Part shown: positions 1 through 64,000 of the stretch, piece after piece
Layout: every line of letters begins with the position of its first letter
Position numbering within the stretch: the first letter of the stretch is position 1
The notes under the pieces: model-generated
Seen by the model: the letters and a program-made list of their open reading frames with translations, nothing else
Database searches by the model: none
Told to the model about the DNA's origin: nothing
Position numbers and translations under genes: made by a program
Source: Magnetococcales bacterium
GTDB taxonomy: Bacteria > Pseudomonadota > Magnetococcia > Magnetococcales > JADFYX01
Length of the DNA stretch: 64,000 nt
Assembly (NCBI GenBank): GCA_002753565.1
Contig: PEAM01000001.1
Coordinates: forward strand, 124,001 to 188,000
Direction of reading: 5' to 3'

Positions 1-104
1 AATCAAAAGGGGGTTATCCTATCCTCATGGCTGTTTATCCAGTTTTGCATTAATCTTTACGTTTCGTCCAGTCCTTCTTGATCTTGGGAGTTAGAGTAGA
101 AAAA

Positions 105-1394
105 ATGGGTAAAAGAATCTTGTTGGTGGGTGGTGGCGGTCGGGAACATGCCTTGGCTTGGAAGATCGTCCAGTCGCCCCTGTTGGAAAAACTCTACTGC
201 GCACCGGGTAATGCCGGCATCGCCCAGTTTGCTGAGTGTGTGCCCATTGATGGGGAGGATCTGCCAGCCATCAAACAGTTTGCGCTGGATAAAAAAATTG
301 ATCTGGCTGTCATCGGCCCAGAAGGGCCGTTGGTGGCGGGTTTGTCGGATCTGCTTCGAGAGGCCGGTATCGATGTTTTTGGCCCCTCCAAGGCGGCGGC
401 GGCGATTGAAGGCTCCAAATCCTTCATGAAGAGGCTATTCGCCCAGTATGCCATCCCGACGGCCAGCTATCAGGTGTTTACCGAGCCAGAGGCCGCCAGA
501 TCCTATATCCGCAAGCAGGGTGCGCCGATTGTGGTCAAGACTTCGGGCTTGGCAGCCGGCAAAGGGGCTATTGTCTGCCACACCCTGGAGGAGGCGTTGA
601 CGGCGGTGCAGCGAGTAATGGTGGACCGGGAGTTCGGCTCGGCAGGAGATGAGGTGGTTGTGGAGGAGTTTTTAACCGGTGAGGAGCTCTCTTTTATTGC
701 GTTTGTCGATGGGGAGAATGTCTTGCCCCTGGCCGGTTCTCAAGATCACAAAGCGGTGGGTGAGGGGGATACCGGCCCCAATACCGGTGGGATGGGGGCT
801 TACTCCCCGGCACCAATTCTCACCCCCGCTCTACACGCCCAGACTATCAATCAGGTCATGATTCCCACCGTTCGAGCCATGGCGGCAGAAGGGCGGCCTT
901 TCAAAGGGGTTCTCTATGCCGGGTTGATGATCGACAAGGGCGAGCTGAAGGTGTTGGAGTTTAACGCCCGCTTTGGTGATCCCGAGACCCAGCCCCTCTT
1001 GATGCGGATGAAGTCGGATATCGTCCCGCTTATGCAGGCTTCGGCGGCTGGATCTCTGGCGGGGGTGGAGATTGAATGGGACGATCGGACGGCGCTCTGT
1101 GTGGTGATGGCGGCGGGAGGGTATCCTGGCAGTTATGAAAAAGGTATCCCCATCGCTGGTCTGGAGGCGGCAGGTGCCTTGGAAGATGTGGCGGTTTTTC
1201 ACGCCGGCACCACCCTTTCGCCAGCGGGTGAGGTGGTGACGGCTGGGGGGCGGGTTTTGGGGGTGACGGCTCTGGGAGATGGGGTGGTTGCTGCACAACA
1301 ACGGGCCTATGAGGCGGTGGATAAGATTCAATGGGATAAGGCATATTATCGCCGAGATATCGGCTATCGAGCAGTGGAGAGGGAAGCGAAATGA
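105..1394 (+). CDS. purD: Phosphoribosylamine-glycine ligase (GAR synthetase)
   Basis: Catalyses the ATP-dependent joining of 5-phosphoribosylamine and glycine in cytosolic purine synthesis. The 429-residue product has the family's usual length. It opens with the N-terminal nucleotide-fold motif LLVGGGGREHALAWK, and it has the ATP-grasp elements GPEGPLVAG, KTSGLAAGKG and the family signature FNARFGDPETQ. An upstream TTG at 78 would add nine residues. The ATG at 105 is preferred because the conserved N-terminus starts there. The stop overlaps the purE start in an ATGA junction, so the two are translationally coupled. Nothing unusual is seen. Confidence 0.97.
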   Translation: MGKRILLVGGGGREHALAWKIVQSPLLEKLYCAPGNAGIAQFAECVPIDGEDLPAIKQFALDKKIDLAVIGPEGPLVAGLSDLLREAGIDVFGPSKAAAAIEGSKSFMKRLFAQYAIPTASYQVFTEPEAARSYIRKQGAPIVVKTSGLAAGKGAIVCHTLEEALTAVQRVMVDREFGSAGDEVVVEEFLTGEELSFIAFVDGENVLPLAGSQDHKAVGEGDTGPNTGGMGAYSPAPILTPALHAQTINQVMIPTVRAMAAEGRPFKGVLYAGLMIDKGELKVLEFNARFGDPETQPLLMRMKSDIVPLMQASAAGSLAGVEIEWDDRTALCVVMAAGGYPGSYEKGIPIAGLEAAGALEDVAVFHAGTTLSPAGEVVTAGGRVLGVTALGDGVVAAQQRAYEAVDKIQWDKAYYRRDIGYRAVEREAK

Positions 1395-1915
1395 GTAACC
1401 GTGCAGTGGTAGGAATTTTAATGGGATCAGACTCCGATTGGGGGGTGATGCAGGAGGCCGGTAAGGCGTTGCAGGGGTTGGGTATTCCCTTCGAAATGAT
1501 GGTCACCTCAGCCCACCGGACACCAGAAAAAACCCACAACTATACCCACTCTGCCGTCGAGCGGGGTCTGAAGGTTCTGATTGTTGGAGCCGGAGCCGCC
1601 GCCCATCTGGCCGGGGTGGTCTCGGCCATCACTCCCCTGCCGGTTATCGGTGTGCCCCTGTCGGCAACCGACCTCAAGGGAATGGATGCGTTGCTGTCGA
1701 CGGTTCAGATGCCGGGTGGTATACCGGTGGCCTGTATGGCAATCGGCAAGGCCGGTGCTAAAAATGCTGCTATCTATGCAGCCCGTATTCTGGCATTATC
1801 CGACCCGGAGTTGGCAGAGAGGCTCGAAAGCTATCGCCAAGAGATGGTAGCCGCCGTCGAGGAGAAGGATCGGGCATTGCAGTTACAGTTCCAGGCGTTG
1901 CAGAATATTGGCTGA
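1391..1915 (+). CDS. purE: N5-carboxyaminoimidazole ribonucleotide mutase
   Basis: Converts N5-CAIR to CAIR in purine synthesis. The 174-residue product carries the class I PurE hallmarks near its N-terminus: MGSDSDW and SAHRTP, then the glycine-rich stretch GAGAAAHLAG. The ATG sits inside the purD stop (ATGA overlap). No purK follows in this window, so the partner that makes N5-CAIR is presumably elsewhere. The next gene begins 15 bases after the stop. Confidence 0.96.
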   Translation: MSNRAVVGILMGSDSDWGVMQEAGKALQGLGIPFEMMVTSAHRTPEKTHNYTHSAVERGLKVLIVGAGAAAHLAGVVSAITPLPVIGVPLSATDLKGMDALLSTVQMPGGIPVACMAIGKAGAKNAAIYAARILALSDPELAERLESYRQEMVAAVEEKDRALQLQFQALQNIG

Positions 1916-1930
1916 GTGTGGGGTATATTG

Positions 1931-2770
1931 ATGGCAGAGGACCCGATTGAAGAGTTGCTGGAGTTGGAAAATCTGTTTGTCGAAGAGGATATTATTCGGC
2001 TGTTGAGTTATGACGCCGTCTCCAAAGGGCGGCGCATCAAACTCTTTCCCGACGGCAAAGAGCCAATCATCAGCTCTTTTTTCATCCCGGATGAGCGTAC
2101 AGACTGGGCCTCGGACACGATTGACCATGTTTTTATTGCCCCGGCAAAATCCGATGAAGAGAATGAGCGGATTAAAAAAAGCAGCCAGATCATGGTCGGG
2201 TACGAGCATGGTCGGTTTAACCTGGAGGCCCGCCGATTAACCTTTCTTGGTGAAGAGAAAATCGGCCAAAATCTCGCCTATCGGGTCACGCTGCCCAAAA
2301 TTTTTCAGGTAGCCGGACGGCGCAAGCTGGTCCGCCACCGCATTCCAGCCAAAATGCCCTGTTTGGTTGCGGTCAGAAAAAAAATTCGCAGTGGTGACCA
2401 GAGCCTGAAAGGGATACTCTTCGATATACACGAGGAGGGGTTCTGCTTTGCCGCGCCGGTCTCATCAGCCAACATCGAAAAAGGTGATCAGCTTAAATGT
2501 TCCCTGGAGACCCGGCAGAAACATTTTGGCGTTATCCATACCATCGTCCGGGTTCTTTCCAAGGCTCAATACCGTAAAGCCGAGGGGAGCGCTCGAGAGT
2601 ATATCTATTATGGCTGCGGCCTGTTGAATGTCTCCGATGATCGTCTGATGGAGCTTTATATCGCCGAGGTCAAGGCCAAAGAGACCGAGATTCGTAAAGC
2701 CCGCCGAACCAGCGACCTGACTGAGCAGCTTTTTGGAAAAATCAGACAGCGATCCCGACAGGGGAGTTAG
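1931..2770 (+). CDS. PilZ-like (YcgR-type) protein with degenerate c-di-GMP motif
   Basis: A cytosolic 279-residue protein. The N-terminal half resembles the YcgR-type split-barrel domain in layout. A PilZ-like barrel starts near residue 130. PilZ domains bind cyclic-di-GMP through RxxxR and D/NxSxxG. Here R131-KLV-R135 fits the first motif, but the second reads D165-I-H-E-E-G170, with His where Ser is expected. A role in flagellar or pilus control is family-based inference, and nucleotide binding may be weak or absent. The ATG at 1931 is preferred over an in-frame GTG at 1916. The gene lies just after purE and 6 bases before tsaC, probably in one transcript. Confidence 0.7.
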   Translation: MAEDPIEELLELENLFVEEDIIRLLSYDAVSKGRRIKLFPDGKEPIISSFFIPDERTDWASDTIDHVFIAPAKSDEENERIKKSSQIMVGYEHGRFNLEARRLTFLGEEKIGQNLAYRVTLPKIFQVAGRRKLVRHRIPAKMPCLVAVRKKIRSGDQSLKGILFDIHEEGFCFAAPVSSANIEKGDQLKCSLETRQKHFGVIHTIVRVLSKAQYRKAEGSAREYIYYGCGLLNVSDDRLMELYIAEVKAKETEIRKARRTSDLTEQLFGKIRQRSRQGS

Positions 2771-2776
2771 AGGCCG

Positions 2777-3412
2777 GTGGTTTTACGCCCCGATCAAATC
2801 AGAGAGGCGGTCAAGGTGCTTGAGTCTGGTGGCATCATGGCCCACCCAACGGAGACCCTTTTTGGTCTGGCGGTGGACCCAGACAACCAAGAGGCTCTGG
2901 AGCGGCTGACTCAGCTCAAGGGGCGTTCGGCCAATAAGGGGTTTATTCTTCTTGTGCCAAACCGTGCTATTCTCACCAACTATGTGCCGCCGGAGTGTTT
3001 GCTGGCGCCGACGGTTCAAGCCCTGCTGGATGCTTTTTGGCCCGGCCCCTTAACACTGGTGCTGCCGGCTCTTCCCACGGTGTCGGACCTGCTTACCGGC
3101 GGACGCAGCACCCTTGCCGTGCGCCACTCTCCCTCACCGTTGGTTGAAAGCCTGCTGGCTGACTGGGGTGGGGCCCTTGTCTCGACCAGTGCCAACCGCA
3201 GTAACACGCCGGCCCTCTCCAACCCTGATCAAATTGCCGCTCTTTTCGGCAAGGCGTTAGGGTGTGTGGTCTCTGGGGCTGTGGATGCTGACGCATTGCC
3301 CTCAACCCTCGTGAAGGTTGGGGCGGACGGTGCGGTTGAGCTGTTGCGTCCGGGGGCGGTACCGATGGCAACTATTCAATCTGTGGTGGACGGGGTGGTT
3401 TCTCGTTGTTAG
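2777..3412 (+). CDS. tsaC: Sua5/YrdC-family threonylcarbamoyl-AMP synthase
   Basis: Makes threonylcarbamoyl-AMP from threonine, bicarbonate and ATP for the t6A37 modification of ANN-decoding tRNAs. The 211-residue product shows the family motifs in order: GGIMAHPTETLFGLAVD near the start, KGRSANKGFILLV, FWPGPLTLVL, and the substrate-site stretch LAVRHSP followed by VSTSANRSNTPA. It lacks the extra C-terminal Sua5 domain, so it is the short YrdC/TsaC form. The start is GTG with AGAGG just upstream. The last 41 bases overlap the 3' end of the convergent fxsA gene. Confidence 0.92.
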   Translation: MVLRPDQIREAVKVLESGGIMAHPTETLFGLAVDPDNQEALERLTQLKGRSANKGFILLVPNRAILTNYVPPECLLAPTVQALLDAFWPGPLTLVLPALPTVSDLLTGGRSTLAVRHSPSPLVESLLADWGGALVSTSANRSNTPALSNPDQIAALFGKALGCVVSGAVDADALPSTLVKVGADGAVELLRPGAVPMATIQSVVDGVVSRC

Positions 3413-3878
3413 AAGGGGTTGGCTTCTGTTCGTGGTGCTGATACTCTCCTTCTATGGTGCTTTCATCTGTTTCGTTTGGTCCCCATTGGCCTGAATGAAC
3501 GTTGTGACCATTCACTTTTATGTGGGTGATGAACAGTTTCATGAGGCTGTTCCTGAGCAGGGCACGACTCACAGGGAAGGCCAGGGCAAACCCGATCCCG
3601 TCGGTGAAGAATCCGGGTGTCACCAGGAGAATGCCCGCCAGTAGAAGCAGGGCACCGTCGGCTAGCTCCCGACCAGGTGTTTCATTGTTATTTACCCGCT
3701 CTTGGAGGGCGTGCAGGGTCTTGATTCCCTCCCGTCGTACCAGAGAGGCCCCTAACACGGCGGTAAAAAGAATGGTCAGCAGGGTAGGAAACAGTCCAAT
3801 CTGTTCACCGACCTGAATCAGCAGATAAATTTCCAGAATGGGAAGGGTGATGAACAGAATGAGAAGTATACGAAACAT
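3372..3878 (-). CDS. fxsA: FxsA family inner-membrane protein
   Basis: A small integral membrane protein of the FxsA family, known from suppression of F-plasmid exclusion of phage T7 in E. coli; its normal role is unclear. The 168-residue product begins with a hydrophobic helix (LLILFITLPILEIYLLI). A second segment contains FTAVLGASLVRREG, and a helix pair follows around LLLLAGILLVTPGFFTDGIG, all typical of the family. The tail is polar, Pro/Glu-rich and not conserved. The gene is convergent with tsaC, with a 41-base 3' overlap. Confidence 0.88.
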   Translation of the reverse strand: MFRILLILFITLPILEIYLLIQVGEQIGLFPTLLTILFTAVLGASLVRREGIKTLHALQERVNNNETPGRELADGALLLLAGILLVTPGFFTDGIGFALAFPVSRALLRNSLMKLFITHIKVNGHNVHSGQWGPNETDESTIEGEYQHHEQKPTPSNNEKPPRPPQIE

Positions 3879-4139
3879 AGCGACTTTTTTTCCTGTTACC
3901 AGTGGAAAACCGGGCTGATTATGGCCCCTCTTTTTTATTTCTCCATAGTGACAAAGAACCGGTTGGTTTGACCAGTATGAAAAAAAAAAATTGAATGGGT
4001 CATTAAGGATTGTTGAAATGGAAGAGGAAGTATGGTAGTTATTTTTCGGTTCTAGGGGTGGTTTACATTAGGCGTTCCTAATATTGCAGCGCTACTCCAT
4101 GTCGTTATTAAATCGGACTTTGGCAAAGGGTTTCAGGTC

Positions 4140-4679
4140 GTGCATGACAGCACCTTAGCAAAACGGTATGCCTCTGCTTTGGCTGAGTTGGCCACAGAAG
4201 GTGATAGACTGGAAAAGGTAGGGGAGGATCTCGGCCTTTTCCTTGAGTTGATCAATATGACACCAAGTCTCTCAGCCCTTCTTGCCAGCCCCACGGTTTC
4301 CAAAGGGGATCAGCATAAGATTATCGACTCCTTCGCCTCCAATGATCAAGTTGAGGCGGTTACCGGTAATTTTCTTCGGGTTCTGATCGATAAAAGACGG
4401 ATGGGCATTTTTTCCGGCATTGTCGCCTCCTACAATCGTATGGTTGAGGAGCGCAGTGGTCGGATTACCATTCAGCTTGCCTCGGCAAAGCCATTAAACA
4501 AAAAACATGAGGAGGGGCTTGCTACCTCCTTATCGAGCTTGACAGGCAAAGAAGTACAGTTAGATGTGTCCACGGATTCCACCCTTTTGGGTGGTGTGGT
4601 GGTTAGGGTTGGCAGCGTGATGATGGACTATTCCGTGCGCGGTCATTTAAACCGGTTGAAATCTCAGATGAGAGGGTAG
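4140..4679 (+). CDS. atpH: F1-ATPase subunit delta
   Basis: The delta subunit joins F1 to the peripheral stalk of ATP synthase. The 179-residue product has the family N-terminus (LAKRYASALAELA) and the C-terminal signature TLLGGVVVRVGSVMMDYSVRG. The start is GTG, with AAGGG nine bases upstream, and no ATG lies near the conserved N-terminus. It opens the atpHAGDC cluster. The F0 genes are not adjacent, which is the arrangement found in alphaproteobacteria. The 261 bases upstream must hold the operon promoter, but I could not pick a convincing -35/-10 pair there. Confidence 0.95.
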   Translation: MHDSTLAKRYASALAELATEGDRLEKVGEDLGLFLELINMTPSLSALLASPTVSKGDQHKIIDSFASNDQVEAVTGNFLRVLIDKRRMGIFSGIVASYNRMVEERSGRITIQLASAKPLNKKHEEGLATSLSSLTGKEVQLDVSTDSTLLGGVVVRVGSVMMDYSVRGHLNRLKSQMRG

Positions 4680-4685
4680 AAGTCG

Positions 4686-6281
<1,596 letters not shown>

Positions 6282-6296
6282 CGGGAGCTTGGGGTC

Positions 6297-7184
6297 ATGC
6301 CTAATCTGAAAAGTCTTCGGACGCGGATTCGCTCCGTTGGAAACACGCAACAGATCACCAAAGCCATGAAAATGGTGGCGGCTGCCAAGTTGCGTCGCTC
6401 CCAAGAGCGTGCCATTGCAACACGTCCCTACAGCCAGGGAATGGGACGGATGATTCAATCCATCGCCTCCATGGCAGATGAGCAGAGCGCACCCCCCTTA
6501 TTGGCTGCCCCAAGAGGCAAGAGGATTCGCTTGGTTGTCTTTACGGCGGACCGTGGGTTGTGTGGTAGTTTTAACAGCGGTATTGTCCGTTCTGTTCGAT
6601 CAAAGATTGTTGAACTGCAGGAAGAGGGGTTTGAGGTCTCTCTACTTTGTGTCGGCAGCAAAGGCAATGATGTTCTTAAACGTCAATTTGGCCATCTGAT
6701 TACTCGGGTTGAGGTGGGTATTGCTAAAAACCTCAGTTTCGAGAGTGCGGAACGTCAAGTCTCTGCACGGCTTTTGGCGGAGTTTGAAAGAGACGAGTTT
6801 GATGTCTGTCTGATCGTCTATAATAAATTTTTATCGGCCATCAGTCAGGAGTTGACCTGGCGCCAGGTGGTTCCGATGCCGGTCCCAGAGGCGGTGGAAG
6901 ATACGGGGGGGGATCAAGCGGGTGGATCTCCTTTTTATGAGCCGGAGGAGGATGAGGTTCTCAAGGTTCTTCTGCCACAAAATGTGACGGTACAGATTTT
7001 TCAGGCGTTGGTTGAGTCTGACGCATCGGAGCATGGTGCTCGAATGACGGCCATGGATAATGCGGTTCGGAATGCGGGTGATATGCTGCGTAAGTTGCAC
7101 ACCACCTACAACCGGACAAGACAGGCGGTCATTACTACAGAGTTGATGGAGATCATCAGCGGTGCCGAATCCCTTAAAGGGTAG
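6297..7184 (+). CDS. atpG: F1-ATPase subunit gamma
   Basis: The central rotor shaft of ATP synthase. The 295-residue product has the conserved N-terminal helix (RTRIRSVGNTQQITKAMKMV), the mid-protein signature TADRGLCGSFNSGIVR, and the C-terminal helix ending in a TYNRTRQAVITTELMEI-type motif. The length is normal. It follows atpA by 15 bases. The next gene, atpD, begins about 70 bases further on. Confidence 0.97.
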   Translation: MPNLKSLRTRIRSVGNTQQITKAMKMVAAAKLRRSQERAIATRPYSQGMGRMIQSIASMADEQSAPPLLAAPRGKRIRLVVFTADRGLCGSFNSGIVRSVRSKIVELQEEGFEVSLLCVGSKGNDVLKRQFGHLITRVEVGIAKNLSFESAERQVSARLLAEFERDEFDVCLIVYNKFLSAISQELTWRQVVPMPVPEAVEDTGGDQAGGSPFYEPEEDEVLKVLLPQNVTVQIFQALVESDASEHGARMTAMDNAVRNAGDMLRKLHTTYNRTRQAVITTELMEIISGAESLKG

Positions 7185-7219
7185 CTTTGGCGCTGTCTGG
7201 ATTGATCGTTGAAAATTAA

Positions 7220-8674
<1,455 letters not shown>

Positions 8675-8686
8675 ACGGGAGAAGCC

Positions 8687-9097
8687 ATGTCAGCCATTTA
8701 CCAACTTAGCGTTATCACGCCAGAGAAGCAGTTTCTCTCCCAGGATGCAGACTTTGTCATTGTTCCAGGTATTGAGGGTTATTTTGGTGTCCTTTCTGGC
8801 CATGCCCCGTTGGTCTCTGTTTTGAGTTCTGGTGAGCTTTCGGTTGGTTGGGGTGAGCATCCTGAGCGTTATGCCGTCAGTGGTGGCTATGCGGAAGTTT
8901 TGCCGGATCGGGTAACCATTCTGGTTGAACGGGCCATAGCTAAAGCCGATATTAACATTGAAACAGTGCAGGCCGACCTGGCTGAAGCAGAGAAGAGTTT
9001 GGCTGGTCTCCCATCGTCAGATCCAGAACGGAACTATTGGGAAAAACGACGTGATTATGCCAATGCCTGCTTGGAGGTTTCCAGGAAGCAGGACTAG
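8687..9097 (+). CDS. atpC: F1-ATPase subunit epsilon
   Basis: The rotor-associated subunit that couples F1 to the c-ring and can inhibit hydrolysis. The 136-residue product has the N-terminal beta-sandwich (YQLSVITPEKQFLSQDADFVIVPGIEGYFGVLSGHAPL pattern) followed by the short helical C-terminal domain. It is the last gene of the operon. A strong hairpin with a T-run follows 35 bases after the stop. Confidence 0.96.
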   Translation: MSAIYQLSVITPEKQFLSQDADFVIVPGIEGYFGVLSGHAPLVSVLSSGELSVGWGEHPERYAVSGGYAEVLPDRVTILVERAIAKADINIETVQADLAEAEKSLAGLPSSDPERNYWEKRRDYANACLEVSRKQD

Positions 9098-9132
9098 AGG
9101 CTGTTGATTGTGATCAGAGATGAATCAATGGG

Positions 9133-9169
9133 AAGGGCTGGGTACATGTTTGTACCTGGCCTTTTTTTT
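9133..9169 (+). terminator. Rho-independent terminator of the atp operon
   Basis: A 14-bp stem (AAGGGCTGGGTACA paired with TGTACCTGGCCTT, including G-U pairs) closes a small loop and runs into eight or nine T residues. It lies 35 bases after atpC and 50 bases before glmU, so it separates the ATPase operon from the glm genes. Confidence 0.88.
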
Positions 9170-9220
9170 AACCCATTTTGGAAATACCCTTGTCTTTATC
9201 GTTTTTAGGAAATTGATTTC

Positions 9221-10597
9221 ATGCCATCATTAGCTGTTCTTGTTTTAGCTGCCGGTCAAGGAACCCGAATGCGTTCTCATCTACCCAAGGTGCTCCATGA
9301 GCTGGCAGGCTGGCCACTGCTTCAGCATGTTTTACATGCGGTTGCCCCCTTGAATCCTGAGCGTATTGTAATTGTTGTGGGACACAAAGCGGAGCTGGTA
9401 GAGGCCGCACTCGATTCGGCGGACATTGTTTGGGTTAAACAGCCTGAGCAGAAAGGAACCGGTCATGCGGTTTTGTGTGCCTTACCGGCTCTGGAGGGGT
9501 TTGAGGGGGATTTGTTGATTCTCAATGGAGACACACCGTTGGTGGAGTCTGAAACTCTGCGGACCTTTATCGGCCACCATCGCCGCGAAGAGCGGGGTTT
9601 GTCGGTGTTGAGCATGACCATGGATCCTCCTACTGGATATGGGCGGGTGGTTCGAGATGCTGCCGGGGGGTTGCTGGAGGTGGTGGAGGAGAAGGATGCC
9701 GATAGCAGAACGCAGAAGATAACCGAGGTCAATTCTGGCATGTATTGTGTTTCGACCCAACATATCAGCCAATGGTTGGGGCAGGTAACCAATGACAATG
9801 CGCAGGGAGAGTATTATCTACCGGATATCATTCCCATGGCGGTAGCGGCTGGGGTTGGGGCAGCTTATCATCACAAGGACTCTCTCTCTTTGGCGGGAGT
9901 TAACAACCGTATGCAGCTCTCTCGGCTGGAGAAGGTATTTCGGGACCGGAAGGTGGAGCAGCTTATGGCCTCTGGTGTGACATTTATTGATCCTGACTCC
10001 TGTTGGCTGGCTCCCGATGTTGAAGTGGGACAGGATACGGTTATTTTTCCTCATGTTCTATTGGGGGTTGGGGTATCGATTGGTGAAGGGTGTCGGGTTG
10101 GCCCTTTTTGTGAAATCAGTCGGAGCCGGCTTGGTGAAGGGAGTGTTGTCAGGGCCTTTTGCCACCTGGATGGCGCCACATCGATGGGACCCAATGAAAT
10201 AGGTCCCTATGCTCGGTTGCGGGTGGGTTCCCATTTGGCCCCAAAAGCCAAGGTGGGCAATTTTTGTGAGTTAAAAAAAGCTATCATTGGAGAAGGCTCC
10301 AAGGTTAATCATCTCTCCTATGTGGGTGATACGGTGATGGGGGCCAATGTGAATGTTGGTGCCGGTACCATTACCTGCAACTATGATGGGGTTAACAAGC
10401 ACAAAACCACTATTGGGGATGGGGTGTTTATCGGCTCTGGAACCCAACTGGTTGCACCGGTTACTTTGGCGGATGGGGTCGTTATTGGTGCGGGTTCCGC
10501 CATAACAAAGAGTGTGGCAGCAGACTCTCTGGCACTGACGAGAGCGCCGCAACGGGTGGTGCCGAGTTGGTCTACTCACAAAAAAAAGCCTGCTTGA
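9221..10597 (+). CDS. glmU: Bifunctional GlcNAc-1-P uridyltransferase / GlcN-1-P acetyltransferase
   Basis: Makes UDP-N-acetylglucosamine for peptidoglycan and LPS. The 458-residue product has an N-terminal uridyltransferase domain with AAGQGTRM (residues 10-17) and LPKV. A C-terminal left-handed beta helix of hexapeptide repeats follows, with the acetyltransferase signatures VGNFCELKKA, VNHLSYVGD and GAGTITCNYDG. The ATG at 9221 has TAGGA ten bases upstream. glmS follows directly, so the two enzymes of the UDP-GlcNAc route are paired. Confidence 0.98.
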   Translation: MPSLAVLVLAAGQGTRMRSHLPKVLHELAGWPLLQHVLHAVAPLNPERIVIVVGHKAELVEAALDSADIVWVKQPEQKGTGHAVLCALPALEGFEGDLLILNGDTPLVESETLRTFIGHHRREERGLSVLSMTMDPPTGYGRVVRDAAGGLLEVVEEKDADSRTQKITEVNSGMYCVSTQHISQWLGQVTNDNAQGEYYLPDIIPMAVAAGVGAAYHHKDSLSLAGVNNRMQLSRLEKVFRDRKVEQLMASGVTFIDPDSCWLAPDVEVGQDTVIFPHVLLGVGVSIGEGCRVGPFCEISRSRLGEGSVVRAFCHLDGATSMGPNEIGPYARLRVGSHLAPKAKVGNFCELKKAIIGEGSKVNHLSYVGDTVMGANVNVGAGTITCNYDGVNKHKTTIGDGVFIGSGTQLVAPVTLADGVVIGAGSAITKSVAADSLALTRAPQRVVPSWSTHKKKPA

Positions 10598-10661
10598 GAT
10601 AACGCCGATTTAAACTAAACGTGCAGGTGAAAACACACTCATTTTTTGGTCTGGAGTTGAT

Positions 10662-12491
10662 ATGTGCGGAATTATTGGCGTTATCGGAGAGAGAAATGCG
10701 ACGCCCATTTTGCTGGAAGGGCTGAAACGCCTGGAGTATCGTGGCTATGATTCTGCCGGTGTCGCGGTCAACCATAAAGGGGAGATTCACTGTAATCGAG
10801 CGGAAGGCAAGCTGATCAATCTGGAAAATCGATTAAAAGAGCGGCCCCTCATCGGCTTTTCCGGGATTGGCCACACCCGCTGGGCAACCCACGGGGCACC
10901 GATAGAGATCAATGCCCACCCCCATCGTTCCGCTAAGGTTGCGGTGGTTCACAATGGCATCATCGAAAATTATAGTGAACTACGACAACGGTTGATGGCC
11001 GACGGGGTCGTGTTTCTCTCCGATACCGACACGGAGGTCATACCCCACCTGATTGAGCGAGAGCTCGCTTTGGGTAGAGAGCCTGAGTTGGCCATTCGGT
11101 TGGCGGTGGGCTATCTGGAAGGGGCGTTTGCCTTGGGTATCTTGATTCAGGGGGTGGAAGATAAGCTGTTTGCCGTGCGTCGAGGCAGTCCGCTGATTCT
11201 CGGACTGGGGGAGGGGGAAAATTTTATCGCCTCGGATGCGACACCGTTGGTTCCCTACACTCGCAGCATGCTCTACCTGGATGATGATGATGTGGCCATT
11301 TTGAGTCGGGATGGCGTTCGGGTCACAGACTTGGAAGGTAATCCGGTTGAGCGGGTGATCAAGCAGTCCAAGGTCAGTTCGGACCTCTCCGAAAAGGGGA
11401 GCTACCGGCATTTTATGCAAAAAGAGATTTTTGAACAGCCCTTTGTCTTGGGGGAGACTTTGAAGGCACTGCTCAAGCCGATGGATAACCGTGTAGACCT
11501 GCCGGACCTGACCTCGGCAATCGATCTTTCACAAGTCACGGCAGTCAATATCATCGCCTGTGGCACCTCTTGGCATGCGGGTATGGTGGGGCGCTACTGG
11601 ATTGAGTCGTTGTCGGCCATTCCTGTGGGGGTGGATATCGCTTCGGAGTATCGTTATCGGGAGCCACCGATCATTCCAGGAACTGTTACGGTGGTCATCT
11701 CCCAGAGCGGAGAGACAGCCGATACCTTGGCTGCGCTACGATATGCCAAAAGCCAGGGGCAGAAGGTGATTGCCATTGTCAATGTGCCGGAATCGACCAT
11801 CTCTCGCGAGGCCGACGCCGTTTTGTATACCCGTGCCGGCCCTGAGATTGGTGTGGCTTCCACCAAGGCTTTTACAACTCAGTTGATGGTGTTGGCTGCT
11901 CTGGCTATCTGTATTGGTCGGCAGCGCCAGCATATCAGTCTGGAACAAGAACAGGGCTATGTTCAACAACTGCTGCAGGTTCCCGATTTGATGGAGCGGG
12001 TGTTGGACAACGACGCGGAGATTTTTGAAATATCCCGCAAGTTGATGCATGCCAACGGCTTTCTCTTTTTGGGAAGAGGCTCCTGTTTTCCCATTGCATT
12101 GGAAGGGGCGTTGAAGTTGAAGGAGATCTCCTACATTCATGCCGAGGGCTATGCAGCGGGAGAGATGAAGCATGGACCGATTGCCCTGATTGATGAAGAT
12201 CTGCCGGTGGTGGTGGTGGCCCCTCGTGATCCCCTGTTTGAGAAGGTGGTGAGTAATCTGGAAGAGGCCCGAGCACGAGGGGGACGTCTGGTTGTCATCA
12301 CAACGGATCAGGCTTCGGAAGGGATGGTGTGCCAGGCCGATGATGTCATCTCCATGGTGGCTTGTGGTGACTTGATCGCACCGATTCTCTATGTGGCTCC
12401 CCTACAGTTGTTGGCTTATCATATTGCGGTCCTGAAAGGGACTGATGTCGATCAGCCGCGCAATCTGGCCAAAAGTGTCACGGTGGAGTAA
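10662..12491 (+). CDS. glmS: Glutamine-fructose-6-phosphate aminotransferase (isomerizing)
   Basis: Makes glucosamine-6-phosphate from fructose-6-phosphate and glutamine. The 609-residue product starts MCGIIGVIG, so Cys2 is the N-terminal nucleophile of the glutaminase domain. HTRWATHG and the rest of that domain follow. Two SIS sugar-isomerase domains come next, with CGTSWHAG, SQSGETADT and the C-terminal DQPRNLAKSVTVE. The length is exactly typical. I saw no sign of a glmS ribozyme in the 64-base gap upstream. A strong terminator hairpin follows. Confidence 0.98.
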   Translation: MCGIIGVIGERNATPILLEGLKRLEYRGYDSAGVAVNHKGEIHCNRAEGKLINLENRLKERPLIGFSGIGHTRWATHGAPIEINAHPHRSAKVAVVHNGIIENYSELRQRLMADGVVFLSDTDTEVIPHLIERELALGREPELAIRLAVGYLEGAFALGILIQGVEDKLFAVRRGSPLILGLGEGENFIASDATPLVPYTRSMLYLDDDDVAILSRDGVRVTDLEGNPVERVIKQSKVSSDLSEKGSYRHFMQKEIFEQPFVLGETLKALLKPMDNRVDLPDLTSAIDLSQVTAVNIIACGTSWHAGMVGRYWIESLSAIPVGVDIASEYRYREPPIIPGTVTVVISQSGETADTLAALRYAKSQGQKVIAIVNVPESTISREADAVLYTRAGPEIGVASTKAFTTQLMVLAALAICIGRQRQHISLEQEQGYVQQLLQVPDLMERVLDNDAEIFEISRKLMHANGFLFLGRGSCFPIALEGALKLKEISYIHAEGYAAGEMKHGPIALIDEDLPVVVVAPRDPLFEKVVSNLEEARARGGRLVVITTDQASEGMVCQADDVISMVACGDLIAPILYVAPLQLLAYHIAVLKGTDVDQPRNLAKSVTVE

Positions 12492-12517
12492 GTTCACGCC
12501 AAACAAAAAGTAAAAAA

Positions 12518-12557
12518 ATAACCCAGTAAATTGATTTCGGTCAATTTACTGGGTTAT
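12518..12557 (+). terminator. Terminator hairpin after glmS
   Basis: A perfect 17-bp inverted repeat (ATAACCCAGTAAATTGA and its complement) with a six-base loop lies 26 bases after the glmS stop. An A-run precedes it and an AT-rich stretch follows. This ends the glm unit before the nap operon. Confidence 0.75.
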
Positions 12558-12921
12558 TTATAGATGTATACTGTGCTGTTGCATGTATTGCGGTAGTATT
12601 TTCTTCTTCTATTCCTGTGTTCAACAGGATGATGCTAACTCAGAATGTATTCTTTTAAGTCAGAATCGCTCTCGCTTTATTGCCGTTGGCGGGCACATTT
12701 TTTTTGGTGCCATTTTTTTCGTTATTATCCTGAAAATCAGGGGTGTGTGGAAACATTTTTAGAGCAAAAGCAATAACTATTAGGAGTTGATAAAACAGGG
12801 TTGGAGAGCGTTGAAAGTAAAAACAAGATAATGAGATAAAAAAATAAATATAACTCCTTGAAAAAGACGGATGAAATGCTCTACAACTTAATTAAGTATA
12901 TTTTTTCAGGTCATTAAGAGC
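12558..12921 (+). promoter_or_regulatory. AT-rich intergenic region upstream of the nap operon
   Basis: These 364 bases hold no gene. The nap promoter must lie here because napF is the first gene of its operon. I looked for an FNR-type TTGAT-N4-ATCAA palindrome and found only a half site (TTGAT at about 12787). A weak hairpin (GGCAC at 12692-12696 with GTGCC at 12707-12711, followed by seven T) could be a second terminator. The last 140 bases are very AT-rich. Confidence 0.4.
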
Positions 12922-13407
12922 GTGCATCAATCAAGACGAAATTTTCTCCGGGGAAGAGGAGACAAAGCCTCTCTTATCCGTCCGCCTTGGACCCTGTCAG
13001 AGGCCACTTTTCTGGAAAAATGCAGCCGTTGCGACGATTGCATCAGGGGCTGTGAAGAGAAGATTCTTGTCAGAGGGGATGGTGGATTTCCTGTCGTTCG
13101 CTTTGATCTGGGAGAGTGCACCTTTTGTGGGGCGTGTCGTACCACCTGCTCCGAGGGGGTTTTTGTTGTCGGAGAGGCGGTTCAACCCTGGCAGCACAAG
13201 GTTGAGATTCAACCCGGTTGTATTGTTTACAAGGGGGTGGTCTGCATGACCTGTCGAGATCAGTGTGAACCCCGTGCGATTCGATTCACGCCGCAACTTG
13301 GAGGGCTGAGCCCCCCCCTTTTGGATGCGGCGTTGTGCACCGGTTGCGGGGCCTGCATCGCACCCTGTCCCAGTGGCGCTATCCAGGTTACCACTCAGCG
13401 TGGCTGA
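12922..13407 (+). CDS. napF: Ferredoxin-type protein NapF
   Basis: A cytosolic iron-sulfur protein that assists maturation of NapA. The 161-residue product carries four cysteine clusters: CSRCDDCIRGC, CTFCGACRTTC, a shorter CMTCRDQC preceded by an extra Cys, and CTGCGACIAPC. This pattern is typical of NapF. The start is GTG; AGG lies 11 bases upstream and no ATG is available. It is the first gene of napFDAGHBC. Confidence 0.9.
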   Translation: MHQSRRNFLRGRGDKASLIRPPWTLSEATFLEKCSRCDDCIRGCEEKILVRGDGGFPVVRFDLGECTFCGACRTTCSEGVFVVGEAVQPWQHKVEIQPGCIVYKGVVCMTCRDQCEPRAIRFTPQLGGLSPPLLDAALCTGCGACIAPCPSGAIQVTTQRG

Positions 13408-13447
13408 CCTTTGTTTTTTTTAGGGCGTATTGTAAGAGAGTGATCGT

Positions 13448-13723
13448 ATGGAGTCTGACCCCATTCATATGGCCAGTGCCGTTATCCTTGCCCGTCAGGA
13501 TCAGGTGCAGGGTGTTAAACAGAGCCTGAACGATATCGAAGGGGTTGAAGTCCATAATGCTGGAGATGATGGCCGGATTATCATAACTGTTGAGAGTCCC
13601 CGCTACCGGGAGGTGGCCGATATTCTGATGTCCATGCGAGATATCAAGGGGGTGCTCTCAGCTGAGCTGGTATACCAATACAGTGATGGCGATAAAGCCA
13701 GTGATGGCGATAAAGCCCATTAA
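13448..13723 (+). CDS. napD: NapA signal-peptide-binding chaperone NapD
   Basis: NapD binds the Tat signal of NapA and keeps it in the cytosol until its cofactor is loaded. The 91-residue product has the small alpha/beta fold pattern of the family: [10 protein letters not shown] near the start and IITVESPRY in the middle. The last residues are unusual: SDGDKA occurs twice because of an 18-base tandem duplication at the 3' end. The gene ends 31 bases before the napA start chosen here. Confidence 0.9.
13682..13717 (+). repeat. 18-bp perfect tandem duplication at the 3' end of napD
   Basis: AGTGATGGCGATAAAGCC occurs twice in a row (13682-13699 and 13700-13717). In the napD frame it encodes SDGDKA twice. 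In another frame it creates two ATG codons in frame with napA, so it could mislead start calling. The likely origin is slippage in the napD tail. Confidence 0.95.
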
Positions 13724-13754
13724 GGATCTTTCCCAAACTGGAGGAGACGGTAAC

Positions 13755-16247
13755 GTGAAGTTGACTAGGCGCGAGTATATCAAGAGCAATGCCATTGCCG
13801 CAGCAGCAGCGGCTGCCGGGATCACCCTTCCCACGACGAAGGCCCTTGCGGAGACTCAAGGGGATGAAAGCATTCGTTGGGATAAGGCTCCCTGTCGTTT
13901 TTGCGGAACGGGGTGCAGCATCCTTGTGGGCACGCAAAAAGGGCGTATCGTAGCCACCCAGGGTGACCCGGACGCACCGGTCAATAAGGGTTTGAACTGC
14001 ATCAAGGGCTACTTTCTCTCCAAGATTCCCTATGGTCGTGACCGCCTGACTCAGCCCCTCTTGCGTAAAAGCAACGGCGTCTACGATAAAGAGGGTGAGT
14101 TTACCCCGGTCTCCTGGGATGAAGCCTTCGATATCATGGCCGAAAAATGGAAAGAGGCTCTGCGTAAGAAAGGGCCGACCTCGGTAGGTATGTTTGGCTC
14201 TGGTCAGTGGACTGTTTGGGAAGGGTATGCGGCTTCCAAGCTCTATAAAGCGGGCTTTCGCTCCAACAACATCGACCCCAATGCTCGTCACTGCATGGCG
14301 TCGGCTGTGGCCGGTTTTATCCGCACCTTTGGTATTGACGAGCCCATGGGCTGTTACGATGATCTTGATCAGTCGGACACCTTTGTTCTTTGGGGTTCCA
14401 ACATGGCGGAGATGCATCCCATACTCTGGTCTCGCCTGACCAACCGTCGTCTCTCCGCCAAACATGTTCGAGTTGCCGTACTCTCCACCTATTCCCATCG
14501 TAGTTGCGATCTGGCCGATAACGAGCTGATCTTCAAACCTCAGAGCGATCTGGCTATTGCCAACTATATTGCCAACTATATTATTCAAAACGGCGCGGTC
14601 AATGAGGAGTTTGTGGCCAAGCACACCAATTTCCGCAAAGGTGTGACCGACATCGGCTACGGGCTGCGTCCCGAGCATCCCAAGGAGAAGGGGGCCAAAG
14701 ATGCTGGGAATGCCAAAGCATCCTCCCCGATCGATTTTGAAGAGTTTAAAGCCTTTGTTTCCGACTATACCGTCGAGAAGGCCAGCCAGATCTCCGGTGT
14801 GCCAGAGCGTAATCTGGAGGAGTTGGCCAAGCTCTATGCCGATCCAAACCGGACGGTCATGTCCTTGTGGACCATGGGTATGAATCAACACACTCGGGGT
14901 ACCTGGGTCAACAATCTGGTCTACAATATCCACCTGCTCACCGGTAAAATTTCCATGCCGGGTAATGGACCGTTCTCCCTGACCGGACAGCCATCGGCTT
15001 GTGGCACGGCTCGTGAGGTGGGGACCTTTGCTCATCGTCTGCCTGCCGACTTGGTGGTGATGAAAAAGCCCCATCGGGATATTGCCGAAAAACGCTGGCA
15101 GTTGCCAGAGGGAACCATTCCTGCAAAGCCTGGTTATCATGCGGTTTTGCAAAATCGTATGCTCAAAGATGGCAAGCTCAACGCTTACTGGGTCATGTGT
15201 AACAATAACGTTCAGGCCTCTGCCAATATGCTGGAAGAGACCCTTCCTGGCTACCGGAACCCCGAAAACTTTATCGTTGTCTCCGATCCCTACCCAACGG
15301 TAACCGCTCAAGCGGCGGATCTGGTTCTGCCAACCGCCATGTGGGTGGAAAAAGAGGGGGCCTACGGCAATGCCGAGCGGCGTACTCAGTTTTGGCGTCA
15401 GCAGATCTCTCCCCCAGGTGGCGCGCGATCAGACCTGTGGCAGCTTGTTGAGTTTGCCAAACGGTTTAAGGTCGAAGAGGTCTGGACTCCTGAACTCATC
15501 GAGAAAATGCCAGAATATAAGGGTAAAACCCTATACGATATCCTTTTTGCCAACGGAGAGGTTAATAAGTTCCCGCTGAGCGAAATTCAGGAAGGCTATG
15601 AGAACGAAGAGGCGCAACATTTCGGCTACTACATTCAGAAGGGTCTGTTTGAGGAGTATGCCGGATTTGGCCGGGGCCACAAACATGATCTGGGTGACTT
15701 TGACACCTACCACAAGGTTCGGGGTATGCGCTGGCCGGTGGTGGATGGCAAAGAGACTTTGTGGCGCTTTAAAGAGGGGTCCGACCCCTACGTCAAAAAG
15801 GGTGCTGGATTTGAATTTTATGGTAAGCCTGATGGCCGTGCCTGGATTTTTGCCCTTCCTTATCAACCACCTGCGGAAGAGCCGGACTTCGAATATGATC
15901 TCTGGCTCTGTACAGGCCGGGTTTTGGAACACTGGCACTCAGGCTCCATGACCCAGCGGGTTCCCGAGTTGCATCGGGCCTTCCCGGATACGGTTATCTA
16001 TATGCACCCGGACGATGCCAAGAAGCGTGGCTTGCGTCGGGGTATGAACGCCAAAATTACCAGCCGTCGGGGAGAGATTACCACCCGTATCGAGACCAAG
16101 GGCCGTAATCGTCCCCCTCGTGGATTGGTCTTTGTTCCCTGGTTTGATGCCCGACGTCTCATCAATAAACTCACCTTGGATGCCACCTGTCCCATCTCTA
16201 AAGAGACGGACTTTAAAAAGTGTGCTGTTAAAATTTCCAAGGCCTGA
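13755..16247 (+). CDS. napA: Periplasmic nitrate reductase catalytic subunit
   Basis: Reduces nitrate to nitrite in the periplasm using a bis-MGD molybdenum cofactor and one 4Fe-4S cluster. The 830-residue product has the Tat motif T4-R-R-E-Y-I-K10 and an alanine-rich signal helix. Its 4Fe-4S ligands are C47, C50, C54 and C82. The Mo ligand is Cys180 in ARHCMASA. Length matches the E. coli enzyme (about 828). The GTG at 13755 is chosen because it has a good ribosome-binding site (GAGGAG) and gives the Tat signal. An upstream in-frame start at 13683 lies inside napD and would put 24 residues before the signal. Confidence 0.97.
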
Positions 16248-16273
16248 TATAACGCATGATTTGAGTAGAAGCT

Positions 16274-17044
16274 GTGAGTAATAAGGAGAAAAAGGGTGGT
16301 CAGCAGCAGGAGGGCATCACACGTCGGGTCTTTTTAGGTGAGACAGCGCGTGGTGCCAGTGTGGCTACTTTGGTTGGGGTGGGGTTATGGGCTAAAGCAG
16401 AGACGGCCCATACCCTGCCGTTGCGGCATATCCGTCCACCAGGGGCTTTGGTGGAACAGGATTTTCTGGCCAAGTGTGTTCGGTGCGGATTATGTGTTCG
16501 ATCCTGCCCTTACGATACACTGCGGTTGGGTAAGGTGGAGGAGCCGGGTGTCGTTGGCACCCCCTTCTTTAAGGCTCGGGAGATTCCTTGTGAAATGTGT
16601 GAGGATATTCCCTGTGTCGTCGCCTGTCCGACTGGTGCTTTGGACAAGGGGCTGAAGAATATTGAAAAGGCTCAGATGGGATTGGCGGTTCTGGCGGATC
16701 AAGAGACCTGCCTCAATTTTCTGGGTTTGCGATGTGAGGTCTGTTATCGGGTCTGCCCGGTGATGGACAAAGCCATTACCTTGGAGCGGTTGCAAAATAA
16801 GAGAACCGGGCGGCACGCCATGTTTATCCCGGTGGTTCATTCCGACCACTGCACCGGTTGCGGAAAGTGCGAACGGGCTTGTGTCTTAACAGAGGCAGCC
16901 ATCAACATTCTTCCCATTGATCTGGTGAAAGGGAAGATGGGTAAACACTATCGGCTGGGCTGGGTTGAAAAGGAGAAGAAGGGTGGGCCTCTGGCCCCCA
17001 ATATTATCAATAAGCCCCTAGGTCAGTGGGGGCTGGACCCGTGA
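16274..17044 (+). CDS. napG: Ferredoxin-type quinol dehydrogenase subunit NapG
   Basis: A periplasmic iron-sulfur protein that passes electrons from NapH towards NapC and NapA. The 256-residue product has an N-terminal Tat signal (TRRVFLG then a hydrophobic helix). Four cysteine clusters follow: CVRCGLCVRSC, CEMCEDIPCVVAC, a CLNF...CEVCYRVC region, and CTGCGKCERAC. The start is GTG. The stop overlaps the napH start as GTGA. Confidence 0.95.
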   Translation: MSNKEKKGGQQQEGITRRVFLGETARGASVATLVGVGLWAKAETAHTLPLRHIRPPGALVEQDFLAKCVRCGLCVRSCPYDTLRLGKVEEPGVVGTPFFKAREIPCEMCEDIPCVVACPTGALDKGLKNIEKAQMGLAVLADQETCLNFLGLRCEVCYRVCPVMDKAITLERLQNKRTGRHAMFIPVVHSDHCTGCGKCERACVLTEAAINILPIDLVKGKMGKHYRLGWVEKEKKGGPLAPNIINKPLGQWGLDP

Positions 17045-17913
17045 AGAGAGCCCGTCTGGTAGGTCAGGAAGCGGTAGAGAAAAAGGGGTGGCTGAGGACG
17101 CATAAGTGGTTGATTTTGCGTAGATCAAGTCAGTTTTCCATCATTGGGCTGTTTTTGTTGTGGCCGTTGGCAGAGATCCATTTTATTCAGGGAAATCTCA
17201 ATGCCAGCCTGATTTTGGATCTGATCCCCCTGACGGACCCATTTTTAGCCTCGCAGGTGTTGATGGCTGGGTTGGGTATGGAATATCCGGCGATGATTGG
17301 CTTGGCTGTTGTGGTGGGGATCTATCTTCTGATTGGGGGTCGAACCTACTGCTCCTGGGTCTGTCCAATCAACCCGGTTACCGATGCCGCCGCATGGTTG
17401 CGCAGAAGGTTGGGGCTGCAAAAGGGTATGGGGCTGAGTCGAACGACGCGCTATTGGATGTTGGCGGTGGCTTTGATCCTTCCTGCTGTGGGCGGGCAAC
17501 TCTTTTGGGAGCTGGTCAATCCGGTCACACTGGTGCAGAGAGGGTTGATTTTTGGCGTAGGGTTGGCATGGGTCGTGATTGTCATGGTCTTTTTGTTCGA
17601 CCTATTTGTCAGTTCGGATGGGTGGTGTGGTCGACTATGTCCGATGGGGGCTTTCTATAGCCTGCTGACGCCGGTCGCGTTGCTACGTGTTGAGGCTCGG
17701 CAACGAGATCAATGTAACGATTGCCTGGACTGTTTCAAGGTCTGTCCGGAGCCTCAGGTTATTAAGCCGGCTTTAAAAGGGGCGGCAACCGGGCAGGGAC
17801 CGACAATCCAGGATATTAACTGTACGAACTGTGGGCGTTGTGTCGATATCTGTGCGCCTAATGTATTTGAATTTGCAATTCATCTTCCAGACAAGTCGAG
17901 GATTTCGTTATGA
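17041..17913 (+). CDS. napH: Membrane quinol dehydrogenase subunit NapH
   Basis: An inner-membrane iron-sulfur protein that works with NapG to take electrons from quinol. The 290-residue product has four hydrophobic segments and the two CxxxCP motifs CSWVCPINP and CGRLCPMGAF. Two ferredoxin clusters (CNDCLDCFKVCPE and CTNCGRCVDICAP) lie near the C-terminus. The GTG at 17041 is chosen because it forms a GTGA overlap with napG and has a G-rich ribosome-binding site about eight bases upstream. A GTG at 17026 would add five residues. It overlaps napB by ATGA. Confidence 0.95.
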   Translation: MKRARLVGQEAVEKKGWLRTHKWLILRRSSQFSIIGLFLLWPLAEIHFIQGNLNASLILDLIPLTDPFLASQVLMAGLGMEYPAMIGLAVVVGIYLLIGGRTYCSWVCPINPVTDAAAWLRRRLGLQKGMGLSRTTRYWMLAVALILPAVGGQLFWELVNPVTLVQRGLIFGVGLAWVVIVMVFLFDLFVSSDGWCGRLCPMGAFYSLLTPVALLRVEARQRDQCNDCLDCFKVCPEPQVIKPALKGAATGQGPTIQDINCTNCGRCVDICAPNVFEFAIHLPDKSRISL

Positions 17914-18374
17914 AAAAGGGCACCATTTTTGTGGTTCTGTTTGTCGTCGGTCTTTTGATTGGAGCGCCTCAATCTCAGGCGGGTTCCGGAGGTGTTGGAG
18001 GGCTGGAATCCATGCGGGGTGGTCAGGATTTATATGAGGATTCTCATGCCCCTACCTTCAAACGTTGGCAACAAGATCAGCAACCACTCAAGCGTAGCTA
18101 TCTACAGCAGCCTCCTTTGGTACCCCATACAACGGAGGAGTATCGGATCAACTTAAGACAGAATAAGTGTCTGAGTTGCCATAGCTGGAGCCGCTACAAG
18201 GATTCTGGGGCGACCAAGATCAGCTTGACCCATTTTCGTAGCCGGTTTGGCACGGAGTTGGCTGATGTCTCTCCCCTGCGTTATTTTTGTACACAGTGCC
18301 ATGTGCCACAACGGGATGCTCGTCCATTGGTGGACAATACCTTTACGCCTGTCGAATCATTGGCCAGTCACTGA
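17910..18374 (+). CDS. napB: Periplasmic nitrate reductase diheme cytochrome c subunit
   Basis: The diheme electron donor of NapA. The 154-residue product has a signal peptide (MKKGTIFVVLFVVGLLIGA, likely cleavage after QSQA) and two heme c sites, CLSCH and CTQCH. Spaced His residues in between can serve as distal ligands. It starts within the napH stop codon, so translation is coupled. Confidence 0.95.
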   Translation: MKKGTIFVVLFVVGLLIGAPQSQAGSGGVGGLESMRGGQDLYEDSHAPTFKRWQQDQQPLKRSYLQQPPLVPHTTEEYRINLRQNKCLSCHSWSRYKDSGATKISLTHFRSRFGTELADVSPLRYFCTQCHVPQRDARPLVDNTFTPVESLASH

Positions 18375-18431
18375 CCTTTGTGGGTTTTATGACCGGTGAT
18401 TGGGGCGCCTTGATCCACTAAGCGGTCGAGG

Positions 18432-19022
18432 ATGGGGATTTTAAAAAAAACTGCGGATGGGAACGATCAGATGAGCGAATCCAATAAAACGAGCCTGAAG
18501 GTGATGTCCACATTTTTTATCCTTGGTATTATCTTCTGGGGTGGGTTTCACTGGGCCTTGGAGATTACCAACACCGAGGAGTTCTGCATTTCATGCCATG
18601 AAATGGAGGATAATGTCTACCAGGAGTTGAGACAAACTGTCCATTTTACGAATGGTTCCGGTGTTCGGGCAACCTGCCCGGATTGTCATGTTCCCAAAGA
18701 GTGGCACTATAAAATTATTCGTAAGATTCAGGCCAGTAATGAGATTCTCCATAAAATCCTGGGTACTATTGATACCAAGGAAAAATTTGAGTCCAAACGG
18801 CTTCAGTTGGCTGAAAATGTTTGGAAGGCCATGAAAGAGACCGACTCCAGAGAGTGTCGCAACTGTCATGACAATGACTCCATGGACTTTACCAAGCAGG
18901 GTCGTAGAGCCTTTGATAACCATCAAAGAGGGTTTGAGGCTGGTAAAACCTGTATTGATTGTCACAAGGGGATAGCCCACGCTTTGCCGATGGGTATGGA
19001 TCACAATAGCGAAATTATGTAG
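18432..19022 (+). CDS. napC: Membrane-anchored tetraheme cytochrome c NapC
   Basis: A NapC/NirT-family quinol dehydrogenase anchored by one N-terminal helix and facing the periplasm. The product (196 residues from this start) has four heme c sites: CISCH, CPDCH, CRNCH and CIDCH. Strong family blocks include [25 protein letters not shown] and [13 protein letters not shown]. An ATG at 18471 (183 residues) has a GGGA about eight bases upstream and is an equally plausible start. It is the last gene of napFDAGHBC. Confidence 0.95.
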
Positions 19023-19083
19023 CAACAATTTTTTTTGAGGGATAGGTTGTTCCTTTTATCCTGAAGTACTCCTACCTTTTCCG

Positions 19084-19136
19084 CCCCTTGATTGGGAACC
19101 AGAGAGTGATTAACGGCTCAGGTTACCATCAAGGGG
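19084..19136 (+). terminator. Long stem-loop downstream of napC
   Basis: CCCCTTGAT at 19084-19092 pairs perfectly with ATCAAGGGG at 19128-19136. Pairing continues inward (GGGAACC with GGTTACC, one mismatch), giving a stem of about 16 bp. There is no T-run, so it may be a 3' end protecting or processing structure for the nap transcript rather than a classic terminator. Confidence 0.5.
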
Positions 19137-19163
19137 TTAGGGCTCCTGATTGATCTAACGACA

Positions 19164-19374
19164 GAGATTTCAAACCAAATTTGAACAAAACAATTACGGA
19201 TGGGTCTGGGAAGGCATGAATGCCTTCCCAGCGGGTTTGGGCAGCGCCCAAGGTCCTAAGCCTTTGACGTTGCTTTTTTAATTTTAAAAGCGTGGGGGTT
19301 TGGGGGCCTGCAAGGCCTCCCAAGGTGTTGACTTTGTCTTAAGCCGTTGTCCAAATCTGGATTTTATTGACTAT
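19164..19374. repeat. Dispersed repeat element, copy A
   Basis: About 210 bases that recur, with scattered changes, at 36517-36731. The element contains consecutive inverted repeats: GGGAAGGCAT-GA-ATGCCTTCCC, TTGGGC-AGC-GCCCAA, a short GCTTTT/AAAAGC pair, and GGGGGCCT-GCA-AGGCCTCCC. No transposase or credible ORF lies within it. Its left end (GAGATTTCAAACCAAATTTG) is seen again at about 19579. It behaves like a structured intergenic repeat family. Confidence 0.85.
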
Positions 19375-19574
19375 AAGCCTTTGATGTTGCTTTTTTAATT
19401 TTAAAAGCGTGGGGGTTTGGGGGCCTGCAAGGCCTCCCAAGGTGTTGACTTTGTCTTAAGCCGTTGTCCAAATCTGGATTTTATTGACTATAAGCCTTTG
19501 ATGTTGCTTTTTTAATTTTAAAAGCGTGGGGGTTTGGGGGCCTGCAAGGCCTCCCAAGGTGTTGACTTTGTCTT
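19258..19574. repeat. 117-bp tandem repeat, 2.7 copies
   Basis: The right half of dispersed repeat A is repeated in tandem with a period of 117 bases: copies start at 19258, 19375 and 19492, and the third stops after about 83 bases. Copies are nearly identical (for example GACGTTGC against GATGTTGC), so the amplification is recent. The third copy abuts another copy of the element's left end. Copy B at 36.5 kb has only one unit. Confidence 0.93.
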
Positions 19575-19679
19575 TATGGAGATTTCAAACCAAATTTGAC
19601 CATTGTGGTTTTATATTGAGGGTGATGCATGATGATCGGCAAGCGATTGAAGTCGAGCCAGGAAAACCCCACGACCCAA

Positions 19680-19711
19680 CACACGACCCCTAACGGGTCG
19701 TGTGTTTTTTT
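19680..19711 (+). terminator. Rho-independent terminator
   Basis: CACACGACCC (19680-19689), loop CTAAC, and GGGTCGTGTG (19695-19704), followed by seven T. A perfect 10-bp stem in plus orientation. It would stop transcripts coming through the repeat block from napC, just before the convergent rpmE gene. Confidence 0.85.
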
Positions 19712-19733
19712 GTTTGCGAATGTACTTTGAAAG

Positions 19734-19759
19734 TAAAAAAAGATCCCAGAGAGGGGTCT
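19734..19759 (-). terminator. Probable terminator of rpmE
   Basis: On the minus strand, AGACCCC and GGGATCT form a seven-base stem with one mismatch around a five-base loop, followed by seven T. It lies 14 bases after the rpmE stop. Confidence 0.5.
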
Positions 19760-19772
19760 GGTCTCGTTCGAC

Positions 19773-19985
19773 CTATTTGGCCGCTTCCATACCATACTTA
19801 CGTCTAAAACGCTCAATTCGACCAGCGGTATCAACCAGTTTGTGCTTGCCCGTATAGAAAGGGTGACAACTGGAGCAGACACCCAAAATCTGATCTCCAC
19901 CAGTTGAACGGGTTTTTATCTCGCTATTACAGCCGGAACAGGTGTAGGTAACATCCTTGTAGTCCGGGTGGATATCTTTTTTCAT
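19773..19985 (-). CDS. rpmE: 50S ribosomal protein L31 (zinc-binding type)
   Basis: A 70-residue ribosomal protein. It keeps the zinc ligands of the C+ form: C16 and C19 (CSGC) and C37 and C40 (CSSC). The N-terminus [16 protein letters not shown] and the HPFYTGK motif are characteristic. It lies 21 bases downstream of rho on the same strand and may be cotranscribed with it. Confidence 0.97.
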
Positions 19986-20006
19986 GGCGCTATCCTTCTT
20001 GTTCGT

Positions 20007-21308
20007 CTAGTTATTCATACTATCGAAAAATTCGAGATTATTCTTTGTTGCTCTCACTTTGTCCAGTAAAAAACTCATGGAGTCTTGCGGCCCCATGGGT
20101 AACAGGACTCGGCGAAGAACCCAGAGTTTTTTCAACTCTTCCTGCGTGGTCAGCAACTCCTCTTTACGGGTACCGGACTTGGCGATCTCGATAGCAGGGA
20201 AGATTCTCTTATCCACCAGTTTGCGATCCAGATGCAGTTCCATGTTGCCGGTACCTTTAAATTCCTCAAAAATCACCTCATCCATCCGGGATCCGGTATC
20301 CACCAAAGCGGTGGCAATAATGGTGAGAGATCCACCCTCTTCAATATTACGAGCGGCTCCAAAAAATCTTTTGGGCCGATGGAGTGCGTTGGCATCAATA
20401 CCACCAGACAGCACTTTTCCCGATGAGGGAGCAACGGTATTGTAGGCTCTAGCCAGACGGGTAATGGAGTCTAGAAGAATGACCACATCCCGTTTATGTT
20501 CAACCAATCGCTTGGCCTTTTCAATCACCATCTCGGCCACCTGGACATGGCGAGTCGCCGGTTCGTCGAAAGTGGAAGCAACAACCTCGCCCTTGACCGA
20601 CCGGCGCATATCGGTCACCTCTTCTGGCCGTTCGTCAATCAGCAGCACCTGAAGATAGACTTCAGGATGGTTTTTGGCAATGGCGTGGGCAATGCTTTGC
20701 ATCAACATGGTTTTGCCGGTACGGGGTTGGGCGACAATCAGGCCCCGCTGTCCTTTACCGATGGGGCAGACCAGATCGATTACCCGAGTACCCACATCTT
20801 CAGAGGGGGCCTCTTCGACCTCCATGATCAGTCGCTCGTCCGGGTAGAGTGGGGTCAGGTTGTCAAAATTGATTTTACCCCGTGATTTTACCGGCTCTTC
20901 GTAGTTGATTTTTTCGACCCGGAGCAGAGCAAAATAGCGTTCTCCCTCTTTGGGAGAACGAATCTGACCCTCGATGACGTCGCCTGTTCTCAGACCAAAG
21001 CGGCGGATCTGCGACGGAGAGACATAGATATCGTCTGGCCCAGGCAGATAGTTGGAGTCTGGCGCTCGGAGAAAGCCGAATCCGTCCTGGAGCACCTCCA
21101 GTACACCTTCACCGTAAATCTGTCCTTTATTGGCGCTTTCCGCCTTGAGGATGCCGTAGACCAGCTCCTGTCGACGCATGCCGTTCATTCCCTCGACTTT
21201 TTTTTCAACAGCCAAGGCAGTCAGGTCAGAGACGCTCATGAGTTTGAGCGTCTTGAGGTTCATAGTGGATGCACTTTCTGTGCTTGGAGAAGATTTTTTT
21301 GTGGGCAT
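20007..21308 (-). CDS. rho: Transcription termination factor Rho
   Basis: The hexameric RNA-dependent ATPase that ends untranslated transcripts. The 433-residue product has the N-terminal RNA-binding domain ([16 protein letters not shown] and [14 protein letters not shown]). The ATPase core has P-loop [20 protein letters not shown] and the Q/R-loop region [15 protein letters not shown]. The first 15 residues are polar and not conserved. The internal Met at residue 16 (coordinate 21263, sequence [10 protein letters not shown]) is a credible alternative start. Neither start has a clear ribosome-binding site. Confidence 0.97.
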
Positions 21309-21765
21309 GTTTTTAGTCGTTTGAAAGGAGGATTTCTTGGGTATAGGGTTTTAGGGTTGTGACGCTCCGACACATCTATAGAAGAGCAGATCGACCAAAT
21401 GAAAAGCCTTGAATCTGTCCATTCACACAGACTGAACAACTCCCCGAGAAGAGATGGCAGTGACGATAATGATTAAATGAAATGATGAACTCGAAATTAT
21501 TAGTCTGAATCGCAGATCGGGCCACAGGAACACTCAATCTGCCAAGAAGTCAACGAGATGGTTAGGTTGAAAAGCGGATAACGGGGTGAGACTGATTCCA
21601 AAAACCGCAAAACTGTATAACAAATCCGTCGCAACTGAGAAGAGAAGCTAATAGCCATCGAGACCAAAGTCAATAAAATATTAGCATTACCCCACTTTTT
21701 TAACAGAGTTCATGATGGTTGGATGGTCAGGAAAAGCAGGACAACCGGTCAAAATGGTTCACGAA
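21309..21765 (-). promoter_or_regulatory. Non-coding region upstream of rho
   Basis: A gap of 457 bases between the coaE stop and the rho start, both on the minus strand. No ORF with a ribosome-binding site is seen. It must hold the rho promoter and leader. A TTGACT at about 21673 on the minus strand is the only passable -35, but its spacing to an AT-rich -10 is poor. No hairpin followed by a T-run was found after coaE. Confidence 0.4.
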
Positions 21766-22455
21766 TCATCCATCTTGGTGCCAATGTGAAGGCCAGACCC
21801 GGCTTCCCGGCTTGTTGGCGAGAAGCGTGACCTCTTGCCATAAACGTTCCACCTCTCTTTCAGTCTCTTTCCAGCTTTTGCCGTTATCAATGGTCCGGTC
21901 TGCTCGCTCTATTTTTTCAGACTCGCTAAGTTGCCGGGCAATGGCAGCCTGTTTAACCTGCTCGGACATACCCCTCCGGTTGCTCAATCGCTGCATTTGT
22001 TGCTGGCCACAGGTGACCGTCACGGTGAGATCGCAGCGGTGGTCCGCCCCGCTTTCAAATAACAGGGGGATCTCCATCACGACAATTCTGTCACTATCCC
22101 GGCTCTGCTCCCTCTCCCAGCGGTACAGAACCTCTGCTTGGGCTGCTTCTACCTTGGGGTGGATGATCGACTCCAGAAGGGCTCTTTTCTGCGGGTCGGA
22201 GAAGACCAGAATCCCCAGTTTTTTCCGGTCCAGGGGCCGGTTCTGTCCGGAGGATTCACCATCCATGAGAGTCTCTTCACCAAAGGCCGCGACCACCTCC
22301 TGCCAACCGGGTTCTCCGGGTTCCATAATCTGTCGGGCCAGCTGGTCAGCGTCCAGCGTGCGGGCACCCAGTCGGGAAAAAAGGCGGGTAACGGCGCTTT
22401 TTCCACACCCCATGGAGCCGGTAATGCCAACAATAAAGAGCTGTCGATTATTCAC
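21766..22455 (-). CDS. coaE: Dephospho-CoA kinase
   Basis: Catalyses the last step of coenzyme A synthesis, phosphorylation of dephospho-CoA. The 229-residue product has the P-loop GSMGCGKS at residues 13-20. The family blocks LDADQLARQIMEPGEPG, HPKVEAAQAEVL, and the lid-side motif VVMEIPLLFESG are also present. The C-terminus extends about 20 residues beyond the usual end with a Trp- and Pro-rich tail. It lies 45 bases downstream of the prepilin peptidase gene, an arrangement (pilD-coaE) common in proteobacteria. Confidence 0.95.
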   Translation of the reverse strand: MNNRQLFIVGITGSMGCGKSAVTRLFSRLGARTLDADQLARQIMEPGEPGWQEVVAAFGEETLMDGESSGQNRPLDRKKLGILVFSDPQKRALLESIIHPKVEAAQAEVLYRWEREQSRDSDRIVVMEIPLLFESGADHRCDLTVTVTCGQQQMQRLSNRRGMSEQVKQAAIARQLSESEKIERADRTIDNGKSWKETEREVERLWQEVTLLANKPGSRVWPSHWHQDG

Positions 22456-22500
22456 AATTTTGACTGAAATCCCTTGTAGGTCCAGGTAAGACAGGTGACC

Positions 22501-23301
22501 TCAATAGCCCGGAACCGTGGTGCGGAAATACCACTCATAAACCTGGGCACCGATAAAAAGGTAGCTCCAGGCCGAGAGGACCAGATAGGGGCCGAAGGGG
22601 ATAGGCTTGGCCCGGTCCCGCCCCATGAGGCCAATCCAACACAGTCCGACAATGCTCCCCAACAGAGCGGCAAAGAAGAGAGTGAACGCAAGAGCTTGCC
22701 AACCCAGCCAGGCTCCGATCATGCCCATCAGCTTGACATCTCCCAACCCCATGCCCACCTTGCCGGTAATTTTTTCAAAAATCCAGGCAAAGGCCCAGAG
22801 TCCGCCGCCGCCTATGGCTGCTCCAATCAAGGCATCGTGGAGGGTGGCAATGGGTGGCCCAACCTGTGGCAGGGCCGCTACTGTCAGACCAATTAGGATG
22901 CCCGGCAGGGTAATCACATTGGGGAGAATATAGTGGTAGAGGTCGATCACCATCAAAACCAGGAAGGCATATCCCAACGTGATCAGGGCCAGGGTTGTCC
23001 ACGAGAAGCCGAATACCAGGACGATGTGAACCGTTAGCAGGGCGGTCACAACCTCGATGAGGGGATAGAGGGGAGAGATAGCTTTTTGGCAGTGACGACA
23101 ATGTCCACGGAGCATCAACCAGCCAACAACAGGGATGTTATCGTACCAAGCGATGTTTTTGTGGCAATGAGGACAGCGGGAGGCTGGAAAAACAATGCTC
23201 TCCCCCAGGGGGATTCGATAGATGCAGACGTTGAGAAAGCTGCCCCAGAGGGCGCCAAAAAAAGAGACCAGGAGTAGATGGTAGGGTTCAACAGTTTCCA
23301 T
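22501..23301 (-). CDS. pilD: Type IV prepilin peptidase / N-methyltransferase
   Basis: An inner-membrane aspartic protease that trims and N-methylates type IV pilin and type II secretion pseudopilin precursors. The 266-residue product has about eight hydrophobic segments and a cytoplasmic zinc loop with two CxxC pairs (CPHC and CRHC). Both catalytic Asp sites are present: VIDLYHYILPN and GMGLGDVKLMGM. The start at 23301 (METVEP) has AGGGA about eight bases upstream. A longer in-frame form to 23364 would add 21 residues before the first helix. Confidence 0.94.
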   Translation of the reverse strand: METVEPYHLLLVSFFGALWGSFLNVCIYRIPLGESIVFPASRCPHCHKNIAWYDNIPVVGWLMLRGHCRHCQKAISPLYPLIEVVTALLTVHIVLVFGFSWTTLALITLGYAFLVLMVIDLYHYILPNVITLPGILIGLTVAALPQVGPPIATLHDALIGAAIGGGGLWAFAWIFEKITGKVGMGLGDVKLMGMIGAWLGWQALAFTLFFAALLGSIVGLCWIGLMGRDRAKPIPFGPYLVLSAWSYLFIGAQVYEWYFRTTVPGY

Positions 23302-23421
23302 AAAAAAATCCCTGACAGGGTTTTCAAAAAAAAAAGAGGATAGATGCACAGGATTGACCACCAACCCGGCTGAGACTCAAGGGGGTCTGGAGTTGGTTTT
23401 ACCAAAGCCCCGTAAGAGGAG

Positions 23422-23715
23422 CTATCCCGTTTTGCGAAGAATCTCCTCTTGTTTTTCCGATAGCTCGGTCAATTTCTGGTTGATTTCAGCCTCTTTGGCC
23501 ATCAACTGGCGCAAGGTGGCTGACTGCCGCTGGGCCAACTGCTCCAACCTGTCCGACATCTCCTTCTCCTGGTCGGAAAACCGACGTAGTAACCGGGCAT
23601 GACGAACGGAGGCCTGTTCCAGTTCGGCCTCAACCCGAGAGAGAGCCAGAGCCATTTTTTTCTTCTCGGGATCTCCCTCCGCAATACCCAGGCTAAAAGG
23701 TAGACTTCGACGCAT
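23422..23715 (-). CDS. Small coiled-coil protein of unknown function
   Basis: A 97-residue charged, Gln- and Glu-rich protein predicted to be nearly all helix, with heptad-like spacing of Leu and Ala from about residue 20 to the end. No signal peptide or membrane segment is present. The ATG has a strong ribosome-binding site (GGGAGGAG, nine bases upstream), which supports it as a real gene. It lies 120 bases upstream of pilD on the same strand. I do not recognise the family. Confidence 0.6.
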   Translation of the reverse strand: MRRSLPFSLGIAEGDPEKKKMALALSRVEAELEQASVRHARLLRRFSDQEKEMSDRLEQLAQRQSATLRQLMAKEAEINQKLTELSEKQEEILRKTG

Positions 23716-24062
23716 GATCTTGCTCCTCCCAATGGGGTAGTGGAACTGTGTTTAAGGAGTGGCGTGTGCCACTCCATCTGAACCGTATCCGTTGGCAAAA
23801 AATCCAACGCCTGACAAAGGTGAAGTGTAAACGGTCCCCCGCCATACCTCAAGCACGACGTCGCAAGGAGTGGTTCACTTTTCTCGCCGATAATTTCTAC
23901 ATTATAATTGAAGCGCCTGTCGGTTTGTGTTAAAGCTAGGTAGAAATTGGCTCAACCAAAGCCAGACGAACATTCCGAACGGGACGGTGGTCTTGTTCGG
24001 ACATTCTTTGAAAATTTTGCCTTCCAAGCTTTTTATAAAAGAGAATACAGGAGTCATACATC
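23716..24062. promoter_or_regulatory. Divergent intergenic region with an 8-bp perfect inverted repeat
   Basis: These 347 bases separate the minus-strand coiled-coil gene from a plus-strand small gene and so should contain both promoters. GGAGTGGC-GTGT-GCCACTCC at 23756-23775 is a perfect inverted repeat 40 bases upstream of the minus-strand gene and could be an operator. GCCGATAA at 23886-23893 matches the sigma-28 -10 element, but no matching -35 is present. No further ORF is supported. Confidence 0.4.
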
Positions 24063-24425
24063 ATGCCCACAGTTGGAAACATTTCCAGTCCGGTTTTGTT
24101 GCACTCAGGTGATGCAGCCAATAATGTGCCTTCATCAGGAACCAGCGATCTGGCTCAAAGCACCAGGAATATCAATCAGGTTTCTCGGGTCACTCCCACT
24201 CAGAAAGCGGGAGAGATTCAGCAGATCAGCCGCAACCCCCGTTCCACGCCACCGGATATGGCTGAAAAGGTCACACAAGAGAGCCGGACCGGACGGACGA
24301 CACCTAAAGAGGACCAGGTGAGCATCAGTGAAAACGCCCGCTCTGCCCGCTCCCCGGAGCCGATTCAAACCGGCGAGAACGTTGGTGGCTTGAATGTTGA
24401 AAGCAAATTGGACATCAAAGTCTGA
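24063..24425 (+). CDS. Small polar hypothetical protein
   Basis: A 120-residue, Ser/Thr/Pro/Asn-rich protein without hydrophobic segments or Cys, probably largely disordered. Near residue 86 it has DQVSISENARSAR, a DxVxIS-x-x-AR pattern I associate with small flagellum-related proteins. That is only a resemblance. The ATG is preceded by AGGAG at nine bases, and a terminator follows, so it looks like an independent one-gene unit. It is not FlgM: the C-terminal sigma-binding helices are missing. Confidence 0.6.
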   Translation: MPTVGNISSPVLLHSGDAANNVPSSGTSDLAQSTRNINQVSRVTPTQKAGEIQQISRNPRSTPPDMAEKVTQESRTGRTTPKEDQVSISENARSARSPEPIQTGENVGGLNVESKLDIKV

Positions 24426-24506
24426 TACCCCCTGCAGGGTCCACCCCTCTTCCCGCTGGCTCCACCCCTGACTGTTTCTTGGGGTGAGCAGAAGCTTTCG
24501 GGAAGA

Positions 24507-24533
24507 GGGGAGGGTGGTCCCCTTTTTGTTTTT
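24507..24533 (+). terminator. Terminator after the small hypothetical gene
   Basis: GGGGA (24507-24511) and TCCCC (24518-24522) form the core stem, followed by TTTTTGTTTTT. A larger alternative pairing exists between CCCCTCTTCCCG (24444-24455) and CGGGAAGAGGGG (24499-24510). It lies about 80 bases after the 24063-24425 gene and before tig. The rest of the 331-base gap to tig shows nothing clear. Confidence 0.65.
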
Positions 24534-24756
24534 CCTTCTCTTCTTTACTCCCCCCTTCTTACCCCTGTCTCTCCAGCCTTTCCCCCCGGTCTTTCTGAAT
24601 AGGATGACCCGTTAAATCGGAGAGATGATCCTCTTTTTTCACCAGGTTGGCAGAGATAAAAACAGCGTGAACAAGGAAAATTCATAGTATTGCGGCCTCT
24701 AGTTTGTTAAGAGTATGATCTCACTATCGATAACTGCAACTTTAAGTCAGGAACCC

Positions 24757-26100
24757 ATGGAAGTTACAATCAAAGAAAAAGAAGGTTTTGAGCGTGCCAT
24801 TACTGTCCGTATAGAAGCAAAGCGGGTGGATGAACTGATTGGGCAGGAGTTGGGAAGACTCTCGGCTCAGGTCAACTTGCCGGGATTTCGTCCTGGCAAG
24901 ACCCCGGTCAAGTTGCTGGAGTCTCGTTATAAGGACCATATAAACGGCTCGGTCGCCGAGCAGTTGATCCAAGAGAGCTACGCCAAGGCGCTGACGGAGA
25001 ATAAGGCCAATCCAGCCGATCGGCCAACAATGGAGGTCGGTCAGGTGGTTCGCGGAGAAGATTTTTCTTATACCGCCACCTTCGAACAGATTCCCGAGGT
25101 CAACCCAGAGGGGTATAAGGGGCTCTCCCTGAGTCGGATAACCGCCACGGTTGAAGAGTCGGATGTCGATAAGGTGATCGAGCAGATTCGGGAACAGAAC
25201 ACCAAGTTTGAGGTGGAAGAGGGTCGTGTTGCCCAGTCGGGAGACCAGGTCAAATTGGATTTTGACGGCTCCATCGACGGTGTTCCCTTCAATGGCGGAA
25301 AAGCGGAGGGGCATGAGTTGGTCCTGGGAAGCGGGCAGTTTATTCCCGGTTTTGAAGATCAGGTTATCGGTGCCAAAGCGGAGAGCGATGTGGATGTCAC
25401 GGTCAACTTTCCCGACAATTATCAAGCGGACCATCTGGCGGGTAAAGAGGCCCTTTTTAAATGTCGGATTCACGAGGTTCGGGCTCCTGTGGCACCGGAA
25501 GTCAATGATGATCTGGCTGTAAAGGCCGGCATCCAAGAGGGGGGTGTGGCCAAACTGCGTGAAGAGATCGCTGCCAAACTCAAGACAGAAGCCGACGGCA
25601 AGAGCGAGAGTGAAGTCAAGAAATCCATTCTAGACCAAATTCTTAAAGCCAACCCCATAGAGATTCCCCGCTCTTTGATCAAGCGGGAGCAGGAGGGGAT
25701 GGTTGAGCAGCTTAAACAAGAGTATAAGCGGCAGGGGGTGGACCCGGCCATGCTCAACATGAAAGACGAAGATCTGGCGGCCGGATTCGAAAAAGAGGCC
25801 GCCAAGCGGGTGAAGGTTGGCATGCTGTTGGGTGCCATTGCCCGGGTTGAGTCCATCGAAGCCACTGAGGAGGCGGTGGATGCCTTTTTAGACAGTATGA
25901 CCGCATCGTATGGCGACCAAGCCTCTGCCATGCGTAAATGGATGAAAGAGGACCCAGAGCGTCTTGAGGGTGTTCGGAGTACGGTCTTGGAGACCGCCAT
26001 CATTGACTGGATCGTCAATAATGGTACGGTCGAAGAAAAAAGCAGTACCCTTGAGGAGTTAATGTCTCAGAAGGAAGATCAGGACGATCAAGAGGCCTGA
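24757..26100 (+). CDS. tig: Trigger factor (ribosome-associated chaperone)
   Basis: A peptidyl-prolyl isomerase and chaperone that binds nascent chains at the ribosome exit. The 447-residue product has the ribosome-binding N-domain with the signature LPGFRPGKTPVKLLESRY. The FKBP-type domain around residues 150-245 includes DQVKLDFDGSIDG and the ELVLGSGQFIPGFEDQVIG block. A helical C-terminal domain follows. The start at 24757 is chosen because AGGA lies close upstream and the conserved sequence begins there; an in-frame ATG at 24715 would add 14 residues. It heads the conserved tig-clpP-clpX-lon-hupB string. Confidence 0.96.
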   Translation: MEVTIKEKEGFERAITVRIEAKRVDELIGQELGRLSAQVNLPGFRPGKTPVKLLESRYKDHINGSVAEQLIQESYAKALTENKANPADRPTMEVGQVVRGEDFSYTATFEQIPEVNPEGYKGLSLSRITATVEESDVDKVIEQIREQNTKFEVEEGRVAQSGDQVKLDFDGSIDGVPFNGGKAEGHELVLGSGQFIPGFEDQVIGAKAESDVDVTVNFPDNYQADHLAGKEALFKCRIHEVRAPVAPEVNDDLAVKAGIQEGGVAKLREEIAAKLKTEADGKSESEVKKSILDQILKANPIEIPRSLIKREQEGMVEQLKQEYKRQGVDPAMLNMKDEDLAAGFEKEAAKRVKVGMLLGAIARVESIEATEEAVDAFLDSMTASYGDQASAMRKWMKEDPERLEGVRSTVLETAIIDWIVNNGTVEEKSSTLEELMSQKEDQDDQEA

Positions 26101-26151
26101 ACGATTCGGCAAAAGATGCCGGAGAGGTAAAAGGGGAGGGGTGGAGTTTGT

Positions 26152-26220
26152 GCCCTGAAAAATAGTACGGCCTTGTTGTTTCTTTTTTTAAACAGTTGGT
26201 TATGTAAGATTTTTCAGGGC
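26152..26220. repeat. 12-bp perfect inverted repeat between tig and clpP
   Basis: GCCCTGAAAAAT (26152-26163) and ATTTTTCAGGGC (26209-26220) form a long stem with a 45-base internal loop. TTTTGCCCTTTTTG follows, so it can act as a terminator of tig. It leaves clpP with its own promoter in the remaining 119 bases, where I could not identify a convincing sigma-70 or heat-shock element. Confidence 0.6.
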
Positions 26221-26339
26221 TTTTGCCCTTTTTGCCGTATTTGGTGTGAATTGTGCAATCCCACCCGATAACTGTTACAGTCGCCCTGTATGAATGGGGT
26301 CGTCACCACTCTGCCTAATCGTTAAAGAAGAGAGCGCCG

Positions 26340-26939
26340 ATGAATTTGGTTCCTATGGTGGTGGAAACCACCAACCGCGGAGAGCGGTCCTATGATATCT
26401 ATTCCCGTCTACTCAAAGAACGACTTATCTTTTTGGTTGGTTCCATCAACGATAATGTCGCCAACCTGATTATTGCCCAGTTACTTTTTCTTGAGTCTGA
26501 AAATCCCGAAAAAGATATCCATCTCTATATTAACTCTCCGGGAGGACATGTGACCGCAGGTATGGCTATTTATGATACCATGCAGTTTATTCGTCCCCAA
26601 GTCAGCACCTTGTGTATCGGTCAAGCCGCCAGTATGGGCGCGGTTCTTCTGGCGGCCGGCGCAGATGGGAAACGGCTGCTTCTTCCCAACTCCCGAGTGA
26701 TGATTCATCAGCCTCTTGGCGGCTTTCAGGGGCAATCTACCGATATCCAGATCCATGCCAAGGAGATGTTGCGGGTCCGTGAGACCCTCAATCGGGTACT
26801 GGCCAAACACACCGGTCAGACCGTGCGCCGAATCTCCAAGGATACGGAAAGAGACTATTTTATGACCAGTAAAGAGGCCTGTGATTATGGGCTGGCTGAT
26901 CAGGTTATCGATAAACGAGAAGCGCCACTGGAGAGTTGA
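26340..26939 (+). CDS. clpP: ATP-dependent Clp protease proteolytic subunit
   Basis: The serine protease barrel of ClpXP. The 199-residue product has Ser98 in [14 protein letters not shown] and His123 in [10 protein letters not shown], with the DRDYFM-type region ([16 protein letters not shown]) holding the expected Asp. It has the usual length, with a short N-terminus that is probably processed. It lies 138 bases upstream of its unfoldase partner clpX. Confidence 0.98.
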
Positions 26940-27077
26940 ACCAGAAAGGGCGGGCAGGGGTTCCATTACCCTGCTGTTTAGTGACTGAAACGAGAGCGTG
27001 TTGTATCCGGGCACCCCTGATGAATCCATGGGTTTGAGGTCTGCCCAGACAGGAAACTTAGAAGTTGAGAGGAAATC

Positions 27078-28349
27078 ATGGCTAAGAAAAGTTCAGACTC
27101 TGGAAGCGTTCTGCACTGTTCGTTCTGTGCGAAAACCCAACATGAGGTTCGCAAGCTCATTGCTGGACCGTCCGTATTCATCTGTAACGAATGCGTCGAG
27201 TTATGCCGAGACATCATCAAAGAGGAGAAGGGTGAAAAGAGCGAGGGAGACAAAGGTTCCACCGGCGTCCCCCCTCCCCATGAGATTAAAAAAATTCTCG
27301 ATGAGCATGTCATTGGTCAGGAGATGGCAAAAAAAGTGTTGGCAGTGGCTGTTTACAACCACTACAAACGGATGAGTGTTACGGAAGATACCACCAGTGA
27401 TGTTGAGCTTGCCAAAAGCAATATTCTGATGATCGGCCCCACCGGCTCGGGTAAAACCTTGCTGGCCCAGACGTTGGCCCGAATTTTGGACGTTCCGTTT
27501 ACCATCACCGACGCCACCACTCTCACCGAAGCCGGTTATGTGGGTGAGGATGTGGAAAACATTATTCTTCGGCTGCTTCAGGCAGCGGACAACGATGTGG
27601 AGAAGGCGCAACGGGGCATTGTTTTCATCGATGAGATCGATAAAATTTCCCGAAAATCCGACAACCCCTCCATCACCCGTGATGTCTCCGGGGAAGGTGT
27701 CCAGCAGGCGCTGCTCAAAATTGTCGAGGGCACCATTGCCAGTGTACCTCCCCAGGGAGGGCGCAAACATCCTCAGCAAGAGTATCTTCAGGTAGATACC
27801 ACCAATATTCTGGTTATCTGCGGCGGTGCCTTTAATGGCCTGGAGAAGGTGATCGAGCGGCGTTCCAACAAGAGCCATGGCATCGGTTTTGGTGCTCAGG
27901 TCAAGGATAGCTCTGTCGAGTTGAAGGTTAACGATCTGCTGCCAGAGCTGGAACCGGAGGATCTGCTCCAGTTTGGTTTGATACCAGAATTTGTCGGTCG
28001 ACTACCCGTTGTGACCACTCTGGAGGAACTGGATTTGGATGCGTTGGTCCAAATACTGGAGAAGCCCAAGAACGCGTTGCTCAAACAGTACCGCAAACTG
28101 TTCGAGATGGAGAATGTCCGCCTTACCTTTACCGATGAGGCGATTCAGGCCATTGCCGCCAAATCCATCAAACGCAAGACCGGCGCCCGTGGACTGCGAT
28201 CCATTTTGGAGTCCATCCTGCTGGATGTCATGTTTGATATTCCTGCCAAACCGGATGTCCGGGAGGTGGTTATCAATCAGGAGGTTGTCGAAAATGAAGC
28301 AGAACCCCTTTTGATCTATGAAGAGACACGCCTAGAAGCTCAAGCTTAG
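27078..28349 (+). CDS. clpX: ClpX unfoldase, ATP-binding subunit of ClpXP
   Basis: An AAA+ unfoldase that feeds substrates to ClpP. The 423-residue product has the N-terminal zinc-binding domain ([11 protein letters not shown] and [10 protein letters not shown]). The P-loop GPTGSGKT is at residues 120-127, Walker B is VFIDEIDKI, and the ClpP-contacting loop lies near the IGFGAQV segment. The ATG has AGAGG seven to eight bases upstream. The length is standard. Confidence 0.98.
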
Positions 28350-28657
28350 GAGGGATCAAGACAGTCTGTGACTCAACCTGAAGCGCCCACACCCCTTTGA
28401 AAGGTGGACGTTGTCACTCGGTTGGGGCCTGTTGTCAAAGTGCGTTTTGAACGCTCTCCTTTTTCCCCGATTGCGGCAGTTGGCATAATGCGCAGGGTGT
28501 AACAGATTGGTTTGTTGGCTGTAATAGAAAAAAAATCGGCGTCCTCCTGTTTAGGGGCGGTTTTGTTCGTTATGCCAAGAGAATCAGTGGGTTTAGCTTT
28601 GTGTGTGGTAGCCGTTGCCGAGTCTGGGTTTATGAACACCAATGTTGAGGCTTGCCA
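28350..28657 (+). promoter_or_regulatory. Intergenic region between clpX and lon
   Basis: These 308 bases hold no ORF with a credible ribosome-binding site in either direction. The lon promoter is expected here. I searched for a sigma-32 type CTTG...CCCC pattern and for a TTGACA/TATAAT pair and found nothing convincing. A terminator for clpX is not obvious either, so read-through into lon is possible. Confidence 0.3.
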
Positions 28658-31108
28658 ATGACTATCCCCACTGATTCAGATTTTGGACAATTGATAACCA
28701 TCCCCATTCTGCCGTTGCGTGACATTGTCGTTTTTCCTCAGATGGTGGTCCCCCTGTTTGTGGGCCGGGATAAATCCATCCAAGCCCTGGACGCTGTGAC
28801 GGCCCAGGAAGAGAATCGCCACATTCTTCTGGTTGCCCAGAAAAACCCCTCAACTGATAGCCCTTCCGAGGCTGATATTCATCGAATTGGTGTCATTGGT
28901 TCGATTCTTCAGGTCTTAAAGCTACCCGATGGTACCGTCAAGGTGCTGGTTGAGGGTGGGCGTCGGGTTTACATTGAAAAATTTATCAGCCACACCCCCT
29001 TTTTTGTCGTTGAAGCGCGCAATCTGGAGGAGGATCTCCATAATCCTACCGAAGCCAAAGCGATGATGCGCTCTCTGGTCAGCCGTTTTGAGTCCTATGC
29101 CAAACTCAATAAAAAGCTGGCCCCAGAAGTATTGATGAGCTTTCAATCCATTGATAATCCCAATCGACTGGCCGATATCGCCGCAACCCATATCAACCTG
29201 AAGGTACCCGAAAAGCAGAAACTGCTTGAAATGGTCTCGGTTACAGACCGTCTGGATGGGTTGCTGGTGGCTCTGGAGAAGGAGATTGAGGTTCTTCAGG
29301 TGGAAAAACGGGTTCGGGGTCGTGTCAAGCGGCAGATGGAGAAGAGCCATCGGGACTATTATCTCAACGAGCAGATGAAAGCCATCCAGAAAGAGCTGGG
29401 TGATCGGGATGAAGATAAAGATGAACTGAACGAAATGGCGGAGAAAATTCAGACCATCGGTCTGAGTGAAGAGGCCAAAGCCAAAGCGGAATCGGAGCTG
29501 AAAAAACTCAAGCAGATGGCCCCCATGTCGGCAGAGGCGACGGTTGTTCGCAACTATATCGACTGGCTGATCAAACTCCCTTGGGGTAAATTTTCCGAAC
29601 TGAAGCATGACCTGCCCGAAGCCGAGGCGATCCTGGAAGAGGACCACTGGGGTATGGAGAAGGTCAAGGAGCGGATTATCGAGCAGTTGGCTGTGCAGCA
29701 GAAGGTGGACAAGATTAAAGGCCCCATACTCTGCCTGGTTGGTCCTCCGGGGGTGGGTAAGACCTCCCTGGCCAAATCCATTGCCCGAGCTTCGGGTCGG
29801 GAGTATGTACGGATCTCCCTGGGGGGGATTCGGGATGAGGCAGAGATTCGGGGACATCGGCGAACCTATATCGGCTCTCTGCCGGGAAAAATCATTCAAT
29901 CCATGAAGAAGGCGGGCACCAACAACCCCCTCTTTTTGCTGGATGAGATCGACAAGGTGGGGTCCGATTTCCGAGGGGATCCTTCTTCAGCCCTGCTGGA
30001 GGTTCTGGACCCGGAGCAAAACACCACCTTCAACGATCACTACATGGAGGTGGATTATGACCTCTCCCAGGTGATGTTTATTACAACCGCCAACAGTCTC
30101 AACATTCCTCGACCTCTGCTGGACCGGATGGAGGTGATTCGTCTGGCTGGCTACACGGAGCAGGAAAAATGGCGTATTTCGACCAAATACCTGATTCCCA
30201 AGCAGATGAAGGCTCACGGATTGACGGATGAGGAGTTTACCCTCTCCCACGGGGCGATAAAGAGCATTATCCGCTACTATACCCGAGAGGCGGGTGTGCG
30301 TAACCTGGAGCGGGAGATCGGCAGTCTCTGCCGTAAATCGACCAAGACTCTGCTTATCGATGAAAAGCGCCGGAAGGTGGCGATCAACTCTCAGGGTGTT
30401 GGAAAATATCTGGGGGTGAAGAAATACCGGTTTGGCTTGGCGGAAGAGCAGGATATGGTGGGTGTGACAACCGGCCTGGCCTGGACCGAAGTGGGGGGAG
30501 AGTTGCTCTCGATTGAGGCGGTACTTCTGCCTGGCAAAGGGAAGCTGACCATTACCGGCAAGCTGGGTGATGTGATGCAGGAGTCTGCTCAGGCCGCCAT
30601 GACCTATGCCCGCTCTCGGGCCAAGGATTGGGGGTTGGAAGATGTGGAGTTTTTCCAAAACCACGATATCCACATTCATGTACCCGAAGGGGCAACCCCC
30701 AAGGATGGCCCTTCGGCCGGTATCGCCATCTGCACCACCATAGCCAGTATTCTCACCGGTGTTCCGGTGCGCAGAGATGTGGCCATGACCGGTGAGATCA
30801 CCCTGAGAGGACGGGTGTTGATTATTGGTGGCTTGAAAGAAAAGCTACTGGCGGCCCATCGTGCAGGGATTAAAAATGTTCTTATTCCCCACGAGAATGT
30901 CAAAGACCTGAAAGAGATGCCTTTGACCATTCTGCGTGACTTGGAAATTCATCCTGTGCAGCATCTGGATGAGGTGCTCAAATTGGCCTTGTGCCAGGAA
31001 ACACTTGGATACAAAAAAGAAAACCAGGAGTCAGATGACAAGAAGGTGGAGCCTGCCGTGTTACAAAAAGAGGTGCCCAACCCGGACATGCCATCCATCA
31101 CCCATTAA
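28658..31108 (+). CDS. lon: ATP-dependent protease Lon
   Basis: A homo-oligomeric AAA+ serine protease that removes damaged and regulatory proteins. The 816-residue product has the N-terminal substrate domain ([13 protein letters not shown]), the P-loop [14 protein letters not shown], and the proteolytic domain with Ser686 in PKDGPSAG and Lys729 in [10 protein letters not shown] as the catalytic dyad. The ATG at 28658 has GAGG seven bases upstream. A TTG two codons earlier is not needed. About 40 charged residues after the protease domain form a non-conserved tail. Confidence 0.98.
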
Positions 31109-31158
31109 GTTGTCCTGTCATTAGAGCACTGGGAATGAAAAAAAATCGATAAAGTGGC

Positions 31159-31187
31159 TTGACACTAAGGCTCAAGGCACGTATACA
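31159..31187 (+). promoter_or_regulatory. Sigma-70 promoter of hupB
   Basis: TTGACA at 31159-31164 and TATACA at 31182-31187 with a 17-base spacer, a near-consensus promoter. A start site around 31194 would give a leader of about 155 bases before hupB. It is the best promoter match I found in the window. Confidence 0.85.
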
Positions 31188-31259
31188 ACCTCCTACGTCT
31201 TGCTGAAGCGGTTCACGGATGGTTTAAGGTTTGAGCCTCGAGCAGGAGGAGGTAGTTAA

Positions 31260-31319
31260 ATGAAAGCACCTGTCTGGCAAACCTGCTTCAACGGTTGTCT
31301 GACCCAACCAAACAGGTGA
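31260..31319 (+). CDS. Candidate 19-residue leader peptide upstream of hupB
   Basis: ATG at 31260, stop TGA at 31317-31319, with an unusually strong ribosome-binding site (AGGAGGAGG at 31244-31252, seven bases upstream). The product would be MKAPVWQTCFNGCLTQPNR. Its ends overlap a potential stem: CACCTGT (31267-31273) pairs with ACAGGTG (31312-31318), so ribosome position could change folding before the hupB start at 31350. No function is known. It could instead be a spurious ORF beside a structured leader. Confidence 0.5.
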   Translation: MKAPVWQTCFNGCLTQPNR

Positions 31320-31349
31320 ACCCATTAATATCGAGGGGAGGGCAAGACA

Positions 31350-31667
31350 ATGAATAAATCTGAGTTGGTAGACTCCGTTGCTGCAGAGACTGGATTGACC
31401 AAAGTACAATCGGCTGAAGCTGTCGATGCCGTAATCAACTCTATCCAGTCCACACTGAAAGCTGGCGATCAGGTTAGTTTGGTTGGGTTTGGTACCTTCC
31501 TGGTTACAGATCGGGCTGCACGAGTAGGTCGCAATCCACGTACGGGAGAAGAGATTAAAATTCCTGCTGCCAAATTGCCAAAATTTCGCCCAGGCAAAGG
31601 TTTGAAAGATGCGGTTGCCGTACCAGTAAGCACCAGCAGCAAGAAAAAGAAGAAGAAGAAAAAATAG
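31350..31667 (+). CDS. hupB: HU-family DNA-binding protein with polylysine tail
   Basis: A nucleoid-associated protein that bends DNA as a dimer. The first 90 residues are a complete HU: MNKSELVDSVA, the dimer core, VGFGTFLV, the beta-arm GRNPRTGEEIKIPA, and KFRPGKGLKDAV. The protein then continues with VPVSTSSKKKKKKKK, an eight-lysine tail absent from classical HU. It has a strong ribosome-binding site (GGGGAGGG). As in many proteobacteria it follows lon. Expression is probably driven by the promoter at 31159-31187. Confidence 0.96.
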   Translation: MNKSELVDSVAAETGLTKVQSAEAVDAVINSIQSTLKAGDQVSLVGFGTFLVTDRAARVGRNPRTGEEIKIPAAKLPKFRPGKGLKDAVAVPVSTSSKKKKKKKK

Positions 31668-31714
31668 GAGACTTACTGTTTCGAGCAACGTTTTAGTCCA
31701 TCCCGTATGGGATT

Positions 31715-31790
31715 GGGCGGGTAGCTCAGCTGGGAGAGCGTCGGCCTTACAAGCCGAATGTCACAGGTTCGAGCCCTGTTCCGCCCACCA
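31715..31790 (+). tRNA. tRNA-Val (anticodon UAC)
   Basis: A full 76-base cloverleaf with a seven-pair acceptor stem (GGGCGGG with TCCGCCC) and the D-arm TAGCTCAGCTGGGAGAG. The anticodon TAC is at 31748-31750, the T-arm is GGTTCGAGCCC, and CCA is encoded at the 3' end. Confidence 0.97.
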
Positions 31791-31868
31791 TTTTTAAAAC
31801 GTCGTTGAGAAGCTTTGTTAGTTTGGGCCACACCTTTTTTTGATGAGTGGGTGGCCCTAAAATTGGAT

Positions 31869-31945
31869 GGGGGCGTAGTTCAGTTGGTTAGAATGCCGGC
31901 CTGTCACGCCGGAGGTCGCGGGTTCGAGTCCCGTCGCTCCCGCCA
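31869..31945 (+). tRNA. tRNA-Asp (anticodon GUC)
   Basis: A 77-base cloverleaf with acceptor GGGGGCG paired with CGCTCCC and D-arm TAGTTCAGTTGGTTAGAA. The anticodon GTC is at 31903-31905, the T-arm is GGTTCGAGTCC, and CCA is encoded. It lies 78 bases after tRNA-Val and is probably in the same transcript. Confidence 0.97.
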
Positions 31946-32027
31946 TTTTTAAAATTTTAAATCCGTTTCTCGTTAAAGGGATTGAAAAAATTTTAATTTT
32001 CATTCAAAAATAGATGTTACAACGTTG

Positions 32028-32064
32028 GGTAAGCCGGATTTATTTCGGGCTTACCTTTTTTTTT
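32028..32064 (+). terminator. Terminator after the tRNA pair
   Basis: GGTAAGCC (32028-32035) and GGCTTACC (32048-32055) form a perfect 8-bp stem followed by nine T. It ends the hupB/tRNA unit ahead of the citrate lyase genes. Confidence 0.9.
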
Positions 32065-32202
32065 ATCGGTAGATTTCCTTTATATTTTTAATTTCAGCAT
32101 AAAAAAAACTTGTTCATGATAAAGAGAGATAAAGGCAAAAATACCTAACAGAGGTTTGCAGAGAGTCTGCAACCGGCACATGATGAGTGAGGAGCCGCAC
32201 TG

Positions 32203-33474
32203 ATGCAAATTACAGGCATGAAATGGGGGGCTAAACTGCTCAAGTATGTTGATTTCCCCACCGCAGAGATTCTTCCAGCAGAAGCGACACCCGAACAGAT
32301 TCAGGCCATGATCGATAAACATGGCGGGCTGATGGTCAAGCCTGTTTTCAAGGGTGGAATCGGGAAGAAAGGTAAAGCAGGTTTACTCGGTATAGCTCGG
32401 GATCTTAGAACAGCTCTCAAAGAGAAAGAGCGCCTCTATTTTGCTGAACACCGTCATGGCAACACCTTTGCCAAATCGGATGGTGTCACCTTTGAAGCTT
32501 TTGTTGAGGCAGAGCATGAAATCTATGTCTCCATCACAGACAACACCCTCTTCAGAGCGCCAACCCTGACCATTACCCACCACGGTGGCATGGATATCGA
32601 AGAGCTGTCTAAAGATCAGATAGCGGTTGTCCCTTTTGATACTTTGACGGGTCTCAAGGGTTTTATTGTCAATAACGCCCTGCAAAAAATGGGTGCTCCC
32701 AACGAAATTATCAGCCCTTTGGTTCAGAATATTACCAAACTTTGGGACCTTTTCAACGGCTATGGCATGACCACCTTGGAGCTGAATCCGATTCGGATGC
32801 GGCGCAATGACAAAGGAAGGTTGGAGCCGATTGCCTGTGACTTTAAATGTGCGTTCGATACCGATGATCGCAACCGTTTCCGTCTGAACCTCCCCAGTGA
32901 CTTGGACTCTCAAGATCTTTCTGATTACGAGTTGGAGGTTAACCAACTGCGTACCTATCAGGGGCAGTCGGATGTCACCATTGTCAACCCGGCTGGAACC
33001 ATTACAGCCATGACTTTTGGTGGTGGAGCCAACGCCCTGGTGACAGAGCTTTTAGGCGATTCTGCGACCATATCCTCCGACTTTGGCGGTAATCCTCCCT
33101 ACCAAAAAATGTTTGAAATCAGTCGGATTACCTATAAACACTGGCTGTCTCAAACCAACGTTCTCTTTTTTATCGGTGGTAAAGCCAACAATACCGATAT
33201 CTATGAAACCTTCCGAGCCATGGCGGATGCCTTGAGGGAGTATTTCAGCGAGAACGGACCCACACCACTCTACGTGCTGGTAGGACGGGGAGGGCCTAAT
33301 GTGATTCGGGGTATGGGGTATGTGAAAGATACCCTGGATAGCCTGGGGATTCCCTACGCCATGTTTGGCTATGACTCGGCTATGAGTGAAGTGATTAATT
33401 TTGCTCAGGCAACGGATACCTGGATGGCCAGTGGCGGGCGTAAAGCCATTGCCGATAAGATGGGCATCAAATAG
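32203..33474 (+). CDS. aclA: ATP-citrate lyase small subunit (ATP-grasp/citrate-binding)
   Basis: With the next gene, cleaves citrate to acetyl-CoA and oxaloacetate using ATP and CoA, the key step of reverse-TCA carbon fixation. The 423-residue product aligns by eye with the N-terminal part of ATP-citrate lyase. It has an ATP-grasp region with LMVKPVFKGGIGKKGKAGL, the metal/ATP block LELNPIRM, then a citrate-binding half with VNPAGTITAMTFGGGAN, FFIGGKANNTDIYETF and VLVGRGGPNVIRGM. The ATG has GAGGAG eight bases upstream. Sequence is divergent from the Chlorobium type. Confidence 0.88.
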   Translation: MQITGMKWGAKLLKYVDFPTAEILPAEATPEQIQAMIDKHGGLMVKPVFKGGIGKKGKAGLLGIARDLRTALKEKERLYFAEHRHGNTFAKSDGVTFEAFVEAEHEIYVSITDNTLFRAPTLTITHHGGMDIEELSKDQIAVVPFDTLTGLKGFIVNNALQKMGAPNEIISPLVQNITKLWDLFNGYGMTTLELNPIRMRRNDKGRLEPIACDFKCAFDTDDRNRFRLNLPSDLDSQDLSDYELEVNQLRTYQGQSDVTIVNPAGTITAMTFGGGANALVTELLGDSATISSDFGGNPPYQKMFEISRITYKHWLSQTNVLFFIGGKANNTDIYETFRAMADALREYFSENGPTPLYVLVGRGGPNVIRGMGYVKDTLDSLGIPYAMFGYDSAMSEVINFAQATDTWMASGGRKAIADKMGIK

Positions 33475-33481
33475 TCAACCG

Positions 33482-33501
33482 ACTCCCCAAAAAAGGGGAG
33501 T
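33482..33501 (+). other. Intercistronic hairpin between aclA and aclB
   Basis: ACTCCCC-AAAAAA-GGGGAGT, a perfect 7-bp stem just after the aclA stop with no T-run. It may slow or process the transcript between the two subunit genes. As a terminator it would be weak. Confidence 0.5.
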
Positions 33502-33579
33502 AAAGGTACCGGTTTGGACACGAAACACCGTTTCGAGGGCCAAACTGGACATTTTGGGTTACAAAATTTGAGGTTAGCC

Positions 33580-36453
33580 ATGACGACGCAAGTGAAGACA
33601 GGGCAGATTGATACGGAATTAAACCGAGGGTTTAACTTTATGACCGCTCGTGGGGAGAGCGAATTTCCCTACTATGTCGGTATTCACTCTCTGGCCGATC
33701 TGGCCACGAAGGAAGACCGGGTTTGTGTTTTGAATATTTTGGGTGGGGAGAGCAGAACGGTTACGCCGACCAGCCATGAATTTTCCGGGGGTAATATTGT
33801 CTGTGGCACCATGCCGGGCCGTTCCGGTTCGGTCATGCAGACCAAGATTGGTGATATTCCCGTTTATAACAACGTTTTAGAGGCGTTGGAGGCAGGCCAT
33901 AACTTTAATGTTGCGGTTGTCTATGTACCACCCTCGGGCGTAAAGGATTCGGTGATTGAGGCGGTTAGGGTCAACCCCAGCCTGAAAAAGATCATCATCC
34001 TGACAGAGAAGGTGAAGGTTAAGCATGCCCGGATGATTCGCCAATATTGCCAATGGCGGGGGGTGGATGTTTTTGGTGCCAACTGTCTGGGCATTGGTGA
34101 TGCCCACAACAAGATTCGTCTGGGTGGCGCCTTGGGTGGTACCGCACCAGAGGAGTCGCTGATTCCCGGATCGGTGGCCATCTATTCCAACTCCGGCAAC
34201 TTTACCACCACCATGGCTACTTACCTGCTGACAGCCGGTTGGGGAACCACGGTCTCCATCTCCTCGGGTAAAGATCTCTACATCCACTATTCCGCCCCTG
34301 AGTTTACCCATGCCATGCACAATGATGACCGCACCAAAGCCATGGTCATGTATATTGAGCCGGGCGGTTATTATGAGAAAGATCTGGAGTTTGAAAAACC
34401 GGTAGTAGCCTGTATCGTCGGGCGTTGGAAGGCAAAGCTGACACGGGCTTGCGGCCATGCAGGGGCGGTGGCTGGCAGTGGTGACAATGCGGAAGCCAAA
34501 GAGGGCTGGTTTTTAGAAAAGTTTGGTGTGAAGGCGATCTTTACCCCAGACTCCCCCACCTGTTCAGCCAAGGGTGCGGTGGTGACCAATATTTCTCATG
34601 TTCCGGCCGCCATGACAGCCGTGATGATGATGAACGGCATGAAGCCCGATTTTGATCCTATCGGTGATCTGACCCCCAAATGTTGGTTCCGAAACGATCA
34701 AGGTCTGGAGTTGCCGGAGGCTATGCAAACGCCGGTTGTAGAGGCCATTGCCCCTTATAATGAGCAGATTGAAGAGCTCTCCAAGCTGGTTGGAACCATC
34801 TTTCCCCGACAAAACATGAAAGATTGTTCAGGTGCCTCTAGAATGGATGCCAAGAGTCAGGTTACCCAGATTCATGGTGTCAGTGTTTTGGATGCCTCCA
34901 CCCGTAGCCTGGAAGAGAATCTGGTTCAATCGTTGGTGCGGGAATACCCTGATGCCAATGGGGCTGCCATGGCCAATGTGGCTTTGAACGCCTTTGTCAA
35001 TCAGAGTGGTACCATAGGTCTGGCCGCCGCTGATGCCGCCCGAGAGGCGGGCAGCAGTCCCAACGCCTGTCTGGCTTCTGCCATTGCCCTGCTGGGTCCC
35101 AAGGAGGCTGAGTCCTCTAAAGAGGTCGTTAACAGTTTGATCGATCTGTTTGGTCGAGCTAAATTGGCCGATGCGGCCGATATCCATTTTGACTATTCTG
35201 CTCAGGTGGAGCAAGCTCTTGCCAGTGAGGTCATTGCGGAGCCTGCCCAAGAGGGCGATTCTGCCGATGCAGATAAGTCGGTTGAGGCGGATGAGGAGAG
35301 TGAAGAGAAGCTCAAGATTCGAGGTATCCTTGTTTCGGAGAAGAGTGGCAAGCGTGGCAAAATGATGCTGGCCGCCTTGGAAGCACGGGGTGTCAAGTCG
35401 GTCTTTATCGATTTCCTTAAAGCCGTTGCCGAGCGGACCGGAGGGGGCTTGCGGGATGTTCAGGTGTTGGGAGCCATTACCTGTCATCTGGCTTGGCGTG
35501 CCTTTATGCGTCGTCGCTTGTCGGTCAATACACTGCTTAACATGCCGTGGCACTTCCGAATCTTCAGCACCTTGGTTGGTGTGGCGGTTCCGGCAGATAG
35601 TCAGGATAAAAAGAGCTTCCGGGGTGAGGATAACGGCATCATCACCAACGACTGGAGCTTTACCGAGACCGCGTTTGCCGCTTTGCTGGGTCGGCGTCCC
35701 AGTGAGGAGGAGAGGTTTGCCTTTTCGGTCTTGCAGGGGCTGTTGATTACCAACGGGCCGGGTACCATTTCAGCTCAGGGCGCCAAAGGGGCGGTGAGTG
35801 CAGACGGACCGGAGGTTCCCGAGCGGATTCAGATCAACAAAGGCTATCTTGGTTTTCTTTCCCATACCGGTTTTGCCCATGGTGGCAATGGATTTGAAGC
35901 CATTGCCTTTTTGATGGAGCGATTCAAAGATGTCGACCTGACCAATCCGGGTGATAAAAACCATGGCCTGGACCTCAAAGCCATGGCAACAGCCTATGCC
36001 AAGGAGTACAAGGTTTACAAAGTTCAAGCCAAGGCGGCGGGTAACTTGGGCTATGCCAAAATTCCCTGTATCAACCATCCGGTCTTCAAAGATAAACCGG
36101 TCAACTTTGATCCTCGTGAGGTGTTTGTTGACGAGCTGTTCAAGGGACGAGGTGAGTACAACATCTTCCAAGATTTCTACCACAACATGGTTCAATCCTT
36201 GAAAGAGACCAAAGTCAGTAAAAACGTCTATTGTGTCAATGTGGATGCGGTGATTGCGGTTATTCTGCTCAAGATGTTGTGGCAACCCTACAAAAGCGGT
36301 GAGATCAGTGGGGATTCATTGGAGAAGGCGGCTTTTACCACCTTCTTGTTTGGTCGGATGATCGGCAGTGCGGCAGAGATTGATGATCACACCAACCGAG
36401 GTCGGAATATGGATACCCGCACCAAGGCGAGTGCCTGTAGCTTTGCCGGGTAG
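33580..36453 (+). CDS. aclB: ATP-citrate lyase large subunit, unusually long form
   Basis: A 957-residue protein, against about 600 for Chlorobium AclB. Residues 1 to about 310 resemble the succinyl-CoA synthetase alpha-like part, with the phospho-His motif GHAGA at His293. The C-terminal 250 residues resemble the citryl-CoA lyase (citrate-synthase-like) domain: GFAHGGNGFEA, INHPVF with His833 (human ACLY His900 position) and VNVDAVIAV with Asp889 (Asp1026). The position expected to match ACLY His845 reads Asn (ITNGPGTIS). Between them lie about 300 extra residues, including an acidic linker near 555-580. The ATG at 33580 has GAGG six bases upstream; an in-frame start at 33514 would add 22 residues. 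Confidence 0.85.
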   Translation: MTTQVKTGQIDTELNRGFNFMTARGESEFPYYVGIHSLADLATKEDRVCVLNILGGESRTVTPTSHEFSGGNIVCGTMPGRSGSVMQTKIGDIPVYNNVLEALEAGHNFNVAVVYVPPSGVKDSVIEAVRVNPSLKKIIILTEKVKVKHARMIRQYCQWRGVDVFGANCLGIGDAHNKIRLGGALGGTAPEESLIPGSVAIYSNSGNFTTTMATYLLTAGWGTTVSISSGKDLYIHYSAPEFTHAMHNDDRTKAMVMYIEPGGYYEKDLEFEKPVVACIVGRWKAKLTRACGHAGAVAGSGDNAEAKEGWFLEKFGVKAIFTPDSPTCSAKGAVVTNISHVPAAMTAVMMMNGMKPDFDPIGDLTPKCWFRNDQGLELPEAMQTPVVEAIAPYNEQIEELSKLVGTIFPRQNMKDCSGASRMDAKSQVTQIHGVSVLDASTRSLEENLVQSLVREYPDANGAAMANVALNAFVNQSGTIGLAAADAAREAGSSPNACLASAIALLGPKEAESSKEVVNSLIDLFGRAKLADAADIHFDYSAQVEQALASEVIAEPAQEGDSADADKSVEADEESEEKLKIRGILVSEKSGKRGKMMLAALEARGVKSVFIDFLKAVAERTGGGLRDVQVLGAITCHLAWRAFMRRRLSVNTLLNMPWHFRIFSTLVGVAVPADSQDKKSFRGEDNGIITNDWSFTETAFAALLGRRPSEEERFAFSVLQGLLITNGPGTISAQGAKGAVSADGPEVPERIQINKGYLGFLSHTGFAHGGNGFEAIAFLMERFKDVDLTNPGDKNHGLDLKAMATAYAKEYKVYKVQAKAAGNLGYAKIPCINHPVFKDKPVNFDPREVFVDELFKGRGEYNIFQDFYHNMVQSLKETKVSKNVYCVNVDAVIAVILLKMLWQPYKSGEISGDSLEKAAFTTFLFGRMIGSAAEIDDHTNRGRNMDTRTKASACSFAG

Positions 36454-36470
36454 GGTGTTATAGGTTGTAT

Positions 36471-36505
36471 AAAAAAGGCCGCTTTTTAAAGCGGCCTTTT
36501 TTTTT
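36471..36505. terminator. Bidirectional terminator after aclB
   Basis: GGCCGC and GCGGCC around an AT-rich centre, flanked by six A on the left and nine T on the right. The stem can extend through the A/T runs. It lies 18 bases after the aclB stop. Confidence 0.92.
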
Positions 36506-36516
36506 AAAAGAATTAT

Positions 36517-36731
36517 GGAGATTCCAAACCAAATGTGTACAAAACGATTGCGGATGGGTCTGGGAAAGCATGAATGCCTTCCCAGCAGGTTTGGGCAGCG
36601 CCCAAGGTACTGAGCCTTTGACTTTGCTTTTTTTTAATTTTAAAAGCGTGGGGGTTTGGGGTCCTGCAAGGCCTCCCAAGGTGTTGACTTTGCCTTTAAC
36701 CATTGTCCCAATTAGGTTTTAACTGACTATA
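36517..36731. repeat. Dispersed repeat element, copy B
   Basis: A second copy of the element at 19164-19374, colinear over about 210 bases with roughly one change in ten. It keeps the same inverted repeats, slightly damaged (GGGAAAGCATGAATGCCTTCCC has lost one pair), and only one 117-base unit. As in copy A it sits directly downstream of an operon. The remaining 290 bases up to the next gene show nothing recognisable. Confidence 0.88.
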
Positions 36732-37022
36732 TCTATCGGGCTGGGTTTTGATGTTTTTTGATGCAGAGTCGGTTTGAGTGTGGCACAAAATGAGTCATGA
36801 GACACCCTGTGTTGCAACATTTTGTCGCATAGTCTGATTTTTTTATGGTATCTCCTGGGGTAATGACCGACAACTCACTGGAAAATTTGATAAAAAATAT
36901 TCATGCTGCATAGCGGAATAGTGGCACTACCATTGCTTTCCTTATTAGAGTGTAGAGGCTCCCCTGGTGCCGAAGCATCTCAACCAAGAGCCGGCTAATG
37001 AAGTAATCATAAGGTTAAGAGT

Positions 37023-38900
37023 ATGAGTGGTGCCAAAACAGAAACCGATGAGGCCAGAGATTTTCTCCAGGCCCACCCCCTTTTTTCCAAGCTCCCTACC
37101 GAGGCCCTGGCCTCCCTTGCAGACCAGGTGGTTCGTATCCATCTGACGCCAAACCAGCTTTTCACCCCTGCCCAGGGTCCGAAAGAGTGGCTCTATTTGA
37201 TTTACCATGGCACCATGGGAATCCAAGGGGGCAACAGCCCGTCGATCAGCCAGCTTGGTGCTGGAGAACTTCTTGAAATGGAGAGGTCTCTCTCCGGTCA
37301 TGAAGGTGAGTCGGTGCCGGTAACCGCCAAATGTTTGGATGCAGCCCTTATTTTTCAAATTCCCGCCAAGGAGCTCTCCGCCCTTGTTGCCAAGCAGCTA
37401 TCTGGTGATGAGCAGGATGAACGGAGTACCGGAGACCGGCTGCGTGAGGCCATGGAGAGCGAGCAGCAAGAGTATGCGACCCCGGCCGGAAATTTTTTAA
37501 CCCTGCCTATCCGAGACCTTATTCAGCGCAAACCGATCTCGATGAGTCTGGATGACTCCATTCGTGACGTGGCAAAATCGATGAAGAAAAACCGGGTAAG
37601 TTGCATGTTGCTGCTCAAAAACGGCAAGCTGGCTGGTATTGTAACGGATCGGGATCTGCGTTGTCGGGTTTTGGCGGATGGTGTCTCTCGCAAGCAGCCT
37701 GTTTCCAAGGTGATGACCGCCTCTCCCCTGACGGTGGATATTGATGCTTATGGTTTTGAAGCGCTGATGTTGATGTCCCATAACAATATCCATCATGTGC
37801 CGGTATTAATGAAGGGCAAGCCGGCTGGGGTGATTACCACCACCAATATGCAGCAGTGTCAAACAACCTCCTCGGTATTTTTGGTGGGGGATGCTTATAA
37901 ACGCAACTCGATCAGTGGGTTGCGGATGATAGCCAAGCGTATTCCAGAGTTGATGAGCGGTCTGGTGCAGGGGGGCGCATCGCCCCATGCTACCGGTCAG
38001 ATGGTGACCACAGTGACCGATGCCATTAACATTCGTCTGTTACAGATGGCAGAAAAAAAACTGGGACCACCCCCTGTTCCCTACGCCTGGATGGTAGCCG
38101 GATCTCAAGGTCGTCAGGAGCAGACAGCCCAGTCGGACCAGGATAACTGTTTGGTATTGGATAACGATTATGATGCAGAGAAACATGGGGACTATTTCAA
38201 GGCCCTCTCTGAGTTTGTCTGCTCGGGTATGAATGAGGCGGGTTTTGTGTTGTGTCCTGGGGGGATCATGGCCCAGAACAGTGATTGGCGGCAACCTTTG
38301 AAACAGTGGAAAAAATATTTTAATAAATGGGTTACCGAGCCTGACCCGGAGGCGTTGATGCACTCGTGCATGTTTTTCGACCTTCGCTTTGTTCATGGGG
38401 AGCCGGGACTGGCTAAAAGCCTGAAAAAACATGTGAAAAAGCTCTGTAGTCAAAACCGGCTGTTTCTCAGCATGCTGGCCCGAAACTCCATCCTGTTTCA
38501 GCCGCCTCTTGGTCTGTTTAAAAATCTGGTTTTGATTAAAGGGGGAGAAAACAATAAGACCATCAACCTGAAGGTGAACGGCATCATACCGGTTGTTGAG
38601 TTGGCTCGGGTCTACGCGTTGCCCGATACACCCGACTCGGTCAACACCCGTGACCGGCTCACGGCAGCCGCCGAAGGTAAAGAGGTGAGCCGCTGTGATG
38701 TCTTGGATTTGAAAGATGCGTTTGAGTATATCGCCCATACACGCTTGCGCCATCAAGCCAGACAGATTGAGGCGGGTAAAGCGCCCACCAACTTTTTGCC
38801 TGTTTCAGAGCTAAGCCTTTTTGAGCGTAACCACCTCAAAGATGCCTTTACCCAGATACAAGATATGCAGTCTGCTCTCCAGCGCCGCTATAATATTTAG
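37023..38900 (+). CDS. cNMP-binding/CBS-pair/DUF294 nucleotidyltransferase-like protein
   Basis: A cytosolic 625-residue signalling protein with three parts. Residues about 10-120 form a cyclic-nucleotide-binding-like domain. Residues about 160-285 form a CBS pair (two RDLI/VMTASPLTV-type repeats), which usually senses adenine nucleotides. From about 340 there is a DUF294 nucleotidyltransferase-like domain with G360-S-Q-G-R-Q-E and D372-Q-D374, then the DUF294 C-terminal domain. The GS...DxD residues that bind metal in this fold are kept. The substrate is unknown for this family. It follows the citrate lyase genes but is separated by a terminator and a repeat. Confidence 0.85.
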   Translation: MSGAKTETDEARDFLQAHPLFSKLPTEALASLADQVVRIHLTPNQLFTPAQGPKEWLYLIYHGTMGIQGGNSPSISQLGAGELLEMERSLSGHEGESVPVTAKCLDAALIFQIPAKELSALVAKQLSGDEQDERSTGDRLREAMESEQQEYATPAGNFLTLPIRDLIQRKPISMSLDDSIRDVAKSMKKNRVSCMLLLKNGKLAGIVTDRDLRCRVLADGVSRKQPVSKVMTASPLTVDIDAYGFEALMLMSHNNIHHVPVLMKGKPAGVITTTNMQQCQTTSSVFLVGDAYKRNSISGLRMIAKRIPELMSGLVQGGASPHATGQMVTTVTDAINIRLLQMAEKKLGPPPVPYAWMVAGSQGRQEQTAQSDQDNCLVLDNDYDAEKHGDYFKALSEFVCSGMNEAGFVLCPGGIMAQNSDWRQPLKQWKKYFNKWVTEPDPEALMHSCMFFDLRFVHGEPGLAKSLKKHVKKLCSQNRLFLSMLARNSILFQPPLGLFKNLVLIKGGENNKTINLKVNGIIPVVELARVYALPDTPDSVNTRDRLTAAAEGKEVSRCDVLDLKDAFEYIAHTRLRHQARQIEAGKAPTNFLPVSELSLFERNHLKDAFTQIQDMQSALQRRYNI

Positions 38901-38909
38901 CGGGCTGCT

Positions 38910-38957
38910 CCTCTCCCTGGATCTTCGGTGATGTGAAGTATCCAGGGGATGGAGAGG
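38910..38957. terminator. Long hairpin between convergent genes
   Basis: CCTCTCC-CTGGAT-CTTC pairs with GAAG, ATCCAG and GGAGAGG, with a one-base and a five-base bulge, giving about 17 paired bases. It lies between the DUF294 gene and the convergent tyrS gene. There is no T-run on either strand, so the terminator role is inferred from position and stability. Confidence 0.5.
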
Positions 38958-38963
38958 CGTGGA

Positions 38964-40181
38964 TCAGACCAGGGTGACGTAGCTGAATTTGCGTTTGCCC
39001 ACTTTTAATAAAACCCGATCGCCAACCTTTAGGGTTTTGCGGGTATCGGTGGTTTTTTCGCCATCCAACGAGACGGCGTTTTGGCGAATCATACGCATCC
39101 CATCCCCATTAGAGTTCACCAGTCCCGCCTCCCGCATGACCGCAGCCAGACCCAGACTCCCCTCATCCCCCGCCGAGATTTCCACCTCGGGAATATCGTC
39201 CGGGGTCTCCTTGCGTTTAAACTGAGCCTCAAAACCCTCCTGAGCCTGGCGGGCTGTTTCTGGATCATGGAAGCGGGCGGTAATCTCCTCAGCAAGCTGT
39301 TTTTTAACCGCCATGGGGTGCTGGGTGCCTTGCTCCACCTCTTGACGTAACCTGGCGATCTCCTCCAGAGATAAGGCCGAAAGCAGCTCATAATACCGCC
39401 ACATCAAGGTGTCGGATATGGACATGGTTTTGCCAAAGATTTCAGAGGCCGGATCTTTGATTCCGATGTAGTTGTTCAGGCTTTTTGACATTTTCTGGAC
39501 CCCGTCCAGCCCCTCCAGAATTGGCATGGTCAGTACACATTGCGGTTCTTGGCCGGCATTTTTCTGCAGCTCTCGACCCACCAGAAGATTAAAGGTCTGG
39601 TCGGTTCCTCCCAACTCGACATCGGAGCGCAGAGCGACCGAATCGTAGCCTTGGATCAGGGGGTAGAGAAACTCATGGATGGCGATGGGACGGTTCTCTT
39701 TGTAGCGTTTGTTGAAATCATCCCGCTCCAACATACGGGCTACCGTATGTTGAGCCGCCAACTGGATCAGCTCGGCGGGGCTCATTGTTCCCATCCATGC
39801 GCTGTTGAAGACCACTTCGGTGATGGCTGGGTCTAAAATTTTAAAAACCTGCTCTTTATAGGTTTCGGCATTGGCAGCGACATCGTCCTGGGTCAGGGGC
39901 TTGCGGGTCTCGTTTTTGCCGGTTGGGTCACCAATAAGGCCGGTAAAGTCGCCAATAAGAAAGAGGATATGATGACCCAACTCCTGGAATTGGCGCAATT
40001 TTTGAATCAATACCGTATGTCCCAGATGGAGGTCGGGAGCGGTGGGGTCGAATCCGGCTTTGATTCTTAATGGTTTGCCGGTCTCCAGGGAGCGGGCCAG
40101 CTTTTTTTCCAACTCCTCTTGGGAGATGATTTGAGAGGCCCCCCGACCAATGATTGCCATCTGTTCTTGTACGGATTTCAT
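38964..40181 (-). CDS. tyrS: Tyrosine-tRNA ligase
   Basis: Class I aminoacyl-tRNA synthetase that charges tRNA-Tyr. The 405-residue product has HLGH at residues 52-55, the KMSKS signature in [14 protein letters not shown], and a C-terminal S4-like RNA-binding domain ([16 protein letters not shown]). The start at 40181 (MKSVQEQM) is chosen because the conserved region begins soon after. A longer form to 40244 would add 21 unconserved residues. It is transcribed divergently from anmK. Confidence 0.96.
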
Positions 40182-40260
40182 GGGTTCTACTGTCCAATTC
40201 GATTGAGCCTGGAAGTGGCCTTTGGGCCTGCATGAATGGCGCAAAAATTTGGTTTAGCTG

Positions 40261-40314
40261 CTGTCATGGAAAAATTGAAGTCACCCAATGGGTGGTGAGA
40301 CTTTTTTATGACAG
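40261..40314. repeat. Long imperfect inverted repeat between tyrS and anmK
   Basis: CTGTCAT (40261) pairs with ATGACAG (40308-40314). Inside it AAAAA pairs with TTTTT, GTC with GAC, and ACC with GGT. On the plus strand the inner hairpin ends in TTTTTT. It lies between two divergent genes, so it could be a regulatory hairpin or an operator-like site. Function is unknown. Confidence 0.5.
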
Positions 40315-40423
40315 CAGGTGAATCAAGAGGTTACGCCAAGTATGGGCTAACAACGGCTGTTTCCAGGTTGAGTGTTATTTAATCTACAGACCCCCATTCT
40401 ATCACATTCCCAGGAGCGAGTGC

Positions 40424-41569
40424 ATGGAGAGATCTTTATTGGCCATCGGTTTAATTTCCGGTACTTCAGCGGATGGTATCGATGCGGTGGTGGTGCGTAC
40501 CGACGGAGTGGGAACTCCGGAGTTGTTGGCAGCCCAGGAGAACCCCTATCCCCCAGAAGTACGCCAAGAGGTGTTGGCACTCTACCAGCCTGGCCCCAAT
40601 GAAATAGATCGGATGGGGCGGATGGATAATCGCCTGGGAGAGCTGTTTGCCAAGGCGGCTTTGACGGTCTGTCAAAAGGCGGGACTATCCCCGGATCAGG
40701 TGGACGTGATCGGCAGCCATGGTCAGACCATTCGCCATCGCCCGCCCGACTTTACCCTGCAAATCGCTGACCCTGCCATCATTGCTGCCCGCACGGGGAT
40801 TCAAACCGTTGCCGATTTTCGCCGAGCCGATATGGCCAGGGGAGGGGAGGGGGCGCCGCTGGTCCCGCTTTTTCATCGGGCTATTTTTCAGGCCGAATCA
40901 GAAGATCTGGCCATTCTTAATCTGGGCGGTATAGCCAATCTAACCTGGCTCTCCCAAGAGGCCACTTCCCTTGTGGCTGGCGATACCGGACCGGCCAACA
41001 CTTTGATGGACCATCTGGTCTGCCGCATCCAAGGGGAGGAGGGGAGCTGCCACCTCTATGATGACCAAGGGGCTGGGGCGGCGGAGGGGGTTGTCGATCA
41101 ACAGGCGCTCTCTTGGCTGTTGACCCACCCCTATCTGGCCAGACCTTTCCCCAAATCAACAGGGCGTGAGGTGTTTGGGGATGACTATCTGGACAGGTTC
41201 CTCTCGCGTTTTCCCCACCTGATCAACCAAGATGGTCTGGCAACCTTGACCCGCTTTACCGCCGAAACCATCGCGGCGGCTTGTCGGACCCTGGCCAGCC
41301 AAACGCCCTATCGATTGGTGGTCTGTGGGGGGGGAGGGAAAAATCGCACCTTGCTGCAGATGATTGAGGAGATACTACCCGCTGTTTCGGTGGTCTCCAG
41401 CCATGCTTTGGGAATAGACTCCGACTCGTTGGAGAGTCAATGTTTTGCCTGGATGGCGGTACGAACCCTCAAGGGGCTGCCCAGTTCGGATCCCGGTGCA
41501 ACCGGTGCCAGTCAGGAGGCTATTCTCGGAGGGGTCCACCCCGTTCTACCCAACGGTGAACTCGATTGA
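40424..41569 (+). CDS. anmK: Anhydro-N-acetylmuramic acid kinase
   Basis: Phosphorylates 1,6-anhydro-MurNAc during cell-wall recycling. The 381-residue product starts with the family motif GLISGTSADGIDAVVV (ATP-binding, ASKHA fold) and contains GSHGQTIRHRP, DFRRADMARGGEGAPLVP, LNLGGIANLT and VCGGGGKN. The length is typical. CAGGAG lies seven bases upstream of the ATG. Its 3' end overlaps the convergent DegT-like gene by 50 bases. Confidence 0.96.
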   Translation: MERSLLAIGLISGTSADGIDAVVVRTDGVGTPELLAAQENPYPPEVRQEVLALYQPGPNEIDRMGRMDNRLGELFAKAALTVCQKAGLSPDQVDVIGSHGQTIRHRPPDFTLQIADPAIIAARTGIQTVADFRRADMARGGEGAPLVPLFHRAIFQAESEDLAILNLGGIANLTWLSQEATSLVAGDTGPANTLMDHLVCRIQGEEGSCHLYDDQGAGAAEGVVDQQALSWLLTHPYLARPFPKSTGREVFGDDYLDRFLSRFPHLINQDGLATLTRFTAETIAAACRTLASQTPYRLVVCGGGGKNRTLLQMIEEILPAVSVVSSHALGIDSDSLESQCFAWMAVRTLKGLPSSDPGATGASQEAILGGVHPVLPNGELD

Positions 41570-42542
41570 TGATGCGTTTTTGATCCCTGTCACTCAGGTG
41601 GGCATAGAGGGGTAGGGCAAGGGCGTTTTCCTGCAGGTGGGCTAAGGCTTGAGCTTGGGCATCATTGGTTTGGGGTTTGGCTACGTGATACCAGAGGGGG
41701 GGGGCGGCACCAATACCGGCTTTATTGAGAAAAAATTGCAGTCCCTGCCGTTTTTCGCGGCTGGGAAGATCGATCACATAACTCTCCCAACGGCGGCCCC
41801 CTTCAGGTACCGGTGGCGGGGTGAACTGCTGACGGTCTCTGAGTCTCAGGTAGCGTGAAGCCAACAGCTCTCGGCGGGTGATAAGATCATCCAGACGCTT
41901 TAGCTGCGAAAGCCCAAAGGCTGCGATAGCTGGCGCAGGAGGCCGTTTTCGGATGTTGCGCAACGCCTCTATCAAATCCCCATCTTGGGAAAAAACCAGA
42001 GCGGTGGCCCCGGCTTGTATCATTCGGTTGCCATCCAACACCATGAGTTGAACCAAGCTGTTGACCCTGCTGGCTAATGGTTTGATGAGGGATGAGACCT
42101 CTTCCAAAACAATAGATGGCTGTGGGTCGACTGCTGCGGGAAGCCCAAACAGATGCTGTACCCATCGTGGGGCTGTCTCCCCCGAGGAGAGAGGGTCTTC
42201 TCGACCCAGGTTGTCGATGGGGTTCTTTCCGGAGGGGATCAGCCAGGCCTCCTCCATGGCCTCTCGCCAGATTGGGTGGAGCAGGGGGCTGGTTTGAAGG
42301 GTGAGGCCTGAGGCCCAACCCAACAGATCTTTCAGGGCTGTGAGGAGTTCGGAGGGGTCGGCAAAAGCGACGCAGGGTCGTTGCCACACCGCCTGCCAAG
42401 CCGCCTCCCACCTCTCTAGAGGCTGGTTTTTCTTCCGAGGGTCCGTGACGGCCTGTTGAAGCAGCGCTCTCTGGTCTTCTTGGGTCAGGTCTCCTCGAAC
42501 CAGGGGGATGGTGATTGGGCGGTTAGTGGGTAGAGGAGACAA
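41520..42542 (-). CDS. Degenerate DegT/DnrJ/EryC1-type aminotransferase-like protein
   Basis: A 340-residue protein whose ends look like sugar aminotransferases of the DegT family. It has ITIPLVRGDLTQEDQRALL at the start, LDDLITRRELLASRYLRL in the middle, and ALPLYAHLSDRDQKRI at the end. The PLP-binding Lys expected a few residues before the G-G/A-T segment is absent: the stretch reads LDGNRMIQAGATALVF. The usual SGTAAL segment is also replaced (ADPSELLTALKDLL). It is likely a pseudo-enzyme. The start is a TTG with AAGG upstream, overlapping the PstS-like gene by 20 bases, so the two are coupled. Function unknown. Confidence 0.6.
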   Translation of the reverse strand: MSPLPTNRPITIPLVRGDLTQEDQRALLQQAVTDPRKKNQPLERWEAAWQAVWQRPCVAFADPSELLTALKDLLGWASGLTLQTSPLLHPIWREAMEEAWLIPSGKNPIDNLGREDPLSSGETAPRWVQHLFGLPAAVDPQPSIVLEEVSSLIKPLASRVNSLVQLMVLDGNRMIQAGATALVFSQDGDLIEALRNIRKRPPAPAIAAFGLSQLKRLDDLITRRELLASRYLRLRDRQQFTPPPVPEGGRRWESYVIDLPSREKRQGLQFFLNKAGIGAAPPLWYHVAKPQTNDAQAQALAHLQENALALPLYAHLSDRDQKRIINRVHRWVERGGPLRE

Positions 42543-43410
42543 ATCCGGCCTTGCGTAGAATATGCTGCCCCTCTTTATCTTGAATCCATGCCAGAAACGA
42601 TCGGATAGGCTCTTTTGGCTCTCCCAAGGTGTAGAGAAAGAGGGGGCGAGAGAGAGGATAGCTGTGGTCGAGGGTGAAGGTGGCGGTGGGGGGAATGCAC
42701 CCCTCTTCCAGAGTGGTCTGGGCCACGCAGAGGGTTTTGACGCTGGCGTTTAAAAAGCCCATGCCGGAGTATCCGATGGCACAAGGGTTTTTGGCGACAT
42801 GGCTGACCAACTGTTTGGAGGAGCCGAAGGTGATGATATCGGCATGAAAGTGGGCCAACTTGCCAAACAGAGCCTGACGGAAAAAGGCGTAGGTGCCTGA
42901 GTTGTTTTTCCGGCTAACCCGGATAATCTCTCCCGACTCACAGCCGGGGACCTTAATCCCCAGGTCTGACCAGTTGTCGAACTCACCTCGTTTGCCATAA
43001 ATTTGGGCTAACTGGGCGATGGAGATACCGTTTAGCGGGTTGTTGTTGTGGACTAGAACCGATACGGCATCCTGACCGACAATCACGGCATAGGGCTGTT
43101 TTTTAGACTTTTTATTGATTAGCCGCTTCTCGCGCTTACGCAGTTTTCGGCTGGTGCTGGCTATATCGCTATGGCCGTTGATCAAGGCGGCGATACCGTT
43201 ACCGGAGCCGCCACCTGAGACATCGATAAGGATATCTTCCCCAACCTTTTCACGATAGGCTTTTCCCCAGGCAGAGATGACGTTAGCCAGGGTATCAGAC
43301 CCTTTGATGTGAATGTGGACGGTCTCCTCTTCCCCCTGTGCGGTTACACCCCAAAGGGTAATAAGAGCCCAGGCCATAAGAGAGACTATTTTGGGATAGG
43401 ATCGGATCAT
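42523..43410 (-). CDS. PstS-like periplasmic substrate-binding protein
   Basis: A 295-residue secreted protein with a signal peptide (hydrophobic core LMAWALITLWGV). The rest matches the phosphate-binding PBP-like fold: IHIKGSDTLANVISAWGKAY, then DVSGGGSGNGIAALINGHSDIASTSR. The segment VSRKNNSGTYAFFRQALFG and a closing CAIGYSGMGFLN are also typical. The S-G-G-G-S-G and SGT elements that contact phosphate in PstS are kept. No pstCAB or phoU is nearby, so it may be a stand-alone sensor or scavenger. GAGG lies about eight bases upstream of the ATG. Confidence 0.8.
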   Translation of the reverse strand: MIRSYPKIVSLMAWALITLWGVTAQGEEETVHIHIKGSDTLANVISAWGKAYREKVGEDILIDVSGGGSGNGIAALINGHSDIASTSRKLRKREKRLINKKSKKQPYAVIVGQDAVSVLVHNNNPLNGISIAQLAQIYGKRGEFDNWSDLGIKVPGCESGEIIRVSRKNNSGTYAFFRQALFGKLAHFHADIITFGSSKQLVSHVAKNPCAIGYSGMGFLNASVKTLCVAQTTLEEGCIPPTATFTLDHSYPLSRPLFLYTLGEPKEPIRSFLAWIQDKEGQHILRKAGFVSSTH

Positions 43411-43621
43411 CTCGTTATCCTCTGTTGGGTCAATAGGTCGAGTGTGAAAGAGGGAGACGGGGCAATAAGGGGAGAGAAAAAGTCTCCACCATCCTCTTTT
43501 TGCTTGGGTTGAAACGACTAAGGCTCTTCCGCACTTTTTTCGTTTCCTGGTTCATTTCATCACTATATCTCTCTCTGGATATAAAAACAAATTCTCTCTG
43601 TATATCCTGAGCAGGCCTCTG

Positions 43622-46600
43622 TTAATCGTGGTGCAGGACAACCTTGCCGGTCATCAAGGTGTAGCCAGCAATTTTACCGGGCAGATAGTAATCGAGCCGA
43701 ATGCCCTGTGAAGAGATCTTGCGGCTTTGTGAGGTAAACCCATCCCAATAGCCCAGGCTGGACATCTCATCATAAACTGCGCCACCATCCTCCTCTTCTC
43801 CCAGGGCATCTTCTACAAGGTAGCGGGGAATACCGCCACCTGAGAAAAAGGTCAGGTCGCTCATGACCTCAATGGCTTTATTGTATTCGTTTATGAGGGT
43901 CTCGATCTCAAAGGTGATGTTGCCGACGATCATCAGGTGGAGTACCTCCAGTTTAGAGCCGCTCCCATAGGTGATTAAGGGGTTGTTGAACAGGGGGGCC
44001 AGGGTCAGCTTGATGTCGAAGGCAAAGTTGCCGTTATCGTAGGGGGTTACCGTATCGACCAGATCTTTGAAGTTGTCTTGTACCTCTGCCGGCAGGCGGT
44101 TATAGATGGCATCCAGCGCTTTAATGCGTGTGGTGATTTGAATATCGCTCTGTGTGACGACAACACCGATGGCACTGATGATGTCGGTAATATCAGCGAT
44201 GCCGGGGGTAGAGCCGGTAATTTGTTGATTGAGTTTAGCCAAAACCAGGGTACGCAGATCGTTCTCGGAGAGTTCAAAGTCCCTCGGTGTGCTTGAGGCG
44301 ATATGGGCAATCATGCTTTTGAACAAGACCACGGCAGACTGTTCATAATCTTTGCCAGAGGTAAACCCCCCCTGTATCACGTCGGTCATGCCGTTGACAA
44401 AGGGTGAGGTGGTGCAGAGAATGGTAAAGGTTTGGCTGACGCTCTCCTGAGCTTGGGTGGTCAGGTTGAGGGCTGTTGCCGTGATAACAACCGAATAACT
44501 TTGACCACTCAGCAAACCGTCGCTGTTGACAACCAGGGCATTTTTTTTATAACTGGTTGTCTCTTTGTCTCCTGCTACGGCAAAGAGGTTGTTGCCTGCC
44601 ACGGAAAAGGTGTACTGATTGCCCTCTTGGGGTTTATCCACCGATAAAAATCCAATAACCGTGCCGATGGGTGCGTTGGCGTAGACAGAGGTCTGGTTTA
44701 ACAAGAGGGTAAAGGCCGGCTTTGGGTCGGGTTTGGGTTTGCTGGTCCCCTTTGTGGGTGAGTCGCTACCACGGCTGTTGCTGACCGGTTTTTTGGCCTC
44801 TCCCTTTTGGGTTTTCTTGTTGGATTCTGAGGCCGTTTTTTTCGACTGTTTGCCAGAGACTCCCTTTTCACTCCCCTGTTGGTCACCTTTTTTCTGCGCT
44901 TGTTCTCGATCCTTTTGGACCGATTGCAGCAATTTTTCTGGCAGATCGGTCTGTTTTTGAACCCGTTGAGCCTCTTGATTGGCGGCAACCAGATCCACCC
45001 CCATCTCTTGGGCCTCTTTTATTGGTTTTTCTATCTGTTCCTGGGCCTTCTGATTGATGGCATTCTGCAGGCTTTTTCCTTCCGCCATACTCTGTTTAAT
45101 CTCCTGGCTAAACCGTTTGATCTGCTTGTCGATCTGCCCGATAGCCAGACTCAAATCGGCCGGAGTGGTGTAGGAGGAGAGGAGGGTGTTGAGGTCGGGC
45201 AGGTTTTTCTCAAGGTGCTTTTTCCGGGCCTCTATCTGGGTAATGGCCTGTTTGACTCGGTTCGGGATGCTCTTTTGAATCTCCTGGCGGGTCTGTGCAG
45301 CGAGCTGTTTTTGTTTCATGGCCAGCTCGGCGAAGGCTTGTTGAACCGCCTCGCGTTTATCGGCAGGGAGAGCCAGCTCCATGGCCTTCTGGGCTTCCAG
45401 GGTGGCCTGGCTGTTTTGTTGTTGCTGTTGGGCCAGGATGGTCTGGGTTTTTTTGAAAAGATCCGTTGGAAGGAGCGGTTTAAGGCTGGCCAGGATAGAG
45501 GATTGATTGGAACTGTTTTGAGCCAGTGCAGCCAGGATTTTTTCCGCCTTGTTGCCCAGTACCTCACCCAGGGCCTCCTGTTGAGCCTGTTGGGACACCT
45601 CCTGTTGATCCTGTTGTGTCTGGATAATCTCTCGGGCCTGATCAACCTGATCTCCGTCTCCTAGCAGAGAGAAAAGTTTTTCCTCTGTTTCTCGAACCAA
45701 CTGCTCTGCTTCGGCCTGCTGTTGTCTTTTTAACCCTTCGATCTCAGCAACTTTCTCTTTGCCCAGGGTTGTGTTGATTTTTTGCTCCAGTGCTTCAATC
45801 TTCTCTGCCTGAGCTAAAACCTTCTCCACACCCTCAACGGTTTGTTGAAGCAGAACCGCCTCCGCTGCTTCAACCAGCTCGTTGATGGCTTCGGGTGCCT
45901 GCTGAAGGGAGGTGACGGCACTCTCCATGTTTTTTGCTGCCCCCTGTTCAACCAGGGATTGAGCCACTTTTTGCACCATTTGTTCTCGGGATGCCGTACT
46001 TAGACTTTTGATGACAGTCGAGGTGAGCGCCTTTTTCAGTTGCGCCCGGCTTGCCTTCTTGATGGAGGGGGCACTCTTTCTGCTGGCAGTGAGAGCCCGG
46101 TTTTTTCTGACTGGGTACGGTTTTTTGGTGAGGTCGGCAGCATAGGCTGTGGAGAGTAGGGCAGGGAGAGCGGAAAAAATTCTGCCGCTGGAAGAGCTCA
46201 GCTGCTGTTCTTGGCGCTCCATCCAGACCACTACCTGCTTCTCCAGGGTGATCACCTCGATCTCCTGATCGTCAACCGGGCCGGATAGTTTGATAAAACC
46301 CTCTGTACCCCGAACCCCCATGGTGGCCACAGAGGTGACAATATGGAACGGTCTTTTTTTAAGCTGGGCCAGCTTGCCCGAGGTAAATTTAAGCAGCCCC
46401 CTGGTCATCTCCAACAGACCTTTGCCGGTTCTGTTTTTACTGGAAAAACGGTATTGCTGAATTAAAAATTCACTATCCGGCCCCAGAGCAATGATGGCAT
46501 CGTCGACCATTTTAATGATCAGACGGCCCCGCTTGCCGGTAACCAGTCGATCTCCCTGAAAGACCGGCGCACCATTGAGCAGAGTGCGTTTAACCTGGTT

Positions 46601-46897
46601 GAACTCGGAAAAAACCAACCCTTTTACCTGCGTAACCAGCCCGACCACCTGCCGTTGATCGAGTGGTTGCTGAGGGGGGGCTGTTTGGTTCTGGGAGGGG
46701 GTGGCGGCCTGCTGGTCGACGGTGGTGGTAAAGGGGGGCTGAGGTTTTTTTTGCTCTTCAATCTGTTTTTTCAGCTCGTGAGCCAGGGTCCATTGACTCT
46801 CCTTGCCGGACTCCAGCCACAGGTATCCTCCAGCCACAGTGATCCCGACCAGAATCAGTATGGCTAAAAAAAACCTGTTTCGAAGAAAGTTACCCAT
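43622..46897 (-). CDS. Large membrane-anchored FecR-domain coiled-coil protein
   Basis: A 1091-residue protein with one N-terminal membrane helix (residues about 8-28) and no cleavage site, so probably anchored and facing the periplasm. A FecR-type domain spans about 100-230 (GDRLVTGKRGRLIIKM, then VTSVATMGVRGTEG). A long Gln- and Glu-rich coiled coil follows at about 300-690, then a Lys/Ser/Pro linker. A beta-rich cadherin-like domain comes next (SVYANAPIGTVIGFLSVDKP), then a C-terminal region of about 270 residues I do not recognise. FecR domains of this type sit in surface or filament assemblies. The function is unknown. Confidence 0.65.
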   Translation of the reverse strand: MGNFLRNRFFLAILILVGITVAGGYLWLESGKESQWTLAHELKKQIEEQKKPQPPFTTTVDQQAATPSQNQTAPPQQPLDQRQVVGLVTQVKGLVFSEFNQVKRTLLNGAPVFQGDRLVTGKRGRLIIKMVDDAIIALGPDSEFLIQQYRFSSKNRTGKGLLEMTRGLLKFTSGKLAQLKKRPFHIVTSVATMGVRGTEGFIKLSGPVDDQEIEVITLEKQVVVWMERQEQQLSSSSGRIFSALPALLSTAYAADLTKKPYPVRKNRALTASRKSAPSIKKASRAQLKKALTSTVIKSLSTASREQMVQKVAQSLVEQGAAKNMESAVTSLQQAPEAINELVEAAEAVLLQQTVEGVEKVLAQAEKIEALEQKINTTLGKEKVAEIEGLKRQQQAEAEQLVRETEEKLFSLLGDGDQVDQAREIIQTQQDQQEVSQQAQQEALGEVLGNKAEKILAALAQNSSNQSSILASLKPLLPTDLFKKTQTILAQQQQQNSQATLEAQKAMELALPADKREAVQQAFAELAMKQKQLAAQTRQEIQKSIPNRVKQAITQIEARKKHLEKNLPDLNTLLSSYTTPADLSLAIGQIDKQIKRFSQEIKQSMAEGKSLQNAINQKAQEQIEKPIKEAQEMGVDLVAANQEAQRVQKQTDLPEKLLQSVQKDREQAQKKGDQQGSEKGVSGKQSKKTASESNKKTQKGEAKKPVSNSRGSDSPTKGTSKPKPDPKPAFTLLLNQTSVYANAPIGTVIGFLSVDKPQEGNQYTFSVAGNNLFAVAGDKETTSYKKNALVVNSDGLLSGQSYSVVITATALNLTTQAQESVSQTFTILCTTSPFVNGMTDVIQGGFTSGKDYEQSAVVLFKSMIAHIASSTPRDFELSENDLRTLVLAKLNQQITGSTPGIADITDIISAIGVVVTQSDIQITTRIKALDAIYNRLPAEVQDNFKDLVDTVTPYDNGNFAFDIKLTLAPLFNNPLITYGSGSKLEVLHLMIVGNITFEIETLINEYNKAIEVMSDLTFFSGGGIPRYLVEDALGEEEDGGAVYDEMSSLGYWDGFTSQSRKISSQGIRLDYYLPGKIAGYTLMTGKVVLHHD

Positions 46898-47095
46898 ATA
46901 TCTCTACGTCAAAAAGTGACCATCCGTTCCACTGTAAAAAAGCAGAACACACACCTCCAGCACTCTAATGGAGTATACCTCAACATAAGAGAGTTACTAT
47001 GACTTTTTGCGGTAATATATCGTAACAATCAGGAAAAGGGGCTGATCCACAGAGGGAAGGAGAGGAAAGAAACCTTGAAAAACGCAGAGTTAAGA

Positions 47096-47132
47096 AAACA
47101 AAAAAGCCCTGGCAGATACTCTGCCAGGGCTT
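47096..47132 (-). terminator. Terminator of the secretin gene
   Basis: AAGCCCTGGCAGA and TCTGCCAGGGCTT form a perfect 13-bp stem around three bases. On the minus strand it runs into TTTTTTGTTTT. It lies 55 bases after the secretin stop and isolates that gene from the FecR gene downstream. Confidence 0.92.
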
Positions 47133-47187
47133 GATTATTAAAATTTTCTGCGCTTACAAAGAGTTGAACAAGACAGCCTCTCCCCCT

Positions 47188-49620
47188 TTAAAAGCGAGAA
47201 ATGCGCGCCTGAATTCCCGTATAGTTGGTGATTTTAGCCATGGCCTGGGTCGCCATCTCCTGGCTGGGAAAGGGGCCGGAGCGGACCCGCTGATAGGTCT
47301 GCCCCTGTACCAGAGCAGACTCTTGATGAGCCGGCAGGCCAATGGCGCTCACCTGGCGGGTGACATCGTTGGCATGGCCCTGTTGCAGATAAGAGCCCAG
47401 GTCAACAAAGAACCCCCCTTGCTGTGGTGGGGCCTGACCATAGGCCGGTGTCGCGCCAGGATATTGGAAGCTCTGCTGGGTTGGATAGGGGGCCGGTTGA
47501 AAACGGGGCTGTTGTTGGGGCAGTTGAGCCGGCATCACTGCCGGTTGCATGGGAGCCGGAGCGATGCCGCCAAAGCTGGCTGGGTTGGCTTGGGGCTGAG
47601 ACATGGCTGGTCCGGGTGAGGGAGCATGCTGTACCGCCCCGTTGTTCATGCCTTGCTGGGGATTGGTAAAGTCCAGATAGGAGCCCCCTCCGGGGGTGGG
47701 TGCCGTCCGGGAGATGGTCGGCATGGCGTCTCGGCCGGGGTTGGAAATGGGGGCTACATCCTCTTGAGGTTGGCGAACCGTTCGGCTGGCCGTCTGGTTG
47801 CCACGGGTGTCGGTTGACAGATGTCCCCGGTTGCGGGAGGCCAGCTGTTTTTTGTTGCGTGGCGAGTCGTAGCCGATAATAACCGGACGCAGGAAGATAA
47901 CCAACTCGGTTTTCTTGACGATCCGATCCTTATGGCTGAAAAGAATACCCAGGCCAGGAATTCTACCCAAACCGGGAACCCCTTTACTCTCGTTGACAAT
48001 CTCATCCTGCATCAAACCACCCATTACAGCCACCTGACCGCTGTGGATGCGCATGATGGTCTCCATCTCTTTCACTTCAATCTCGGGGATTTGGCTGATA
48101 ATGTCCTTTTCAATACCGTTGGTGGTATTGTTTGCTTGAAGAGCTGGGTTGGGATCATTCACCGTTGAGGTGATTCGGGTGATGGTCGGACGGACATTCA
48201 TGGTGACAATGCCATCTTTGGAGATCTGTGGGGTGACGTTCATGATCAGGCCTACCGGTACGGTATGGATCTTGGTATCAAACACCGGCGATGAGGCGGT
48301 GGTGCCGTCGGTAACCGAGGTGGTGGTGTTGGGGTTGGACTTAAGGGTAAAGAACACCTTGTTTTTGACCACCTTGAGCAGGGCGGGCTGATTGTTCAGT
48401 GCCATGATCTTCGGGCTGGAGAGTACCTTGGTGTTACCAAAGGTCTCCAGCACTTTAATGGCGGCCCTGATGGCTCTTTTAGAGGTTACACTGCTGTTGT
48501 TGCTGTTAAAGGTGTCTGGGCTGGGGTCTCTGCCCAAGGAGAAAAAGCCCCCTTTGGAAAAGATCCCTTTGATGCCGATATCTGCAGCCGAGTTCAGCAT
48601 GATGTCCCAGTCGACACCCTCTTGGAACTGATCGTTCAGCTCCACCTCAACCACGGTGGACTCGATCATTACCTGACGGTGGACACTACCCATGATGGAG
48701 TCCAGCAGTCGGGTGATTCGATCATGTTGACGAGAAGAGGCGTAGATGGAGATGTGACCGGCCTCTGGGTTGAGAGCCAGAATGCCTGGGCCTTTCAGGC
48801 TGGCCTCGACTGGTGGCTCTTTGGGTAGGGCGTCAAGGTTCAGTCCGTCTGGGTCGGAGACCAGCAGGTCATCCCCATCGGTTACCGCCTTGGCTGCAGA
48901 GGGTGAGGTGGCCTCTTGGCTCTCTCGGGGGTTCAAGATGGTTTCGATATTGCCTGCCAAGGTCTTCCAAAACTGGTTGGTGGTAGAGGTGTCCAGATTG
49001 GAGGTGGAAAGGTTGGAGCCATTGGTCAGGCTCAGGTTGGCGTTGGGGTCTGAGTCGGCTGATGAGAGCCGAGTGGAGACCTTGTTGGTGCTTTTGGACG
49101 ATCGCATGATATTGATATAATCAACCTCATAGATCTTCAGGTAGGGGAGATCGGGAGAGACGATGATGGTCCCCTCGTTGATCTCGTAGCGAATGGTTAC
49201 CTGATTGGAGATTCGGTCCAAAATTTGCGGCAGGGTCTGGTCGATGGCGCTCAGGGTGACACGGCCTTCGATGCCGGGATAGACATCGATATTTTTGTCA
49301 GCATCCCGTGCCAGGGCAAAGAGAAGATCTCGAACCGACATTTCAGTGACGGTTATGGTATAGACCTCCTCCTCCTTGGCTTGACTGTTTGCCGCCGATT
49401 GAGAAAAATCCTCCATGCCCTCATCATCCGACTCAGAATTCATATATATCGGGGGGTTGGTTGGCCTTAAGAAGTGGCTTTTGGAGGATTTGATGTTGGA
49501 GTTCTGGCAGGCAGCCAACAGCAGGCAGCCCATCACCAGCCCAAACCAGGGGCGTTTAAACCACGGTGTGGTTTCTTCGTCTGAAATCTTTATGGTTTTA
49601 CAGCTATTTCGTATGCTCAT
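47188..49620 (-). CDS. MshL-type outer-membrane secretin with C-terminal SPOR domain
   Basis: An 810-residue lipoprotein secretin. The lipobox LLLAAC gives Cys38 as the lipidated residue. An N-domain around 85-160 (MSVRDLLFALARDADKNIDV, VTLSAIDQTLPQIL) is typical of MshL/PilQ proteins. The secretin core follows, with VMIESTVVEVEL, VAVMGGLMQDE, GVPGLGRIPGLGILF and ELVIFLRPVII. After a Pro/Gln-rich linker of about 120 residues the last 76 residues (735-810) form a SPOR domain (FVDLGSYLQ, YQRVRSGPFPSQ). SPOR domains bind glycan strands stripped of stem peptides. No other msh genes are adjacent. The start at 49620 is chosen to give the lipoprotein signal. Confidence 0.88.
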   Translation of the reverse strand: MSIRNSCKTIKISDEETTPWFKRPWFGLVMGCLLLAACQNSNIKSSKSHFLRPTNPPIYMNSESDDEGMEDFSQSAANSQAKEEEVYTITVTEMSVRDLLFALARDADKNIDVYPGIEGRVTLSAIDQTLPQILDRISNQVTIRYEINEGTIIVSPDLPYLKIYEVDYINIMRSSKSTNKVSTRLSSADSDPNANLSLTNGSNLSTSNLDTSTTNQFWKTLAGNIETILNPRESQEATSPSAAKAVTDGDDLLVSDPDGLNLDALPKEPPVEASLKGPGILALNPEAGHISIYASSRQHDRITRLLDSIMGSVHRQVMIESTVVEVELNDQFQEGVDWDIMLNSAADIGIKGIFSKGGFFSLGRDPSPDTFNSNNSSVTSKRAIRAAIKVLETFGNTKVLSSPKIMALNNQPALLKVVKNKVFFTLKSNPNTTTSVTDGTTASSPVFDTKIHTVPVGLIMNVTPQISKDGIVTMNVRPTITRITSTVNDPNPALQANNTTNGIEKDIISQIPEIEVKEMETIMRIHSGQVAVMGGLMQDEIVNESKGVPGLGRIPGLGILFSHKDRIVKKTELVIFLRPVIIGYDSPRNKKQLASRNRGHLSTDTRGNQTASRTVRQPQEDVAPISNPGRDAMPTISRTAPTPGGGSYLDFTNPQQGMNNGAVQHAPSPGPAMSQPQANPASFGGIAPAPMQPAVMPAQLPQQQPRFQPAPYPTQQSFQYPGATPAYGQAPPQQGGFFVDLGSYLQQGHANDVTRQVSAIGLPAHQESALVQGQTYQRVRSGPFPSQEMATQAMAKITNYTGIQARISRF

Positions 49621-49967
49621 ATTTTGTTTCCATCTTCCAAGGATGTCTACCAAAACCGGTAGCGAAGGATTGCCCTGCACCTGACTGACCCCTCAAATTG
49701 GTGGGAAGGGCCACCTCTTATAAAGAGAGGGTGTCGAGGGATGAGAAGCAATCTTCAGGCCAATCAGCCTGATCTGCTGCTCTCTTTAGGGTTTGGCCTC
49801 TGTTTGCTCTGGCTGGCTGTAGGGCAAGGAGGAAAAAAGCGCCCTTATTACCGAAAGCCATGGCGGAAAAAAACGGTTGTCTCTTCTGGGGGTCAACGTC
49901 CATTCTCTTGGCTTGGGCAAACATGATACCCTGTGGAGATGAAAACTATTAAGTGGGGAATACAAGC

Positions 49968-51848
49968 ATGGCGTTGATCGGTACTCAGGGGGTCTGTGTG
50001 GGGTTTGGTGGCCCGTTGTTGTTGGAGAATCTTACCTTCTCCATGGATGCAGGGGAGCGGGTCTGTCTGGTGGGGCGCAATGGTACCGGAAAATCGACCC
50101 TGCTCAAACTGCTGGCTGGCGAGATTCAACCCGACAGCGGAGAGATTATTTGTAGCCGGGGAGTACGGATTGCCCGGTTGGAGCAGGAGGTGCCGGACTC
50201 CTATACCGGCTCCATCTTTGAGGTGACAGCCGATGGCCTGGGTCAGCTGGGTCGGTTGATCACCGACTATCACCGCATTACCACCCAGCTCTCCGAGCAG
50301 GGGGGAGAGGCGTTGATGGCCCAGTTGGAAAAGGCCCATCAGGCCCTGGATGCCGCCAACGGCTGGGATGCCCACAACCGGGTCTCCACCACCCTTTCCC
50401 AACTTAAACTGACACCGGAACTCCCTTTTATCACCCTCTCTGGTGGGATTAAACGGCGGGTGATGCTGGCTCGCGCTCTGGTCTCCCAGCCAGACCTGCT
50501 GCTGCTGGACGAGCCGACCAACCATCTGGATATTGAGTCCATCGACTGGCTGGAATCCTTTTTCAGCAGCTATAAATCAGCACTCTTCTTTATCTCCCAC
50601 GACCGGATGTTCTCCGACCATCTTGCTACCCGTATTCTAGAGTTGGATCGGGGACAGTTGACCGACTGGCCCGGCAATTTTGCCGCCTATCAACGCCACA
50701 AAGCCGAGGCGCTCCACGCAGAAGAGAAACACAATCAGCTTTTTGATAAGAAATTGGCTCAGGAAGAGGTCTGGATTCGACAGGGTATCAAAGCCCGCCG
50801 CACCCGCAATATGGGTCGGGTACGTGCCCTGAGAGCCATGCGCGAGGCTCGTCGCCAGCGTCGAGAGCGTCAGGGTATGGTGACGATGCGTATGGAGATG
50901 GCTGATCAGTCGGGTAAGCTGGTGGTAGAGGTGGAGAAGGCGACGGTTGCCTATGATGGCAAGCCCTACATCAAAGATTTCTCCCTGACCATTCAGCGGG
51001 GGGATAAGTTGGGCATTGTTGGCCCGAACGGCTCTGGCAAAACCACGCTGCTGCAGCTTTTGTTGGGCAATCTGACCCCTGATCAGGGAACGGTCACACA
51101 GGGAACCCGTATGGAGGTGGCCTATTTTGATCAGCTTCGGGCGGCCTTGGACGAAGAGAAGACCGTTGAAGAGAATGTCGGGGAGGGGCGTAAACAGATT
51201 ATGGTCGGCGGGCGGGATCGCCATATTATCAGCTATCTGGCCGACTTTCTCTTTGCACCCGACCGAGCCAGATCTCCGGTTAAGGTGCTTTCGGGGGGAG
51301 AGCGCAATCGGTTGCTGTTGGCTAAACTGTTCTTGCGTCCTTCCAACATTTTGGTGATGGATGAGCCGACCAACGATCTGGATGTGGAGACCTTGGAGCT
51401 GTTGGAGGAGTTGCTGTTGGAGTATGAGGGGACCCTGCTGTTGGTCAGCCATGACCGGGCTTTTTTAAATAATGTGGTGTCGGGGCTGCTGGTCTTTGAA
51501 GGTGGGGGGAAAATTGGGGAATATGTGGGCGGATATGATGACTATCTCGCCCAGTCACCCCAGCTTCTCAAGGGGGATCTCAGCAAAAAAACCAAAAAAG
51601 AGAGCGTCCGGCCCAAGGCTAAAAAAATCTCCTATAAGCTGCGCCTGGAGCTGGAAGCCCTGCCCGGACAGATTGAACAAAAAGAGGCAGAAAAGGCCCG
51701 CATCGAGGCCCGCCTGGCCGACCCAGAGTTCTATCAGGGGGCGGGGCGGGAGGTGGTTGAGTTATCGGAGCAGCTTGAGGGGCTGGAGGCGGCGTTGCTG
51801 GTTGATTATAAGCGTTGGGAAACGTTGGAGGCTCTATCCAGCGGATGA
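49968..51848 (+). CDS. ABC-F family ATPase (Uup-like)
   Basis: A cytosolic ribosome-associated ATPase with two ABC cassettes and no membrane domain, 626 residues. Cassette 1 has GRNGTGKST, the signature LSGGIKRR and LLLDEPTNHLD. Cassette 2 has GPNGSGKTT, LSGGERNR and LVMDEPTNDLD. The interdomain linker is rich in Arg and the C-terminal 90 residues are a charged coiled coil, as in Uup. Uup-type proteins act on translation and DNA stability. The ATG at 49968 with GGGGA nine bases upstream is preferred over a GTG at 49953. The 3' end overlaps the convergent next gene by 15 bases. Confidence 0.93.
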   Translation: MALIGTQGVCVGFGGPLLLENLTFSMDAGERVCLVGRNGTGKSTLLKLLAGEIQPDSGEIICSRGVRIARLEQEVPDSYTGSIFEVTADGLGQLGRLITDYHRITTQLSEQGGEALMAQLEKAHQALDAANGWDAHNRVSTTLSQLKLTPELPFITLSGGIKRRVMLARALVSQPDLLLLDEPTNHLDIESIDWLESFFSSYKSALFFISHDRMFSDHLATRILELDRGQLTDWPGNFAAYQRHKAEALHAEEKHNQLFDKKLAQEEVWIRQGIKARRTRNMGRVRALRAMREARRQRRERQGMVTMRMEMADQSGKLVVEVEKATVAYDGKPYIKDFSLTIQRGDKLGIVGPNGSGKTTLLQLLLGNLTPDQGTVTQGTRMEVAYFDQLRAALDEEKTVEENVGEGRKQIMVGGRDRHIISYLADFLFAPDRARSPVKVLSGGERNRLLLAKLFLRPSNILVMDEPTNDLDVETLELLEELLLEYEGTLLLVSHDRAFLNNVVSGLLVFEGGGKIGEYVGGYDDYLAQSPQLLKGDLSKKTKKESVRPKAKKISYKLRLELEALPGQIEQKEAEKARIEARLADPEFYQGAGREVVELSEQLEGLEAALLVDYKRWETLEALSSG

Positions 51849-53063
51849 GGAGGGGTTCAGTTTCAGGTCCCCTTTCAGGATCATCTCATACTGGGTCAGA
51901 GCCTCTTTATGGGCCTTTTTGGTGCTTTTTTCATCGCCGGATATTTTGAATATTTTTCGGCCTAATATTTTTATGGCTTTTATTTTTCCAAGCTTTTTAA
52001 CAATACCCGCTGCGACAATTTTCTGCCCCATGGGGTGGGATTTCATTCGGTTGTAGGCCCGCTCCATCTGTTTTTCGTTGCCCTGTTTGACAATCCCCAT
52101 GGCGAGGATGTTGCCGGAGAGGGAGTCCTGGCGCATATAACGGGCCGCTTTGGCCATCAGTTTGGTGCCACCCTCTTTCTGCAGGCAGTGATAGACCAGT
52201 TGGCAGGTCAAAATTTCACCGGCACTGGTTTCATCGGAAAGATGTTTTGCGAGGAGGGCCACAAGGGACTTGGGGTCGGATATCTGGGCCAGCTTGGTTG
52301 CCAGGATTGCCGAGGCAACATGATTTTCTGATACCGCATTTAAAGCTCGCACCAACGGCTCGATGGTTGGATCCTGACGGTTTGTCAGCCCTGTAGCCAA
52401 GACAATAATACCCGGGGAGTGGTGGGAGAGCAGCTTGCAGGCTTCGAGAATCTGCTGCACACCCCCGCGGGCGATGATCTCCATCGCCAGGACAATTTCC
52501 GCTCCTGACAATCCACTGGGAAGGGTGGCCAGGGAGCGGATGAGGTGGTTTACGGTGCCGTTATGGCAGATGGCGGTTGCCAGTTTGGTGGCGGATGAGG
52601 GGGAGGTTTCCGTATATTTAAGGGCCTCGATTAAGGGGGTGACCCCTTTTCTGGTAACCAGGCCGTCGACAATCTTTTCGAGTATTGACGGGTGGTGAAA
52701 GGTCTTCTCCAGGGCGTCAACCAACTGAAAAGATTTACCTTTAGGATGAGCCAGCAGGGCGTCGACTATTCTGTCGCAGGTCTCCAAATCGCCCTTGATT
52801 TTTTTAAGGCTAAGCAGAAGCTTGGCCACATTTCCACTCTGGATGATGGCATCCAGATCCAGCTTTTGCGTCTCCTCCTCTTCTTCCTCTTGAGAAGGGA
52901 GGGGGCGGTTTAGGATGGTCTCTTCGGTATCCTCTCCTCCCCCTTTGGCATCCAGGCGTGCCACCAGCTTATCCAAAGCCCCGTCCAGGGTGTTGCCCAT
53001 GGTGGCATGGAGGGTAGCGCGAATCTGCTTGATCTGCTCTTCCGTATAGGGTGAGTTTATCAT
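51834..53063 (-). CDS. Unknown all-helical repeat protein
   Basis: A 409-residue cytosolic protein without signal peptide. After an acidic stretch around residues 45-65 it consists of about nine repeats of 35-40 residues with two helices each, of the form ...LVxALxxT...ATKLAxAIxxxGxVxxLIRxL. This resembles HEAT- or TPR-like solenoids used for protein binding. The C-terminus is Lys-rich (ILGRKIFKISGDEKSTKKAHK). I do not recognise a named family. It lies opposite the ABC-F gene and is divergent from rsmB. Confidence 0.65.
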   Translation of the reverse strand: MINSPYTEEQIKQIRATLHATMGNTLDGALDKLVARLDAKGGGEDTEETILNRPLPSQEEEEEETQKLDLDAIIQSGNVAKLLLSLKKIKGDLETCDRIVDALLAHPKGKSFQLVDALEKTFHHPSILEKIVDGLVTRKGVTPLIEALKYTETSPSSATKLATAICHNGTVNHLIRSLATLPSGLSGAEIVLAMEIIARGGVQQILEACKLLSHHSPGIIVLATGLTNRQDPTIEPLVRALNAVSENHVASAILATKLAQISDPKSLVALLAKHLSDETSAGEILTCQLVYHCLQKEGGTKLMAKAARYMRQDSLSGNILAMGIVKQGNEKQMERAYNRMKSHPMGQKIVAAGIVKKLGKIKAIKILGRKIFKISGDEKSTKKAHKEALTQYEMILKGDLKLNPSSSAG

Positions 53064-53204
53064 GGAGTAGCTCTCTTTTGACGTCCAATGGATCCCAACT
53101 TGAGAAGATAGGCACCATCAGTCCATAAGCATAAAATATGCCATAGAAAACAGACAAAAAAACAATAAGATAAATGTTCTGTTGCCAGAGATGAAAGGGG
53201 TTAA

Positions 53205-53244
53205 GTAAAATAAAATTTACATAATAATATAAATTTTATTTTAC
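53205..53244. repeat. AT-only perfect inverted repeat upstream of rsmB
   Basis: GTAAAATAAAATTTA (53205-53219) and its exact complement at 53230-53244 flank ten bases. It lies between the divergent helical-repeat gene and rsmB. Perfect 15-bp arms suggest an operator or a hairpin at the rsmB 5' end. No regulator candidate is adjacent. Confidence 0.7.
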
Positions 53245-53340
53245 CATGGTTGGGGTGGGCATGTCTGGATAAACTCCTTGGTGGATTTTTTACGTGATAC
53301 CGGGAAAAATGGTATCAGTCAGGCTACACTCCCCGTCACT

Positions 53341-54696
53341 ATGAAAACAGACACCCAAACTTCCCACCCCCCTGTATCCAATCCTCGCCTGTTGGCGGTA
53401 GAGGCCATTGTGCGGGTCACCCGTGATCAACTCCCCTTGGCCTTGCCAATCCAGGCAGACCAACTGGAAACCAGAGATCGAGGCCTGGCCTTCGAAATTG
53501 CTTTCGGAACCATACGCTATCTCTCTCTGCTGGATGCCATTCTGGCCAGCTGCATTCCCAGGCCACTCTCTAAAAAGCGCCATTTCATGCGGGCCGTGTT
53601 AAGGAGCGCTCTCTATCAGTCTCTATATATGCGGGTCCCTGGCCGGGCAGCGGTTAACGAGGCCATTAATATGGTCAAGCTTTCACCAGAGAAAGCCCAT
53701 GCCGGTTTTGCCAATGCGGTGCTACGAAAAGCCATCACGGTTGACCCAGAGACCGTTATGGCTCGGGTTGCCGACCCTGTTCAGCAACTGGCCTTAAGAT
53801 ATGCTCACCCCACCTGGATGGTGCAGCGCTGGTTGGAGCAGGCTGAACGGCAGGTGGTGATCCAACGGATGAAAGCCAACAACCTCCCCGCTACCTTGAC
53901 GCTGCGCACCAACACGCTGCAGCGTGATCGTGCTGCTTTGTTGGAGGCCCTGGCCCCAAGCGGTGCCCTGGCCGCCCCTCTCACCCCGGATGCCCTGTTG
54001 GTTCCTGCTGGCGGGGCTGTGGAGAGCATGGTTGGTTTTAGTGAAGGGTGGTTTGCGGTTCAAGATCAGGCTGCGCAATGGGTATCCCGACTTCTGGACC
54101 CTCAGCCTGGTGACCATCTTCTCGATGCCTGCGCGGCACCCGGCGGTAAAACAGCCCATCTGGCGGCGTTGGCTCAGGGTCAGGCAGAGATTATCGCGGT
54201 TGAAAAATTTCCTTCCCGGTTGGAGCGGATGGCGCAAAATTTTAAACGGCTCGGTGTTCCCGGTGTCACGGTCTGTCCGGGAGATGCTTCTCTTCCAGAA
54301 CTGTTGGTGGGGAAGCAGTTTGATCGCATCTTGGTGGATGCACCGTGTACCGGTACGGGGGTTATTCGTCGTCATCCCGAGATCAAATGGCGCAGGCGCC
54401 CGAAGGATATCCCTTCTCTGATGCAGGATCAGGCGGCTATTTTATCCGCCGTTGCCGGTCGGTTGCGTCCGGGTGGGGTGTTGGTCTACGCCACCTGTTC
54501 CATGGAGCCAGAGGAGAATGAGCAGAGGGTGGAGCGTTTTTTGGCGGACCATCCCACCTGGTGCCGAGACCCTGTTACGGTAGCCAAAGAGGGGGTGCCA
54601 GGGGATACCCTCTCAGAGCGTGGAGATTTTCGGGTGGAGCCGGGACAGCATGCCATGGACGGTTTTTTTGCCGCCCGCCTCAGACGCCAAAGCTGA
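53341..54696 (+). CDS. rsmB: 16S rRNA m5C967 methyltransferase
   Basis: An SAM-dependent RNA methyltransferase. The 451-residue product has an N-terminal NusB-like RNA-binding domain (LAVEAIVRV ... AVNEAINMVKL). A Rossmann domain follows with DACAAPGGKTAHLAAL and two catalytic Cys motifs, VDAPCTGTGV and YATCSMEPEEN. The length is a little above the usual 430. The start at 53341 lacks a clear ribosome-binding site. A longer form from TTG at 53278 is possible but adds unconserved residues. Confidence 0.94.
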   Translation: MKTDTQTSHPPVSNPRLLAVEAIVRVTRDQLPLALPIQADQLETRDRGLAFEIAFGTIRYLSLLDAILASCIPRPLSKKRHFMRAVLRSALYQSLYMRVPGRAAVNEAINMVKLSPEKAHAGFANAVLRKAITVDPETVMARVADPVQQLALRYAHPTWMVQRWLEQAERQVVIQRMKANNLPATLTLRTNTLQRDRAALLEALAPSGALAAPLTPDALLVPAGGAVESMVGFSEGWFAVQDQAAQWVSRLLDPQPGDHLLDACAAPGGKTAHLAALAQGQAEIIAVEKFPSRLERMAQNFKRLGVPGVTVCPGDASLPELLVGKQFDRILVDAPCTGTGVIRRHPEIKWRRRPKDIPSLMQDQAAILSAVAGRLRPGGVLVYATCSMEPEENEQRVERFLADHPTWCRDPVTVAKEGVPGDTLSERGDFRVEPGQHAMDGFFAARLRRQS

Positions 54697-54716
54697 TGGC
54701 CCCTTTCATGCTCTGA

Positions 54717-56084
54717 TCAGGCGTTCTTTTTCTTGCGGAAATAACTCATCACCGAGTGAACCGGGATGAATCCCCGCAGCACCCCTTTGTCGCTGACCAC
54801 CGGCAGACAACGCAGATTGAACTCTGCCAGCAGGTCGGCCGCCTGGTTGATGGAGCCGGAGAGAGGAATACGGATCAACTGCTGTCCCTCATTAAGTTTA
54901 CCAAAGGCCAACGTACAGATGGCTTTATCTCTTGGTCCCATGGCTTTGGTTCCAAAAAAGGGTCCCATCACCTGACGCAGGTCACTGTGACTGACAACCC
55001 GAATCAGCTTGCCTTTGCTCTCAACGCCGATATAGCGGAAGCCATCGTGGCGCATGGCGTTGATGGCGGTCATAATCTTCTCATCCTCTTTTAAGGAGAA
55101 GGGGGGTTCGGTCATGACAACCTTGATGCTACCCGGTTCGTCTGGGACAGGCAGTCCGTCACTGGTGGAATAGTTAAGGTTACCACCGGCTTGATCCAGT
55201 AACCCACCCGATTCCAGTTCTGTACCGTCATCATCAAAATCGCCACCAGCCCCGCTACCAGCAGACCCTGCTCCACCTGCTGCTCCACCACCGGTGCCAT
55301 CAGCCCCTGCCGCACCTCCAGCAGTTCCATCCGCCCCTGAACCGCCCGCACCACCCGTAGCCCCATCGCTACCGGAAGCTGTATCACCCAGGGCATCTTT
55401 TAAGGAGTCGGCAACCTCTTCGGAGTTGGCCTCTTCACCGCCAGACTGTTCAGCTTTACGGGCGGCAATTTCCGCCTCTTCTTCTGGGGTGCCTTCAATG
55501 GTGACGCCAAGCAGCTCATCGGCCAGCCCTTTGGAGACGAGAATGCGGCAGGTCTCCTGAGGAAAGTTAGAGACCTGAATCTCAGCATTAGCGGTTAGAT
55601 AGGTTGTGGTCTCTTTGAATGTTGTGGGAAGATCGCCGTATTCAAAACGGGCGGTATTTTCCAAAAACAGATGACCGCCATTGGGCATCTTTTTTTCAAT
55701 CAGATCATTGAAAGCGCCAACAATCTGGTTGGAGACCTCATTGAAACCCTCTTCAATCTCTTCATTATATTCTCGGGTTTTAACCTGATTTTGAATGACC
55801 CCTTCACCCATCATCATCATCAGCCCTGTCAGGGCGATGGAGGTGGCAACGTCAAAAATCAGATGCACATCACCCGTATTCAGACCGTCTTCACGGACGT
55901 AGGCGACGCACCGGTCTTTTTCGAACGAACTTTCCAAATCATCCTCACCACGCAACAGTTCCACGTCGGTCAGGTTGACGGTAACCGGAGCGGCTGTCAG
56001 CGTATTGAGGTCCGTACTTAATCTACCGAAAAAATTCAGGAAGAAAGGACGGGTTTTTTTGATAATTTTGTCAGGAGTCTCCAT
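54717..56084 (-). CDS. CheC/CheX-like domain fused to a CBS pair
   Basis: A 455-residue soluble protein. Residues about 30-200 resemble the CheC/CheX/FliY fold, with an ExxN helix at E116-V-S-N119, the motif that dephosphorylates CheY-P in that family. A glycine/alanine-rich linker of about 45 residues (236-281) follows. A CBS pair fills 322-450 (KVVMTEPPFSLKED...DGFRYIGV and RIPLSGSINQAADLLAEFNLRCLPVVSDKG). CBS pairs usually sense adenine nucleotides. Position at the end of a chemotaxis-type cluster supports a signalling role. The fold call for the first domain is tentative. Confidence 0.6.
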   Translation of the reverse strand: METPDKIIKKTRPFFLNFFGRLSTDLNTLTAAPVTVNLTDVELLRGEDDLESSFEKDRCVAYVREDGLNTGDVHLIFDVATSIALTGLMMMMGEGVIQNQVKTREYNEEIEEGFNEVSNQIVGAFNDLIEKKMPNGGHLFLENTARFEYGDLPTTFKETTTYLTANAEIQVSNFPQETCRILVSKGLADELLGVTIEGTPEEEAEIAARKAEQSGGEEANSEEVADSLKDALGDTASGSDGATGGAGGSGADGTAGGAAGADGTGGGAAGGAGSAGSGAGGDFDDDGTELESGGLLDQAGGNLNYSTSDGLPVPDEPGSIKVVMTEPPFSLKEDEKIMTAINAMRHDGFRYIGVESKGKLIRVVSHSDLRQVMGPFFGTKAMGPRDKAICTLAFGKLNEGQQLIRIPLSGSINQAADLLAEFNLRCLPVVSDKGVLRGFIPVHSVMSYFRKKKNA

Positions 56085-56653
56085 AGATCCTTCGCTCGTA
56101 ATCTACCAAGAAAAATAAAAAGGAATGAGTACACCCGACGATAATGCAAATTATGAACCATTAATTAATAAAAACTAACAATTGTCTGAATTTTACCTTG
56201 AACCTGCCCACTGCAATGCCAGATAATAGCCTGATAGAACCCGCTATTATGGTTTGTAGATTCATGAATTGTAAGCTTAAACTGAGAAGGTTCTTCGGCT
56301 TGGGATTAAGGGTGATATTACCTGGCTGAAGATCGTCATGGTAGGAATCTGCCGTATCGCTCAAATAAAAAAAACAAAAAAGTGACACCAAGGAGAGACT
56401 ATCTCTTGACCACCAAACGTTTTCAGTAGCAGTTTCTTGCTCGAATCTTTTAAAAAAAGCGGTGCACAACAGTGTGAAAAAAAAAGGGGTTCCGTCGAGG
56501 AGGGGAAAAGAGCTCCTGGCCTCTCTTCTCAAAGCTGCCTGAAAAAAAAGCAGAGAGAAAAGAGAGGCCAGAGGAGTCAGACAAAAAAATTGGTCCCTCT
56601 TCTTATTGCTCAGACCCAATTAAGACGGGAACGGCCAGAAGAGTGGCTGGCTC
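56085..56653. other. Non-coding gap within the signalling cluster
   Basis: These 569 bases lack a credible gene; the open frame at 56161-56619 has low-complexity Phe/Leu/Ser composition and no ribosome-binding site. The gap holds a terminator for the upstream cheY and a 12-bp inverted repeat (CTGGCCTCTCTT at 56516-56527 with AAGAGAGGCCAG at 56560-56571). It also presumably carries the promoter of the CheC-CBS gene. Several A-runs and purine-rich stretches are present. Confidence 0.5.
56583..56621 (-). terminator. Terminator after cheY (56654-57019)
   Basis: On the minus strand AATTGGGTC pairs with GACCAATT (one bulged G), followed by seven T. It lies 33 bases after the cheY stop and separates it from the CheC-CBS gene. 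Confidence 0.7.
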
Positions 56654-57019
56654 TTATTTGAAATATTGGCCCAAAGTCTCTCTCAGTGTATCGGGGGTAA
56701 AGGGCTTTTTGATGTGACCATTGGCACCAGCCCCCATGGCTGCCTGCAACTTGGACTCACCACCCTCGGTGGTAACCATGATAATAGGGGTGTTGTTGCC
56801 ACTGCTGCGCACCCCTTTGACAAAATTGAGACCATCCATTACCGGCATGTTCCAGTCCGAAAGGATCAGTTGAACATTACTGTCCGCCGCCAGAGCATCA
56901 AGTCCCTCTTGCCCATTTCCAGCCTCTACGACTTCATCCATTTTAAAGCCGGCTTGGCGAAGGCCGCGTGTAACAATTTTCCGCATGACACTGGAGTCAT
57001 CAACTATCAAGATACGCAT
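56654..57019 (-). CDS. cheY: CheY-like single-domain response regulator
   Basis: A 121-residue receiver domain. Key residues are the acidic pair D7-D8, phospho-acceptor Asp55 (SDWNMPVMDG), the switch Thr in MVTTEG and Lys104/105 in IKKPF. No output domain is attached. It has the sequence style of motility CheY proteins. GGAG lies close upstream of the ATG. It is one of two CheY genes in the cluster. Confidence 0.93.
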   Translation of the reverse strand: MRILIVDDSSVMRKIVTRGLRQAGFKMDEVVEAGNGQEGLDALAADSNVQLILSDWNMPVMDGLNFVKGVRSSGNNTPIIMVTTEGGESKLQAAMGAGANGHIKKPFTPDTLRETLGQYFK

Positions 57020-57149
57020 TTTTCATCTCCAATCATTAAAACATCTTTGTTTGCCGTTAGTAAATTTGTACTGCCCCACAATCCATAAGAGCTAGGTTGT
57101 CAGCTTTTAGCGGTGTAAATGACGCCATGAAACAGAATAAAGAGTCCCA

Positions 57150-57626
57150 TTAAAGGCTGGCGTGTATTTGGAGAATGCCAAGCTCCATCTGGAATGTCAA
57201 AATTTCTGTTGCCCGCAACGTTTTCCACTCCGCCATATAGTCCCCACCAATGATAGACATGGGGGGGGAGAGCGCAACACCCGGAATCTGGGCTTTGGTT
57301 TTCATGCCGCCGCCAACCATGTTGGCCAACTCAGCTGCTCCGTCAAGGAGATCATCCCTCTGCAACTCATCAACCGAAAGACCGACAATGCTCGAGACAA
57401 TCACACCAAGAAGCTCCAGGTTGCAGGAGATCGCAATCATGCCTTCATGGGCGCCACCAATTCGCACCAAGCCGCAGACCTCTTTACTGAGGTAAAAGTT
57501 GTCCACGGTCTCCCGTCCCGTATAGATCACCTCCGACATGGCCATGGTGCTCATGATCTCGACGACAGATACCCGGAGAGCCTCAAGAATTTTCTCTTTG
57601 TTTGTTTCGGAACTGGTTTCATTCAT
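57150..57626 (-). CDS. cheX: CheX-type chemotaxis phosphatase
   Basis: A 158-residue protein of the CheX type, which dephosphorylates CheY-P. The active-site helix has E99-L-A-N102 (DGAAELANMVGGGMKT). GLVRIGGAHEGMIAISCN forms part of the fold and LSPPMSIIGGDY follows. It lies between two cheY genes, which fits the role. Members of this family act as dimers. The start has AGG about ten bases upstream. Confidence 0.82.
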   Translation of the reverse strand: MNETSSETNKEKILEALRVSVVEIMSTMAMSEVIYTGRETVDNFYLSKEVCGLVRIGGAHEGMIAISCNLELLGVIVSSIVGLSVDELQRDDLLDGAAELANMVGGGMKTKAQIPGVALSPPMSIIGGDYMAEWKTLRATEILTFQMELGILQIHASL

Positions 57627-57665
57627 GATGCCGTAACCTGTCTGTCGATGACAACGTAAAAGAGG

Positions 57666-58043
57666 TCATACCCCACCCATGCCCATGGCTTCCATGATTC
57701 TAGCGGCCATCTCTTCCTGGCTGAAGGGTTTGGTCTGATAGTGAATAGCCCCGGCCTGGATGGATTTGATGATATAATCTTTTTCTCCCTCGGTGGTGAC
57801 CATCATAACCGGGATATGGGCGAATCGGGCATCGGCCTTGGCTTTTTTGAGTACCTCAAGACCGTTCATGCCAGGCATGTTCCAATCCAACAAGACCAAG
57901 CCGATCTCATCGTGCTGTTCAGCCAGAACCCGCAATCCGACGTCCCCATTTTCCGCTTCAAGAACCTCATAACCCAACATGGCACCAATGCCACTGATCA
58001 CACGTCGAATTGTTCGGGAATCATCAATTGTCAATAATTTCAT
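57666..58043 (-). CDS. cheY: CheY-like single-domain response regulator
   Basis: A 125-residue receiver with acidic residues D7-D8, phospho-acceptor Asp53 (LDWNMPGMNG), the switch Thr in MVTTEG and Lys105 in TKPF. It differs clearly from the other CheY in the cluster, so the two may serve separate outputs. It ends 39 bases before cheX. Confidence 0.93.
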   Translation of the reverse strand: MKLLTIDDSRTIRRVISGIGAMLGYEVLEAENGDVGLRVLAEQHDEIGLVLLDWNMPGMNGLEVLKKAKADARFAHIPVMMVTTEGEKDYIIKSIQAGAIHYQTKPFSQEEMAARIMEAMGMGGV

Positions 58044-58108
58044 TCTTCACCATCCGCCCCTTTGGCAAGGTAGCTGTTCCTCTCATATAGGATACAGGGT
58101 ACGACAGG

Positions 58109-58942
58109 CTATTTGCGACGGAACATCGCGGCTCCACCCATCATGATCTGTTCGAAGTCGTTGGTATAGCCCCGAGGAGACTCGGAAGCGCCAATCGCCA
58201 TGATTCCATCGCTATCCAGCACCTTATGGATTTTGCCATAGATCTCACGTTTTAGCTCATCAGAAAAATAAATCAAGACATTCCGGCACATGATAAAATC
58301 GAAGGTGCCATGCGGGGTAAAATCATCTTTCAGGTTGAACTGCTTGAACTCAACCAGACTTTTGATCTCCGGGCTGATCTCCTGGACCATGCCATTCTTG
58401 GTAAAATAACGCTCTAGAAAGCCCGGCTTCATACCTCGGGAGATGGCCAGCTGACTATAGCGCCCCGATTTAGCCATGAACACTGCCGAGGGGGAGATGT
58501 CGGTCCCCAGAATGGCAAACTTGCTCAACGGTAGGGAAGAGGTGCCCTTTTTGCGTAGTCCATACTCCAACAGCATGGCCAGAGAGTAGGCCTCCTGCCC
58601 AGTAGAGCTGGCCGCAGACCAGACCCGAACCTTGGCTTTGGTCTGGGCCTTTTGAATGAGAAGCGGGACAATATGGTTCTCCAGAGCATCGGCAAACGAG
58701 GCGTCTCGAAACCAGAGGGTTTCGTTTGTCGTCATGGCGTCAATGACTTTTGCCCGCAACCCTCCTCCGCTGTCTTTGACCAGCTTTTCGTGAAGCTGTT
58801 CAAAGTTTTCACAACCACTTTGCACCATGAGAACAGTCAGGCGATTCTCGACAAGATACTCCTTGCCAGTATTAATTAAAATACCGCTGTGGTCATGTAA
58901 AAAACGTCGGATAAGCTCAAATTCTTTTTCTGAGATGGCCAT
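58109..58942 (-). CDS. cheR: Chemoreceptor glutamate methyltransferase
   Basis: Methylates Glu side chains on chemoreceptors using SAM. The 277-residue product has the N-terminal helical domain and the CheR signature TTNETLWFRD at 71-80. The SAM-binding region VWSAASSTGQEAYSLAM and FDFIMCRNVLIYF follow. There is no TPR extension. It lies directly after cheB with a 24-base gap. Confidence 0.95.
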   Translation of the reverse strand: MAISEKEFELIRRFLHDHSGILINTGKEYLVENRLTVLMVQSGCENFEQLHEKLVKDSGGGLRAKVIDAMTTNETLWFRDASFADALENHIVPLLIQKAQTKAKVRVWSAASSTGQEAYSLAMLLEYGLRKKGTSSLPLSKFAILGTDISPSAVFMAKSGRYSQLAISRGMKPGFLERYFTKNGMVQEISPEIKSLVEFKQFNLKDDFTPHGTFDFIMCRNVLIYFSDELKREIYGKIHKVLDSDGIMAIGASESPRGYTNDFEQIMMGGAAMFRRK

Positions 58943-58966
58943 TTTTCAGCTATTTCTCCCCGAAAT

Positions 58967-60196
58967 TCAAGAACATATTTTTACGATAGTCGGGCCAATC
59001 TCATCCAAGGGTAGAGAGAGATCGGACAGATTTTTTTCGTCTACGGATCGGGGCATGCCGTAGACGACGCAACTCCGTTTATCCTGGGTAATACAGAATG
59101 TTCGGCCCGCCCGTTTAAGAGCGTCCACGCCATTGGCACCGTCACGACCCATGCCGGTAAGAATAATGGCCAGAATATTTCCGGTAAAAGAGGCAACAGC
59201 CGACATGAAAAGAACATCAACTGCGGGTCTACACTCGTTTACTTTCTCTCCATCATTTAATGCGATTTTAAGAGATTTAGTATCATTTAGCAGGGTCATG
59301 TGTCTACCCCCCATGGCTATGGTAATGCTGCCTGGAGTCAGGGGCATGTTGTCTTGCGCCTCCTTGACAATCAAGCCGGATGTTCGGGTCAGTTGGGCCG
59401 CCAGGGATGCGGTAAAAACCGGCGGCATATGCTGAACAATCAGGGTCGGGACCGGTAGCATGCCGCCCAGGCTTCCCAACAGTTTGGTCAAGGCCGCTGG
59501 CCCTCCCGTCGATGAGCCAATCAGAATTAAATCCGGCTTGATCTGGCTGCCATACTTCGCCGTTTTGACGGCTGGTCCAGGGGCAGAGAGCGGAACTCTG
59601 GCAGCTTGAGGAGCGGGTAGTTTCGCTTTTCCTGGTCTGGCCTTGGCTGGGGAAAAGGGCTTGAAAGCCGGTCGTTTAGTAACTGTTTTAATGGGTTTGG
59701 CGGCTGTTTTCCTGTCAGAAGGGGGGGCGGTCTCCGAGGCTGCTTTCTTATCCGCTTCAGCCAACTTCTCCTTGACAACAATGGATAGAATCGGCTCCAG
59801 GTCATGTCTTAAGGCCGCTTTCGCCCTGTCCACATGGCTCTCAAGTGGTTTGGTGACAAAATCCAGTGCGCCGGCGTTCAAACACTCCAAAACAATATTG
59901 GCGTTGGAGCGCGAAAGGGCGCTCACCATAACAACGGCAATCTCCGGATGGTTTTTCCGAACATGTTTCAGGGTTGTCAGCCCATCCATGACCGGCATCT
60001 CTACATCCAGAAGGATCATGTCTGGAATAGAGTCCGACTTGGAGGCGATCAGGCTTTGGATTTTATCAACGGCAAGTTTTCCATTGGATGCCGTAGCCGT
60101 TACCAGAATACCTGGTATGCTCTCCGCAACCTTCTTCATGATCATCCTATAAGTGATAGTATCGTCAACCACCATCACCTTGAGGGATTTTGCCAC
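58967..60196 (-). CDS. cheB: Chemoreceptor methylesterase/deamidase
   Basis: Removes receptor methyl groups when phosphorylated. The 409-residue product has a receiver domain with Asp64 (LLDVEMPVMDG). An unusually long Lys/Ala/Pro-rich linker (about 145-215) follows. The esterase domain has the triad Ser229 (GSSTGGP), His256 (QHMPP) and Asp352 (GMGRDG). The linker is about 70 residues, longer than in E. coli CheB. Confidence 0.96.
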   Translation of the reverse strand: MAKSLKVMVVDDTITYRMIMKKVAESIPGILVTATASNGKLAVDKIQSLIASKSDSIPDMILLDVEMPVMDGLTTLKHVRKNHPEIAVVMVSALSRSNANIVLECLNAGALDFVTKPLESHVDRAKAALRHDLEPILSIVVKEKLAEADKKAASETAPPSDRKTAAKPIKTVTKRPAFKPFSPAKARPGKAKLPAPQAARVPLSAPGPAVKTAKYGSQIKPDLILIGSSTGGPAALTKLLGSLGGMLPVPTLIVQHMPPVFTASLAAQLTRTSGLIVKEAQDNMPLTPGSITIAMGGRHMTLLNDTKSLKIALNDGEKVNECRPAVDVLFMSAVASFTGNILAIILTGMGRDGANGVDALKRAGRTFCITQDKRSCVVYGMPRSVDEKNLSDLSLPLDEIGPTIVKICS

Positions 60197-60226
60197 TAAA
60201 TTTCTCGCTAAATTTAGAAAGTCAGA

Positions 60227-61936
60227 TTACTTGTAGGTCCACCGATAGGAGGCCTCGGCCCTGTTCCCGCAGCCATAATACACTAATTGCCTGCACATGG
60301 AACGGATTAGTGCAATGCCCCGTCCACCATGGGCCATGTTGCCATCGAGAATGGATTGTACATTCTGATGGTCAAAACCCGGTCCACTGTCTTCAATAGA
60401 GATTTTAATCTCTCCACCAATCTCACGGTTATCCATGGACGAAAGAGGTTTGTGGGTGAGCATCAGGCGGATGGTGCCCTGTTCCAGAGCGGCGAGACGC
60501 TCCTCCCGCTGTGCATAATAGAGGATAAAACCTTCTGGAGTTTTTTTGGTTTTGGTATCCAGACCCAGCAATCCATGGTCCAGTGCGTTGGAAAACAGCT
60601 CAGCCAGAATGGTGTATATCTTCTCCCGGTGGCCCAGTGGCGACTGAAGACTCATGACAGAGTTGATGATGGTTGGCAGAGGATCAACATTTTTTATGGT
60701 TTCGGCGGTAAATAAAAAAGAGATTTCCCACGGGGCTGGCGGAATGATCTTGGTGGTTTTGTGCGTCGACTCTTCTGCCTGGGTTTTGTTGGACTGACTG
60801 AAATCGACCTCCAGAAAGCTGATATCATCCGACTGGGGCGCCTCACCACGAAACTGTTTCAGCCCATCCAAAATGGCCTCAAACAGTTGATCTGGCGGTG
60901 TACGACCATCAAAGAAACCCTCCAACCTCTCCATGCCAAACATCTCGTTGTTGGCATTGTTGGCCTCTGTCAGACCGTCGGAGTGGAGAAAAAGTCGGTG
61001 ATTCTCCTGCATCTCAAAAATACGGACTTTGCGGTCATCGCGGGTCATGGTGGTGATGCCCAGGGGCAGATGGTCCGAAGGGAGCTTGAGAACCAGCTTG
61101 CCCTCCATATCGACGATACAAACATCCGGCAGGCCACCATTCCAGACCACCAGACTTTTCTGCCTGAAATCCACCTCAATCAGACAAGAGGCACAAAACA
61201 TCCGTGTCGGCATGACGGTGAGAAGCTTGGCGTTCATCTTCTCCACCAGATCACCGATGGAAAAGCCCTGAGCGGTTAAATCGTAAAAAATTTCGGAGAT
61301 GGGCAGCGCCCCAACCGCCGCAGAAAGACCATGGCCGGTAAAATCGCCCAACATGATGTGCAGGCCGCCAGCCGGGTTGTAGCTGGCCATGAGGAGATCG
61401 CCATTAAAAAGCGAGAGGGGAGAGGTCCACTGTTTCAGGCAGGGGGCATCCAGAAGATTGCCAGCTCGGACTATATTGGAGAAAAGATGCTTGCCAACCT
61501 CCAGCTCTTGCTGAAGTTGATCTTGATGCTGTTCAAGGAGATCTTTTTTATTGCTTAACTCGGTATGGAGCTGGCGAATACGCTCCATGGCTTCGATTTT
61601 GGATTGGAGAATGGTGCGGTTGAAGGGTTTGGTTAAAAAATCATCCCCACCGGCATCAATACATTGAGCCAGACCCTCTTCATCTGTTACCGCCGTCAGA
61701 AAGATGATCGGTACAAACCGATCCGATGCCGACTCCTTGATGAGGCGAGCCGCATCATAGCCATTCATTCGGGGCATCCGAATATCCATCAAGACCAGAT
61801 CCGGCTGCTCTTGATGATACATGTCGACACCATCTTCACCGTTATGGGCGATGACCACTGGATGTCCCTCCCGACCCAAAAGACGGGTCAGAATGGCTCC
61901 ATTGATTCGGTCGTCGTCGACAATCAGGATCTTCAT
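60227..61936 (-). CDS. REC-PP2C-HATPase switch protein (HsbR-like)
   Basis: A 569-residue three-domain regulator. Residues 1-120 form a receiver with Asp51 and Lys103. A short coiled coil follows. Residues about 170-380 form a PP2C/SpoIIE phosphatase with metal-binding Asp180 (NGD), Asp198 (GDFTGHG) and SDDISFLEV. Residues about 430-569 form a histidine-kinase-like ATPase of the RsbW type with N-box ELFSNALDHG, SGPGFD and GGRGIALI. Such proteins both phosphorylate and dephosphorylate a STAS partner, here the gene directly upstream. The layout matches the Pseudomonas HsbR/HsbA pair, which also sits next to cheR. Confidence 0.9.
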   Translation of the reverse strand: MKILIVDDDRINGAILTRLLGREGHPVVIAHNGEDGVDMYHQEQPDLVLMDIRMPRMNGYDAARLIKESASDRFVPIIFLTAVTDEEGLAQCIDAGGDDFLTKPFNRTILQSKIEAMERIRQLHTELSNKKDLLEQHQDQLQQELEVGKHLFSNIVRAGNLLDAPCLKQWTSPLSLFNGDLLMASYNPAGGLHIMLGDFTGHGLSAAVGALPISEIFYDLTAQGFSIGDLVEKMNAKLLTVMPTRMFCASCLIEVDFRQKSLVVWNGGLPDVCIVDMEGKLVLKLPSDHLPLGITTMTRDDRKVRIFEMQENHRLFLHSDGLTEANNANNEMFGMERLEGFFDGRTPPDQLFEAILDGLKQFRGEAPQSDDISFLEVDFSQSNKTQAEESTHKTTKIIPPAPWEISFLFTAETIKNVDPLPTIINSVMSLQSPLGHREKIYTILAELFSNALDHGLLGLDTKTKKTPEGFILYYAQREERLAALEQGTIRLMLTHKPLSSMDNREIGGEIKISIEDSGPGFDHQNVQSILDGNMAHGGRGIALIRSMCRQLVYYGCGNRAEASYRWTYK

Positions 61937-61976
61937 GATGCCCCTGCTGGCGTTTTACATCCTCTTTTGTTCAAAA

Positions 61977-62291
61977 TCAGCTTATTTTGAATAGTCGCTG
62001 AAAATTGGCTGTCTCAAGGATTTTTTGGATCTCGGGGCGTGCGTTGGTAATTTCGATATCGGACTCGTTGGTCCCGGCTTCCTCTCTTAGAAGAAGCAGC
62101 ATCCCCAAGGCAGAAGAGTCAATATACTCCGTCCCGGCAAGATTAATGACAAAACGACGACCTTTTTTGTCACCACCTGTATCTTCTTGATAGGCTGCAC
62201 GAAACTGGGAGTGCATCTCAAAGTTGAAGCGACCTTTGATGTTGATAACGGTTTCCGATTCTTCTCGGGTGACGGAAATAGTTCCGGACAT
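61977..62291 (-). CDS. STAS-domain anti-anti-sigma factor (HsbA-like)
   Basis: A 104-residue single STAS domain. The phospho-acceptor region is YIDSSALGML (Ser59/Ser60), as in SpoIIAA-type proteins, where phosphorylation controls partner binding. It precedes the REC-PP2C-HATPase gene by 40 bases in the direction of transcription and is its likely substrate. The target could be an anti-sigma factor or, by analogy with HsbA, a FlgM-like protein or a diguanylate cyclase. Neither is visible here. Confidence 0.9.
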   Translation of the reverse strand: MSGTISVTREESETVINIKGRFNFEMHSQFRAAYQEDTGGDKKGRRFVINLAGTEYIDSSALGMLLLLREEAGTNESDIEITNARPEIQKILETANFQRLFKIS

Positions 62292-62324
62292 CTGAAAGCT
62301 CCTGCATAGTTCTAATGGTTATCA

Positions 62325-62377
62325 TCAAAAAACAAAAAGACCCAACCCGGCAACTCTAACAAAAAAAGGGCCGGGTT
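62325..62377 (-). terminator. Terminator after the chemoreceptor-like gene
   Basis: AACCCGGC (62344-62351) and GCCGGGTT (62370-62377) form an 8-bp stem. On the minus strand GGGTCTTTTTGTTTTTTG follows. It may divide the cluster into two transcripts, with the STAS gene starting the second. Confidence 0.65.
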
Positions 62378-62467
62378 ACCCATAAAAAAGAGAGGGATGG
62401 ACTGGAAATCGTCTAAAGACCACCCGTTTCTCTACACTCTTATCTTGTAGAGGAGGGTGATTCCCGC

Positions 62468-63487
62468 TTAAAACAGCTCAATATCCCCCTCATCCATGGA
62501 GCTCTGTTGAACCGCTTGTCGGTCCACTTCATCAAATGATTGGATCTGCATGTTCAGGGATTCTTGAAGTTTTTCCACCCGCTCTGCCATCGGCTGAGAC
62601 TCATCCGTTAACTGATCAATGCCGATGACCTCGGCAAACTGCTCGATAACAGCAAACTTTCTCTCCATACTGGCCGAGAGTTGAGAGACCATATCCTCAA
62701 ACTGCAGTGACATCACCGCATTGCCAACACTCTGATTGAGTTCATCGGCAATCCCCGAGACCTGGGCGATGGTTTCGCTGGTGTAGCGGTCAATGTCGCT
62801 CACCTCTTCCATCATCTCATCCACGCGCCCCTTGGACTCAATGGCAAAGCTCATATCCTTGGAGGCCATTACCTCAATGATGTTCTTGGCGGCATGAATA
62901 TTGGTCTTGGCCGAGCCAACCACCGCTCCGATTTTGTCGCTGAACTCATGGGAGTTTTTCGAGAGCTTGCGCACCTCACCGGCCACCACCGAAAAAGCCG
63001 CCCCAGACGAACCGGCTCGGGCGGCCACAATGCGGGCGTTGAGAGAGAGTACGTTGGTTAGTTCGGCAATGGCGTTGATATCTTTGAGCAGAGAGGAGAC
63101 CTCATTCATCTGGGTGGCCAGCTCATCAACCCGATGCACCATCTCCATGCTCTGTCGACTCACCAGGATGATATGGTCGACAAAGGTACGAAGGATCTGG
63201 TCGGTTTCTGAGACAAAGCTGCGGATGTTGATCCGTTTGACCGCATCCTCTCCCTCTTGAGCCTCTTCCTGGTCGCTGTTACCCTCCATGGAAGAGGTCA
63301 GGGTGGTCACCAGTGCCAACTGACGGTTGGATTGATCGCGCATGCCGCCAAAACTGTCAGTCAGACGAACAATGGCATCCTGAACCAGATCACGAATCTG
63401 CTCCATCTCCATGCGAACACTCGCCACCTCGCGGTTCAGTTCAGCTTTCAGATCGTTGGAGAGTTTTCTGGCTAACTCGTCACTCAT
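62468..63487 (-). CDS. Soluble chemoreceptor-like (MCP signalling domain) protein
   Basis: A 339-residue protein with no membrane segment or ligand-binding domain, only a coiled-coil MCP-type signalling region. The hairpin tip around residues 137-175 reads AELTNVLSLNARIVAARAGS and SGAAFSVVAGEVRKLSKNS. It is recognisable, but Glu residues normally found in the NAAIEAARAGE tip motif are replaced by Val and Ser. The C-terminal part has the conserved SLQFEDMVSQLS block. It may organise a cytoplasmic array or act as an adaptor. Confidence 0.8.
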   Translation of the reverse strand: MSDELARKLSNDLKAELNREVASVRMEMEQIRDLVQDAIVRLTDSFGGMRDQSNRQLALVTTLTSSMEGNSDQEEAQEGEDAVKRINIRSFVSETDQILRTFVDHIILVSRQSMEMVHRVDELATQMNEVSSLLKDINAIAELTNVLSLNARIVAARAGSSGAAFSVVAGEVRKLSKNSHEFSDKIGAVVGSAKTNIHAAKNIIEVMASKDMSFAIESKGRVDEMMEEVSDIDRYTSETIAQVSGIADELNQSVGNAVMSLQFEDMVSQLSASMERKFAVIEQFAEVIGIDQLTDESQPMAERVEKLQESLNMQIQSFDEVDRQAVQQSSMDEGDIELF

Positions 63488-63621
63488 TAAATATTCCTAA
63501 AAAAACGGCAATGAGACAGTTCACCTCTTGGTGAAGGTTTGTGGCATATTTTGCCTGGTGTCAGCACGCTTTGAACGGAGCTGCTCCCTGAAAAAAAGGG
63601 GGTCACGTGGATCAATCCACC

Positions 63622-64000
63622 TTATTGGTTATGTTTATCCAGCCCCAAAACCATCGCGACATCAATGATGATCAGCAGGTTCTGCTCAAACTCAACCACA
63701 CCATGGACAAAGTCGGCGGCAATACCCCGTAAGTTGGCTGGTGGGGGAAGAATGTTGTCGTCGACAATCTCCCGCACATCCCCCAGTTGATCCACTGCCA
63801 AGCCGACCGGGTCTTCCCATGGGCAGCGGGCCGTAGCCAGTTCCGGGTTGATTTTCATCACCTCGGCTCGGGTTTTCATGATGACGTTGTACTGCTTGAT
63901 GGTACTGTCGCTCACCTCATCTTCCGACCAACCCAAACGTCGTTTGAGATCGAAGAGGGAGATGACCCGGCCACGAATGTTGAGCATGCCCCGAATATAA
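63622..64000 (-). CDS. cheW: CheW-like coupling protein, truncated by the window edge
   Basis: The visible 126 codons are the C-terminal part of a CheW domain. The reading frame stays open to the window end, and the in-frame residues before the first internal Met are YIRG, giving YIRGMLNIRGRVISLFDLK, the standard CheW core. The Met at 63987 is therefore internal, and the true start lies beyond position 64000. PVGLAVDQLGDVREIVDD also fits the family. CheW links receptors to CheA. It is first in the visible part of this cluster. Confidence 0.9.
   Translation of the reverse strand, partial: YIRGMLNIRGRVISLFDLKRRLGWSEDEVSDSTIKQYNVIMKTRAEVMKINPELATARCPWEDPVGLAVDQLGDVREIVDDNILPPPANLRGIAADFVHGVVEFEQNLLIIIDVAMVLGLDKHNQ

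Follow-up and report, generated by a model that had tools for sequence, protein, structure and literature searches.

Can a two-subunit ATP-citrate lyase in which a supposedly catalytic histidine is replaced by asparagine still cleave citrate and, if so, with which part of the protein? The question arises from a 64,000-nucleotide stretch of a Magnetococcales genome (the window), whose preliminary description singled out such a gene pair and proposed that its lyase chemistry may depart from that of the textbook enzyme through loss of a catalytic His. For ATP-citrate lyases (ACLs) in general, opinions differ on whether cleavage takes place in the citrate-synthase-like module or this module only moves CoA.

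A gene pair of the type II ATP-citrate lyase family

The two genes are adjacent and lie on the + strand, as do all the features given below. They encode a small subunit of 423 aa (32203..33474), with an ATP-grasp and a citrate-binding domain, and a large subunit of 957 aa (33580..36453), which consists of a synthetase-alpha module, a degenerate CSH (citryl-CoA-lyase-like) copy and a catalytic CSH copy. A longer ORF for the large subunit begins with a TTG at 33514; the residue numbers of the preliminary description match the ATG at 33580, from which the 957 aa are counted. The two-gene unit is closed by a terminator-like inverted repeat, read from the sequence (GGCCGCTTTTTAAAGCGGCC, 36477..36505) and followed by a T run; its loop is too short for the consensus scan, which therefore missed it. 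The same arrangement, with the small citrate-binding subunit immediately ahead of the large one, is found in the window and at 21 further loci.

The small subunit matches the Pfam families Citrate_bind (PF16114, E 1.5e-17) and ATP-grasp_2 (E 1.7e-14), and its motifs GG(K)ANNTD (here GGKANNTD) and GRGGPN are conserved. In the alignments, Asn330, from the stretch Asn329-Asn330-Thr331 (33187..33195, codons checked), occupies the site of Phe347 in human ATP-citrate lyase (ACLY), where citryl-CoA synthetase (CCS) also has Asn. Residues 43-323 of the large subunit (33706..34548) form an acyl-CoA-synthetase module (SCS-alpha/CCS-small-like; NCBIfam PRK05678, E 9.5e-37). Within it, His293 of GHAGA (34456..34458), the phosphohistidine equivalent to human His760, and Glu143 (34006..34008), in the TE(K/G) motif of the SCS alignment, are present in 34/34 relatives; judged from its position by the TE motif, and not from direct alignment to the human protein, Glu143 probably corresponds to human Glu599. 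The expected catalytic regions, including the phosphohistidine, had been correctly recognized, as had the distance of the pair from the Chlorobium aclAB type: the best PDB matches of both subunits are to citryl-CoA synthetase (6hxq_A for the large subunit, E 3.6e-31; 6hxq_B, the CCS large subunit, for the small one, E 2.3e-30), with ACL chains weaker. These matches suggested that type II enzymes might be an independent CCS + CCL fusion. In the tree of citrate-binding subunits, type II sits with type I ACL, apart from CCS and SCS (support 92/90), but on very long branches.

The gene pair is a member of the type II ATP-citrate lyase family, which is already known from magnetotactic bacteria, albeit little studied. 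The name reportedly goes back to Huegler & Sievert 2011. The closest homologues (26 loci, 60–83% identity) are from Magnetococcales, Thiomargarita, Chromatiales and other Gammaproteobacteria, the nearest being Magnetococcales, followed by Thiotrichales/Chromatiales-like MAGs. This bears out the assignment, in the preliminary description, to the type II enzyme of Magnetococcus and some symbionts: the family includes Mmc1_3638/3639 of M. marinus MC-1 and members from Riftia, Tevnia and Lamellibrachia symbionts and from Thioflavicoccus (PMC3522073, PMC6315080, PMC6783814).

The lyase domain is duplicated and its first copy is degenerate

Between the synthetase module and the C-terminal lyase domain, residues 440-672 have no Pfam match and no sequence match in the PDB. 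With the CSH as query, direct HMM searches of the PDB retrieved only weak citrate-synthase N-terminal matches, and with this middle region they gave no meaningful match, so that profile-profile comparison was required. With hhalign, the middle region (approximately residues 440-672, 34897..35595; copy 1) matched the lyase family (E 1.4e-7) and the C-terminal domain of the same protein (copy 2; E 2.5e-10). That this resemblance is a chance one between alanine-rich helical regions, with no tandem copy at all, is hardly probable despite the low identity (13–17%) and the missing Pfam and PDB matches, given that the two hhalign scores (56 and 75) are far over their shuffle maxima (22 and 23; 0/100 column shuffles reached either score), that the reversed profile scores 15, that the order along the sequence is right in both matches, to the lyase as well as to copy 2, and that residues 580-672 by themselves score 56 (shuffle maximum 27) against the corresponding part of copy 2. 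The comparisons show a tandem duplication of the predicted citryl-CoA-lyase domain, with a degenerate first copy. In copy 1, the positions of the DHG His, the HGG His and the NVD Asp hold Gln475, Glu509 and Val627, respectively, and every catalytic position is lost. In place of its GYGH loop there is a variable linker (residues ~550-585, 35227..35334), short or absent in relatives, and pLDDT is low over residues 551-578. The likeliest role of copy 1 is that of a structural partner, for example in an intramolecular pseudo-dimer.

The second copy retains a citrate-synthase-like active site

Copy 2 (residues 668-957, 35581..36450) was identified by hhalign against the lyase family (E 2.9e-12), by PRK06224 citryl-CoA lyase (E 5.8e-7) and by fold search. 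The AlphaFold models (mean pLDDT 61.6 for the full large subunit and 61.5 for residues 575-957, poor around the active site) were too weak for side-chain geometry or superposition on ACLY and therefore served for fold searches alone. With the weak CSH model (pLDDT 61.5), 6hxp came first (E 2e-5), followed by ACL cores and citrate synthases, and all top 50 PDB fold matches fell within the citryl-CoA lyase/citrate synthase superfamily.

For human ACLY, we numbered residues by matching the CSH sequence exactly to PDB entries, with 835 as first residue; residue 845 is then Cys, whereas the His of ADHG is His900, the His of GIGHR is His975 and the Asp of NVDG is Asp1026. Citrate synthase residues (His238, His274, His320, Arg329, Asp375, Arg401) are given in the pig numbering. 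Asn725 of ITNGPGTIS (codon AAC, 35752..35754) aligned with the His of ADHGPAVSG in every alignment mode tried, and the residue that it replaces is therefore His900 itself, not His845 as had been claimed. The Asn is real, and neither chance nor a sequencing error, because it occurs in 22/22 close relatives and, with remote ones included, in 34/34. Similarly, His833 and Asp889 had been taken for the retained His900 and Asp1026; both residues are there and the second was rightly placed, but His833 (36076..36078) occupies the site of His975. Arg846 of DPRE (36115..36117), Asp889 (36244..36246) and Arg926 (36355..36357) fall at the sites of Arg986, Asp1026 and Arg1065, and His767 of AHGGNG (35878..35880, codon checked) at that of the citryl-CoA lyase HGG His and of citrate synthase His274, which is Phe935 in ACLY. 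The whole set is present in 34/34 relatives, down to ~50% identity, and the mapping was stable in four alignment modes, except that Arg926 was unaligned in one.

On sequence, His767, His833 and Asp889, together with Arg846 and Arg926, are a complete citrate-synthase-like site, and Asn725 falls where citrate synthase has its oxaloacetate-binding His (His238 position), not at the His274 position. The active site looks closer to that of citrate synthase and citryl-CoA lyase than the human ACLY site is, because the His274 position, lost in the human enzyme, is held by the invariant His767. The change from His to Asn need not mean a broken enzyme, since the presumed working copy retains this His. 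Of the proposed departure from textbook chemistry, what holds is the Asn itself, a genuine feature of the whole family; the argument is weaker than it was made to appear, the residue having been misnumbered and not being at the His274 site, and His767 being present. The mapping clears a false alarm of a broken catalytic His and puts a precise, checkable one in its place.

Genome setting and distribution

The genome lacks RuBisCO and contains the other rTCA genes, among them a cluster of OGOR, POR, fumarate reductase and SCS. The small subunit is its sole citrate-binding subunit, neither this genome nor the sampled Magnetococcales have a separate citryl-CoA lyase above the family cut-off, and no type I ACL was found in Pseudomonadota among 399 sampled genomes. 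For MC-1, citrate cleavage has been reported, with the same pair and no further citrate-cleaving genes (PMC6783814).

Megaplasmids of Paraburkholderia, Caballeronia, Microvirga, Sinorhizobium, Gemmobacter, Polymorphobacter and Aminobacter carry full-length homologues with 50–55% identity. Several of these homologues adjoin citrate, tricarboxylate or tricarballylate transporters, including those of Paraburkholderia, Microvirga and Gemmobacter, which supports citrate as the substrate in settings other than CO2 fixation; in Aminobacter and S. fredii, none of the neighbouring genes is related to citrate. Such heterotroph homologues, like His767 and the tandem copy at residues ~440-672, were absent from the preliminary description.

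Proposed mechanism and alternatives

We consider it likely (probability of about 0.7) that the pair works as a type II ATP-citrate lyase, converting citrate, CoA and ATP into acetyl-CoA and oxaloacetate for the rTCA cycle, with copy 2 cleaving and copy 1 structural. From the architecture, duplication and residue identities shown above, we infer the reaction, the residue roles and the pseudo-dimer as follows. The small subunit would bind ATP, leading to phosphorylation of His293 of the large subunit, from which the phosphate would move to citrate bound in the small subunit; displacement of the phosphate by CoA, with Glu143 at the site of human Glu599, would then yield citryl-CoA. Citryl-CoA would be cleaved in the C-terminal CSH copy by His833 (His975/His320 site), Asp889 (Asp1026/Asp375 site) and His767 (His274 site), while Arg846 and Arg926 might hold the oxaloacetate part, Asn725 assume the substrate-binding role of human His900, and copy 1 act as the structural partner.

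Cleavage could instead take place in the synthetase module, a possible but rather doubtful reading under which both CSH copies would be allosteric or structural and the His and Asn differences would say little on chemistry. The human D1026A and R976E data argue for this in ACLY (PMC10115795), and the invariance of Glu143 is in keeping with it. Nevertheless, the citrate-synthase-like set of copy 2 is complete and contains a His that is missing from ACLY, and Phe347, central to the human model, is replaced by Asn, as it is in CCS, whose cleavage falls to a separate lyase.

It is improbable that the enzyme, as an ATP-dependent acyl-CoA synthetase/lyase, acts not on citrate but on a different acid such as 2-methylcitrate, tricarballylate or citramalate. 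The tcuAB tricarballylate genes and PrpF/4-oxalomesaconate tautomerase adjoin the Gemmobacter and Microvirga pairs, and at the former leave room for a related substrate. Tricarballylate breakdown, however, leads to citrate via aconitate, so these neighbours fit citrate too, to which the Citrate_bind domain, the GG(K)ANNTD and GRGGPN motifs, the rTCA setting without another citrate-cleaving enzyme and the published cleavage in MC-1 (PMC6783814) also point.

Very improbable is a pair that is mainly a citryl-CoA synthetase, its lyase step weakened or abolished by Asn725 and cleavage of its product left to a different protein or to some slow side activity: CCS is the best solved-structure match for both subunits and human His900 touches the CoA site (PMC10115795), but a separate citryl-CoA lyase is missing as stated, His767, His833, Asp889, Arg846 and Arg926 are invariant in copy 2 while it is copy 1 that has the look of decay, and a lyase from a ccsAB-ccl cluster likewise has no His at the His900 site (Ala) but keeps the HGG His.

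For the preferred type II lyase with cleavage in copy 2, a broader version seems to us evenly balanced between right and wrong: a distinct citrate-cleaving machine, in which a dead CSH copy and a live, citrate-synthase-like one (His767, His833 and Asp889, with Asn725 in place of His900) pair in one chain, and which heterotrophic soil bacteria have also taken up for citrate or tricarboxylate breakdown, hence no marker of autotrophy. Type II ACL genes are taken as a sign of rTCA CO2 fixation, a use that needs care given the transporter-side pairs of Paraburkholderia, Microvirga and Gemmobacter. Because one of its CSH copies is dead and the other complete, its His residues are arranged differently and its synthetase module resembles CCS, this natural enzyme makes the dispute over the citrate-synthase-like module testable copy by copy.

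Comparison with known systems

The pair shares gene order, lineage and rTCA setting with described type II ACLs, with no family-level difference. What is new is its anatomy relative to the structurally known ATP-citrate lyases, not the family name; in the searchable type II literature we found no description of the tandem CSH domain, the His767/Asn725 arrangement or the heterotroph branch.

With type I ACLs (human ACLY, Chlorobium limicola 6hxj and Methanothrix 6hxi) it has in common the ATP-grasp/citrate-binding half, the phosphohistidine and a CSH with the His975, Asp1026, Arg986 and Arg1065 equivalents. It differs in having Asn, His and Asn, respectively, at the sites of His900, Phe935 and Phe347, in its very low sequence identity, and in carrying two CSH copies after the synthetase-alpha module instead of one (957 aa versus 617 aa in Chlorobium). 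Citryl-CoA synthetase and lyase provide the best sequence match for the synthetase subunits and the best fold match for the CSH, and share the HGG His and the Asn at the Phe347 site; here, in contrast, the lyase is fused to the synthetase small subunit and its domain occurs twice, and the small-subunit tree, with its very long branches, does not put type II within CCS. Finally, copy 2 shares with citrate synthase the His274, His320, Asp375, Arg329 and Arg401 positions, but has Asn at the His238 position, is fused to a CoA-synthetase module and would work in the cleaving direction.

A duplicated lyase domain in the large subunit

Two tandem + strand genes encode the type II ATP-citrate lyase (ACL), the small subunit first (32203-33474; 423 aa, with ATP-grasp and Citrate_bind domains) and the large subunit second (33580-36453; 957 aa from the ATG), the latter joining a succinyl-CoA-synthetase-alpha module with the GHAGA motif to a C-terminal lyase-like region. 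The NCBIfam citryl-CoA lyase model matches residues 681-949 of the large subunit (E 5.8e-7) and was matched by 22 of 22 aligned family members, and Pfam Citrate_synt by 18 of the 22. Among solved proteins, the best matches of the pair were both citryl-CoA synthetase (CCS) subunits of Hydrogenobacter thermophilus, with ACL chains scoring lower; its closest relatives are from Magnetococcales, followed by Thiotrichales/Chromatiales-like MAGs.

At 957 residues, the large subunit exceeds the Chlorobium alpha chain (617) by ca. 340. A 174-column match links residues 400-672 to the lyase family (score 56.2, E 1.4e-7; maximum of 100 column shuffles, 21.7), and a second match links them to the protein's own C-terminal copy (score 75.2, E 2.5e-10; shuffle maximum, 22.7), with the matched segments in the same order; because these E-values hold for single comparisons, it is the shuffles that bear the weight of the evidence. 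The catalytic positions of this first copy are occupied by Gln475, Glu509 and Val627, and a variable linker replaces the GYGH loop. The large subunit carries a tandem duplication of the citrate-synthase-like/citryl-CoA-lyase-like domain (CSH) in which the first copy has decayed. Since this domain is paired with another copy of itself in the ACLY core as well as in citrate synthases, the dead copy would most simply act as a built-in pairing partner.

Active site of the second copy

Profile-profile alignments of the type II C-terminal domain (copy 2, residues 668-957) with 31 citryl-CoA-lyase-like proteins (E 2.9e-12) were run with and without human ATP-citrate lyase (ACLY), in Viterbi and MAC modes. 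The human CSH sequence matches the PDB entries exactly, with numbering beginning at residue 835; residue 845 is then Cys, and the relevant residues are His900 (ADHG), His975 (GIGHR), Arg976, Asp1026 and Arg1065, consistent with the H900, R976, D1026 and R1065 of PMC10115795. This comparison corrects the preliminary description, whose "His845" and "His900" are in fact His900 and His975. In all four runs, Asn725 aligned with human His900, His767 with the HGG histidine of citryl-CoA lyases (human Phe935), His833 with His975, Arg846 with Arg986 and Asp889 with Asp1026; Arg926 aligned with Arg1065 in three, and was unaligned in the other. Each of these six residues is shared by 34/34 proteins, even by homologues at only 50-55% identity, and the Asn noticed earlier in a single protein is thus invariant across the type II large subunits aligned.

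In pig citrate synthase, the HGG, GYGH and NVD residues correspond to His274, His320 and Asp375, and the DHG histidine to His238, which binds oxaloacetate. By this correspondence, type II enzymes would keep the full citrate synthase catalytic triad, whereas human ACLY does not, and would have one substrate-binding residue changed. The stand-alone lyase of a separate ccsA-ccsB-ccl cluster in another proteobacterium (locus L040 of genome G001, 3126-6453) has Ala at the His900/DHG site and keeps the HGG histidine, and so is a natural parallel. Separately, a group of Pseudomonadota citryl-CoA-lyase-like proteins (loci L077, L083-L085, L092, L096, L098-L101, L104 and L105) keeps the EHG histidine and has lost that of HGG (VILGA/VVLGS), a loss of the same kind as in human ACLY.

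The full-length AlphaFold model of the large subunit is weak (mean pLDDT 61.6). That of residues 575-957, likewise weak (pLDDT 61.5) and not suited to reading residue geometry, had H. thermophilus citryl-CoA lyase as its top PDB match (E 2e-5, probability 1.00), the remaining matches listed being ACL chains or (2-methyl)citrate synthases.

ACL and CCS proceed from ATP through a phospho-His and citryl phosphate to citryl-CoA, and the synthetase half would follow the same route through His293. Citryl-CoA would then be cleaved in copy 2 by the His767/His833/Asp889 set. Alternatively, cleavage could occur in the synthetase module instead of the CSH, as in the model of PMC10115795. That model centres on human Phe347, a position taken by Asn in both CCS and the type II small subunit; this difference counts mildly against such cleavage here.

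Genomic context in Magnetococcales

The genes tig-clpP-clpX-lon-hup precede the pair (24715-36453 for the whole array), an order conserved in four other Magnetococcales loci (L004, L008, L009 and L027). Citrate lyase genes therefore adjoin a proteostasis cluster, apart from the other genes of the reductive TCA cycle (rTCA), which are grouped on another contig: a TfrA-type fumarate-reductase flavoprotein (L160, 8595-10991, contig C90) and its Fe-S partner, adjoining sucCD and 2-oxoacid and pyruvate-type oxidoreductase genes. This flavoprotein has an extra N-terminal part of ca. 105 residues, the Fe-S protein being separate. The genome contains a citrate synthase gene and one citrate-binding subunit; neither RuBisCO nor a lyase gene above the family cut-off was found in it. 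Directly downstream of the pair, 37023-38900 encodes a CBS-domain protein with DUF294 nucleotidyltransferase domains, a possible regulator.

Full-length type II matches were absent from all sampled genomes of one Magnetococcales family (f4), near-complete ones included. PMC6783814 likewise reports the pair missing from a family-level Magnetococcales group; it also reports citrate cleavage in MC-1, where no further citrate-cleaving genes were identified.

Homologues in heterotrophs

A translated search of plasmid records retrieved 19 full-length homologues, carried on megaplasmids or plasmids by Paraburkholderia, Caballeronia, Microvirga, Sinorhizobium, Aminobacter, Gemmobacter and Polymorphobacter. 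Where they are annotated, the entry reads no more than "CoA-binding protein" or "hypothetical protein"; full-length pairs from such heterotrophic soil and plant-associated bacteria are found at L147-L158. Two Microvirga species have genes of a tripartite tricarboxylate transporter near the pair, and Gemmobacter has tcuAB, a YciA-type thioesterase and a tricarboxylate transporter. In Paraburkholderia sp. PGU19 the neighbours are DctA and a symporter of the TcuC family (760.9 bits, against a cut-off of 445), in a gene order shared by P. aromaticivorans and Caballeronia. Polymorphobacter has, ca. 7 kb away, a protein resembling citrate:cation symporters (412.7 bits, under the 549 cut-off), and no tricarboxylate-type neighbour was seen beside the Aminobacter and S. 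fredii homologues. Without recourse to the rTCA argument, these neighbours support citrate, or a tricarboxylate close to it, as the substrate.

Comparison with known systems

The literature searched, an incomplete sample in which earlier descriptions may have been missed, held no mention of the tandem CSH, of the His274-site histidine together with Asn at the His900 site, or of the heterotroph branch with transporters. The type II name was already known, as were the occurrence of this family in an rTCA setting and how close it stands to the CCS-citryl-CoA lyase system and to fused Planctomycetes forms (PMC3522073, PMC6315080, PMC6783814, PMC5459899).
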